Program-made: the position numbers and the translations under genes | In this document: positions 1 to 41,538 of the stretch, piece by piece | Position numbering within the stretch: position 1 is the first letter of the stretch | How the letters are laid out: the number at the start of each line of letters is the position of its first letter | Notes under the pieces: model-generated | Database searches by the model: none | Told to the model about the DNA's origin: nothing | What the model saw: the letters and a program-made list of their open reading frames with translations, nothing else | DNA from: an uncultured Clostridia bacterium | GTDB taxonomy: Bacteria > Bacillota > Clostridia > Christensenellales > Aristaeellaceae | Reading direction: 5' to 3' | DNA length: 41,538 nt | Assembly: GCA_944362695.1 (NCBI GenBank) | Contig: CALVTQ010000024.1 | Span: 1 to 41,538 of the forward strand

Positions 1-1
1 G

Positions 2-1372
2 TTCGTGCCGCTGTTCCTCGCCGCCGCGTGGCTGATCGGCGAGCGCGCCTTCGCCGTCACCATGCGCCTTGAGCAGCAGCGCGCGCTGTCCATGCAGACC
101 ATGCTCATGGAGCAGCTTCGCGGCCAATCCGCTGTGCTCCCGAGCGAACCGGCGCTCATCGCCGCGTCCGTGGAATATTCCGAGCGCTTCGGCGGCGACG
201 TGATCTTCGTCAGCCCGCAGGGCATCGTCACCGGCGCGCCCCTGCCCGCCCGCATTTATCACAATATGCGCACGGGCAGCCGATGCGCCCTGCTCGATAC
301 GCAGTCAAAGCCCGAGCGCTACGCCATCGCCGAGCCGATTGCCTATGACGACGAAACCGCACCGACTGTCTATTTCATCCGCGACGTGCGCGCCATCTGC
401 GCCCTGCGCGATCATCTGCGCGTCACGTTCGCCCTCGTCGCCGCGCTGGGCGTCGCGCTCATCGCCGTGTTCAGCCGCGCGATGGCTTGGGGCTTCACAA
501 GGCCCATCCGCCGCCTCACCGACGCCGCGCAGACCGTCGCCGCCGGTCACACCGCCGAAAACCTGCCGACAGCCCGCCGCGACGAGATCGGCACGCTCGC
601 CCGCGCGTTCGATGCGCTGCAAACCGCCGTCGCCGAGCGCGAGCGCGACCTTTCCAATCAGGCGCAGGAGCGGCAGGCCATGCTCGACGCCCTCGCCCAC
701 GAGATGCGCACGCCGCTGTGCACGCTGCTGGGCAACGCGCGCCTCATGCAGCAGCCCATACCCGACGCCGACCGCGCCGAAATCGCCGACGACATGGCCC
801 GCGAGATCAAGCGCCTCGCCGATATGGACGGCCAGCTCATGAAGCTCACCCGCATGCAGCACGAGCCGCTCGACCGCGAGCCGGTCGAAACCCTCGCTCT
901 GCTCCGCGAAACCGCCCGCCGCATGCGCGCGCAGTCCGGCGGCGTCGCCGTGATCGCCGGGGGCGATCCTTCCTATATCATGCACGGCGACCGCGCGCTG
1001 CTCGCCCTGCTGTGTGACAACCTCGCCGTCAACGCCGTTCGCGCCTGCTCCCCCGGCGGCAGCGTGACGCTCACCGCCCTGCCAAGCGGTTTCGCCGTAT
1101 CGGACACCGGCTGCGGCATGACACCGGAGCAAGTCGCACAGGCGTTCACCCCGTTTTACAAGGCGGATAAGGCGCGCACCCGTGCGCTCGGCGGCGCGGG
1201 TCTGGGCCTGACGCTCTGCAAGCGCATCGCCGGTCTGCACGGCGCATCCCTCGCCATCGAGAGCGCGCCCGGCTCCGGCACGCGCGTCACGTTTACAACA
1301 TCGTTACAGCCTGTTGAGGACTTCGTTACGCACGCCGTGGTATCCTCATCTCAGGAGGTGAACCTGACATGA
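2..1372 (+). CDS. Sensor histidine kinase (5' end outside window)
   Basis: Membrane sensor kinase of a two-component system; it phosphorylates a partner response regulator that is not in the window and is probably just upstream. The frame is open from base 2, so the GTG at 5 need not be the true start. Numbered from that GTG: the end of a first membrane segment (about 1-18), an extracytoplasmic sensor region (about 20-135), a second membrane segment (about 138-160), a HAMP linker (about 163-212), the HisKA box ALAHEMRTP with phospho-accepting His232, then a HATPase domain with N box NLAVNAV, G1 box DTGCGM and G2 box GGAGLGL. The domain order is that of EnvZ/PhoR-type kinases. The stop overlaps the next start as ATGA, so the kinase is translationally coupled to the exported protein that follows. 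The family is certain; the signal sensed is unknown. Confidence 0.93.
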   Translation, partial: FVPLFLAAAWLIGERAFAVTMRLEQQRALSMQTMLMEQLRGQSAVLPSEPALIAASVEYSERFGGDVIFVSPQGIVTGAPLPARIYHNMRTGSRCALLDTQSKPERYAIAEPIAYDDETAPTVYFIRDVRAICALRDHLRVTFALVAALGVALIAVFSRAMAWGFTRPIRRLTDAAQTVAAGHTAENLPTARRDEIGTLARAFDALQTAVAERERDLSNQAQERQAMLDALAHEMRTPLCTLLGNARLMQQPIPDADRAEIADDMAREIKRLADMDGQLMKLTRMQHEPLDREPVETLALLRETARRMRAQSGGVAVIAGGDPSYIMHGDRALLALLCDNLAVNAVRACSPGGSVTLTALPSGFAVSDTGCGMTPEQVAQAFTPFYKADKARTRALGGAGLGLTLCKRIAGLHGASLAIESAPGSGTRVTFTTSLQPVEDFVTHAVVSSSQEVNLT

Positions 1373-2715
1373 AATCAGGAAAATTCAAACGTACCCTTGC
1401 CGCAGCGCTGGCCCTGTGCGCGCTGTGTACGGGCGCCGCGCTCGCCGAGGAGATCGTCGAGAACGCCGTCGTCCCGCTGCCCACGCCCGCGCAGCAAGCC
1501 GTCATCGGCGGCGCAGACGGCCCGACCGCCATCTATGTCACCGAGCCGACGCCCGATCCCTATGCGCTCTACGCCGATCAGCCCGATTCCGTCGCGGAAA
1601 TCGCGTCCTTTAAGGATTTCCCGATGCAGTATCCCGCGCTCACGGACGCCGAAGCCGCCCGCGTGCCCGGCCTGCTTAAGCGTTACGACGCGGGCGAGCG
1701 CGCGACGCAGCCGAGCGTGCTGGGCGTGACCGAAAATGTGCGCATCGGCGTCTATGCCCTGCCCGCGGATCAGTACGGCGGCGAGCCCGTCTTCCTCATT
1801 CTGCCCGGCGAGGCGCTCACCGACGACGATCTGCTCGCCATCATCGCGGCATACGACGCGCTCGGCCTGCGCTTTGATCCCGCGTCCGTGACGCCCCGCT
1901 GCTGCATGCGCGGCGGCAGCACGTCCTCCACGCGCGCGCTTGCCGATGATGAGCGCCAACGCTATGCCGCCCTGCTTCCGCTGTACACCCGCGCGACTGT
2001 CCCCTGTCCCGCGTATGATCCCAGCCCGTCCGACGACGGCATGGGCTTCATCACCCTGCAAAGCGATTGCTTCTCCGGCCTGGAGCGCTTCCGCTTCCTG
2101 CCCGCCCGCGCCATGACGGACGACGAGCTGCTCGCGCTCATCGACGCTGAGCAGGGCCGCCCGGACGCCTCGCCCGCCGATCTCGCGGCGTATGAAAGCG
2201 CCTTAATCCGCGCGCTGCACGACAGGCTCGACATGCCCCATTCCGCCCAGCTCACTTGGGAAGAGGTCGCCGACGACACCGTTTACGAGGCTTGGGGCAC
2301 GGGCCGCACCGTATACATCGCGCAGTTCAAGGCTCTGGACGGCGAAACGGAGTGGTACGGCCGCATCGACACCGAGACGATGGCCTTGACCTACGCCACC
2401 GTCTTCGGCAATCTCCCGAGCTTCATCCCGCACGTCCCCGGCAACCCGTTCGATGATCAATATGCCGAAATCGCCGAGGCCCATGTGCGCGCCCTCTATC
2501 CCGATGCGGACATCGCGCGCACGGAGCTTTGGGGCGAAGCATACAGCAACATCACCGGCCCGCTTGCACACGTCGTCCTCACGGACGGCGCATGCTATGA
2601 AATTCAAATGGATTACGCGACCGGCACCGTCGTATCTGCCCAATACAGCGACGCCGTGCGCTGCGCCGCCATGGATGCATATTACAGCGAAGCCTACGGC
2701 ATGGCCGATCAGTAA
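1369..2715 (+). CDS. Exported protein of unknown function with IGGADGPTAIYV motif
   Basis: I do not recognise the whole protein. It begins with a clear signal peptide (basic start, hydrophobic stretch, cleavage near ALA, residues 1-26), so it is exported. Residues 46-57 read IGGADGPTAIYV, which matches a conserved motif of the beta subunits of Na+-translocating decarboxylases (OadB type), but nothing else here resembles that polytopic membrane protein. The C-terminal part (about 300-430) has short repeats of the kind WYGRIDTETMALTYA, loosely like PepSY-type domains; this is a weak inference. The start ATG overlaps the kinase stop by 4 bases and has an AGGAGGTGA site just upstream. Coupling to a kinase suggests an accessory or signal-modulating role, unproven. 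Confidence 0.8.
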   Translation: MKSGKFKRTLAAALALCALCTGAALAEEIVENAVVPLPTPAQQAVIGGADGPTAIYVTEPTPDPYALYADQPDSVAEIASFKDFPMQYPALTDAEAARVPGLLKRYDAGERATQPSVLGVTENVRIGVYALPADQYGGEPVFLILPGEALTDDDLLAIIAAYDALGLRFDPASVTPRCCMRGGSTSSTRALADDERQRYAALLPLYTRATVPCPAYDPSPSDDGMGFITLQSDCFSGLERFRFLPARAMTDDELLALIDAEQGRPDASPADLAAYESALIRALHDRLDMPHSAQLTWEEVADDTVYEAWGTGRTVYIAQFKALDGETEWYGRIDTETMALTYATVFGNLPSFIPHVPGNPFDDQYAEIAEAHVRALYPDADIARTELWGEAYSNITGPLAHVVLTDGACYEIQMDYATGTVVSAQYSDAVRCAAMDAYYSEAYGMADQ

Positions 2716-2727
2716 GGAGGGACAGCC

Positions 2728-3528
2728 ATGAAAAAGCTCATCTGTACGCTCGCGGCGCTGCTGCTCCTCGCCGCGCCCGCTCTCGCCGAACACGCCTATC
2801 GCGTCGTGCCGCCGGAGCTTGACGAAACCGCGCTCGCCGCATGCACCGCGCCGGGCATCGAGGACGCCGCCTTTGAGCAGCGCTCCGGCGACCGCAGGAT
2901 GCTCGTATGTGACGCCGCAACCTGCGTCTACGGCCCGCTGTTTGAAGACGATCCGTTCATGTTCAGGCTGAATCTCTTCAAAAACAGTCCCGGCAGTACG
3001 CTTGACGCCGTCTCGTTGCTGCGTGACAACGTGCTCTCCGGCGTCGCCGCCTGCGCGCTCACCCGCGACGAGGCCGTCAGCGCCGCGACCGAACTGCTCG
3101 CGTCCTTCGGCCTGCCCGATATGGTGCTCTCGCACACCGCCGCGCACGGCAGAATCCCCGGCGCGTGGCAGGGCTATGAGGTCGTGTTCGATCAGACCAT
3201 GAACGGCCTGCGCGTCTATGTGCCGCCCACGCCCACCGGCAGCGTTCCTTTCAACACGGATGACCTGCGCATGCGCGTGTACATCGGCGACAGCGGCGTC
3301 GTCATGATCTCCGGCTGCTTCGCCCCGCTCCAACCTACCGGCGACGACCTGACCCTTATCACCGAGCAGGAAGCCCTCGCCGTGTTCGCCCAATACGGCA
3401 TAGAGGCCGACGCCGCCGAGCGCTGTTATCTGCTGCTCGATCAGGACAGCGTCCGCCCGGCGTATCGCGCGGGCATCAGCTATGTCGATGCCGAAACCGG
3501 CGAGCCGCTGGTGATCGCGTCGCTGTAA
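2728..3528 (+). CDS. Exported protein of unknown function, third gene of kinase operon
   Basis: A 266-residue protein with a signal peptide (residues 1-20, ending PALA) and no other membrane segment, so it is probably secreted or held at the cell surface. The C-terminal segment RPAYRAGISYVDAETGEPL resembles the short ends of PepSY/YycI-like domains that often accompany sensor kinases; this is only a resemblance. It starts 12 bases after the previous stop with an AGGAGGG site between them and is followed by a hairpin terminator, so it closes the kinase operon. Function unknown. Confidence 0.78.
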   Translation: MKKLICTLAALLLLAAPALAEHAYRVVPPELDETALAACTAPGIEDAAFEQRSGDRRMLVCDAATCVYGPLFEDDPFMFRLNLFKNSPGSTLDAVSLLRDNVLSGVAACALTRDEAVSAATELLASFGLPDMVLSHTAAHGRIPGAWQGYEVVFDQTMNGLRVYVPPTPTGSVPFNTDDLRMRVYIGDSGVVMISGCFAPLQPTGDDLTLITEQEALAVFAQYGIEADAAERCYLLLDQDSVRPAYRAGISYVDAETGEPLVIASL

Positions 3529-3541
3529 TCACATAAGCAAA

Positions 3542-3586
3542 CGGAGCGTCCGGCCCAAGCGGGCTGTAGGCGCTCCGCTTTCGTTT
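3542..3586 (+). terminator. Terminator of the kinase operon
   Basis: CGGAGCG (3542-3548) pairs with CGCTCCG (3571-3577), with a second inner stem GCCC/GGGC, followed by CTTTCGTTT. It lies 14 bases after the stop of the third gene. The T tract is interrupted, so its strength is uncertain. Confidence 0.6.
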
Positions 3587-3588
3587 AC

Positions 3589-3623
3589 AAAAAACACCCG
3601 TCCGGCGTTCATCCGGGCGGGTG
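3589..3623 (-). terminator. Rho-independent terminator of the sortase gene
   Basis: Read on the minus strand, an 11-bp stem (3613-3623 with 3595-3605, one G-U pair) closes a 7-base loop and is followed by six T residues (3589-3594). It lies 13 bases after the sortase stop. Confidence 0.88.
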
Positions 3624-3635
3624 ATGGCGTTATGC

Positions 3636-4832
3636 TTATTTGCTTTCCCTGGACGCCTCGTATTCGGCGAGCCTCGCCTCAAGCGGCGCTCTGTCCTCCT
3701 CCTCGATGCGGCGGCCCGCGATGACGATGCGGCCGTTCGCCTGGGAGTATTCGCACGTGGAGAGCATGACGATCTTGTCGCCGTACTCGACCTCGGTGTC
3801 GATGTCGTGCACGGACAGGCTGCGGCAGCGCTCGATGTACTGATCAAAATCGGCCTCGTCCTTCGCATCCACGAACTGATAATACTTGAACACGCGCGGC
3901 GAGTCGCTGTACACATACGTCTTAAACACCGCGAAGATCTCGTATTCCGCCTTCTCCCAGATCGTGTCGAAGCGGAACGTCGGATGCTCCATCAGGTATT
4001 CGAATTCCTTGTATTCGTCCAGCGAGCCGAACATCGAGTTGTTGCGCATGTTGTGGCCGTAGATGACGATGTTGTCCGACGGGCGCTTGACATCCGCCGT
4101 GCCCTGCGCGAAGACGCAGCCGTAGCGCACCTCGTTGCCCAGAAAGTCGCGATGGACGTAGTATTCGTCGTCGAGCAGGCGCTGCACGACCGGATAGTTG
4201 ACCGGCGTGCCTTCGATGCTGATCCAGCCCACCGTGTCCAGGTTGAGCTCCACAAACGCCCTGTATTCCGGCAGAACGCCGTCAAGCGGCGACGCAGTCG
4301 TCTGCGCGCTGACCGGCTCGGCGGTCTCCTGCGGCGCGGCGGCGATGCTGCCCGGCTCGGGCGTCGGCGTCACCATGTAGGGCTTGGGCGTGTCGGCGAG
4401 GGGCGTGGGCGTCGCGTCGTAATGCGGCGTGGGCATCGGCGTACCCTCATCGATCACGTCGCCCTCCTCCGGCCTGTAAATCTCCCATGTCTGCGGCTCG
4501 TCCTCGTGCGGCGCTTCGGTCGCCTGCGCGTCAGCCGTCGCCTCGGGCGCAGCCGTCGCGTTCGGGTCGTCCGTCGGGGTCTCCACCATGTACGGTGCGA
4601 GCGTCTCGTTCGGCGCGAGCGTCGGCGTCACAGCCGGCACGGACGTCGGCCTCGGCACGGGCGTCGCCGCCGGTTCTTCGGTGGCAGCCGCCTGCTCCAT
4701 CATCGCCGCGAGATTGTCGTAGAGCTCCTCGCCCTCGCGCGTCTCCTGTATGTAATCCACAATCTGCCAAACGCAGATGCCCAATATCGCGCAGAGCACG
4801 ATCACAATGGCGATCATCAGCGCCTTCCGCAT
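3636..4832 (-). CDS. srtB: Class B sortase with long Thr/Pro-rich linker
   Basis: Membrane-anchored cysteine transpeptidase that attaches surface proteins to the cell wall. One N-terminal membrane segment (about 4-24) is followed by a linker rich in Thr, Pro, Ala and Glu (about 45-180) and the sortase barrel (about 195-390). The catalytic residues are visible: His260 in YGHNMRNN, Cys360 in LSTCEY and Arg368 in NGRIVIAGRR; the TCEYS context fits class B. At 398 residues it is much longer than a usual SrtB (about 230-260), and the linker explains the excess. An ATG with GGAGGA upstream sets the start, and a near-perfect sigma-A promoter lies 80 bases upstream. A plausible substrate is the VPKTG protein at 8919-10742. 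Sortase identity is certain; class B is likely. Confidence 0.92.
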   Translation of the reverse strand: MRKALMIAIVIVLCAILGICVWQIVDYIQETREGEELYDNLAAMMEQAAATEEPAATPVPRPTSVPAVTPTLAPNETLAPYMVETPTDDPNATAAPEATADAQATEAPHEDEPQTWEIYRPEEGDVIDEGTPMPTPHYDATPTPLADTPKPYMVTPTPEPGSIAAAPQETAEPVSAQTTASPLDGVLPEYRAFVELNLDTVGWISIEGTPVNYPVVQRLLDDEYYVHRDFLGNEVRYGCVFAQGTADVKRPSDNIVIYGHNMRNNSMFGSLDEYKEFEYLMEHPTFRFDTIWEKAEYEIFAVFKTYVYSDSPRVFKYYQFVDAKDEADFDQYIERCRSLSVHDIDTEVEYGDKIVMLSTCEYSQANGRIVIAGRRIEEEDRAPLEARLAEYEASRESK

Positions 4833-4912
4833 CGTTCATTCCTCCGTCGCCGCGCCTGCGGCCCCCGTTTTGCCCGCACCGCATGCACGGACGGGTCTGA
4901 TTTGATTCCTTC

Positions 4913-4941
4913 ATTATACAGAATTCTTATGGGTATGTCAA
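4913..4941 (-). promoter_or_regulatory. Sigma-A promoter of the sortase gene
   Basis: On the minus strand, TTGACA (4941-4936) and TATAAT (4918-4913) are both perfect consensus boxes separated by 17 bases. The -10 box lies about 80 bases upstream of the sortase start. This is the best promoter in the window and implies strong housekeeping expression. Confidence 0.92.
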
Positions 4942-4984
4942 TTCTTTGTGCAGGAATCAGCGATAAAGCGGAGGCCAAACCGGC

Positions 4985-5656
4985 TTACGGCTTGAGATAC
5001 GGCGTGTAATCCGTCGCCCCGTTCAGCTCGCCCTCGCGCGTGAAGCTGACGGTATAAACCGTCTCGCGGCTCGCCCTGTCCATGAAGCCGACGCTCCACA
5101 GCGCCGGATGCTCGCCCTCTTCGTCCGTGTACGGCGCATGCAGCTCAATCGCGACCTCCCACGTCTCGTCATCCTCCGTGGGCAGCGTCACGCCGAATTC
5201 TCCGGCGAGCAGCTGCGCCGCGTGCGCCTTGGCCTCCTGCTCGGTCATGTCATCCTCGCCGGGCGCGAGCATGGGGTTCTTCTCCTTGTAGCCGATGGCG
5301 ACCGCCTGCTCCTCGAACCACCACTTCTGCTCCGCCGTCCACTGATAGAACACGCTGCCGAACGTCTCGCGTGCGAGGGACATGATGACCTCCTCCTCCC
5401 AATCTCCCTCGCCCGCAGCAATCATATCGTCAAGGTCCGCGCATTTCATGCCGCTTTCCTCAAGCGCCTGACGGATCGCGACCAGCTCGTCGTTTGTGAA
5501 TGTTTCGCATACGCCCTGCGCCGTGTCGTTCGCCCTGGCCATCGGCACGACGGTCTGCTCGATGAATTTCCTGCCGCCATCCTTTTCATCGGCCATCGCA
5601 GCCCCCGCCGCCAGCGTCATCGCCGCCAGAACAGCGGCAAGCATCCTCTTTTTCAT
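4985..5656 (-). CDS. Exported protein of unknown function
   Basis: A 223-residue protein starting with a signal peptide (MKKRMLAAVLAAM... to AMA, about 1-22). I chose the ATG at 5656 because it is preceded by AAAGGAG with an 11-base gap and begins a normal signal peptide; an in-frame ATG at 5701 would add 15 hydrophilic residues and has no such site. The mature part is acidic, without Cys or membrane segments, and ends in a region rich in short beta-like strands (WSVGFMDRASRETVYTVSF) of the kind seen in PepSY-like domains. I do not recognise the family. It lies directly upstream of the sortase promoter with no obvious terminator between, so some read-through into the sortase is possible. Confidence 0.75.
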   Translation of the reverse strand: MKKRMLAAVLAAMTLAAGAAMADEKDGGRKFIEQTVVPMARANDTAQGVCETFTNDELVAIRQALEESGMKCADLDDMIAAGEGDWEEEVIMSLARETFGSVFYQWTAEQKWWFEEQAVAIGYKEKNPMLAPGEDDMTEQEAKAHAAQLLAGEFGVTLPTEDDETWEVAIELHAPYTDEEGEHPALWSVGFMDRASRETVYTVSFTREGELNGATDYTPYLKP

Positions 5657-5761
5657 GTTGTGCACACTCCTTTCTTTGTCGCGGGTCGTTTGCCCGTTCA
5701 CTTTATAGACGCCTCAGGATGGCCAAAGTTTCACCGTTCGGCAAATTTTTCTTCTGCATGC

Positions 5762-5791
5762 AAAAACCGGCAGGCCGCAAAACCCGCCGGT
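5762..5791 (-). terminator. Terminator after the LytTR-DUF3021 pair
   Basis: On the minus strand ACCGGC (5791-5786) pairs with GCCGGT (5771-5766), with further inner G-C pairs, followed by a T run (5766-5762). It lies 40 bases downstream of the DUF3021 stop. Confidence 0.75.
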
Positions 5792-5830
5792 GATGATTAT
5801 GTGTATATGACAAACGTCCTTAATGCGCGC

Positions 5831-6295
5831 TCACTTCGCCGCGTAACTGCCGCTTTTCATTTTCATATTGATCTCGCGGATTCGCCGCTTCGTCGCCGTG
5901 TATTGCGCAATCCAGATCACGGCGTATATCCCGGCGAACATGCCGAAGTAGCCCAGCATCCCCGCCGCGCTGTGCTCCATCCAGCGCATGAAGTACGCGA
6001 TCGGGAACGTGCACACCGAGCAGACGATCAAATGCGTCACCGTCTGGCGCAGCAGGCTCCAATCCGTGTCCCGGATGACCGACGCACCCGCCCACGCCGC
6101 GCCGTAGAGCAGCGAACACAGCGTCTGCAAAAGCACGGCGTTGACCTCGTTCCCGCAGTCCGCGATCAGCTCCGGCACGACCGCGTAGAATTGCCCGTCG
6201 CCCACGGTCAGCGAAATCGCGATGGTAATCATCAGGCTGACGGTCACGCCCACCGGCGCGCCGATCAGACACCGCAGCATCGTCTTTTTCTTCAT
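5831..6295 (-). CDS. DUF3021 family membrane protein
   Basis: A 154-residue protein with four predicted membrane segments (about 8-30, 52-72, 83-103 and 113-132) and a basic C-terminal tail. Size, topology and its place directly after a LytTR regulator fit the DUF3021 family, which is typically paired with such regulators and thought to modulate them; the mechanism is not established. The gene begins 9 bases after the regulator's stop, and its GAGGTGAT site overlaps that stop, so the two are co-translated. No enzyme motif is present. Confidence 0.82.
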   Translation of the reverse strand: MKKKTMLRCLIGAPVGVTVSLMITIAISLTVGDGQFYAVVPELIADCGNEVNAVLLQTLCSLLYGAAWAGASVIRDTDWSLLRQTVTHLIVCSVCTFPIAYFMRWMEHSAAGMLGYFGMFAGIYAVIWIAQYTATKRRIREINMKMKSGSYAAK

Positions 6296-6304
6296 ACAAT
6301 CACC

Positions 6305-6745
6305 TCATATCCCCAATACCTGTTTGATTTTTCCGACGTACCGGCGCGAGACGTAGGTCACGTCGCCATTTTGCATCGTCACGCAAATCGTGCCGGTATA
6401 GCTCAGATCAAAGCCCTTCACCTTCTTGAGATTGACGATCTCCGAATTGGAGATGCGCACGAATTCGCGCTTGCTCAGCCTCTCCTCCAGCTCGTAGAGC
6501 CTCAGCCGCAGCAGATATTCCCCGTCCGCCGTCCGCGCGTAGACCTTGCCGCCCGCCGCGTAGATGCGCACGATGTCCTCCGGGGCGAGAACCGTCAGCT
6601 CATCGCCGCGCGCCCCGACGAGCATCTGCGGCGTCTGCTCGCCAAGCCGCCTGACCAGCGCGCCGACCTCCTCGCTCATGTGATCCGCGACCACGATGAC
6701 CCGCGTCTCGCCGCATCCCGGTTCGATCCTGATTTCGATCTGCAT
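6305..6745 (-). CDS. LytTR DNA-binding regulator (stand-alone type)
   Basis: A 146-residue transcription regulator. An N-terminal part (about 1-45) lacks the acidic pocket of a receiver domain, and the C-terminal LytTR domain (about 48-146) shows its hallmarks, such as FVRISNSEIVNLKKVKGF and the YVSRRYVGKIKQVLG ending. The ATG at 6745 is used because GCGGAGGTGAG lies just upstream; the longer open frame to 6970 has no ribosome site and would start in a low-complexity basic stretch. With the next gene it forms the common LytTR-DUF3021 couple. Such pairs often regulate their own operon. The 215 bases upstream, shared with the divergent GT8 gene, should hold its promoter, which I cannot place. 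Confidence 0.87.
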   Translation of the reverse strand: MQIEIRIEPGCGETRVIVVADHMSEEVGALVRRLGEQTPQMLVGARGDELTVLAPEDIVRIYAAGGKVYARTADGEYLLRLRLYELEERLSKREFVRISNSEIVNLKKVKGFDLSYTGTICVTMQNGDVTYVSRRYVGKIKQVLGI

Positions 6746-6880
6746 GTATCTCACCTCCGCTTCACGTACAGTACAATGTATGCCCGCCGCAATTTCCACC
6801 GTTTTTGTACAGGTGGTCGTTTTCGCGATACAGACGGCGCAAATCGCACCGCGACGCCACTGACCGCGCGCCGTTTTCCG

Positions 6881-6909
6881 TGGCAAACCGCGCCGTTTTT
6901 TGGTATGCT
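6881..6909 (+). promoter_or_regulatory. Possible promoter of the GT8 gene
   Basis: TGGCAA (6881-6886), 17 bases, then TATGCT (6904-6909) with a TG two bases before the -10 box (extended -10 type). The -35 box matches the consensus at only three positions, so this is tentative. Confidence 0.35.
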
Positions 6910-6959
6910 TAGTATACATAGGTGAATTGCCGCCAATTTTTGCGATGAGGATGAACACG

Positions 6960-7796
6960 ATGGACACCATACACCTGCTCGCCGCGCTGGATGCGAACTA
7001 TCTGCCCCAGCTGCGCGTGCTGCTGACCTCGATACAGATCAACAACCCTGGCGAGCGCTTTGCCCTGTGGCTGCTTCATTCCGGCATCCCCGAAGCCGAT
7101 CTCGCCGCCGTCCAAGGCTGGTGCGCGCATATGGGCTATGATTTTGCGCCCGTGTATGTCGATGACGCGCTCTTTGCCTCCGCGCCCGTGACGAAGCAAT
7201 ATCCCAAGGAGATGTATTACCGCCTGCTCGCGGGCGAGCTGCTGCCGGAAAACATCTCCCGCGTGCTGTATCTGGACCCCGACATCCTCGTCATCAATCC
7301 GCTGCGCCCGCTCTGGGAGACCGGCCTTCAGGGCTGCATCTTCGCCGCCGCGGCGCATACCGGCATGACCGAGCTCGCCAACAACGTGAGCCGCATCCGC
7401 TTCGGCGCGGATCACGACTATTACAACTCCGGCGTGCTGCTCATCGACCTCGCCCGCGCCCGCGAGGCCGTCCGCCCGCAGGAGCTCTTTGACTACGTGG
7501 CTGCGCACGCCATCGAGCTCGTCCTGCCCGATCAGGATCTGTTAAACGCCCTCTACGGCCCGTCCATCCTCGCCGTCCCCGACGTGCTCTTTAATTACGA
7601 CGCCCGCAATTACAGCAACTATCTGCTGCGCAGTTCCGGCGAATACGACGTCCCCTGGGTCATGCAAAACACCGCGGTGCTCCATTTCTGCGGCAGGGCC
7701 AAGCCGTGGAAGCCGCGCTATCTCTATCGCTTCGGCATGCTCTACCGCCACTACATGCAGCTCGCGGACAGGCAATGGGCTCCTTTCCTCCCCTGA
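6960..7796 (+). CDS. Glycosyltransferase family 8 protein
   Basis: A retaining, nucleotide-sugar-dependent glycosyltransferase (278 residues), cytoplasmic and without membrane segments. Seen motifs: the metal-binding DPD (Asp106, Asp108) in YLDPDILV, the YYNSGVLLIDL segment, LPDQDLLN and the C-terminal HFCGRAKPWK, all characteristic of GT8 (LgtC/GspA type). The start at 6960 follows GAGG with a 9-base gap; an ATG at 6951 touches that site and is less likely. It is transcribed away from the LytTR-DUF3021 pair. It probably adds galactose or glucose to an envelope glycan, but donor and acceptor cannot be told. Confidence 0.9.
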   Translation: MDTIHLLAALDANYLPQLRVLLTSIQINNPGERFALWLLHSGIPEADLAAVQGWCAHMGYDFAPVYVDDALFASAPVTKQYPKEMYYRLLAGELLPENISRVLYLDPDILVINPLRPLWETGLQGCIFAAAAHTGMTELANNVSRIRFGADHDYYNSGVLLIDLARAREAVRPQELFDYVAAHAIELVLPDQDLLNALYGPSILAVPDVLFNYDARNYSNYLLRSSGEYDVPWVMQNTAVLHFCGRAKPWKPRYLYRFGMLYRHYMQLADRQWAPFLP

Positions 7797-7819
7797 AAAA
7801 TTTTTCCAAAGCATGCATC

Positions 7820-7868
7820 AAAATCCCCTTCCCATTCGTCTTATCATTGTCGAAAAGAAGGGGATTTT
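7820..7868 (+). promoter_or_regulatory. Hairpin enclosing the ribosome binding site of the next gene
   Basis: AAAATCCCCTTC (7820-7831) is perfectly complementary to GAAGGGGATTTT (7857-7868) across a 25-base loop, and a T run follows. It begins 24 bases after the GT8 stop, so it can act as the GT8 terminator. The right arm also contains the purine-rich AAGGGG that serves as ribosome site for the ATG at 7871, so a formed stem would hide that site in any read-through transcript. Confidence 0.65.
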
Positions 7869-7870
7869 TG

Positions 7871-8854
7871 ATGATGAGAAAGACCATTTTCCTGTGCCTG
7901 CTGCTCACGCTGCTGCCCTGCGCCGCAAGCGCCGCCAAGGCGCGCTCAATCAATTCGGAGAACGCCTCCGTCTATCACGCCCTGCACATCGCCTCCCACA
8001 CGGGCGAGGACACATGCCGCGTGACCGCCAACTATCTGCGCGTGCGCACGCAGGACGGACAGACCGTCATCGGCCACGTCGAGCAGGCAGACACGTTCGT
8101 CATCCACAGCGTCACCGGCCAGCGCGCGTATATCGAAATCAAAACCGCCGCGCCGTCCAGTCCCGATTCGTGGCCGGGGCTGAGCGGCTGGGTCTCGACC
8201 GATTATATCGACTGCGCGTGCAGCGACGCCGCCTATTACGGCAAGACGGGCCGCGCCGGCCTCGCCTTCGATCCGACCGTCGCCGGGGACGCACTCGCAC
8301 TTTACGCCCCGATTCTCGATTGGCATCTGGGCTGCTGCACGGGCGAGATTTCCGTCGAGGAGATCGAAGAGCACGGCTTTGAGCCGACCTATCGCCCCGA
8401 CTCGCTGCAATTTGACGGCTATGTCCTGCGCGACCTCGACGGCGACGGCTCACCCGAGCTGATCGTCATGTCCACCGGCAGCAAATACGATGTGTACCAG
8501 TCGCCCGTCTACGCCGTGTATACCGCCGTGGACGGCGAGCCCGTCCGGCTTCTTCACAGCTGGGTGCGCAATCGCCATTTTCTGCGTGAGGACGGCAGCT
8601 TCTACAACGAGGGCTCCAACGGCGCGCCGTATTCGATCTACGGCCTCATCCGCGTCGCGGACGGCGGCCTGACGTATGAATACGTGCTCAGCGACGAGGA
8701 CATCTGGCATTACACGACCGACAACGATTTCGACTTTTCCAACGACGAGACCATCACGGGCGAGCAGGCCGAGGCGCTCATCGCCGGGTATGGCTTCGGC
8801 CTCACGACCGAGCCCGAAGGCTTCGTCTCCTTCGCCGAGTACGCCGCCGAATGA
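7871..8854 (+). CDS. Exported protein with SH3-like domain and acidic DxDGDG-type loop
   Basis: A 327-residue protein beginning with a signal peptide (1-21, ending ASA). Residues about 45-110 look like a bacterial SH3 domain (start NYLRVRT, end GWVSTDYID), a module that commonly binds cell wall peptide or glycan. The second half carries LRDLDGDGSPELIV, the calcium-loop pattern of FG-GAP/VCBS-like or EF-hand-like repeats. I chose ATG 7871 because AAGAAGGGG lies 8 bases upstream; the longer open frame to 7706 overlaps GT8 and has no site. ATG 7874 is also possible. Function is inferred only as a cell-surface protein. Confidence 0.8.
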   Translation: MMRKTIFLCLLLTLLPCAASAAKARSINSENASVYHALHIASHTGEDTCRVTANYLRVRTQDGQTVIGHVEQADTFVIHSVTGQRAYIEIKTAAPSSPDSWPGLSGWVSTDYIDCACSDAAYYGKTGRAGLAFDPTVAGDALALYAPILDWHLGCCTGEISVEEIEEHGFEPTYRPDSLQFDGYVLRDLDGDGSPELIVMSTGSKYDVYQSPVYAVYTAVDGEPVRLLHSWVRNRHFLREDGSFYNEGSNGAPYSIYGLIRVADGGLTYEYVLSDEDIWHYTTDNDFDFSNDETITGEQAEALIAGYGFGLTTEPEGFVSFAEYAAE

Positions 8855-8863
8855 CAGCCATGC

Positions 8864-8898
8864 AAAAAGGGAGTCGCCCGAAAGCAGCTCCCTTTTTT
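8864..8898. terminator. Bidirectional terminator between convergent genes
   Basis: AAAAAGGGAG (8864-8873) pairs with CTCCCTTTTT (8888-8897), giving a stem with a T run on both strands. It lies between the SH3-like gene (plus) and the VPKTG surface protein gene (minus). Confidence 0.9.
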
Positions 8899-8918
8899 AT
8901 GTGTCTTTTTTGCTGTCA

Positions 8919-10742
8919 TCAGCCGTGGCTTCTCGCGCTGCGGCGAAGGGCAATCAGCGCCGCGCCCGTCAGTGCCAGCAGCATCGCCCAAAGCATGGGC
9001 GTCGCCTCGTCGCCGGTCTTCGGAACGTCGATGCCGCCCTGCGCCGGATCATTCGTAGCCGGATCATTCGCCGCCGGGGTATCCGCCGCCGGCTGATTGC
9101 CGATGATGATCTGGCCCGCGCCCTTGATCTTGCCGCTCTGGACGCTGTTCTTGTCCTCGATGACCAGCGTCGAGCCCTTTTCAAGCACGAGCGCTCCGGA
9201 CCCGGTGAAATTCAGCTTCGCATCCGCCGGAACGACGACCGTCACACCCTCCGGAATGACGACCTGTTCGGCCAGCGTGATGTTGCCCTTGACCGTGCTG
9301 TCCTGGCCGAAAAGCAGCATATTCTGCACCGCGGTGCTGTCTATGCCCGTGCCGCTTCCCTCCGCCACATTGATGGCGACGATCGTGCCCGTGCTGTCCG
9401 TAACGATATGGTTAGCGTACAAGCCCTCGACATTCACCTTCTGGCTGTCGCCGATGACACCGGCAAAAACCGAAGAACCGGTGTTCACGTTCATCGTTCC
9501 GTACGCGATGATGATGCTGTTAAAGCTCTCGTCATACTGATTCATCGTGACATAAGCTTTCACCACAGAGTTGTCCGAAACTGTCAAATTATCCGAAAAG
9601 ATGGATTCACTTCTATCGGAAGCCTCGCCGGCGATGGAGGTCACTTTCGAGCCTCCCGTAATGGTCAAGGTACTGCCGTAAAGGCCGAGGGATTGATTGT
9701 AATCATCGCCGCTCTGAACATTGATGACGGAATTATCCACGGTAATGTCGCCATTGGACCAGATACCATAACACCTGGTCCTGTAATCAACATAAGCCGG
9801 GTTGGCGTCGGCGCATTTCACATCGACTTTGCAGTCGCGCATCACCATCTTGTCGGCGGACAGCGTTTGCACAGCGCGTCCGGCGCCCATCTGCAGTTGA
9901 ATATCGCCGCCATTAACGGTCAGCTCTTTATTTACTTGAATACCATTAATAAATTCACCGTCCCCGACTTCCACGATGATCGTGCCATCATTGACGATCA
10001 TGTTTCCCTGTGATCTCAGGCCGTGTTTTACAGCCCCCGTCTTTCCATTGTCTTTGCAGACAACCCGACCGCCGTCCATGATAAAATCATGTTCGCTGTT
10101 TATTACAATTGCAGCGGCGCCGTTATGCCCCGAATTGCCGTAAGCCAGCTCAATATCGCCGTTTTTGATATGCAGATTTCCTCCCGGTTCAGCCATTCTA
10201 ATCGCCGTGGAACTGCTATCGCCGTCCGAAGCGGTCACCTCCAGCCTGCCCGTCATGTCGATCGTGAGGCTTCCATCGGCAACAATACCGATGCTGTCCA
10301 TGCTGACTTTCGTGTTTTTGCCGTCGGACTTGATGGTCAGATCGCCGCTGCCCGTGATCGTTGTGTCGGTTTGCAGCGACATACCGGTCTCGATGTATGA
10401 TTCAAACGACGTATCCTCAGACATATAGATCATGTTCTGCCCCTCGAGGATGATGGTCGCCGCATCGCCCGAAATGCTGAACGTGACGCCATTTTTGCCA
10501 TAGATCGCCGCATTGTGCATGCGCACCACATTGTTCTTGGCATCGTAGTACACATACCCGCCGGCGGGCTCGGTGCTCGCGAAGTCATACTCGCCGCTCT
10601 CCGGATTGTAGACGTAGTAACCCGTGCTGGCGTATCCATATTCTCCAAGTCCGATTCCGTTTGCCGCCGCCAGGGCGTTTGCCGACAACAGGAGCATCAG
10701 CAGCAGGGCCGCAAGCAGCATTTTGATCTTGATGTTCTTCAT
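8919..10742 (-). CDS. Cell-wall-anchored beta-solenoid-like surface protein (VPKTG sorting signal)
   Basis: A 607-residue surface protein. A signal peptide (about 1-26) is followed by a body of short repeating beta-strand units such as GSLTIDMTG, GNMIVNDGTIIVE and KELTVNGGDIQLQ (about 85-490), the rhythm of a right-handed beta-helix. Near the end come a Pro/Asn/Asp linker (about 550-570), the sortase signal VPKTG (573-577), a hydrophobic segment and a basic tail RRSARSHG. The VPKTG end means covalent anchoring by a sortase, plausibly the one at 3636-4832. The middle of the gene has visibly lower GC than its neighbours. The protein may bind glycans or adhere; this is an inference from the fold only. 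AGGGG with a 9-base gap and a strong promoter fix the start. Confidence 0.88.
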   Translation of the reverse strand: MKNIKIKMLLAALLLMLLLSANALAAANGIGLGEYGYASTGYYVYNPESGEYDFASTEPAGGYVYYDAKNNVVRMHNAAIYGKNGVTFSISGDAATIILEGQNMIYMSEDTSFESYIETGMSLQTDTTITGSGDLTIKSDGKNTKVSMDSIGIVADGSLTIDMTGRLEVTASDGDSSSTAIRMAEPGGNLHIKNGDIELAYGNSGHNGAAAIVINSEHDFIMDGGRVVCKDNGKTGAVKHGLRSQGNMIVNDGTIIVEVGDGEFINGIQVNKELTVNGGDIQLQMGAGRAVQTLSADKMVMRDCKVDVKCADANPAYVDYRTRCYGIWSNGDITVDNSVINVQSGDDYNQSLGLYGSTLTITGGSKVTSIAGEASDRSESIFSDNLTVSDNSVVKAYVTMNQYDESFNSIIIAYGTMNVNTGSSVFAGVIGDSQKVNVEGLYANHIVTDSTGTIVAINVAEGSGTGIDSTAVQNMLLFGQDSTVKGNITLAEQVVIPEGVTVVVPADAKLNFTGSGALVLEKGSTLVIEDKNSVQSGKIKGAGQIIIGNQPAADTPAANDPATNDPAQGGIDVPKTGDEATPMLWAMLLALTGAALIALRRSARSHG

Positions 10743-10802
10743 TTGCTTTTTCCCCTCGTCCCCATTTCCATTTTTCGCGGCACATACCGCTATATATTTG
10801 AG

Positions 10803-10831
10803 ATTATACTACATCCACTTTCTAATTGCAA
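10803..10831 (-). promoter_or_regulatory. Sigma-A promoter of the VPKTG surface protein gene
   Basis: On the minus strand TTGCAA (10831-10826), a 17-base spacer and a perfect TATAAT (10808-10803), about 60 bases upstream of the start codon. Confidence 0.85.
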
Positions 10832-10879
10832 GGAAATCGCGATGCTTTTTTTGCTTTCAGATCATTTTTCTGTCCGCCG

Positions 10880-11500
10880 TCAATCCTCCTGCGCCCGCGT
10901 GAAGATATAAGCGTAGAGCCACTGGGCGTCCGCGTCCTTTTCGATGTGGTTTTCCGAGCAGCCGATCAAAAGCTGCCCCTCCGCATTCAGCCCGATAAAG
11001 CGGATGCGCCGCACGTCCGGCGGCCTCACGCCCGTGATCTGTTCAAAGTACATATCGGCCTCGATGCCCCGAATGACGAGCATGTTTGCGCCGGACACGT
11101 CGCAGCTGTCCTTGCCGTGCACGCGCACATTCGTGAAGCCGTCCCACGACGCATCACATTCATAGCTCGTGCCGTCGCCCGCAAAGCAGATGCTCCCCTC
11201 CAGCTCGTAGACATCCGCGTGGACGTACTTCTCCATCTGCACGAGCACGTCCTCGGAGATCACCGCCCGAAGCGTGAGCGTGCACGCATCCGGCACGACA
11301 TCCAGCATGCCCGCCTCCGCCTCATATGCGCCGGTCAGCGTCCACGTCCCGTCATAGGCCGTGGGCAGCGCCTCGTAGTCAAGCGCGAGCACGTTCTGCT
11401 CCTGCGCGGGTTCCGGCTCCGCACTGACCGCCGTCGTGCAGAATGTGGGCGCAGCCATCAGCACGGCCGTCATCAGCACAAGCAGAATCGTCTTTTTCAA
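10880..11500 (-). CDS. Exported protein of unknown function, TTG start
   Basis: A 206-residue protein with a signal peptide (about 1-27, ending VSA). The mature part is rich in alternating beta-type segments (GTWTLTGAYEAEAG, ACTLTLRAVISED, LRIGC-like patterns) and looks like a small lipocalin-like barrel; this is only an impression. Two or three cysteines remain in the mature part. The start codon is TTG: the codon at 11500 sits 7 bases after GGAGGG and opens a normal signal peptide, and no ATG is available in that position. It lies upstream of, and on the same strand as, the VPKTG gene, but the latter has its own promoter. Confidence 0.72.
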   Translation of the reverse strand: MKKTILLVLMTAVLMAAPTFCTTAVSAEPEPAQEQNVLALDYEALPTAYDGTWTLTGAYEAEAGMLDVVPDACTLTLRAVISEDVLVQMEKYVHADVYELEGSICFAGDGTSYECDASWDGFTNVRVHGKDSCDVSGANMLVIRGIEADMYFEQITGVRPPDVRRIRFIGLNAEGQLLIGCSENHIEKDADAQWLYAYIFTRAQED

Positions 11501-11603
11501 GCGGATGCCCTCCTTCGCCCCGGGTGCAGCCCGGCCTCTCTATGGACATTTTACCACATTTTTACCGACATTGTGCGAACAATTTTTGTCAAAGTTTTGC
11601 GTC

Positions 11604-11636
11604 AAAAGGGCCGCACCCCACGAAGGATGCGGCCCT
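11604..11636 (-). terminator. Terminator of the GH3 gene
   Basis: On the minus strand AGGGCCGCA (11636-11628) pairs with TGCGGCCCT (11615-11607), with extra pairs inside, followed by a short T run (11607-11604). It lies 39 bases after the GH3 stop. Confidence 0.78.
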
Positions 11637-11674
11637 ATTGCTGTGCAGCACACAGCTGCGCTAAGGGGGCGTTA

Positions 11675-14029
11675 TCAGTAGCTCAGACCGAACCACGCCT
11701 TGTAGAAGTTGCCGTCGGCGTCCTTGTAGGCATAGCTGCCGGACGGGGACTGCGCGAGCACTTCGGGGTCAATGTACTGATCCTTGTCATAGCCCGGCAC
11801 GTCGTTGGGCGAGACGCAGGTCTCATACACCACACCGTCGATCTCCTCTTCGCAAACCGCGATCACTTCGTTGCAGGAGACCATCGTCACCGGGAGCTTG
11901 CCGGTCGGGTTGTATGCGCCGGTCAGCACGTTCATCTGCACTTCGATGCCCGTCTTCATCTCGCCAGGGTTCACAACGGTCGTCGAAGAGTCGAAGTTGC
12001 CCAGCAGCGCGTCGCAGTACGGCTCAAGGTTCGTCAAAATCCACGGCGACGTGATGGTGATCGTGCCGATGACGATGCCGCCGTTTTCGTGTACCTTGTT
12101 GGCGTATCTGGCGATATTCTTGACGTCCATCACGGTCGTCACGTCGACGACCTCGCCGGTTTTCTCGCCCGTGTTGGCGTCATATTCCGGCGTCTCGAGC
12201 CCGTCAACCAGATCAATCGAGTTGACCACCGTGCCGGTTCTCATGAGCACAGGCAGCACGTCCAGCAGCAGAATGTCCGCCTCGTCCTCGTCGTCCACGA
12301 CGGTGTAGCCGGCATTCGTGAAGGCCGTCGTCCAGCTGATGTCCCTGTTGTCGTCATTGCCGTTCTTGCTGAAGGAAGCGATGAAGACCTTCTTGCCGGT
12401 CTCCTTAAGCGGGAGCACGTTGTCGTGATTCTTGAGCAGGACAACGGACTTCTGGTTGAGCTCCTTGCTCAGCGCGTCGATTTCGCCCTGAATCCCGGCG
12501 ATGGCTGCCACGCTCTTCTCCACATCCTCATACGGGTTTTCGAATCGTCCCATAGCGATCATGGATTCGAGGTTCTTGCCGGCCGCACGGTCGAGCGCTT
12601 CTTCTTTAATCAGCCCGGAGGTATAGGCTTCATAGCAAAGCTCATAGTCGATCGGAGAGTTGGCGAAATCGCCGATGATATCCGTGCCCGCGTTGATCAT
12701 CATCGCAACGCGCTCAACCAGGCTCTTATCTTCTGCGCCGTAAGGCAACGAGGTAAGGATCGTGCTGTCCGTGTTGATAAAGCCGTCAAAGCCCATCGCC
12801 TCGCGCAGCAGGGTCTCGTTGATCACAGGGTTGTACGCGGAGGCAAGCTCCGGCGGGTTGATTTCGATGCCGCGATAGGTCTGCTTCGCGTTGAGCGCAG
12901 ACGGACGGGAGTAGCAGGACATGATGCCCGCCACATTCGCGTCGACAGCCGCCTGGAAGGCCACGAGCTGATACTTTTCAAGCGAACCCTCGACGTCATA
13001 GACGCGCCACTGACCGGAATAGTGATGCGACTCGAGGCCGTTCCTCGCCGCGCCGTCGCCCGGGAAGTGCTTCATAATCAGGGCGACGCTGTTCTTGCCG
13101 ACGCCGTCGGTGCCCTGCTGATAGCCCTTGACCAGAGCCGTCGCAATACCGGCCGTGACCTCCGGCACCTCGCTGAACGTGGACAGGTTGCGGCTCCAGC
13201 GCGGGCAGGTGATCAGGTCGATCTGATTGCCGTACATTCTGTCGATGCCCTTCGCGTCCCAAACCTGACGGTCGAGATCGGCATACTTTTCGATGATGCT
13301 GTAATCCCCGCCTGCGGCGACGTCGCCCATCACGGCGGCGGCAAGGCCCATCGTGTCCGGCTCGCCGGTCTTATCCTGCGGATTGGAGATGGTGATAAAG
13401 GGGATGTTCGGCTCGCCCTTGACCACGGCGGCGTATTCGGCGGTCATGTTCATGGCATTGTTCCACAGCGCACCGGCGCCGATGTCGGTGATCTTGCGGA
13501 CGACGCCCATGCGGCTTCCGAAGGCGATGATCTCCGCCGTGCTGTTGTTGACGCGGGTTTCGTCGTCATTGGCCACGTCCAGCACCTTGTCGCTGACGAC
13601 CATCAGCTGATCGAAGCGGACGTTGCCGTTCTCGTCAAGCGCTTCTTCCATCGTGGTGACGTTCGGGCTGCACATCAGCTGAACGAGCGTCAGCGCGATC
13701 TTTTGCTTGTAGTCCATCTTGCCGATCAGGTCGGCGGTGCGCGTCGCCGTGTCAAGACGCCAGTCCTCGAAGACGTCGAGCTCCTGGTCGTTGTCGCTGT
13801 CCTTGAAATACTTGCCATCCTGCTCGATGACGCCCACGAGCGTCACGCCGATGGTCGGGCCGCCCTCGTTCTCATAGAACACGGGCGCGAGGTACTCCTT
13901 GGGGCCGGCGTGCGCCTCGTCCACGGCGTAGGGCGCGGCGATGTAGCCCGTCCCCTCGGCAAGCGCGGCGGGGGTCGTCATCGTCGCGATCATAGCCAGC
14001 GCCATGAGCATGCTGATGAGTCTTTTCAT
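11675..14029 (-). CDS. Secreted glycoside hydrolase family 3 (beta-glycosidase)
   Basis: A 784-residue exported hydrolase that removes terminal beta-linked sugars (beta-glucosidase, beta-xylosidase or similar). It has a signal peptide (about 1-24), a short acidic DxDND stretch (about 75-90), the GH3 N-terminal barrel with KHFPGDG (Lys320-His321) and GFDGFINTDS, in which Asp421 is the expected nucleophile, and the GH3 C-terminal domain beginning around SVVLLKNHDNVLPL. The Thr before Asp421 replaces the more usual Ser of GxxxSDW, and Trp after it is Ser, a variant seen in distant GH3 groups. There is no dockerin, anchor signal or carbohydrate-binding tail. Its own promoter lies upstream and a terminator downstream, so it is a single-gene unit. 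Confidence 0.9.
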   Translation of the reverse strand: MKRLISMLMALAMIATMTTPAALAEGTGYIAAPYAVDEAHAGPKEYLAPVFYENEGGPTIGVTLVGVIEQDGKYFKDSDNDQELDVFEDWRLDTATRTADLIGKMDYKQKIALTLVQLMCSPNVTTMEEALDENGNVRFDQLMVVSDKVLDVANDDETRVNNSTAEIIAFGSRMGVVRKITDIGAGALWNNAMNMTAEYAAVVKGEPNIPFITISNPQDKTGEPDTMGLAAAVMGDVAAGGDYSIIEKYADLDRQVWDAKGIDRMYGNQIDLITCPRWSRNLSTFSEVPEVTAGIATALVKGYQQGTDGVGKNSVALIMKHFPGDGAARNGLESHHYSGQWRVYDVEGSLEKYQLVAFQAAVDANVAGIMSCYSRPSALNAKQTYRGIEINPPELASAYNPVINETLLREAMGFDGFINTDSTILTSLPYGAEDKSLVERVAMMINAGTDIIGDFANSPIDYELCYEAYTSGLIKEEALDRAAGKNLESMIAMGRFENPYEDVEKSVAAIAGIQGEIDALSKELNQKSVVLLKNHDNVLPLKETGKKVFIASFSKNGNDDNRDISWTTAFTNAGYTVVDDEDEADILLLDVLPVLMRTGTVVNSIDLVDGLETPEYDANTGEKTGEVVDVTTVMDVKNIARYANKVHENGGIVIGTITITSPWILTNLEPYCDALLGNFDSSTTVVNPGEMKTGIEVQMNVLTGAYNPTGKLPVTMVSCNEVIAVCEEEIDGVVYETCVSPNDVPGYDKDQYIDPEVLAQSPSGSYAYKDADGNFYKAWFGLSY

Positions 14030-14091
14030 GCTGATTCTCCTTTCGGAATTTCATTTTGACCGGACGTCTATTCCCCGGTCTTTCTGCATGT

Positions 14092-14119
14092 ATTTTAGCA
14101 TAGTATTCTAAAATTGAAA
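14092..14119 (-). promoter_or_regulatory. Probable promoter of the GH3 gene
   Basis: On the minus strand TTTCAA (14119-14114), a 16-base spacer and TAAAAT (14097-14092), about 63 bases upstream of the GH3 start, in an AT-rich island. Confidence 0.55.
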
Positions 14120-14144
14120 ATGCTTTTGTCGCCAGTATGCATAT

Positions 14145-14190
14145 AAAAGCCGCAGACGAGGCCGTTCTGGAACAGTACCCCTTCTGCGGC
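14145..14190 (-). terminator. Terminator of the kinase-regulator operon
   Basis: On the minus strand GCCGCAGA (14190-14183) pairs with TCTGCGGC (14156-14149), followed by TTTTAT. The loop is long (26 bases). It lies about 50 bases downstream of the sensor kinase stop. Confidence 0.65.
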
Positions 14191-14242
14191 GAGCGAGCTG
14201 TTTTTCGCGGCGTAAAGCCCCTGTTTTTTGGCGTAAGCTGTA

Positions 14243-15586
14243 TTACGCCTCCCCTTTTTCCCCCGGCATGATGACCGTCAGGCGGAAAACGTTGTCCTGC
14301 GCGTCCACGGAGATCATGCCGCCGTGCTGCTCGGCGATGGAGCGCACCGAGCGCAGGCCGAAGCCGTGGCGCGTCTTCTCCTCCTTGTCCGTGACGGGCA
14401 GGCCGTCGCGCAGCTGGATTTCGTTTTCGTAGTAGTTTTCCACGACGAGCAGGATGCGCCCGCCCATGCCCACGCCCTTGAGCGAGATCATGCGCCTGCT
14501 CTCGTCGGCGACCTTCTCCACGCCCTCGATGGCGTTGTCCAGCACATTGCCGAACATCGCGTAGATCTCCATCGCCGTCAGGAAGTCAAAGAGCTTGCCG
14601 TCGATCATGTAGGTGAATTTGATCCCCTTGCTCTGGCAGATGATGTTCTTCTCCGTGAGCACCACGTCGATGGACTCGTTGCCGCACTGGATGACCGTCG
14701 TGTATTCGTTGATGGAATCCTCCAGCCGCTCCAGATATCGGTCGAACACGCGCTTGCCCTCCGCCGAGCGGATGAGCATGATCTGATGCTTGAGGTCGTG
14801 GCATTTCGTCTGCAGCGACGTGATGCCCTCGCGGCTGATCTCGTAGTACTGCTGCTTGTTGCGGATGAACTCCTGCATCAGCTCGTTGTCCTGCTGAAGC
14901 CGCACGACGCGCACCTTCATCATCAGCATGCCGTAGCTGATGATGCAGTAGAGCATCGCCGTGAAGTAATACATGAACGACTCCGCCACGCTAAACACGA
15001 AATAGCGGTAGAGAAACTCCAGCGCCATGTGGCATGCGATGAGGATCGCGGGGATCGCCATCATGCCCGGCGCGTCCAACTCGCGCTCGCCCATGTCGTT
15101 GTGGTCGTTGATATAGCAAAGCGCGATGACGCCCATGTAGATGCAGTAGGAGTAGATCGAGTTGGCGATGCTGTAGCCCGACCACGGCAGGTTCGCGCGC
15201 GCAAGGCCCAGCGCCGCCACGCTCATCTTGAACGTGTTCCACGTCAGGCGATAGACCGTCAGCGCCGTGATGACGCCGTATACGTATTGGTTGCGGTATG
15301 TCTTGTAGCACAGCCAGTAGCAAAGCGCGAAGCATGCGCACATGATCAGGATCAGCATGCTGTAGCCGAACGCCTCGGCGAGCTGGCTGCGCGTCTGCGA
15401 TATCGCAAAGCGCACGCAGAAATTCGTCGCGCACAGGATGAGCCCGCTGGCCGCCCGGCGCAGGTTCAGCCGCTCACGCGCCTCGCCCTTGCCCCAGAGC
15501 AGCAGGATGACGAAAAAGATGATGCCGGTGGATATCCTGTGGTCGATCTCGCGGATCCACCATTGGCTCTGTGTCAGCAGGCTCAT
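14243..15586 (-). CDS. AgrC-like GHKL sensor histidine kinase
   Basis: A 447-residue membrane sensor kinase of the HPK10/AgrC type. Six or more hydrophobic segments (about 12-215) form the sensor; then comes a helical linker with the phosphoacceptor region KCHDLKHQI (His263 is the likely site; His267 follows) and a GHKL ATP-binding domain with NVLDNAIEG (N box) and GFGLRSV (G box). The ATG at 15586 is chosen because it overlaps the stop of the response regulator gene as ATGA; the longer frame runs back into that gene. It acts with the LytTR regulator encoded just upstream. No agrB- or agrD-like gene is present nearby, so the ligand need not be a cyclic peptide. Confidence 0.88.
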   Translation of the reverse strand: MSLLTQSQWWIREIDHRISTGIIFFVILLLWGKGEARERLNLRRAASGLILCATNFCVRFAISQTRSQLAEAFGYSMLILIMCACFALCYWLCYKTYRNQYVYGVITALTVYRLTWNTFKMSVAALGLARANLPWSGYSIANSIYSYCIYMGVIALCYINDHNDMGERELDAPGMMAIPAILIACHMALEFLYRYFVFSVAESFMYYFTAMLYCIISYGMLMMKVRVVRLQQDNELMQEFIRNKQQYYEISREGITSLQTKCHDLKHQIMLIRSAEGKRVFDRYLERLEDSINEYTTVIQCGNESIDVVLTEKNIICQSKGIKFTYMIDGKLFDFLTAMEIYAMFGNVLDNAIEGVEKVADESRRMISLKGVGMGGRILLVVENYYENEIQLRDGLPVTDKEEKTRHGFGLRSVRSIAEQHGGMISVDAQDNVFRLTVIMPGEKGEA

Positions 15587-16287
15587 ACATTGGCCCCCAG
15601 ATAGTTGATGAACCGCCGCTCGATCTCCTTGCGGTGCGAGCGCGAGACGGGCAGCTGTACGCCGTTCACCGTCAGATACTCGCTGTTGACCGACGTGACG
15701 TGCAGGAGGTTCACCAGATACGACCGGTTGCACAGGATGAAGTGGTGATCCGCCAGCCGCCTGGCCACGTCGCTGAGCTGGCCGCGCACGCGAAAATCGC
15801 CCTGCGTCGTGTGGTAGATCAGGTCGTGGTTGAAGATCTCCACGTAGTACACCTCGTTGGAGCGCACCTTGACCACGCCGTCCGCCGTCTTGAGCGCCAG
15901 CGCCACGCCCGCCCTGTTCTCGATGCGCCGCAGCGCCTTGGTGAGCATGAAGTCGATGGAGAACTGATCGGTCGGCTTGATGATGAAATCAAGCGCCTCC
16001 ACCTCGTAGCCCTTGAGCGCGAACTGCGCCATGTGCGTCACGAAGATGAGCAGCGTGTCGCGGTTCACCTTGCGCAGCACGCGCGCCGTCTCGATGCCGT
16101 CGAGCTTGTCCATGCGGATGTCCATGAACACGATGTCGTAATCCTCGGCGCTGCGTATGAAATCGAGCCCGTCGCGGTATTCCTTGAGGATGTACGCCTC
16201 GTTGCGCTTGTCCATGGAGCGGCGAACCTGTCCGGCGAGCACGGCGGCTTCCTTCGCGTCGTCGTCGATGATGGCGATCAGGTACAC
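15583..16287 (-). CDS. LytTR-type response regulator (AgrA-like)
   Basis: A 234-residue cytoplasmic regulator. An N-terminal receiver domain (about 1-122) has the acidic pocket IIDDD, phosphoacceptor Asp56 in FMDIRMD, Thr in FVTH and Lys in IIKPT; a C-terminal LytTR DNA-binding domain (about 135-232) contains FILCNRSYLVNL and PVSRSHRKEI. The start is GTG at 16287, with GGAGG 7 bases upstream; no ATG fits. It is the first gene of the two-component operon and presumably the partner of the kinase that overlaps it by 4 bases. Targets are unknown; LytTR proteins bind paired short direct repeats. Confidence 0.92.
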   Translation of the reverse strand: MYLIAIIDDDAKEAAVLAGQVRRSMDKRNEAYILKEYRDGLDFIRSAEDYDIVFMDIRMDKLDGIETARVLRKVNRDTLLIFVTHMAQFALKGYEVEALDFIIKPTDQFSIDFMLTKALRRIENRAGVALALKTADGVVKVRSNEVYYVEIFNHDLIYHTTQGDFRVRGQLSDVARRLADHHFILCNRSYLVNLLHVTSVNSEYLTVNGVQLPVSRSHRKEIERRFINYLGANV

Positions 16288-16343
16288 GTCCTTTCCTCCC
16301 CTCCAGCCTTCGTTTTTTTGCGGATTCTTCTGTTATACGAGCC

Positions 16344-16372
16344 ATTATAACATATTTTGTTTGCCCGCACAA
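16344..16372 (-). promoter_or_regulatory. Promoter of the two-component operon (extended -10)
   Basis: On the minus strand TTGTGC (16372-16367), a 17-base spacer and perfect TATAAT (16349-16344), preceded by TGT to give an extended -10 TGnTATAAT. It is about 57 bases upstream of the GTG start. Confidence 0.8.
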
Positions 16373-16395
16373 TACGTACCCGCGCCCCTTCCCCC

Positions 16396-17643
16396 TCACA
16401 GCCAATAATTGTACGTCCCCACCGTGCCGACCAGATTGACCGCCAGCCCCATGAAAAACAGCGGCACATTCGCCATTGCAAACCGCTCCCCGCGCGGCAT
16501 GAACAGCGCAAGCGCGCAAAACGCATACGGCAGCATGTCCGCCAGATACCGGTTCCCGAACTGATACCCGCCCAGCGTCCTGTGGCAGCACACGATCAAA
16601 AGATGCGCCCCCAGCATCAGCGGCGCGAGCGCGAGCATCGCCCCACATTCCCTGCGCCGCCGCGCCAGCGCATACAGCCACGCCGCCGCCAGCGTCAGCC
16701 ACATGGGCGCGATCAGCCAGAACGCCATGCAGTCAAACTTGTCGTATCGCAGCGCGCCGTTCTCCCCCGGCGTGGGCAGGCGGAACAGCTGCGCAAAATT
16801 CTTTTCCGCATAGCTCAGGCTGAACTGCCCCTGCTCCGCCCGCTGAAACTCCGGCAGATACGTATGCCCGAACTCGAACGGGTCGCCGAAGCGCGCGAAG
16901 TTGAGCGCCATATACGCCCCGCCGATCAAAAGCGGCACGACGGCCCAACGCCATTTCTTCCTTATTATATGGATCACGCTCTGCACCGCCGTGCGCCCGC
17001 TGATTTGCCCATCTTTGCGCACGAGCAGCCACGCGATCATCGGCAGATAGACGATCACCATCGGCCTGCACCCAAACGCGCACGCCATCAGCGCCAGCGC
17101 TGCCCCGCCCCGGCCCTTCGCCGCGCACAGCAGCGCCGCCAGCGACAGCGTGAAGCTCATCACCTGCGCCAGATACCACACCCAGCCCTGCATGGCGATG
17201 AACAGATAGCCGTTGGCCAGATACAGATACAGTGCGAAGAACATGCCGCGCGTCCGCTCGCCCGTCAGCGTCTCGTACAGCCGCATCGCCAGCACGATTC
17301 CCGCGCATGTGAACGCAAACGAGATCACGTGATCCGGCGTGTTCCGCCCAAAGACCGCCGCGAACGGCAGCAGCACCACCGACGGGAACGGCGGGAAGCT
17401 GACGTACGTCTTCCCCTCATAGACCGCCAGCTCCAGCCACGAGTAATCCCCGGTCAGGTGCAGCCGCCCCTCCAGCCACGCCAGCGCCTGAAGCGTATAC
17501 GAGCAATACGGGTTGCCGCTCGTGAGCCATTTGCCCGTGAAGCTCGCCGCGACCAGCATCACCGCCAGCATCGCCAGCGGCCCCGCGACGTATTGCGCGC
17601 GCAGCCTCCCCGCCGCAACCGCGATTTTCTTCTTCGTTTCCAT
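16396..17643 (-). CDS. Polytopic membrane protein, GT-C glycosyltransferase-like
   Basis: A 415-residue integral membrane protein with about 10 hydrophobic segments spread along its length. After the first segment comes a long outside loop with QALAWLEGRLHL and YEGKTYVSFPPFPS, the arrangement of GT-C-fold sugar transferases (ArnT/PMT/GT39-like) that use polyprenyl-linked sugars; an acidic pair (Glu58 in EGR and the Asp/Glu of the following loop) could be catalytic. This is an inference from topology, since no full family signature is recognised. The start ATG has AGAGGGG 5 bases upstream. It lies upstream of the two-component operon with no visible terminator between, so read-through is possible. 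Confidence 0.6.
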   Translation of the reverse strand: METKKKIAVAAGRLRAQYVAGPLAMLAVMLVAASFTGKWLTSGNPYCSYTLQALAWLEGRLHLTGDYSWLELAVYEGKTYVSFPPFPSVVLLPFAAVFGRNTPDHVISFAFTCAGIVLAMRLYETLTGERTRGMFFALYLYLANGYLFIAMQGWVWYLAQVMSFTLSLAALLCAAKGRGGAALALMACAFGCRPMVIVYLPMIAWLLVRKDGQISGRTAVQSVIHIIRKKWRWAVVPLLIGGAYMALNFARFGDPFEFGHTYLPEFQRAEQGQFSLSYAEKNFAQLFRLPTPGENGALRYDKFDCMAFWLIAPMWLTLAAAWLYALARRRRECGAMLALAPLMLGAHLLIVCCHRTLGGYQFGNRYLADMLPYAFCALALFMPRGERFAMANVPLFFMGLAVNLVGTVGTYNYWL

Positions 17644-17716
17644 GCTCTCGCCCCTCTTTCTTTTGATTAGACGAGGGACGCCGCATATATTTTGCGCGTT
17701 CTTTTATTTTTGATTG

Positions 17717-17748
17717 AAAAAGGGAACCCGGCGCGCGTCCGGGTTCCC
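17717..17748 (-). terminator. Strong terminator of the GH31 gene
   Basis: On the minus strand a perfect 10-bp stem GGGAACCCGG/CCGGGTTCCC (17748-17739 with 17731-17722) with a 7-base loop, followed by TTTTT (17721-17717). It lies 30 bases after the GH31 stop. Confidence 0.93.
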
Positions 17749-17778
17749 CTCGCTGTCATCGTTTGTCGGATTTTTGCA

Positions 17779-20136
17779 TCAATACGCCGTCAGAATCTCG
17801 GCAATCGCGCCCAGCAGCTCGCGCTCGACCGCCATCGCCGCCAGCTTCTCAACCGCCGTCTTCGCGTCGCGCTCGCTTCTGACGACATTGTAAATCCGAT
17901 CCTTCATCGCGAACTCGATCTCCGCCTGGTTGAGCAGATCGAATACCTCGCCCAGCACGTCGCGCGCCGGATTGAACGCATCGCCGCCGAGCGTCACGAC
18001 GATCTCGCGGTTCACGTCGATCTCGCCGAGGTCCACGGTCATCGTGCGCTTTCTTTCGTCATATGTCACGGCAATCTCAACCGTCTCGCCGCCCGCCGCC
18101 GCTTTCACATTGCACGCGCCGCAGCCCGCGAACTCGACCGCCCAGCGCCGCCTGCGCGGAATCAGATTCACATCGCCCCGCGCCGCGCCGATGGTCAGCA
18201 CGCTGCCGCAAAGCGTCATATCCGTGTACACGCCCTGCCCGTCCATGTACGCGCAGCTCTCGCCGTCGTCCTCATAGAGCGTGAACGCGCCGTCGCCGCC
18301 GAGATACGCCATCACGCGCAGGCTCGCCGGGTTGTGCGCCGCGTCCATGTCGTCCGTCAGCGGCACGATCGCGCCCGCCTTCGCAAACACCGGCATCTTG
18401 TCCAGCGCGCGGTACACGTCCATCGTCCGCCCGCCGCGATATGCCCGGCCTTCGAACACATCGTACCACAGCCCCTCCGGCAGCCAGACCGCCTCGCGCG
18501 CGAGGTTCAGCCCGCTTATGCGCGGCGAGGTCACCGGCAGGCAGAGCAGCTCGCTTCCGAAATAATATTCGTTCGGGTGCGCGTAAGCCTCGCCGTCCTC
18601 CGCGTGCATGTAGTACATCGGCAGCACGAGCGGCACGCTGTCCGCATGCGCGCGCCTGTTCATCGTGTACAGGTATGGCACGAGCCTGTGCCGCAGCCGC
18701 AGCGCCTCGCCCATCGCATCCGCCGTCTCGCGCTTGTAGCGCCACGGCTCCTTGCCGCAGAACTCGCTGCTTGTGCTGTGCAGGCGCATGATCGGCGAGA
18801 ACACGCCGTACTGCGTCCAGCGCGCCATCAGCTCGTCGTCCTTGTAGCCCTGCATGTGGCCGCCGATGTCGTGGCTCCACCAGCCGTAGCCGATGTTCGA
18901 CGCCGCCGCCGTGAAATACGGCTGGAAGCGCAGCGATTCCCAGGTCACAATCGTGTCGCCGGAAAAGCCCACGGGATAGCGGTGGCTGCCCGGCCCGGCG
19001 TAGCGCGAGAACGTCAGCGGCCGCTTGCCCCCGCGCGCGCTGTCCAGGAACCCGTAGTGGTTGAGCGCCCACAGCGGATCGAGCCCGCGCAGCGCCGTCT
19101 TCTCGCCCTGCTGCCAGTCGATCCACCAGAAATCGACGCCCTGCTTCTGCATCGGGTGCAGCACTTCCTCATAGTACGCCTCGAGGAAGTCCGGGTTCGC
19201 CGGGTCGAATTTCACGGCCTCGCCGCTCTCGGGATCGACGCCCATGCGCCGCGCGATGGCCGGATAGGCGTCCTCGTATGCGCGGATGCCGTCCGCCGGG
19301 TGCAGGTTGAGCGTGGCGCGCATGCCCCGGCTGTGCAGCTCGGAAAGGAAGCGCTCCGGATCGGGGAACAGTGCGCGGTTCCATGTGAAGCCCGTCCAGC
19401 CGCTGCCATATTTGGCGTCGATGTTCACAAGGTGCCAGTCCATGTCGATGACGGCCACGGTGAACGGGATGTTCTCCGCCTTGAATCTGTCCATCAGCGC
19501 GAGGTAGCTCTCCTCGCTGTACGGGTAGTAGCGGCTCCACCAGTTGCCCAGCGCGAACCGGGGCAGCATGGGCGTCGGCCCGGTCAGGCGGTAGAAATCG
19601 CGCACGGCGTCGAGGTAAGCGTCCCCGTATGCGAATATGTACAGGTCAACCGCGCCCGCCTTGCGCTCGTGCAGCCAGCCGTCCTCGCCGATGGTCAGGC
19701 TTTCGCTGTCGTCGAGCACAGCCACGCCCCCGCGCGAGACGACGCCCGTCTCCAGCCGCACGTTGCTGCCGTTGACCGCGTCGAGCGTGCGCGCCGTGCC
19801 CATCAGGTTGCCGCCGTCCTCGCCGAAATGCCAGACGCGCCCGTCCGCGAGCGTCACGCAAAGGCCGTCCGTCGAGGGCGCTTTGCCGTCGTATGCAAGG
19901 CGCATCGCCGCTGTCTTCACGCACACGCCGCCGCCCGCGCGCTCCGCTTCATAATCGACTTTCGAAAAATTCCGAAACCACACAATCTGCGTCGCGCCGT
20001 CCTCGAATCCGCCGTCTTTGGCGTATTCCACGCGGCACAGCCTGTCCGTGAGCACCGTCACGCGCCAGTTCCCGCCGCACACGACGTTCTCCGCCAGCGC
20101 GACCGGTCTTTGCACGTTTTTGTAGCAATCCTTCAT
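17779..20136 (-). CDS. Glycoside hydrolase family 31 (alpha-glucosidase/alpha-xylosidase type)
   Basis: A 785-residue cytosolic exo-acting alpha-glycosidase. There is no signal peptide. An N-terminal beta-rich domain (about 1-210) is followed by the (beta/alpha)8 barrel (about 215-555), with nucleophile Asp340 in WWIDWQQG and acid/base Asp394 in FSGDTIVTW; the strongly conserved YGWWSHDIGG lies after it, then C-terminal beta domains. The ATG at 20136 lies 7 bases after AGAGGTG; the ATG at 20139 is only 4 bases from it. The WIDWQQG variant groups with GH31 members acting on alpha-glucosides, alpha-xylosides or alpha-galactosides; the exact sugar cannot be told. It has its own promoter and terminator. 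Confidence 0.93.
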   Translation of the reverse strand: MKDCYKNVQRPVALAENVVCGGNWRVTVLTDRLCRVEYAKDGGFEDGATQIVWFRNFSKVDYEAERAGGGVCVKTAAMRLAYDGKAPSTDGLCVTLADGRVWHFGEDGGNLMGTARTLDAVNGSNVRLETGVVSRGGVAVLDDSESLTIGEDGWLHERKAGAVDLYIFAYGDAYLDAVRDFYRLTGPTPMLPRFALGNWWSRYYPYSEESYLALMDRFKAENIPFTVAVIDMDWHLVNIDAKYGSGWTGFTWNRALFPDPERFLSELHSRGMRATLNLHPADGIRAYEDAYPAIARRMGVDPESGEAVKFDPANPDFLEAYYEEVLHPMQKQGVDFWWIDWQQGEKTALRGLDPLWALNHYGFLDSARGGKRPLTFSRYAGPGSHRYPVGFSGDTIVTWESLRFQPYFTAAASNIGYGWWSHDIGGHMQGYKDDELMARWTQYGVFSPIMRLHSTSSEFCGKEPWRYKRETADAMGEALRLRHRLVPYLYTMNRRAHADSVPLVLPMYYMHAEDGEAYAHPNEYYFGSELLCLPVTSPRISGLNLAREAVWLPEGLWYDVFEGRAYRGGRTMDVYRALDKMPVFAKAGAIVPLTDDMDAAHNPASLRVMAYLGGDGAFTLYEDDGESCAYMDGQGVYTDMTLCGSVLTIGAARGDVNLIPRRRRWAVEFAGCGACNVKAAAGGETVEIAVTYDERKRTMTVDLGEIDVNREIVVTLGGDAFNPARDVLGEVFDLLNQAEIEFAMKDRIYNVVRSERDAKTAVEKLAAMAVERELLGAIAEILTAY

Positions 20137-20191
20137 CATATCACCTCTTTTGGCAAACTCGGACGCCGTCGTCCGTTCGCTTTCTGCCCAT

Positions 20192-20220
20192 ATTATCGCC
20201 GATTCCGCGCGCGTTTTCAA
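20192..20220 (-). promoter_or_regulatory. Promoter of the GH31 gene
   Basis: On the minus strand TTGAAA (20220-20215), 17 bases, then GATAAT (20197-20192), about 56 bases upstream of the start codon. Confidence 0.7.
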
Positions 20221-20244
20221 GTGTATATTTCACGTTATGCGCAT

Positions 20245-20280
20245 AAAAATATCGCGCGGCATTCACATTGAAATACCGCG
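20245..20280 (-). terminator. Terminator of the GrpB-pyrophosphatase gene
   Basis: On the minus strand CGCGGTATT (20280-20272) pairs with AATGCCGCG (20263-20255, one G-U pair) around an 8-base loop, followed shortly by ATATTTTTA. It starts 8 bases after the stop codon. Confidence 0.78.
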
Positions 20281-20287
20281 TGTCATT

Positions 20288-21163
20288 TCATAAAGTTTCG
20301 ATGTATGTGTCGAAGTACTGCTCCTGAAAATCCACCGCACAGGCGATTTCCCCGCGGGTGAAGCACATCCCCTCCGGCGCGGCGGCGAGCTTGTCCTCCG
20401 CGTCGTCTTTGCGATAGATCACGCCGATCACCCGCGCCGCATACCGCTCAACCGGCTCGTCCACACCCAGCAGATACACGTCGAGCGCCTCGCCGTCGCC
20501 GCCACGCGTGCCGGGAATGTACCCGTAATTCACCGGATAGATCATGTCGGGATGCGCCGGATGCGCGCTGCCCAGCGGTCTGTCGATCACGATATCCACC
20601 GTCTTGCCGGTGTACGACCACGCCATCGCCGCCGCGAGCGCACGCACGATGAAGCCATGCTTCCCCGCGAGATACTTTGCCCGTCCCTCGTCCACAGGTG
20701 CACGCTCGGCCAGCTCAACCTTGAGCGCCTCATACGCCTTCGCCGCCCCCGGCACGGCGTTCATGTAGTCGCGGAAATTGATGTAATCGCGCCACTCGCG
20801 GCTGTCCGTTTTGACGGCGTGGATGAAGTGCGTCTGCAAATCGCCCGTGCCGTCGTAGTAACTGCCGCAGGCAAAGAGAAGCTGCTCGGGCAAATCCTTC
20901 TGCGAATCGGGCCGGTAGTAAAACCCCGCCGCCCGCAGCGCGGCCTCATGCGCGAGCATATCGCCGAAGTCGTCCACCGCCACGGCGATGTCGATGATCG
21001 GCTTGGCCTTGATGGATCGAATCGACGTGCTGCCCACGTGCGCGATATCGCGAACCGCCGGGCCGAGTATGTCACAAAGCCGCGCCATCGTGCGCCGGGC
21101 CTCGTCCTCCCATGCGGTTTCGTGCGGGTACAGGGCGACCGTGCCGCGCTTTAAGCCAATCAT
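20288..21163 (-). CDS. GrpB/UPF0157 domain fused to family I pyrophosphatase-like domain
   Basis: A 291-residue cytosolic protein with two domains. Residues about 8-165 are a GrpB/UPF0157 nucleotidyltransferase-like domain (HVGSTSIRSIKAKPIIDI, 42-59, is its signature; the family is related to nucleotidyltransferases but its substrate is not well established). Residues about 186-291 resemble inorganic pyrophosphatase of family I: YPVNYGYIPGT (209-219) and DGEALDVY (223-230), close to the DxDPxD metal-binding signature but with Glu and Ala at two positions. The ATG at 21163 follows GAGGGAGGG and a good promoter; the longer frame to 21295 runs through the promoter and a terminator. A pyrophosphatase tied to a nucleotidyltransferase would pull its reaction forward; this is an inference. 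Confidence 0.85.
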   Translation of the reverse strand: MIGLKRGTVALYPHETAWEDEARRTMARLCDILGPAVRDIAHVGSTSIRSIKAKPIIDIAVAVDDFGDMLAHEAALRAAGFYYRPDSQKDLPEQLLFACGSYYDGTGDLQTHFIHAVKTDSREWRDYINFRDYMNAVPGAAKAYEALKVELAERAPVDEGRAKYLAGKHGFIVRALAAAMAWSYTGKTVDIVIDRPLGSAHPAHPDMIYPVNYGYIPGTRGGDGEALDVYLLGVDEPVERYAARVIGVIYRKDDAEDKLAAAPEGMCFTRGEIACAVDFQEQYFDTYIETL

Positions 21164-21196
21164 CGCTTTCCCTCCCTCTGTGCGTGCCGTCTTTTC

Positions 21197-21225
21197 ATCA
21201 TACACCGCGAGACCCCGCATGTAAA
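21197..21225 (-). promoter_or_regulatory. Promoter of the GrpB-pyrophosphatase gene
   Basis: On the minus strand TTTACA (21225-21220), a 17-base spacer and TATGAT (21202-21197), 34 bases upstream of the start codon. Confidence 0.8.
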
Positions 21226-21234
21226 GCGCTTCGC

Positions 21235-21275
21235 AAAAAACAACCGGCGATGCAGCTCTTTCCCGCACCGCCGGT
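21235..21275 (-). terminator. Terminator at the end of the carbohydrate locus
   Basis: On the minus strand ACCGGCG (21275-21269) pairs with CGCCGGT (21249-21243) and is followed by TGTTTTTT. It begins 17 bases after the stop of the cytosolic GH43 gene and closes the locus. Confidence 0.82.
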
Positions 21276-21291
21276 CGTATTATGCAATCCG

Positions 21292-23484
21292 TCACGCCTC
21301 CGTGACCCAGACCGATTCGAAGCCGAAGCCGTCCGTGTTCGCGCTGATGCCCACGCGCCCGGCGGTCAGCGGCATCGGATCGACGTATTCAAGCAGCGTT
21401 TCCTCCCCGCTCTCCACGGTGATCCGGCTGCCCTTCGCGCGCAGCGTCAGCTCGAGCTTCCCGCCCCACGTCAGCGCGAGCGGCGCTTCGGCCAGAATGG
21501 TGTCGCCGTATGCCTGCTTGCTCAGCACAATGCGCCCGTCCGTGACGGTCACGGCGTACGCGGTACGGCTCGCCCAGACCTGATGCGGATGCCACGTCTC
21601 GCGGCTGGAGCGGATATAGCCGCTGATGCGCGCCTCGGGCGAGCAGGGCATCGTGTCGATGACCATGTGCAGCGCGCAGTCGCGCCACTGTGCGCCGAAC
21701 CAGTCCTCGCCGCCGAACCAGCCCTCGCCGAAGCCCTCCGCCGCCGTGTAGCCGCAGAACTTGCGGTTCATGCTGCTGCGCTGCTTATGGCCGATGACGT
21801 GCAGCTTCCCGCCCGAGACGTCCTCGCCGCCCTCGATGATGGCCGCAGGCGCAAGCGCGTCGGCCTCCGTGATGAAAATCCGGTCGATCACGGCGGTCTG
21901 CTCCGTCTCAATCGTGAGCGTCTGCTCGCCCGCGGGCAGCGTGATGACGCCGAAATAGCGCTTCTCCATGCCGTCGTCCGTGGCCGCGCCGGTCGTCTGC
22001 GCCGTCATGCGGCTTCCGTTGACGATCAGCGTCATCGGGGCGCCGGACGCCTTCACCGTCGCCACGACGTGATACGCGCGCGCTTTCCAGACGCTCAGCG
22101 CATAGGCCGCCGTCTCGCCGGGATGCAGCACGAGCGCCTCGCAGCCCGTCTCGCCCTCGACGGTTTCGCCGCGCAGACTGCCGTGCACAGCGTCGAACGC
22201 GCCCGGCACAGCCTTCGCCGCAGCCGCGTCTTCGCTGTCCTGCGCCGCATCGGAAAGGCCGATAAACGAAGGCACGACGCCCTCGCCCACGCCGGCGAGC
22301 CCGCCGCCGAGCGCCGTCTGTGCGTCCATGAACAGCATATCGTTGATGCAGAGCATCATGTGTCCGCCGCGCATGCTCACGCGCACGGTCATCAGCGCGC
22401 CCGTGTCCACATTCGCCGGGAACACGCCCGCCTCGCCGGTGGACAGGCTCCACGTCCTGTCGCGGCGCACGGTGAGCACGACGCCGGAGAAGAACACGCT
22501 GCCCTCCTGCGCGCAAAGGGTGAAATTGATCTCTGCCGTGTACGTGTCCGGCGCGGCCACCGCCAGCGCGCGTCCCTGCGGGCAATCCGTCAAGCCCTCG
22601 CCGTCCCTGCTCGTGCATATGGGCTGGCGCGGCGCGCTCTGGTTCCACCACGTCGCGTTGCAGTACATGCGGTCGCCGTTGAAGAACAGCCTGTCGATGC
22701 AAAGCGAGCGATAGCGCGGGCGGTTGTATTCGTCGATCACGTTTTTGTGATAGACGATGTAGCGCGTGTCCATATCCGGGCCGATGCACGTCGAGGAATG
22801 GCCGAGCGCGTGGTATTCGTCGCGCGTCTCCTGGAGCAGCATGCCGTCGCGCAGCCGGCGGAAGCCCCTGTCCGGCCCCTCGCGCGAGACCGTGTAGTCG
22901 ACGTGATAGCCCCGGCAGCAGACGTGATTGCCCGTGTCGGTCAGGAAGTAGCGCCCGCCGTGCTTGATGACCATCGGTCCTTCCGTCCAGTGGCCCAGCC
23001 AGCTCGCGCCGATGACCTTGCTGCGCACGTCGATCACGTCCGGCGCGGGCATTTCGTGCACGCGGATGCCCTGCGGGCTGGCGCGGTAGAACCAGCTTGT
23101 GCCGTCGTCGTCGACAAACAGGCTGCCGTCGATGCACAATCCAAGGTTGTCGCTGATGATCTCAAACGGCCCGGTCGGGCTGTCGCTGACGAGCAGATAA
23201 TGGCCGTTGCCCCTTGGCGATGTGACCATGTAGAATTTGCCCGCGTTGTATTTGACCTCCGGCGCGTAGGCGTAGGTCGTGCGCGGGTCCGTGCAGACGA
23301 AGCCCTGATACTCGAAGTGGATCATGTCCGCGCTCTTCCAGCATTTGATGCCGGGGTCGTTGCTCTGGCTGGAGCAGTACAGATAGAACCACCCGTCGTG
23401 GCGCATCAGGAAGGGGTCGCCGATCTCGCGGCCTTCCCACAGATCGGTCATGGGATAGGGGTTGCGCACGGTCTGTCCGTTCAT
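21292..23484 (-). CDS. Cytosolic glycoside hydrolase family 43 with C-terminal beta-sandwich regions
   Basis: A 730-residue hydrolase without signal peptide. The N-terminal five-bladed propeller (about 8-300) shows the GH43 catalytic triad: base Asp23 in GDPF, Asp119 in IDGSL and acid Glu168 in WTEGP; HSSTCIGPDMDT further on is typical of the family. The remaining 400 residues contain beta-sandwich-like regions, the last (about 590-728) of the kind found as laminin-G/CBM66-like modules. GH43 enzymes act on beta-xylosides, alpha-arabinosides or galactosides. It is a clear relative of the secreted GH43 at 26335-28632, with parallel segments throughout the propeller. ATG 23484 has GGAGGTGG upstream; the extension to 23532 does not. 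It is the last gene of the locus and follows GH2 after a hairpin. Confidence 0.9.
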   Translation of the reverse strand: MNGQTVRNPYPMTDLWEGREIGDPFLMRHDGWFYLYCSSQSNDPGIKCWKSADMIHFEYQGFVCTDPRTTYAYAPEVKYNAGKFYMVTSPRGNGHYLLVSDSPTGPFEIISDNLGLCIDGSLFVDDDGTSWFYRASPQGIRVHEMPAPDVIDVRSKVIGASWLGHWTEGPMVIKHGGRYFLTDTGNHVCCRGYHVDYTVSREGPDRGFRRLRDGMLLQETRDEYHALGHSSTCIGPDMDTRYIVYHKNVIDEYNRPRYRSLCIDRLFFNGDRMYCNATWWNQSAPRQPICTSRDGEGLTDCPQGRALAVAAPDTYTAEINFTLCAQEGSVFFSGVVLTVRRDRTWSLSTGEAGVFPANVDTGALMTVRVSMRGGHMMLCINDMLFMDAQTALGGGLAGVGEGVVPSFIGLSDAAQDSEDAAAAKAVPGAFDAVHGSLRGETVEGETGCEALVLHPGETAAYALSVWKARAYHVVATVKASGAPMTLIVNGSRMTAQTTGAATDDGMEKRYFGVITLPAGEQTLTIETEQTAVIDRIFITEADALAPAAIIEGGEDVSGGKLHVIGHKQRSSMNRKFCGYTAAEGFGEGWFGGEDWFGAQWRDCALHMVIDTMPCSPEARISGYIRSSRETWHPHQVWASRTAYAVTVTDGRIVLSKQAYGDTILAEAPLALTWGGKLELTLRAKGSRITVESGEETLLEYVDPMPLTAGRVGISANTDGFGFESVWVTEA

Positions 23485-23515
23485 CGTTCCACCTCCGAAT
23501 TCACATGATGTGTTC

Positions 23516-23563
23516 AAAGAAAGCGCGAACAAGCCTGCCTGAAAACATGTGTCTTGTTCGCGC
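23516..23563 (-). terminator. Long hairpin between the GH2 and GH43 genes
   Basis: A perfect 11-bp inverted repeat, GCGCGAACAAG (23523-23533) and CTTGTTCGCGC (23553-23563), with a 19-base loop, followed on the minus strand by TTTCTTT. It lies 12 bases after the GH2 stop and about 40 bases before the GH43 start. It can be a partial terminator or a processing/stability element that sets different levels of the two genes. Confidence 0.65.
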
Positions 23564-23574
23564 CGAAGGGGGCG

Positions 23575-25329
23575 TTATCGCTGGTTGTTGATGCGGCGGA
23601 TCTCGTCGATGCTGGCCTTGGGCACGCGGTTCATATCCAGCAGGCCGTTGACCTCCTGGAACACGTCCGTCAGCTGCGTGTAGCAGTAGCCCACGAAGCC
23701 CGGCATGTGCTTGAACGCCTGCGTGATGGCCTCAAAGCGCTTGAGGAAGGCTTCCTCGTCCTTCGCCGCGCCGTTGTAGCCCCAGTTGCCGTCGCCGGAG
23801 TCCTTCGCCATGGCGATGCCGCCGAATTCCGTGAGCAGCATGGGCTTGCCCACGTGGTCATAGCCCTGCGCAGAGACCATGCGGCCCGAGCCGGGGTTGC
23901 CGCCGCAGATCGTCTCCGCGCTGGCGTATTCGCCCGAGAGCTGCTCCGGCCAGGCGGTGTAGTCGTGCACGGTCAGAAGGTCGGTCGCCGCCTGCTCCCA
24001 ACCGTCGTTGCCCGACACGACGCGCGTGCCGTCGAGGCTGTGCACCATGTGATACAGCGCGTCGGCGAGCTTCTGCGCCTCCCTCTGCTGCCCGATGAAC
24101 GGCACGCCCCAGCTCTCGTTGAGCGGCACCCACGCGATGAGGCTCGGGTGATTGTAGTCGCGCGCAATCGCCTCGGAGAGGTCGCGCATCATGTTGCGCT
24201 TCTGGCTGTCGCGCAGCCAAAAGGCGCTGGGCAGCTCGCCCCACACCAGCAAGCCGAGCTTGTCCGCCCAGTACAGATAGCGCGGGTCCTCAAACTTCTG
24301 ATGCTTGCGCGCGCCGTTGTAGCCCATCGCGCGGGTCAGCTCCACATCGCGGCGCAGGGCATCATCGCTCGGCGCGGTCAGCAGGCCGTCGGGCCAGTAG
24401 CCCTGATCGAGGATCAGCTTTTGATAGAGGACGGAGTTGTTGAGCATCACCTTGCCGCTGACGATCTCGACCTTGCGCATGCCGAAATACGTCTCCACCC
24501 GGTCGCAGGCCTCCCCGCCCACGACGGTCTCGATGCTCAGGTCATAGAGCTTCGGGTCGCCGGGCCACCACATGTGGAAGCCCTCGAGGCGCTCGTTATG
24601 GCGCAGGAACAGCTCGGTCTGCACATAGCGGTCGGAGAGCACCGCGACCTCGCTTTTCGCCACGACATCGCCGTTAAACGACGCCGTCAGCCGCACGAGC
24701 GCGTTTTTCGGCAGTTCATTGAGCGTGACCTCCACCTTGACGCTTCCGCGCTCCAGGCACGGCGTCAGCCGGAAGTCGGCCGGATAATATTCGCCCACGC
24801 CTTCGAGCCAGACGCTCTGCCAGATGCCCGTCACCGGCGTATACCAGCACTCAAACGGCTCGGGCCTAAAGCTCTGCTTGCCGCGCGGCTGGTCAAAGTC
24901 GAGCCTGTCCTCGGCGCGAACGGTCAGCGTATATCGTCCGCCCGGCTCGGTGAGGTCGGTGATGTCGAATGTAAACGGCGTGTAGCCGCCCTCGTGGCCG
25001 CCAAGGTACTGCCCGTCGAGCCACACATCGGCGATGTAATCGACCGCGCCGAAGTGCAGCAGGCGCCGCGCCGTCATCTCCTGCGGCACGGCAATCTCTC
25101 GCGCATACCAAACCGTGTCGCAATGCGTCTGGCTGTCGATGCCCGAGAGCTTGCTCTGGTAGCAGAACGGCACCTCGATCCTGTGCGTCGCGGGCAGCGC
25201 GCGATACCATTTTTCCTTCCTTCCGGCATTGTCCGGGTCGAAGGCGAAATTCCATTGTCCGTTCAGGGTACACCAGTTTTTGCGCATCCGATCCGGCCTG
25301 GGATGCTCCGTGCGCAGCGGTACGTTCAT
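23575..25329 (-). CDS. Cytosolic glycoside hydrolase family 2 (beta-galactosidase/glucuronidase-like)
   Basis: A 584-residue hydrolase without signal peptide. Order: jelly-roll sugar-binding domain (about 15-175, with WYAREIAVP and YTPVTGIWQSVWLE), immunoglobulin-like domain (about 178-280) and TIM barrel (about 285-580) with acid/base Glu405 in NESWG and nucleophile Glu501 in TEFGG. GH2 members remove terminal beta-galactose, beta-glucuronate, beta-mannose or alpha-arabinopyranose; this shorter form (under 600 residues) resembles the glucuronidase-size group, but its substrate cannot be fixed. Its ATG overlaps the stop of the regulator gene as ATGA and has AGGAG 8 bases upstream, so the two are coupled. 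Confidence 0.93.
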   Translation of the reverse strand: MNVPLRTEHPRPDRMRKNWCTLNGQWNFAFDPDNAGRKEKWYRALPATHRIEVPFCYQSKLSGIDSQTHCDTVWYAREIAVPQEMTARRLLHFGAVDYIADVWLDGQYLGGHEGGYTPFTFDITDLTEPGGRYTLTVRAEDRLDFDQPRGKQSFRPEPFECWYTPVTGIWQSVWLEGVGEYYPADFRLTPCLERGSVKVEVTLNELPKNALVRLTASFNGDVVAKSEVAVLSDRYVQTELFLRHNERLEGFHMWWPGDPKLYDLSIETVVGGEACDRVETYFGMRKVEIVSGKVMLNNSVLYQKLILDQGYWPDGLLTAPSDDALRRDVELTRAMGYNGARKHQKFEDPRYLYWADKLGLLVWGELPSAFWLRDSQKRNMMRDLSEAIARDYNHPSLIAWVPLNESWGVPFIGQQREAQKLADALYHMVHSLDGTRVVSGNDGWEQAATDLLTVHDYTAWPEQLSGEYASAETICGGNPGSGRMVSAQGYDHVGKPMLLTEFGGIAMAKDSGDGNWGYNGAAKDEEAFLKRFEAITQAFKHMPGFVGYCYTQLTDVFQEVNGLLDMNRVPKASIDEIRRINNQR

Positions 25330-26297
25330 GCTTTGTGCTCCTCTCCCTCTGATATTCTCATTTCATCGGCCGCCTTGGGCCTGCAATCCAGCCGCAGCAG
25401 AATCGCCTGCTTGTGGTCGCCGAATTGTTCGCCGAAGAGATTGATTCCGCCCTGATGCTCGGCGTCGGGCTTGATGCCGATCTGCACGGACACGTACGGC
25501 TTTTCGCCGAGCTTCAGGTCGTCAAGCGTCACATCCGAAATCCGTTTGTCGTCGAGATAGCTGCCCGTGCCGTCCACGCGCCAGCGCGTGAGCAGGCCGT
25601 ATTGCGTGGAGGACGGCAGCCACCAGTCCGGCGTGAGCCGTCCCTGCCTGCCGCCGAAGTCGCCCGGGCAGCACCAGACGCCGAGCTCCTGCCCGTTGAC
25701 GGTCACGGTGATGTCGCTGGGCCAGTCCTTGCGGTAGTTCGGGGCCTCTGAGCACGCCTCGAAGGACACCTCGAGGCACTCCACGTCGTAATCCGCCATC
25801 GCCTCGTTGGTGAAGCGGTATTCGACATAGCCCTGTTGGAACCACAGCAGCTGCGCCTCAAAGCGCGCCGGGTCATAGAAGGCCACGACGTTGTCGTGCT
25901 CGCCGATCGTCCTTTCCAAGCCGAGCAGGCCGCAGGTCGGGATGATCTCGCAGTCGGAATACGCGCCCACCGGCATGCTGTAAAAGAACGTCTGCGTCCG
26001 GCAGCTCACCACGTGGCTGAGCATAATCAGAATCGAATCGCGCTTGCGGCTGCACAGCTTGGAGATGCCGCGCATGCCGTTTTGGCGCTCCGTGCGGATC
26101 AGGTCGGCGGCCTCGAGCACGACGATGCTGTTTGAGACCGTGGAGATCGGCACGTTCAGCCTCTGGCTCAGCTCCATGACATTCATGCTGCATTCGTCCA
26201 GCAGCGCCAATATCCGCAGCCGCAGCTCGCTTGACAGCGCGTGCGCAACCTTCTGCACGCGTTCGGATTCATTTAAGGTCAGTTCGAGTTTTTTCAT
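25326..26297 (-). CDS. ArsR-type winged-helix regulator with large C-terminal domain
   Basis: A 323-residue DNA-binding regulator. Residues about 10-90 form an ArsR-like winged helix (ALSSELRLRILALLDE, recognition helix around VPISTVSNSIVVLEAADLI). The remaining 230 residues form a beta-rich domain containing CEIIPTCGLLG, VTVNGQELGVWCCPGDFGG and LTPDWWLPSSTQYGLLT, much larger than in metal-sensing ArsR proteins (about 100 residues). The aromatic-rich GDFGGRQG/WWLPSS segment may bind a sugar; this is inferred from its position inside a glycan-use locus. It lies between the secreted GH43 (37 bases upstream) and the GH2 it overlaps, so it probably controls this locus in response to a glycan breakdown product. 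Repressor or activator is not known. Confidence 0.85.
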   Translation of the reverse strand: MKKLELTLNESERVQKVAHALSSELRLRILALLDECSMNVMELSQRLNVPISTVSNSIVVLEAADLIRTERQNGMRGISKLCSRKRDSILIMLSHVVSCRTQTFFYSMPVGAYSDCEIIPTCGLLGLERTIGEHDNVVAFYDPARFEAQLLWFQQGYVEYRFTNEAMADYDVECLEVSFEACSEAPNYRKDWPSDITVTVNGQELGVWCCPGDFGGRQGRLTPDWWLPSSTQYGLLTRWRVDGTGSYLDDKRISDVTLDDLKLGEKPYVSVQIGIKPDAEHQGGINLFGEQFGDHKQAILLRLDCRPKAADEMRISEGEEHKA

Positions 26298-26334
26298 CGA
26301 CGATCACTCCGTTTCATTTTTTGCATGGAAGCGA

Positions 26335-28632
26335 TCAGTCAAGCGGCCGGACGGCGCATGCGCGAACCGTCAGCTCCTTACCCGTCGAGAAGAATCCCCA
26401 CATACCGTGCGTCATGGGCTTGCCGTCGTCAAGGGTCAAAACCGGCTCCTGCTCCCCGGGGAGGTACACGTCGATGACGCTCCCGCGCACCTCCACATGC
26501 AGGGAGGCCGTCTGCGCGTCCTGCCATCCGTCCACGGCCCGGAAGCGGGTCGCGCCCGCCTGGCCGTATCGCGAGCGCTTGAGCGTGATGCCGCGCTCGG
26601 ATACGATGATGCCGTAGCCGAAGTAGCTGTCCTCCACCTGCAGGTCGTAGAGCGAAACGTCCGTCGCGCGCAGCAGGATGCCGCTTGTGCCCTCTCCGTC
26701 TCTCGGGATATCAAAGGTCACATCCAAAGCATAATCAGTATAGCCTTCCACACCAAACATTGCAAGGCCCTTTTTGCCCCGGTTGATCCTCAGCATCCCT
26801 TCCGTGGGCTTCATCGTGAACGGCCCGTATGTCACGAAGCGGCTGCGCTGCTCCCTGTCGGTGAAGTCGAATTCCATCGCCTCCACGGGCGCATGCGCGA
26901 ACGCCTGCACGCGGCCCAGCAGCACGTCCTGCGCCGCAATGCTCAGCGTGTGGTCGCCCTCCGGGAGCGTCACCGGCGCCGTCGTGAATGTGAACGTCGT
27001 CCCGCGCCCGGTGAAGTCCGGCACGACGCCCTCCCACAGCGGCGCACCGTCCAGCGTCAGGCGCACCGCCCTGCCCGCATCCTCCTTGCGCACGGTCAGG
27101 TCAAAGCAGTATGCGCCGCCCTCCGAGATGCGCACGGCGTAATCCGCGCTGCCCAGCATCGCACCGAGCTCGTCCTGCACGCCGAAGACCTCGAGCGTCA
27201 GCTCCGCCGCGTTGAGCGCGTGGCGTGCGGCGAAACCGCCGGGCAGAAGCTTGAGCGCCACATTGTCCGACGAGCCGAGCGCCTGCGCCGTGCAGCCCAT
27301 GAAGCCATAGGTCACGTGCTCCGCGATTTTCGCGCCGATCCGCTTCGCCGTATAGCCGGGCTTTTCCACGGTCAGCACGCGCATGTCGTCGATGTAAAAA
27401 TACGCGATATCCGGCGTCACCTCGGCGCGCAGCGTGTGCAGGCAGTCCGCCGGGCCGATTTCCGGCAGTTCCGCGCTGTGCACGGCCTCGCCGCCCGCCA
27501 TCAGCGTGATCGACGTCTGATCGACCCGCGCGACGACGTCCTCGCCGCCCTCCTGGCCGATGAGCAGCTGCGCCGCGCCGCCGTTGAGCGCAAAGTTCCA
27601 TTCCTGCGTGAACACGCCGGTCTCGGGCAGATCGGCGAACCAGCCGTCCGCCGTCTGCGTGAAGCCGTGCAGCTCGCCGTCCGCTTCGCCCCAGACATCC
27701 GGCATGCTTGGCACGGGCATGGGCGACTGGCTCGGCCCGGTGGTGTAGAGCACGCCGTTGTTGGTGAACAGCCTGTCCAGGTTGTACAGCCGCGCCGGGC
27801 CGGTCAGGCTGACCAGGTTGTGATAGGCGATGTACATGCTGTCAAGGTCGGGGCCGACGACATTCGAGGAATGGCCGAGGCCGTGGAAGTCATCGCCGTG
27901 CACGCTGTTGATGAGCAGCGTCGCGTCCTCCCTCTGCGTGAATCGCCCGACGGGGCTGACCTCGCGCGAGGCGTAGCTGACCTGATAGCCGGTCGAGCAT
28001 ACGTGGTTGCCGGTGAAGGTCAGGTAATACCAGTCGCCCCGGCGGAACATGCCCGGCCCCTCCGTCCAGTGATGCAGCGTCGCGCCCGTGTCGCTGGCGA
28101 GCGCCTTAGGCAGCATGGTCTCCTCGTCGAGCGGCGCGGATTTGATGAACCAGTTGTCCGGGAACAGCATGCGAAGCGTGCCGTCGTCCATCTTGAAAAA
28201 CGAGCCGTCGATCGAGTGGCCGAAGTTCTCCGTCACGGGGATGAACGGGCCGAGCGGCGAGTCGCTCTTGAGGATGTAGTGACCCGCGCCCAGCGGCGAT
28301 GTGATCATGTAGAAGCTCCCGCGCCAGTAGACGACCTCCGGCGCGTAGGCGAAGTAGACGTCCTTGCCCTGCGTGCAGTAGCCCGCGAACGTCCAGTTCA
28401 CGAGGTCGCGCGATGTGAACACGCGCACGCGGTCCTCGCATGTCGACGGGTACAGATAATACACGCCGTTAAAGCGCATGACGAACGGGTCGCCGGTGCC
28501 GTAATCGTCCGCGCCCGGCTCGATGGGCGGGCATTGCCCCTCGATCGTCATGGGGTTTGTATAGCTTTCCGCCGAAGACATAAGCGGCAGAAGCAGACAG
28601 GCAATCCATGCAAGCAAGATCCATTTGCTCAT
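26335..28632 (-). CDS. Secreted glycoside hydrolase family 43 with C-terminal beta-sandwich
   Basis: A 765-residue exported hydrolase. A signal peptide (about 1-21) is followed by the five-bladed propeller (about 35-330), with base Asp48 in TGDPF, Asp142 in IDGSF and acid Glu191 in WTEGP, plus HSSNVVGPDLDS. The C-terminal half (about 340-765) contains beta-sandwich regions, the last probably a laminin-G/CBM66-like module. It resembles the cytosolic GH43 at 21292-23484 along the whole length of the propeller, so the locus has one copy outside and one inside the cell. The usual GH43 substrates are arabinan, xylan or galactan side chains. The GGAGGA site is 7 bases upstream of ATG. Located directly after the ABC transporter genes. 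Confidence 0.92.
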   Translation of the reverse strand: MSKWILLAWIACLLLPLMSSAESYTNPMTIEGQCPPIEPGADDYGTGDPFVMRFNGVYYLYPSTCEDRVRVFTSRDLVNWTFAGYCTQGKDVYFAYAPEVVYWRGSFYMITSPLGAGHYILKSDSPLGPFIPVTENFGHSIDGSFFKMDDGTLRMLFPDNWFIKSAPLDEETMLPKALASDTGATLHHWTEGPGMFRRGDWYYLTFTGNHVCSTGYQVSYASREVSPVGRFTQREDATLLINSVHGDDFHGLGHSSNVVGPDLDSMYIAYHNLVSLTGPARLYNLDRLFTNNGVLYTTGPSQSPMPVPSMPDVWGEADGELHGFTQTADGWFADLPETGVFTQEWNFALNGGAAQLLIGQEGGEDVVARVDQTSITLMAGGEAVHSAELPEIGPADCLHTLRAEVTPDIAYFYIDDMRVLTVEKPGYTAKRIGAKIAEHVTYGFMGCTAQALGSSDNVALKLLPGGFAARHALNAAELTLEVFGVQDELGAMLGSADYAVRISEGGAYCFDLTVRKEDAGRAVRLTLDGAPLWEGVVPDFTGRGTTFTFTTAPVTLPEGDHTLSIAAQDVLLGRVQAFAHAPVEAMEFDFTDREQRSRFVTYGPFTMKPTEGMLRINRGKKGLAMFGVEGYTDYALDVTFDIPRDGEGTSGILLRATDVSLYDLQVEDSYFGYGIIVSERGITLKRSRYGQAGATRFRAVDGWQDAQTASLHVEVRGSVIDVYLPGEQEPVLTLDDGKPMTHGMWGFFSTGKELTVRACAVRPLD

Positions 28633-28646
28633 TCTGTGTTCCTCCG

Positions 28647-28661
28647 CAGCGCGCCGCGCTG
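28647..28661. promoter_or_regulatory. Perfect 15-bp palindrome upstream of secreted GH43
   Basis: CAGCGCG-C-CGCGCTG, a perfect palindrome with one central base, placed just upstream of the GH43 ribosome site (within 30 bases of the start). It may be a regulator site or a small RNA stem; its size and symmetry fit a dimeric winged-helix protein. Confidence 0.35.
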
Positions 28662-28710
28662 TAAAGTTTTTTGCCGCAAGTGCCGGATTTTCGAATTTGA
28701 TGCGCCGGCG

Positions 28711-29574
28711 TCATTTGATGCCGGAGTGGGCCATCGTGTTCATCACCCTGCTCTGACAGAGGATGAACAGGATCAGGTTCGGTAAAAACATGATGAGCGA
28801 GGACGCCGCCGCCATGCCCTGTCCGGCCACGGTGTTCGTGGTGCTGGCGAGCGTATTCATGTAGAAGGTCAGCGTCCGCATGCTTTCCTTGTTGGTGTAC
28901 ATCGTCGAGGTTTCCGTGTTGTTCCAGACCGACTGGAACGCCAATATCGCAACCGTCGCCAGCGCGGGCTTGATCATCGGCAGGATGATCCTGCGATAGA
29001 CGGTGAAGTAGCTCGCGCCGTCCACAACAGCCGCCTCAATCAGCGAATCGGGCACCTGGTCGGTGAACTGCTTGACCAGGAACATGCCCACGGGCATCGC
29101 CACCAGCGGCAGGATGTGCGCAAAATACGTGTTGATCATGCCAAGGCCATCCACCAGCAGATAGCGCGGTATGATGACCGCGATGGGCACAAACATCATC
29201 GCGAGGTTGTTGATCTCCATGAGCACGCCCTTCGCCCGCAGCCGCAGCTTGCTCAGCGCGAAGGCCGCCATCGAGGAAATCACCATGCTCAGCAGCACGA
29301 CCGACACCGTGGCGATCAGGCTGTTGAAGATGTAGCGGCTGATCGAGATGCCGCCCGCGCTCGCCTGCCGGGCCAGCCGCGTGAAGTTGTCCAGCACCGG
29401 ATGCTCCACCAGAAAGCGCGGCGGGAAGGCAAACAGCTCCTCGATGGGCTTGAACGCGTGGTTGATGATGAACACGATGGGCACAGCCATGAACACCGCG
29501 AGCGGAACCAGCACCAAATACATCGGGATCTGGTTCATATGGAACCGGGACGGGTTGAAGCGATTTTTGCGCAT
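28711..29574 (-). CDS. Sugar ABC transporter permease, MalG type
   Basis: A 287-residue inner-membrane permease of a family 1 carbohydrate importer, with six predicted membrane segments. The coupling loop EAAVVDGASYFTVYRRIILP (about 185-204) is the EAA motif that docks the ATPase, and the protein has the C-terminal-subunit (MalG/LplC) pattern FNSLIATVSVVLLSMVISS. The start is ATG 29574: GAAAGGTGG lies 8 bases upstream and overlaps the alternative GTG at 29586. The gene follows the smaller solute-binding protein after a strong hairpin. It is the second MalG-type permease of the locus; its MalF partner is likely the one at 37215-38120 or 32058-33032. No ATPase gene is present nearby. Confidence 0.9.
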   Translation of the reverse strand: MRKNRFNPSRFHMNQIPMYLVLVPLAVFMAVPIVFIINHAFKPIEELFAFPPRFLVEHPVLDNFTRLARQASAGGISISRYIFNSLIATVSVVLLSMVISSMAAFALSKLRLRAKGVLMEINNLAMMFVPIAVIIPRYLLVDGLGMINTYFAHILPLVAMPVGMFLVKQFTDQVPDSLIEAAVVDGASYFTVYRRIILPMIKPALATVAILAFQSVWNNTETSTMYTNKESMRTLTFYMNTLASTTNTVAGQGMAAASSLIMFLPNLILFILCQSRVMNTMAHSGIK

Positions 29575-29611
29575 GGGAACGCCCACCTTTCAGCGTGTCA
29601 TTTGGGGAAGC

Positions 29612-29649
29612 GGGGGAGGCGGCAGGCCGTGCGTAGCCTGCCCTCCCCC
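29612..29649 (-). promoter_or_regulatory. Intercistronic 14-bp hairpin after solute-binding protein gene
   Basis: A GC-rich stem of 7 plus 7 bp (29643-29649 with 29612-29618, and 29636-29642 with 29621-29627, with a 2-base bulge) and an 8-base loop. It lies 20 bases downstream of the solute-binding protein stop and ends 38 bases before the permease start. No T run follows, so it looks like an mRNA-stabilising or attenuating element, as in malE-malF-type operons, rather than a full terminator. Confidence 0.7.
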
Positions 29650-29670
29650 TGGAAAATTGCGTTGCCTGAT

Positions 29671-31017
29671 TTATTCGCCCAGCAGCGTCGCCAGATGATC
29701 CGTCACAGCCTGATCGGCCACGGCCTGAAGCTCGCCCGCCACGTCGGCAGCGGAGATCTCGCCGCGCAGGATCTTTCCGTCGATGTCGTTGGTGTTGTAG
29801 TAGGTCTCCAGCGTGCCCCAGCCCGGCGCGATCGGCCAGTTGGACGGCACGAAGTTGACGCCGCGGTTCATGACGCCCTCGAAGAACGGCTTGGTGTCCT
29901 CTTCGGCGTTCTCAACCAGATCCTGCCAGACCTCCGGCGTGGAGACGACCGGCATGCGGGAGACGGGGTAGCCCAGAGAGCGGTAGGTCTCCTGACGCTT
30001 GAGCGCCGCCATCGGCCCCCAGGACATCCACTTGGCCAGCTCCCACGCCTCGCGCGGATAAGCGGTGGAGGCGGAGATCACGCCATTGTCAACCAGCGCC
30101 AGCTCGCCCATGCCGTCGCCCAGCGGCAGCGGATAGAACACGAACTCGCATCCGGTCTCCTGCGGCACGGTGGTCTTGAACATCGCCTGCGTCCAGGGCC
30201 AGTCGATGTGCATCGCGGAGCGGCCCTTGCCCGGAGGCCACGCAGCCGGGTCGCCCAGCACGGTCTCCTTCTCCTCCTCGGTCATCCACTCGCAGATCTT
30301 GTTGTTGATGACCTCGGCGCGCTTTTCGACCGCCTCAATCCAGACCTCGTCGAAGTTGTACTTCTCGCCGTCCCAGCCGAACTTGCCCTGGTTGCCGTTG
30401 TAGGCCGCCGGGAACAGGTCGGTATACAGCGGATTGGACACGCCGAAGTTGTATTCCTCCGGGTGGCTCAGCTCGTCGGCCAGCTCGAAATAGTCGTCCC
30501 ACGTCCAATCAACGGGCGGCAGCTCCACGTTGTACTGTTCAAAGAGCGTGACGTTCATGAACATCATGTGCGGGAACATGACCGCCGGATAGGAGTAGTT
30601 CTTGCCGCCGATCTTGGAGGCCGACACCATCGCCGGATACAGCTCCTTGGCGTCCGGATCGTTCTCCATGTAGTACGTGATGTCAAGCGCCCACTCGTTC
30701 GCCACAGCGTTGGGCACGTTGAACACCCAGAACACGTCGGGCAGCTTGCCCTCGGAGGCCAGGTTGGTCAGGCCCTGATCCCAGGTCGCCTGGTCGATGG
30801 AGACGAACTCCACGTTGATGTTGGGGTAGGCCTCCTCGAACTGCGTGATCAGCGCCTCGATGACCTCCGGCTCGCCCGCCTCGGCCTGCCCCCAGTGGGC
30901 GACCGTCAGCGTGATGTTCTCGGTGGTCATGGGCGGCAGGCCGGACTCTTCCGCAAGCGCGGGCACCAGAGCCAGCAGCATGAGCATCGCCATAGCCATG
31001 GAAAGCAGTTTTTTCAT
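29671..31017 (-). CDS. Sugar ABC transporter solute-binding protein (family 1)
   Basis: A 448-residue exported binding protein that captures oligosaccharides for an ABC importer. It has a signal peptide (about 1-22, ending PALA) without a lipobox Cys, which is unusual for a Gram-positive binding protein and leaves its membrane tether unclear. The mature part has the family 1 pattern: ITLTVAHWGQ, FEEAYPNINVEFVSIDQATW, PDVFWV and the later GGH/WPPGKGRSAMHIDWP region, plus the C-terminal AWELAKWMSWGP. The start is ATG 31017, 8 bases after AAAGGAG; the ATG at 31023 is only 2 bases away from the site. It lies downstream of the two permeases at 31097-33032, an F-G-binding protein order typical of one importer. 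Confidence 0.93.
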   Translation of the reverse strand: MKKLLSMAMAMLMLLALVPALAEESGLPPMTTENITLTVAHWGQAEAGEPEVIEALITQFEEAYPNINVEFVSIDQATWDQGLTNLASEGKLPDVFWVFNVPNAVANEWALDITYYMENDPDAKELYPAMVSASKIGGKNYSYPAVMFPHMMFMNVTLFEQYNVELPPVDWTWDDYFELADELSHPEEYNFGVSNPLYTDLFPAAYNGNQGKFGWDGEKYNFDEVWIEAVEKRAEVINNKICEWMTEEEKETVLGDPAAWPPGKGRSAMHIDWPWTQAMFKTTVPQETGCEFVFYPLPLGDGMGELALVDNGVISASTAYPREAWELAKWMSWGPMAALKRQETYRSLGYPVSRMPVVSTPEVWQDLVENAEEDTKPFFEGVMNRGVNFVPSNWPIAPGWGTLETYYNTNDIDGKILRGEISAADVAGELQAVADQAVTDHLATLLGE

Positions 31018-31096
31018 GTTCATATCTCCTTTCGATTGTATTTATCGCTGCGCAGGCCACGCGACGCACCGCCGGTCTGCATGGATAACGGATGCA

Positions 31097-32068
31097 TCAC
31101 TCGCCCGTGATGCCGCTTCGGTCGATGGCCTCGGTGAAGTATCGCTGCAGGCAGAAATACACGATCAGCAGCGGCGCGATGGCCAGCAGCGTGCCCGCCA
31201 TCGTGATCGCCTCGTTCTGCACCGACGTGGCGCCGCCCATCTTCGACGCCCAGCCGCTCACCTTCTCCAGATACGCCTTGTAGCTGTCCTCAAACCGCGC
31301 CAGCTCCATCACCAGCGTGGAGATCGACTTCGTGCTGCCCAGCGCGGCGTTGCCCATGAACAGCGATGTGGAATACGTCTCGTTCCAGTACCACACGAAC
31401 GAGAACAGGAAGCTCGTGATCATCGCCGGGACGCCCAGCGGCACGCCGATCGTCCTGAACACGCGCCATTCGCTCGCGCCGTCCACGCGCGCCGCCTCGT
31501 CCAGCGAGAGCGGAATCTGCTCGTACGTCGCGCGGTAGATCAAAACGAAGATCGCCGCACGCAGGCCCTGTCCGGTCGATGCCGGGAGGATCATCGTCCA
31601 GATCGTGCGCAGGATGCCGTAGTCGGAATACATCGTGTACGTCGGCACCATCAGCACCGGGAACGGCACGATGAACGTCAGCAGCACGCACACCATCAGA
31701 ATGTTGCGGCCCTTGAAGCGGAAGCGCGCGAACGCATAGCCCGCCAGCGCGCACGAGAGCGTCTGGCACAGCGCCGGCACGACCGTGACCAGCAGCGTGT
31801 CCATCAGGTGCTCGCTAAAGCCCATGACCTCGATGGCCTTGGCGTAATTGTCGATCGACAGCTCGTGCGGCAGCCAGTTGACCGACGGGTCGAGCAGGTC
31901 GGTCATCGACTTGAGCGACGTGACGCCCATGTGCAGGAAGGGATAGACGAACACGAAGCACAGCGCGATGAGCATGACGTATAAAAGCAGCTTGGGCAGA
32001 AGCCCCATCCGGCGATAGCCGCCGAGCATCACCCGCTTCATCCTGCGGGCGCTGATCTTACCTGCCAT
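31097..32068 (-). CDS. Sugar ABC transporter permease, MalG type
   Basis: A 323-residue membrane permease with six predicted segments. The EAA loop reads EAARVDGASEWRVFRTIGVP, and the segment WNETYSTSLFM is of the kind typical for MalG/LplC permeases. The start overlaps the stop of the preceding MalF-type gene by 11 bases and has GGGGAGGG 7 bases upstream. With that gene and the binding protein downstream it forms a complete F-G-binding cassette minus the ATPase. Confidence 0.92.
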   Translation of the reverse strand: MAGKISARRMKRVMLGGYRRMGLLPKLLLYVMLIALCFVFVYPFLHMGVTSLKSMTDLLDPSVNWLPHELSIDNYAKAIEVMGFSEHLMDTLLVTVVPALCQTLSCALAGYAFARFRFKGRNILMVCVLLTFIVPFPVLMVPTYTMYSDYGILRTIWTMILPASTGQGLRAAIFVLIYRATYEQIPLSLDEAARVDGASEWRVFRTIGVPLGVPAMITSFLFSFVWYWNETYSTSLFMGNAALGSTKSISTLVMELARFEDSYKAYLEKVSGWASKMGGATSVQNEAITMAGTLLAIAPLLIVYFCLQRYFTEAIDRSGITGE

Positions 32069-33032
32069 GGCGCTTCCCTCCCCTGCGTTTCATGCCGCGT
32101 GCGCGCTGGGCGTGCAATCGCTCGAGCTCGACCTGCTCGCGGCTCTTTTGGATGGCGACCTGCCGCGCCTTGCGCTCCTTCGTCAAGAGCATCAGCGCCA
32201 GCAGCGCAATCCCCAGGCAGATCGCATAGACCCAGGCCATCGCGCTTGCGATGCCGTATCCGCCGCCCTGCTCGCCCGTGCGGAACATGCGGTCGTTGAT
32301 GGTCGCCATGACCTCATTGAGGCCCGTCGTCGCCAGGAAGACGAGCGTGTATACGCCGTTGATGAGGATCATCGGCCTCAGCGCGGGCAGCGTAATCTTC
32401 CAGAAGGAGATCCACCCATTCGCGCCGTCGATCATCGATGCCTCGTAGATCGTGCCGTCGATCTTCTGCAATCCGGTCATGTAGATGAGGATCGGCACGC
32501 CGCAATACCACAGCACCAGAATCAGCTGGCTGAACAGGCCGCTGAGCGGGCGCGCCATCATCGGCGGGAGCACGGCCTCGATGATGCCATTGACGCCGTA
32601 TGTCTCAATCAGCGGCACGGTCGTCGCGCCCTCGCTGACCAGCCGCTCGAGCACCGGGCCGGAGACCACGATGATCGGCAGGAAGAACAGCGTGCGGAAG
32701 ACGCCCTTGCCGCGAATCGGCTGGTTGAGCATCATCGCGATGACCAGTGAGAAGACCAGGATGACCGCCAGGCGCAGGATTGCGTCGGCGAAGAACCCGG
32801 AGAGCTGCTCGATAAACACCGTGTCCGACTGGAAGATGTAGCGGTAGTTCTCCCACCCGGCCCAGCTGAGCTTGAGGCCGTTTGCCGTCACCTTCACGTC
32901 GTGCATGCTGTACCACACGGACTGCACCAGCGGCACCGCGAAGAAGCACACGAAGCCCACCAGCCACGGAAGCAGGAACAGGTAGCCCTTCATTTCGCGC
33001 CGGTTCACAAGCCCAATGCGAGGTTTCTTCAT
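32058..33032 (-). CDS. Sugar ABC transporter permease, MalF type
   Basis: A 324-residue membrane permease with six predicted segments: MKGYLFLLPWLVGFVCFFAVP at the N-terminus is typical of MalF/LplB-type subunits, followed by the EAA-type loop EASMIDGANGWISFWKITLP. The C-terminal 40 residues are basic and charged, forming an unusual tail (RKARQ...RGGKRHGR) that may contact the ribosome-side membrane surface or RNA; nothing more can be said. The ATG overlaps the stop of the DUF5696 gene as ATGA and has AAGGAGG 9 bases upstream. Confidence 0.9.
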   Translation of the reverse strand: MKKPRIGLVNRREMKGYLFLLPWLVGFVCFFAVPLVQSVWYSMHDVKVTANGLKLSWAGWENYRYIFQSDTVFIEQLSGFFADAILRLAVILVFSLVIAMMLNQPIRGKGVFRTLFFLPIIVVSGPVLERLVSEGATTVPLIETYGVNGIIEAVLPPMMARPLSGLFSQLILVLWYCGVPILIYMTGLQKIDGTIYEASMIDGANGWISFWKITLPALRPMILINGVYTLVFLATTGLNEVMATINDRMFRTGEQGGGYGIASAMAWVYAICLGIALLALMLLTKERKARQVAIQKSREQVELERLHAQRARGMKRRGGKRHGR

Positions 33033-35182
33033 TGCCCGCCGCCTCCTTCCACGATGTAGTCAAGCGCGGGGATGGTCACGCCGGAGGCCGCGTAATCCGT
33101 CTTGCGGTAGTTGACGTAGACAACCGTGCCGTTTGCGTATGTCGCCCTGGCCACGTCCTGCGCCAGCCGCTCGTGGGCGACCATGGCGCTCCCGCCGATG
33201 GCCTCATGCAGCGCGCGCAGCTTTTCGTCCGTCTTTGCGATCGTGGGCAGCAGCACCTCCCACTGCGCGGTGAACACGTCCGACGCGTTTGTGTGGATCA
33301 GCGCCTGCACGTCCTCGCCCGTCAGCAGCCACGAGGGATACGCGCCGTATTCCACGAGCTTGAGCAGCGCCTTCTGCGTGTTGCTCTCGAAGTTCAGCCA
33401 GTCGGAGTAGTAGGGAATCCGCCCGCTGAGCACCATCGGCAGGAACGGCACCTCCGCGGACAGGAACGAATAGCTCGTCGTGTCCATCGGCATATCGAGA
33501 TACACGTCCGTCTGCGCCAGATAGCCCGCCAGCGGGTTTTGCAGCGCCAGCGGCACGTCCGCCGATTCGAATATGCCGCGGTAGTCCGCCATCGTCTCCC
33601 CGCGCGAGTGGTTGCTGCCGCGCGAGTAATACGAGTAGAGCGTATTCGGCATTTCGCTGATGGCCAGCCCGTCGGCGACGCCGCCCCATTTTTCAATGGC
33701 CGCGTCCACGATCTCGGCGGAGCGCGCGGGCGTCAGGTAATACAGCTTGGGATACAGGTCCTTGCCGGTGGGCTGCTCGGCGACGGTCTGGCCGATCGTG
33801 CGCACGATGTCGATGCGCATGTTGTACATGCGGTCGGGGTTCGCCTGAAGCGGGTCGAGCTCCATCATGAAGCGCCCGCCCGCCTCGCGGACGCCCTGCG
33901 CCACGCGCGCGATGTCCTCGTCCCTGCCAAGTCTGCGCTCCAGCTCCACGCTCCCGCTGCCCAGCGCCCATGTCTGGCCGCCCGGCTGCCAGCCGCGATA
34001 GAGCACCAGCGGCGCGGTGATCCCCTGCTCGCGCATCGCCGCGAGAATCTGCTCCATCTGATCGACGGTCGTCATCCTCTCCACGCGGTTGCTCAGCAGA
34101 AACTGCGCGCTCTCCGCGCCCAGGAAGTCAAGCCTCGGGCGGTATGCTGTATCCGCCTGCGCGAGCTCCCCTTTTTCCTCGAGCACCGTGCGGTAGCGAT
34201 GCGCCATCCCGGCGTAGTTCGCCTCCTCGCCCGAGAGGATGTAGAAGCGCACCGTCATATCGCGCAGATACGGCTGTCTTTCGCGGATGTTGAGGCCGAG
34301 CGTGCGCGTCGTCTGCGCGATGTATTGCTCGCGCAGCGTGAAATGCGCCGCCGCCCAGTTGTATTGCGTGATGACCCCGGCGGGATAGGCCATGATCTCC
34401 GCTGCCTCCTCGCCGTCCTCGACGACCGCCAGATACCCCAGCTGATCGTCCGTGTAGGCCATGCCGTAGACCGGCATCGTGATGCGCTCGGCGGGGCGGT
34501 TGAGCATGGTCAGCACCGTCTTGTCCACGCCGATGTTCTCGCCGTAAATCCGCTTGGAGAACGGCGTGGAGCCCGAGCCCTCGCCGTTGGAAAAGTCGAT
34601 GAGCGCGCCCGCCGCCTCCGGCACGAGCATGTAGCCCGCCTTCTCGTCAAGGCGCGTCGCGCCGAAGCACGGCAGCAGATACACGCCGCACAGCTGCGCG
34701 TCGGTGAATTCCTCGACGCCGTCCTTGTTCACGCCCTTTGACACGGCGTATTCCTCGATGCCGTCCGCCGGGACGGTGATGGCTATGCTGTCGCCCTCCA
34801 GCCGGATGCGCAGGGCGATTCTCTGGCCGATGGCCGTGAAATCGACGGTGGCGTCCGCGCCGTTTTCAAGCGGCGTGAAGTCGATCTGCACCTCGCTGCC
34901 CGCGATGGCGTGCTGCTTGGTGGTGACCGCCGTCCCGTCAGAGATGTCCAGCACGAGCGTCGAGCCCAGGAACGCCGTCCACGTCTTGTTCGCGCCCGTC
35001 CCCTGCGCGTCGGCGCCGCTTGAGATCGTCTTGCCCGTCGCCTTGTCCGTGACGGTCAGCGACAGGTCCGCCGGGTCGATGGCGAGCGTCAGGCGGTCGC
35101 TTTCCACCGTGTGCACGTCCGCCAGCGCCGTCGCCGCGCACATCATCAGCATCGCAAGGAGAATCAGCAATTTACACTTCAT
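33029..35182 (-). CDS. Exported DUF5696 protein, possible glycoside hydrolase
   Basis: A 717-residue exported protein with a signal peptide (about 1-21) and no anchor. I recognise it as the DUF5696 type that often sits in sugar ABC operons of Bacillota. The N-terminal part (about 22-300) is beta-rich, starting with DRLTLAIDPADLSLTVTDKATG, like a galactose-mutarotase or glycosidase sandwich. The middle (about 360-600) looks like a TIM barrel: APLVLYRGWQPGG, GRFMMELDPLQ and DGLAISEMPNTLYSYY lie at strand-like ends and supply Asp and Glu residues in catalytic-like places. A hydrolase role is my inference. The start overlaps the stop of the upstream gene by 11 bases. Confidence 0.8.
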   Translation of the reverse strand: MKCKLLILLAMLMMCAATALADVHTVESDRLTLAIDPADLSLTVTDKATGKTISSGADAQGTGANKTWTAFLGSTLVLDISDGTAVTTKQHAIAGSEVQIDFTPLENGADATVDFTAIGQRIALRIRLEGDSIAITVPADGIEEYAVSKGVNKDGVEEFTDAQLCGVYLLPCFGATRLDEKAGYMLVPEAAGALIDFSNGEGSGSTPFSKRIYGENIGVDKTVLTMLNRPAERITMPVYGMAYTDDQLGYLAVVEDGEEAAEIMAYPAGVITQYNWAAAHFTLREQYIAQTTRTLGLNIRERQPYLRDMTVRFYILSGEEANYAGMAHRYRTVLEEKGELAQADTAYRPRLDFLGAESAQFLLSNRVERMTTVDQMEQILAAMREQGITAPLVLYRGWQPGGQTWALGSGSVELERRLGRDEDIARVAQGVREAGGRFMMELDPLQANPDRMYNMRIDIVRTIGQTVAEQPTGKDLYPKLYYLTPARSAEIVDAAIEKWGGVADGLAISEMPNTLYSYYSRGSNHSRGETMADYRGIFESADVPLALQNPLAGYLAQTDVYLDMPMDTTSYSFLSAEVPFLPMVLSGRIPYYSDWLNFESNTQKALLKLVEYGAYPSWLLTGEDVQALIHTNASDVFTAQWEVLLPTIAKTDEKLRALHEAIGGSAMVAHERLAQDVARATYANGTVVYVNYRKTDYAASGVTIPALDYIVEGGGGQ

Positions 35183-37193
35183 TGTAGAATCGCGCCTCCT
35201 TCCAGATTGCGGTGATGAACTCCCAGAGCTGCGCCACCAGCGCCGCCGCGATGACCAGCGCGATGACGATCATCAGCATCGTGAACAGCGTCAGCAGCAG
35301 CGCCGCGAACGTCTCGCGGAACGTGTAATTCTGAAGCGATTTGACCATCATGACAACCAGCATCAGGCACAGCGCCAGCGCCGCCAGATCGAGCATGGTG
35401 ATGATGAACGCCTCGTTGTAGGTCAGCACGAAGGACAGCGCGAAGGCCACCGGCTTGAGCAGGATGTACGGGCCGAGCGCGCAGGCAAAGCCGCAATACA
35501 TCTGCTTGAACGTCCCCTCGCCGTCGCGGATCGAGCAGATCAGGTTGCAGGCGATCAGGAAAAGCGCGATGCCGCCGATGAGCACGGTCAAGTCCATGCC
35601 GACCTCAAACCGCCCGTCCTGCACGGTCTTGAACAGGAAGCCGCACGCGTATTTGTTGACGATGTAGATCACAATCGCCGCCGCGTAGAGCAGCGTCGAG
35701 GACAGCACGCTCACCTTCCCCTCGCGCCGCACGCCGTAATACGCGTCCGACGGGTTGCGCAGGAAATACGGCGTGAAGCGCAGCTCGCGGATGAGCTTGA
35801 CGTTTCCGATTCTGCTTATCCCGCTCACGAAGCGCTGCACGGGTTTGCACCGCATTTTGAGCTGCCGCCAGACCTTGCCAAAGAGCCACAGAGCGAACAG
35901 GCCGCCGATGATCCACATGATCCCGTCCTGCAAAAACAGGTTGCGGACCTCCCAGAAGCTGTCGGAGTAGCCCGCCTTGTCCCCGCCCCGCCGCGACGCC
36001 GCCAGCGCCTCGTCGTATCGCTCCAATTTGTAATACGCGCGGCCTAAGCCCATGTGCGCGTAGTCGAACATCGAGTTCAATTGCAGCACCTGCTCCCACG
36101 GCTCGCGGCTCTCGGCGTATCGGCCCTCCTGATACAGCGAAAGGCCGCGATGCACGAGGTTTGCGTAGTCCGTGACCGCGAAGCGCTGCACGAGCGCCTT
36201 GTCGCGGTCGAGCACGTAGAGGTTGCCCGCGCTGTCCACGTCGATGGCGACGGTGCTCACGAACAGGCCGGTGCGCGTGCGGTCCTGATCCTGCCCGCCG
36301 AAGTGGAACAGGCATCGCCCGTCGCGCGTGTATTCCATGATGTAGCCGGTCTCGTTGACGATGAAGATATTTTCATAAGCGCCCACGGCCACGTCGACGA
36401 TGTTGTCAAAGCTCCAATTCGTCTCGCCCATGATGTTCAGGCCCGCCATGTTCAGGCGCTTGACGCCCTGCGCGCCGGTCGTGACCGTGTAGATCAGACC
36501 GCGCGCATCCATGTCAAGCGCTGTCGGCGTCGCCGGAATGACGCGCTTGAGCATCGCGAGCTGCTCGTCGGTGTAGGTCAGCCGCTTGAGCTTTTCGATC
36601 AGGTCGAGCTGCGTGTCGTTCGCGCCGAAGTAGCCCAGGAATGTGCCGTCGGCGGAGAATTGCGCGATGCCGTTTGTGTTGCCCTTGGAGATGACGTACA
36701 TGCCGCCCGCATCGTCCACCGCGATTTCCAGCGGCTCGAATTTGGCGTTGACGCCGTAGAGCGGCGTGCCGGGGTGCTCGAGCGTGAAGACCTGTCCGCC
36801 CGTCTCGATGTCGAAGACGAGCACCTGCTTGAGCTTGGCGTCGCACGCGTAGAGCCTGCCGTTTTTGGCGTATATGCCGCTCGGCTGCTTGAACGTGTCC
36901 TCGCCGTATGTGCGCACAAATTCGCCGTCCGTGCCGCAGAGGATGACGCGCTTGTTGCCCTCGTCCGATATGAACATCCGGTCTTCGTCGTCCACGAACA
37001 GATCGGACGGACGCTTGAGCGTGTCGTCGTTAAATTCGGTGTATGTGCCGTCGGGCAGGTAGCCCGCGGGCGAATGTGCGCGCTCGCCGGAGTAGATCTC
37101 CGTGAGCGTGTAGTAGGGCGCCTCGTCCGCCGCCGCGCCCAGAGGAAGGAGCATCCAGCACAGCAGGAGCATCAAAAGTCGTTTTGTCCACAT
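35172..37193 (-). CDS. Membrane protein with NHL beta-propeller, TPR and YIP1 domain
   Basis: A 673-residue protein with an unusual domain order: signal peptide (about 1-22), six-bladed NHL-type propeller outside the cell (about 30-350, blades such as RPSDLFVDDEDRMFISDEGNKRV and QPSGIYAKNGRLYACDA), a TPR-like helical pair (about 355-415), a membrane segment (about 430-448), a basic loop and a YIP1-like domain with five membrane segments (about 485-665). No catalytic motif is seen. It lies between a MalF-type permease and DUF5696 with very tight spacing, so it is probably part of the same uptake machine, perhaps a surface sensor or scaffold. I chose ATG 37193, with AGGGGG 10 bases upstream. 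Confidence 0.82.
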   Translation of the reverse strand: MWTKRLLMLLLCWMLLPLGAAADEAPYYTLTEIYSGERAHSPAGYLPDGTYTEFNDDTLKRPSDLFVDDEDRMFISDEGNKRVILCGTDGEFVRTYGEDTFKQPSGIYAKNGRLYACDAKLKQVLVFDIETGGQVFTLEHPGTPLYGVNAKFEPLEIAVDDAGGMYVISKGNTNGIAQFSADGTFLGYFGANDTQLDLIEKLKRLTYTDEQLAMLKRVIPATPTALDMDARGLIYTVTTGAQGVKRLNMAGLNIMGETNWSFDNIVDVAVGAYENIFIVNETGYIMEYTRDGRCLFHFGGQDQDRTRTGLFVSTVAIDVDSAGNLYVLDRDKALVQRFAVTDYANLVHRGLSLYQEGRYAESREPWEQVLQLNSMFDYAHMGLGRAYYKLERYDEALAASRRGGDKAGYSDSFWEVRNLFLQDGIMWIIGGLFALWLFGKVWRQLKMRCKPVQRFVSGISRIGNVKLIRELRFTPYFLRNPSDAYYGVRREGKVSVLSSTLLYAAAIVIYIVNKYACGFLFKTVQDGRFEVGMDLTVLIGGIALFLIACNLICSIRDGEGTFKQMYCGFACALGPYILLKPVAFALSFVLTYNEAFIITMLDLAALALCLMLVVMMVKSLQNYTFRETFAALLLTLFTMLMIVIALVIAAALVAQLWEFITAIWKEARFYNEV

Positions 37194-37214
37194 CGCTTAT
37201 GCGCCCCCTTCCCC

Positions 37215-38120
37215 TCAATCTTCCCTGAACATCCTGCCGCTCCAGCGGGTGATGACGTAGATCATGATCAGCAGCACCACCGAGGCCGCCGACGCGTAGC
37301 CCATCTCGTAGCGGATGAAGCCGTAGTCCTCGATCAGGTTGACGATCAGCTGGCCCGCGTATTGCGGCGTCGGGTTCGCGCCCGACAGACTGACGCCGAT
37401 GTGGCCGACCTGGAATGTGTTGACCACCGCCATGACAAGGCCAAAGAGCATCTGCGGCTTCATCATCGGGATGGTGATATAGAATACCTCCTGGAAGCGG
37501 TTGCGCAGGCCGTCGATCTCCGCCGCCTCGTAGACGGTTTCGTCGATGTTCATCATGCCCGCGAGCATCGCCAGGAAGCCCACGCCCATCGACGACCACA
37601 GCGCCACGAGGATCATGACCGGCATGAGATACGTCGTGCTCTGCAAAAACTGGATCGGCTCGTTGATCCACCCCAGATGCAGCAGCAGCGCATTGAGATA
37701 GCCGCGCTCGTCGCCCGAGAAGATGATGCGCCAGACGACGTTCATCGCCACGCCCGACGTCATCGACGGGCTGTAGAGCAGCAGCGCCAGCACCGTGCGC
37801 GGCCCTCTTGAAATCTGGCTTAAGCACCACGCGAGGAAGAAGCTCAGCAGATAGCCGCCCGGCCCGACGATCAGCGCAAAGAGGATCGTGTTGGGCAGCA
37901 CGTACTGCATGAAGATGGCGTCGCGCGTGAGCAGGTTGATGTAATTCATGAACCCGACGAAGTCCGGGAACTGAATCGTGTTGAAGTTGGTGAAGCTCAG
38001 CGCGATGGCGATCACGACGGGGATGATGATGAACAACGTGAACAGCACGATATATGGGAGCAGGAACAGCCACGCGATCTTCTGATCCTTCGGCCCGCGC
38101 ATTTTGACAGCCTTTGTCAT
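37215..38120 (-). CDS. Sugar ABC transporter permease, MalF type
   Basis: A 301-residue permease with six predicted membrane segments. The N-terminus [19 protein letters not shown] and the coupling loop [20 protein letters not shown] are diagnostic for MalF/LplB-type subunits. ATG 38120 is preferred over 38129: it overlaps the stop of the large binding protein as ATGA and lies 8 bases after AAAGGAG. It is directly coupled to the 950-residue solute-binding protein, so that protein is probably its partner. Confidence 0.93.
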
Positions 38121-40969
38121 TGCAGCCACTCCTTTACTGTTTCCATGTCCGGCACGATGAAGGGCTGCGTCATTTCGCCCTCCTGCACGCGGCCGAATTC
38201 CTCCAGCTTGCGCTCGAGCTCGCGGTCGATGCGCTTGATGGCCTCGTCAAGCGCCGAGCGCAGCGTCTCGCCCTCGAGCACCACCGCGTTCACCGCATTG
38301 GACAATTCGCGCTCGGCCATGTACGAGCCGGGGTTCCTCGGCGTCTCGTAGATCCAGTTCATCTGCTCGGCGATGACCTTCTTGTGGCGCGTGGGCCACG
38401 GCGAGTTCATGAACGCGTCCACATTCGCGCTGTTCCAGAGGTATTCGTTGCCCAGCGTCGATTGCAGCGTGTAGGCGAACTCCGTCTGCGTGTCCTCGCT
38501 CATCCACCAGCGCAGGAACGCCCACGACTCGTCCGGCAGATTCGTGTTGTCAAAGATGAAGCAGCTCTGCTCCGCGCCGCTCGTCCAGCGCTGCACGACG
38601 CCGTTTTCGTCGGTCAGGCCGGGATATGGCGCAATCTCCCATTTGTCGGTCAGCTCCGGCGCGGCGTTCATCAGCAGGTTGTACATGCCGTAATTCGCCG
38701 TGCCGATGGGCAGCGTGCCGTCGCGGAAGCTCTGATAGAAGCTGTTGATCTCGAAATCCATGTCGTAAATGATGAAGGAATCCGTGAGTACCTTGAGCCC
38801 CTCGATGGCCTCCTCCGTGTCCAGCTGCACATGCAGGTCGCCGCTCTCGTAGAGCACCGCGCCGTTTTGATACAGGTAGGGCGTTGTGATCGAGAAGGCC
38901 TTGTAGCCGATGGCGTTGGCCACGTAGTTGTTGAAGTTCAGCCCGAAGCGGTGCAGCGTGGGCAGCATCTGCAGGACTTCCTCGTAGGAATCCGGCGCTT
39001 CAAGCCCGATCGACTCGAGGATGTCCGTGCGGTAGAACAGCACGTAGAAATTGAACGTCTCCGGCAGCGCATAGAGTCCGTCGTCGCATACGCCCGGCAT
39101 CAGCAGGCCCGCCGGGAACCAGCCACCCACCTCTCCAAAGCCCGGATAGCCGCGCAGATTTTTGAGCGCGCCGCGCACGGCCAGGTCGTATACGCGCGTG
39201 GTTGACACACCGAGCGCCACGTCCGGCGCTGTGCCGCTCGCGTTGGCGAGGATGAGCTTGCTCTCGTCGGGCATGATGGAGAACTCGACCTCGATGCCCG
39301 TGGCCGGCGTGAAATTCGTGTCGGCCATGCGCTGCAGAATCTCCAGATACTGGCGCGGGCGGTTGACCCACACCTGCAATTTGCTCTCGTCCCCCGCGTC
39401 GGCGACGTAGCTCTCGTCCGTGAACGAGGCGATGAACCGTCCGACACCGTCGCCCGCGCGCGCAAGCAGACCCGGTGTGCCGGGCAGCAGCGCTTCGTCG
39501 GTGTAGAGGTAGATCGCGTCAAGTCCCATCGGGCTGGTGGAGAGCGTCTCCACGGCGGAGACGAGGAAGCCGCGCGCCGAAGCCGAGCCCTGCGAAAAGA
39601 GCGTCATCTTCTTGGGCAGATCGTTGGGCTCCTCGGAAAGCGTTTCGAGCGCCGCAATCGCCATCTCGAGGGTCGAGAGCGCACCGATTCTCTCCTGTTC
39701 ATCCGTGAGCGCGGCGAGGCAGGCGTGAATCGCGGTCAGCTCCTCCTGCCAGCGCGCAAGGTCCTCGGCGATGTGAAAATCGAAATCCTCGAGCGCGAAA
39801 TCGCGGAAGAAATCGGTGTTGCCGCCCGTGATTTTGGTGATCTCCAGCGCGAGTGCGGCGATCTCGTCGGACACGTTCTGCATCCGCGCCAGCGAATCGC
39901 GCAGCGGGTCGACGCTCGTGATCAGCGTCAGCGTGTGCTCGCCCTCGGTCAGCTCGATCAGCGCGGGCGCGCCGTTTTCATCGGTCACGGTCTGGTTGCC
40001 GAAGCTCAGGCTGTAATCAAACGCCGCGTCGGCGAAGGCCGGGCCGGGAATCACGCCGTCGATGAGCACCGTGCGGTAGACCGGGAAGTTCGCCAGCTCG
40101 CTTTGGCGAAGCCGCAGGGCCAGCGCGTAGCAGCCCGCCTCCCCGACGGTGAATGTGTAGGTCAGCCGGTCGCCGGGATATTTGTAGGAGACGTCCTCGA
40201 TGTGGTTGATGACCTTTTTGTCGCTCCGGTAGGGCGACAGGCGCATGTCGTAATCGGCGAGCGGGCGGATGTTGGGGTTGTTGCGCATGGGCACGCGCTC
40301 GGCCTGTATCTCGATGATCCGGCTGCCCTGCAATTCGCCCTGCGCCGCCTCGCGCACGGGAATCTCGCCCTCGAGCGTCAGGCCATAGAGCACGAACGGA
40401 CCTTCGTGACATTCGATGGTCACCGTATGCGCACCCGCGGTCAGGCGAAGCCCCATGCCGCGCGCGTACATGCCCGCCTTGCCCATCAGGCGGCAGGACG
40501 TCACGCCGTAGAACTTTTCGGGCATGGAGACGACCTCGTTGCCGTAGCGGTCGAGCTCGAACGTCCCGTCCTGCGTCCAAACGCTGTCCAGCTTGAGCGT
40601 GCTGCACTCGGCGTAGGGCATCGCCCCGTCCACCAGCAGCGTGCAGCTGTTATCCAGGATGTTGCTGCCGGTCATCGCGTAGGTCAGCACGGGATAGCCG
40701 AAGACGTCGCCGCTCACCTCGATGTCCAGCGTCACGCTCTCGCCCTCCGCCAGCGCCACGCCCTCGTCCGATGAAAAGAGCACGACAGGCGCCTCAACCG
40801 GGGCCATCCCGCCGAGTGCCGCCGCGTACTGCGCGTATGCGGCCGCATCGCCGCCCGCCTGCATCGCCTCGCCCGGCGTGGCTTCCGTCTGCATTGATTC
40901 TCCCAGCGCAGCGAACGGCCATAGGAGCAGCAGGATAAACGCTACGATCATTTTCTTAGGCGAGAACAT
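38117..40969 (-). CDS. Extended sugar ABC solute-binding protein with N-terminal beta-rich domains
   Basis: A 950-residue exported protein, roughly twice the size of a normal family 1 binding protein. A signal peptide (about 1-24) is followed by two beta-rich modules that look like carbohydrate-binding jelly rolls (about 55-205 and 213-355; the second has [20 protein letters not shown] and [17 protein letters not shown], as in CBM6/35-type folds), a helical connector (about 360-455) and a binding-protein core (about 470-930) with [28 protein letters not shown] and [18 protein letters not shown]. There is no lipobox. It is the first gene after the promoter at 41024-41052, with AGGAGG 10 bases upstream of ATG. 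Multivalent polysaccharide capture is an inference from the fused modules. Confidence 0.87.
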
Positions 40970-41023
40970 CGCATCACGGCCTCCTATCGAACTTTCAATT
41001 CTTTTCTGTTTCAGCTATTTCGA

Positions 41024-41052
41024 ATTATATCACATTTTCAAAAACGCTGCAA
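41024..41052 (-). promoter_or_regulatory. Promoter of the carbohydrate locus (extended -10)
   Basis: On the minus strand TTGCAG (41052-41047), 17 bases, then perfect TATAAT (41029-41024) preceded by TGA, giving an extended -10. It is about 55 bases upstream of the large binding protein start and is the only clear promoter I find for the following 12 genes. Confidence 0.78.
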
Positions 41053-41280
41053 GTGACTTTGCACATTTTTTATAATATTTTTGTCAAATTTTTATGCCAT
41101 TTATTACAGGTTTTGTTACTGGATTTTGTCTCTTTTTCCGTTCTTTGCTCATCATTTGCTGAAACAGTCGCCTTCTGTTGCGGATGTACTGATATTATTC
41201 CGTACTTCTTGAAACAGTACACCCATCTGCTCCGTAAACCGCGGAGTAATGAACAGGCGGCCGGGCATCACCTTCCCGCC
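41053..41280. other. AT-rich gene-free stretch
   Basis: About 230 bases, clearly richer in A and T than the rest of the window (41060-41200 especially). No credible open reading frame, ribosome site or terminator is seen. The word TGAAACAGT occurs twice in the same direction 50 bases apart (41160 and 41210). The stretch probably holds regulatory sites of the locus or debris from the insertion event next to it. Confidence 0.5.
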
Positions 41281-41371
41281 GCCTGTGCCGCAGGCTCGCT
41301 CGCAGATCACACGCCGAAGGCGTATTTCACATTGGCCGAAGGCCAATATTTCACCAATCCCAAAGGGATTG
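41281..41371. repeat. Array of four short hairpins with ATTTCAC spacers
   Basis: Hairpins in a row: GCCTG-TGCCG-CAGGC (41281-41295), ACGCC-GAA-GGCGT (41311-41323), ATTGGCC-GAA-GGCCAAT (41331-41347) and CAATCCC-AAA-GGGATTG (41355-41371). The last three are separated by the same 7 bases, ATTTCAC (41324-41330 and 41348-41354), and the gap before them ends in ATCAC. Arm sequences differ, but the 3-base GAA/AAA loops and the spacing are constant. The array ends about 6 bases from the insertion sequence. Confidence 0.85.
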
Positions 41372-41376
41372 ATACT

Positions 41377-41538
41377 AGGGCGTGTTTCCAAATGTATGAC
41401 TACGGATAATTATGCAAGAAGAATACGAATACATCCCAACTGAACAAATGCAAGAAATCGAGATGCAAGCTTATCAAAACGAGTAGCAATGCGCCTAAAC
41501 TCCTTGAGCCTGTTGAAAAAGCACTCTACCAAATGACG
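41377..41538 (-). mobile_element. IS5-family insertion sequence, one end only
   Basis: The end of an insertion sequence whose transposase C-terminus is encoded in reverse. The boundary is estimated from AGGGCGTGTTTCC (from 41377), a likely terminal inverted repeat; the other end lies beyond the window, so the repeat cannot be confirmed. Its base composition is clearly lower in GC than the neighbouring genes. Confidence 0.75.
41410..41538 (-). CDS. IS5-family transposase, C-terminal 42 residues (cut by window edge)
   Basis: The frame is open from base 41538 to the TAA at 41410. The residues include VECFFNRLKEFRRIATRFDK, the C-terminal DDE-transposase signature of IS5-family (IS427-like) elements: the Glu is the last acidic residue of the DDE triad, followed by the typical RRIATRxDKLA stretch and an ILLA end. 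The 5' part lies outside the window, so it cannot be judged intact or broken. Its insertion right upstream of the carbohydrate locus may affect, or may have delivered, local promoters. Confidence 0.88.
   Translation of the reverse strand, partial: RHLVECFFNRLKEFRRIATRFDKLASRFLAFVQLGCIRILLA

Follow-up and report, generated by a model that had tools for sequence, protein, structure and literature searches.

A co-inherited cassette of two MalF/MalG-type permease pairs, an extended binding protein, a YIP1 protein and a GH129-like DUF5696 protein beside glycan enzymes in Bacillota

The window, that is the whole 41,538-nucleotide stretch of DNA analysed here (contig CALVTQ010000024.1 of an uncultured gut Clostridia bacterium), carries on its minus strand a run of genes in the order E-F1-Y-D-F2-G2-S-G1 (Table 1), followed by genes for a GH43 protein, a small HTH protein, a GH2 protein and a second GH43 protein. 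The original prediction had joined the first four genes into one co-translated unit, and both their positions and their spacing hold: the 38120 start of F1 makes it overlap E by 4 bases, F1 and Y are separated by 21 bases, and Y and D overlap by 11 bases. The unit is longer than was claimed, running on through F2, G2, S and G1. It extends past D because D shares 4 bases with F2 and, given the upstream start, F2 shares 11 with G2; gaps of 73 and 84 bases then separate G2 from S and S from G1. Since a simple promoter and terminator scan of the window gave no signal over shuffled sequence (6 and 13 sites, against 3.9 and 10.0), it is from gene spacing that we infer a single transcript for the E-to-G1 block. 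The GH43 gene next to G1 probably encodes the substrate-specific enzyme of this locus, of which the GH2 and second GH43 proteins are further enzymes.

Table 1 Genes of the cassette and its downstream enzymes in the window.
Gene	Product	Position	Strand	Evidence
E	extended solute-binding protein, 950 aa	38117..40969	-	Pfam SBP_bac_8
F1	MalF/UgpA-type permease	37215..38129 (alternative start 38120)	-	Pfam BPD_transp_1 2.7e-8; EAA loop
Y	NHL propeller + TPR + transmembrane helix + YIP1 membrane domain, 673 aa	35172..37193	-	
D	DUF5696, exported or N-terminally anchored, predicted GH129-like fold, 717 aa	33029..35182	-	
F2	second MalF-type permease	32058..33032	-	EAA loop; weak family scores
G2	MalG-type permease, F2 partner	31097..32068	-	Pfam 1.3e-18; G2 clade
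S	second solute-binding protein, ordinary size, 450 aa	29671..31023	-	Pfam SBP_bac_1 2.7e-19
G1	MalG-type permease, F1 partner, displaced to block end	28711..29586	-	G1 tree rows
GH43	GH43 + CBM6-like stretch below Pfam cut-off, next downstream gene	26335..28632	-	Pfam Glyco_hydro_43 3.1e-32
GH2	GH2	25329-23575	-	Pfam
GH43	second GH43	23532-21292	-	Pfam

The extended binding protein E starts with a hydrophobic segment (signal peptide or anchor), followed by a β-sandwich region, a helical linker and a C-terminal sugar-binding-protein fold, where SBP_bac_8 matches at 551–833 (8.9e-18). The structural model of E (pLDDT 85.3) returned Foldseek matches, including 5ysb and 9xf5, of which those listed cover the binding-protein half only; both profile and Foldseek comparisons liken this C-terminal fold to that of Lin1841 and of other proteins that bind oligosaccharides. 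The family profile of E at 294–393 matches a cycloisomaltooligosaccharide glucanotransferase chain (5x7g, 1.4e-8), and of 27 relatives two have CBM_35 and one has CBM_6. By these profile matches the β-sandwich region is CBM35/6-like in some relatives.

Y matches Pfam Yip1 (3e-9, 37.4 bits against a cut-off of 28.6), together with NHL and TPR, and its profile also matches NHL and TPR structures. Pfam matches and hydrophobic segments place the propeller and TPR first, then one helix and the YIP1 domain; many relatives have Y split into two adjacent genes. The alignment of Y holds 28 of 29 sequences, the oddly long frame of locus L064 being excluded. The original prediction knew of no described role for such a protein in sugar import, a statement that now needs a qualifier: YknW, a Yip1-family membrane protein of the Bacillus YknWXYZ system, is reported to partner an ABC exporter and to modulate its assembly (PMC4887032). 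YknW is, by analogy, the closest precedent we found for Y, which differs in its importer context and in having a propeller and TPR in the same chain or an adjoining gene.

D is matched by DUF5696 (PF18952; 2.2e-148, 495.9 bits against a cut-off of 25.6) and by no other Pfam family, GH129 giving no match at E up to 0.01. The Pfam GH129 search also returned zero matches across 249 genomes, controls included, and is hence uninformative. The AlphaFold model of D (pLDDT 89.1) is matched over most of its length by the GH129-like DagB (5opq, E 1.6e-33, TMq 0.65, 13% identity), followed by the GH129 enzyme NagBb (5wzn, TMq 0.66) and, more distantly, by GH101, and a profile search agrees with the GH129-like matches (7.8e-12 and 3.4e-9). 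As modelled, D folds like GH129-type glycosidases. Across 47 of the 49 non-redundant D proteins (two truncated sequences were excluded) Trp398, which aligns with NagBb Trp324, is invariant, and no acidic residue is. The position aligned with NagBb Asp322 is acidic in 1 of the 47, and that aligned with Asp330, which we take to be a catalytic residue of NagBb, in 10; the position of Asp435 is not reached by the D alignment, including a barrel-only profile. Near-conserved acids are found at 189 (45/47), 216 (42/47), 518 (40/47) and 611 (45/47), and the window protein deviates at 216 and 518, as well as at 575. The authors of the DagB study report that DagB is active and that only Asp435 of the two NagBb catalytic residues is conserved in it (PMC5698469), so losing one position does not prove inactivity.

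All four permeases of the window, forming two pairs, contain the EAA loop, the MalF/MalG coupling motif. Among relatives a loose pattern finds this loop in 45/45 F1, 40/40 G1, 39/61 F2 and 56/60 G2 proteins; 21 of the 22 F2 proteins outside the pattern have a variant loop and one is without it. The weak family scores of the window F2 are a match to NCBIfam UgpA (1.2e-13) under that model's curated cut-off and one to BPD_transp_1 (21.9 bits) below the cut-off of 26.4. A quick tree of 104 MalG-type proteins, with SH-aLRT support only, separates the proteins that follow E from those that follow D, with the exception of a few unassigned rows and three frames that end window-type operons. The window's G2 groups with the other G2 proteins, and its last permease, one of these three frames, falls among the G1 rows (starred sets at 99). 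With one G1-type and one G2-type protein, the window thus has the full cassette, G1 having shifted to its end.

The 29 scanned proteins of the window include no ABC ATPase. Elsewhere in the same genome, outside the window contig, OB_MalK is matched above its cut-off three times, and UgpC adjoins the cassette of Paenibacillus cellulosilyticus. Judged by sequence, the features of a CUT1-type importer are present, namely MalF and MalG pairs, sugar-binding proteins and an available MalK/MsmX-type ATPase, and both F1/G1 and F2/G2 are predicted to be transporters. The likeness to CUT1/MalEFGK importers covers the permeases with EAA-type loops, the binding proteins and an ATPase not found in the window block; the cassette differs in its two permease pairs, its double-size binding protein with sandwich modules and its constant Y and D.

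A search with PF18952 of 398 Bacillota genomes, the window's own included, gave matches at E 0.001 in 49, of which 40 pass the cut-off and 38 are strong (over 400 bits). The count of D leaves out two further genomes past the cut-off (about 26 bits) and the nine below it. Of nine weak D matches fetched from other genomes as possible GH129 proteins, three were compared with the PDB; one is a GH13 amylase and two have no convincing match there. The 38 genomes represent 21 genus groups and 17 family groups, and strong DUF5696 occurs in 21 of the 268 sampled genera with the same neighbours. Rare or disordered co-occurrence, which the original prediction had named as the sign of a chance assembly, is not what we find, since Y and E are both present in 38 of 38 strong-D genomes. 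At 1e-20 the Y profile picks out 39 genomes, these 38 and G237, and E with its N-terminal half is found in the 38 and in G101 and G149, a count that excludes genomes matching the ordinary binding-protein half alone; in one genome (G100) E is cut by the contig start. The remaining 360 genomes thus contain Y in one, E in two, and an E-like fragment, all on contigs of less than 9 kb. G237 has a piece of Y at the edge of an 8.5-kb contig, with no D in the 7.7 kb downstream; the contigs of G101 and G149 (3.8 and 4.3 kb) end inside the permease after E; and in G077 a 3.1-kb contig encodes two permeases and a C-terminal stretch of an E-like protein, which ends at the contig edge and may be a cut E. 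A hypergeometric test, which takes no account of relatedness, gives the coincidence of D and Y a P of 2e-52 when genomes are counted and 3e-30 when genera are counted. Because at most three D and two Y or E candidates were scored in each genome, the copy numbers are minimum values.

Gene order was read from profile-matched frames, called with our own script, in 65 loci (the window, 59 other strong D matches listed and five named loci). In 64 of the 65 the neighbour just upstream of D, at most 700 bases away, is Y, the sole exception starting at a contig end, and F then G follow D in all 61 loci having at least 2.5 kb downstream, making the second permease pair a neighbour as constant as Y and D. 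E-F-(G)-Y-D is contiguous in 37/65 loci, E-F-G comes after the D half in 6/65, and S directly follows G2 in 31/65. E is not adjacent to Y-D in 22/65, two loci having E further off and several being cut by contig ends. Seven extra E loci were read in six genomes, each of which has one or more D loci with no E nearby; five read E-F-G-Y-D, and two have E-F-G alone in the fetched stretch. The two halves of the cassette are therefore separable in position. Independent annotation of two plasmids agrees with our gene order: on that of Butyrivibrio fibrisolvens D1 the order is GH43, binding protein, permease, permease, NHL, YIP1, DUF5696, permease, permease, binding protein, binding protein, and on that of Paenibacillus cellulosilyticus it is ATPase, binding protein, permease, permease, YIP1, DUF5696, permease, permease.

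The seven parts also co-diverge, with Mantel r of 0.80–0.95 for all 21 part pairs and 0 of 2000 permutations as high, in 26 non-redundant cassettes drawn from 34 that have every part. Part of this correlation is due to species descent. The window's own genome has three cassettes, which stand apart in the tree. The nearest relative of the window cassette is L006 in 7/7 parts, that of the L064 cassette is L052 in 6/7 and L054 in one, and the parts of the third, L095, stay within one small group of relatives. On these comparisons E, F1, G1, Y, D, F2 and G2 are co-inherited families of one unit, as the original prediction had held for its four.

Neighbours of the cassette include GH10, GH26-CBM35, GH28, GH42, GH43 and GH95. 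In a wider scan of 60 of 84 representatives, in which the first 25 of 103 families were listed, the families listed also include GH2, GH30, pectic acid lyase, alpha-L-fucosidase, alginate lyase and chondroitinase B, alongside general-metabolism families (aminotransferase, prismane, ThiI, decarboxylase) that speak neither way. Because the enzymes vary between loci, the cassette core looks substrate-independent, and this range of polysaccharide enzyme families excludes a single-substrate system. Flavin-dependent oxidoreductases surround the P. cellulosilyticus plasmid cassette, where no glycan enzyme is annotated in the stretch shown, so a plain glycan may not be the cargo in every case.

We give about even chances to the reading that the cassette is an oligosaccharide capture-and-import machine with two pores, a Y scaffold and a glycan-handling D barrel. 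The seven-family modular machine, often with S, would import oligosaccharides freed by adjacent glycan enzymes. E would hold the glycan through its CBM-like sandwiches and its binding-protein domain would pass pieces to F1/G1, and the GH129-like barrel of D, on the outer face, would hold, orient or trim chains for F2/G2, alongside which S would act as an ordinary binding protein. Y would be a membrane scaffold joining D and the permeases, with YIP1 in the membrane and the propeller and TPR outside, and both pores would be powered by common MalK/MsmX-type ATPases whose genes lie at other sites in the genome. Sequence data show which genes belong to the set, how they are arranged and that they are inherited together, whereas the functions given to Y and D, like any physical complex, are inferred. 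The surface machine feeding an importer, put forward in the original prediction, fits this anatomy; its processing step is unproven for DUF5696, since the two acidic positions that can be aligned with NagBb are not conserved.

A possible alternative, to which we give about half that weight, is that two ordinary importers, E-F1-G1 and S-F2-G2, are co-transcribed, with D an active exo-glycosidase of a family resembling GH129 and Y a loosely associated surface protein. D does share its predicted fold with DagB and NagBb, both of them enzymes (PMC5698469), its four near-conserved acids could make another site, and the frequent place of S after G2 would suit a second importer. However, co-transcription alone leaves the constancy of Y beside D, across 21 genera, unexplained, the Asp322 and Asp330 positions are seldom acidic, and D adjoins very different polysaccharide enzymes. 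Rather unlikely, in our view, is that D is a non-enzymatic receptor with a glycosidase fold, docked by Y, and passes polysaccharide chains on to F2/G2, the two ABC pores of a single complex thus serving the same bound glycan; if true, this would be the Gram-positive counterpart of SusCD in logic, constant across differing enzymes. We think it still less probable that Y-D-F2-G2 is a sensor reporting flux or glycan presence to regulators, leaving transport to E-F1-G1. Two permease pairs per unit do look redundant for transport alone, and sensor kinases lie near both the window and Butyrivibrio cassettes, but no kinase is seen tied to the set as a whole, the EAA-type coupling loops are mostly kept in F2 and G2, and S often adjoins this pair. 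Chance assembly in the window's own genome, for which we found no supporting point, is excluded for practical purposes by the co-occurrence, co-divergence and mostly constant order of the same set across 38 genomes of 17 family groups.

In the literature searched, outside which most subscription journals lie, we found no mention of DUF5696 or PF18952, nor, judging partly from titles and the starts of abstracts among the results listed, any description of the cassette; an earlier description elsewhere is conceivable. For YIP1 together with sugar ABC transporters the searched set listed one paper, on Pseudomonas phylogenomics and taxonomy, and no paper in it linked NHL either to carbohydrate ABC transporters or to Yip1. 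The finding of much the same block in distant Gram-positives beside varied polysaccharide enzymes suggests a general uptake machine. If the capture-and-import reading is right, Bacillota of many families would share a constant uptake core, so far unnamed because its parts are annotated singly as permease, YIP1, NHL or DUF; DUF5696 would gain a fold and a partner set, the reason for two permease pairs per sugar import unit would become testable, and the cassette would serve as a marker for glycan-uptake loci.

To our knowledge, Y and D are part of no description of Gram-positive polysaccharide utilisation loci. A published account of loci of this kind is PMC5320581. In general they likewise cluster an importer, a regulator and glycoside hydrolases, and differ in that the present cassette is constant across loci and the enzymes change. 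The SusCD system of Bacteroidota is similar in placing a constant uptake core beside variable enzymes, but the cassette proteins are unrelated to it and would use ABC chemistry at the cytoplasmic membrane, in contrast to the TonB of SusCD.

Alignment of the DUF5696 proteins shows that acidic residues at positions 216, 518 and 575, kept in 42, 40 and 36, respectively, of the 47 aligned non-redundant relatives, are absent from the window protein and from its near kin in L006, the nearest relative of the window cassette.

Two fetched loci, L111 and L116, carry half cassettes, with no NHL/TPR/YIP1-DUF5696 pair within the fetched stretch; DUF5696 is also present in both genomes. On the Paenibacillus cellulosilyticus plasmid (L121) a UgpC ATPase lies upstream of the cassette and four flavin oxidoreductases of the LLM class lie downstream, together with two binding proteins, an arrangement which suggests a non-polysaccharide cargo. 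In loci L043 and L048, six and five consecutive profile-matched frames for binding proteins, respectively, follow the second MalG-type permease gene, as though a single permease pair were serving many receptors.

Coordinates of half cassettes in relatives and of other genes in the window
Feature	Locus	Position	Strand
Extended binding protein and first MalF/MalG-type permease pair	L111	6880-11882	
Extended binding protein and first MalF/MalG-type permease pair	L116	2586-7597	
Sortase-domain protein, 398 aa; N-terminal part with weak mucin-like match	window	3636-4832	-
607-aa frame, no match in Pfam scan	window	8919-10742	-
GHKL sensor kinase and LytTR response regulator	window	14243-16287	-
415-aa frame, no match in Pfam scan	window	16396-17643	-
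GrpB domain (53-220) and partial inorganic pyrophosphatase match (246-300), single frame	window	20288-21295	-

Within the window, the joining of GrpB and inorganic pyrophosphatase looks an unusual pairing. The GHKL/LytTR pair, which sits amid glycosidase genes, is a possible regulator of the locus.
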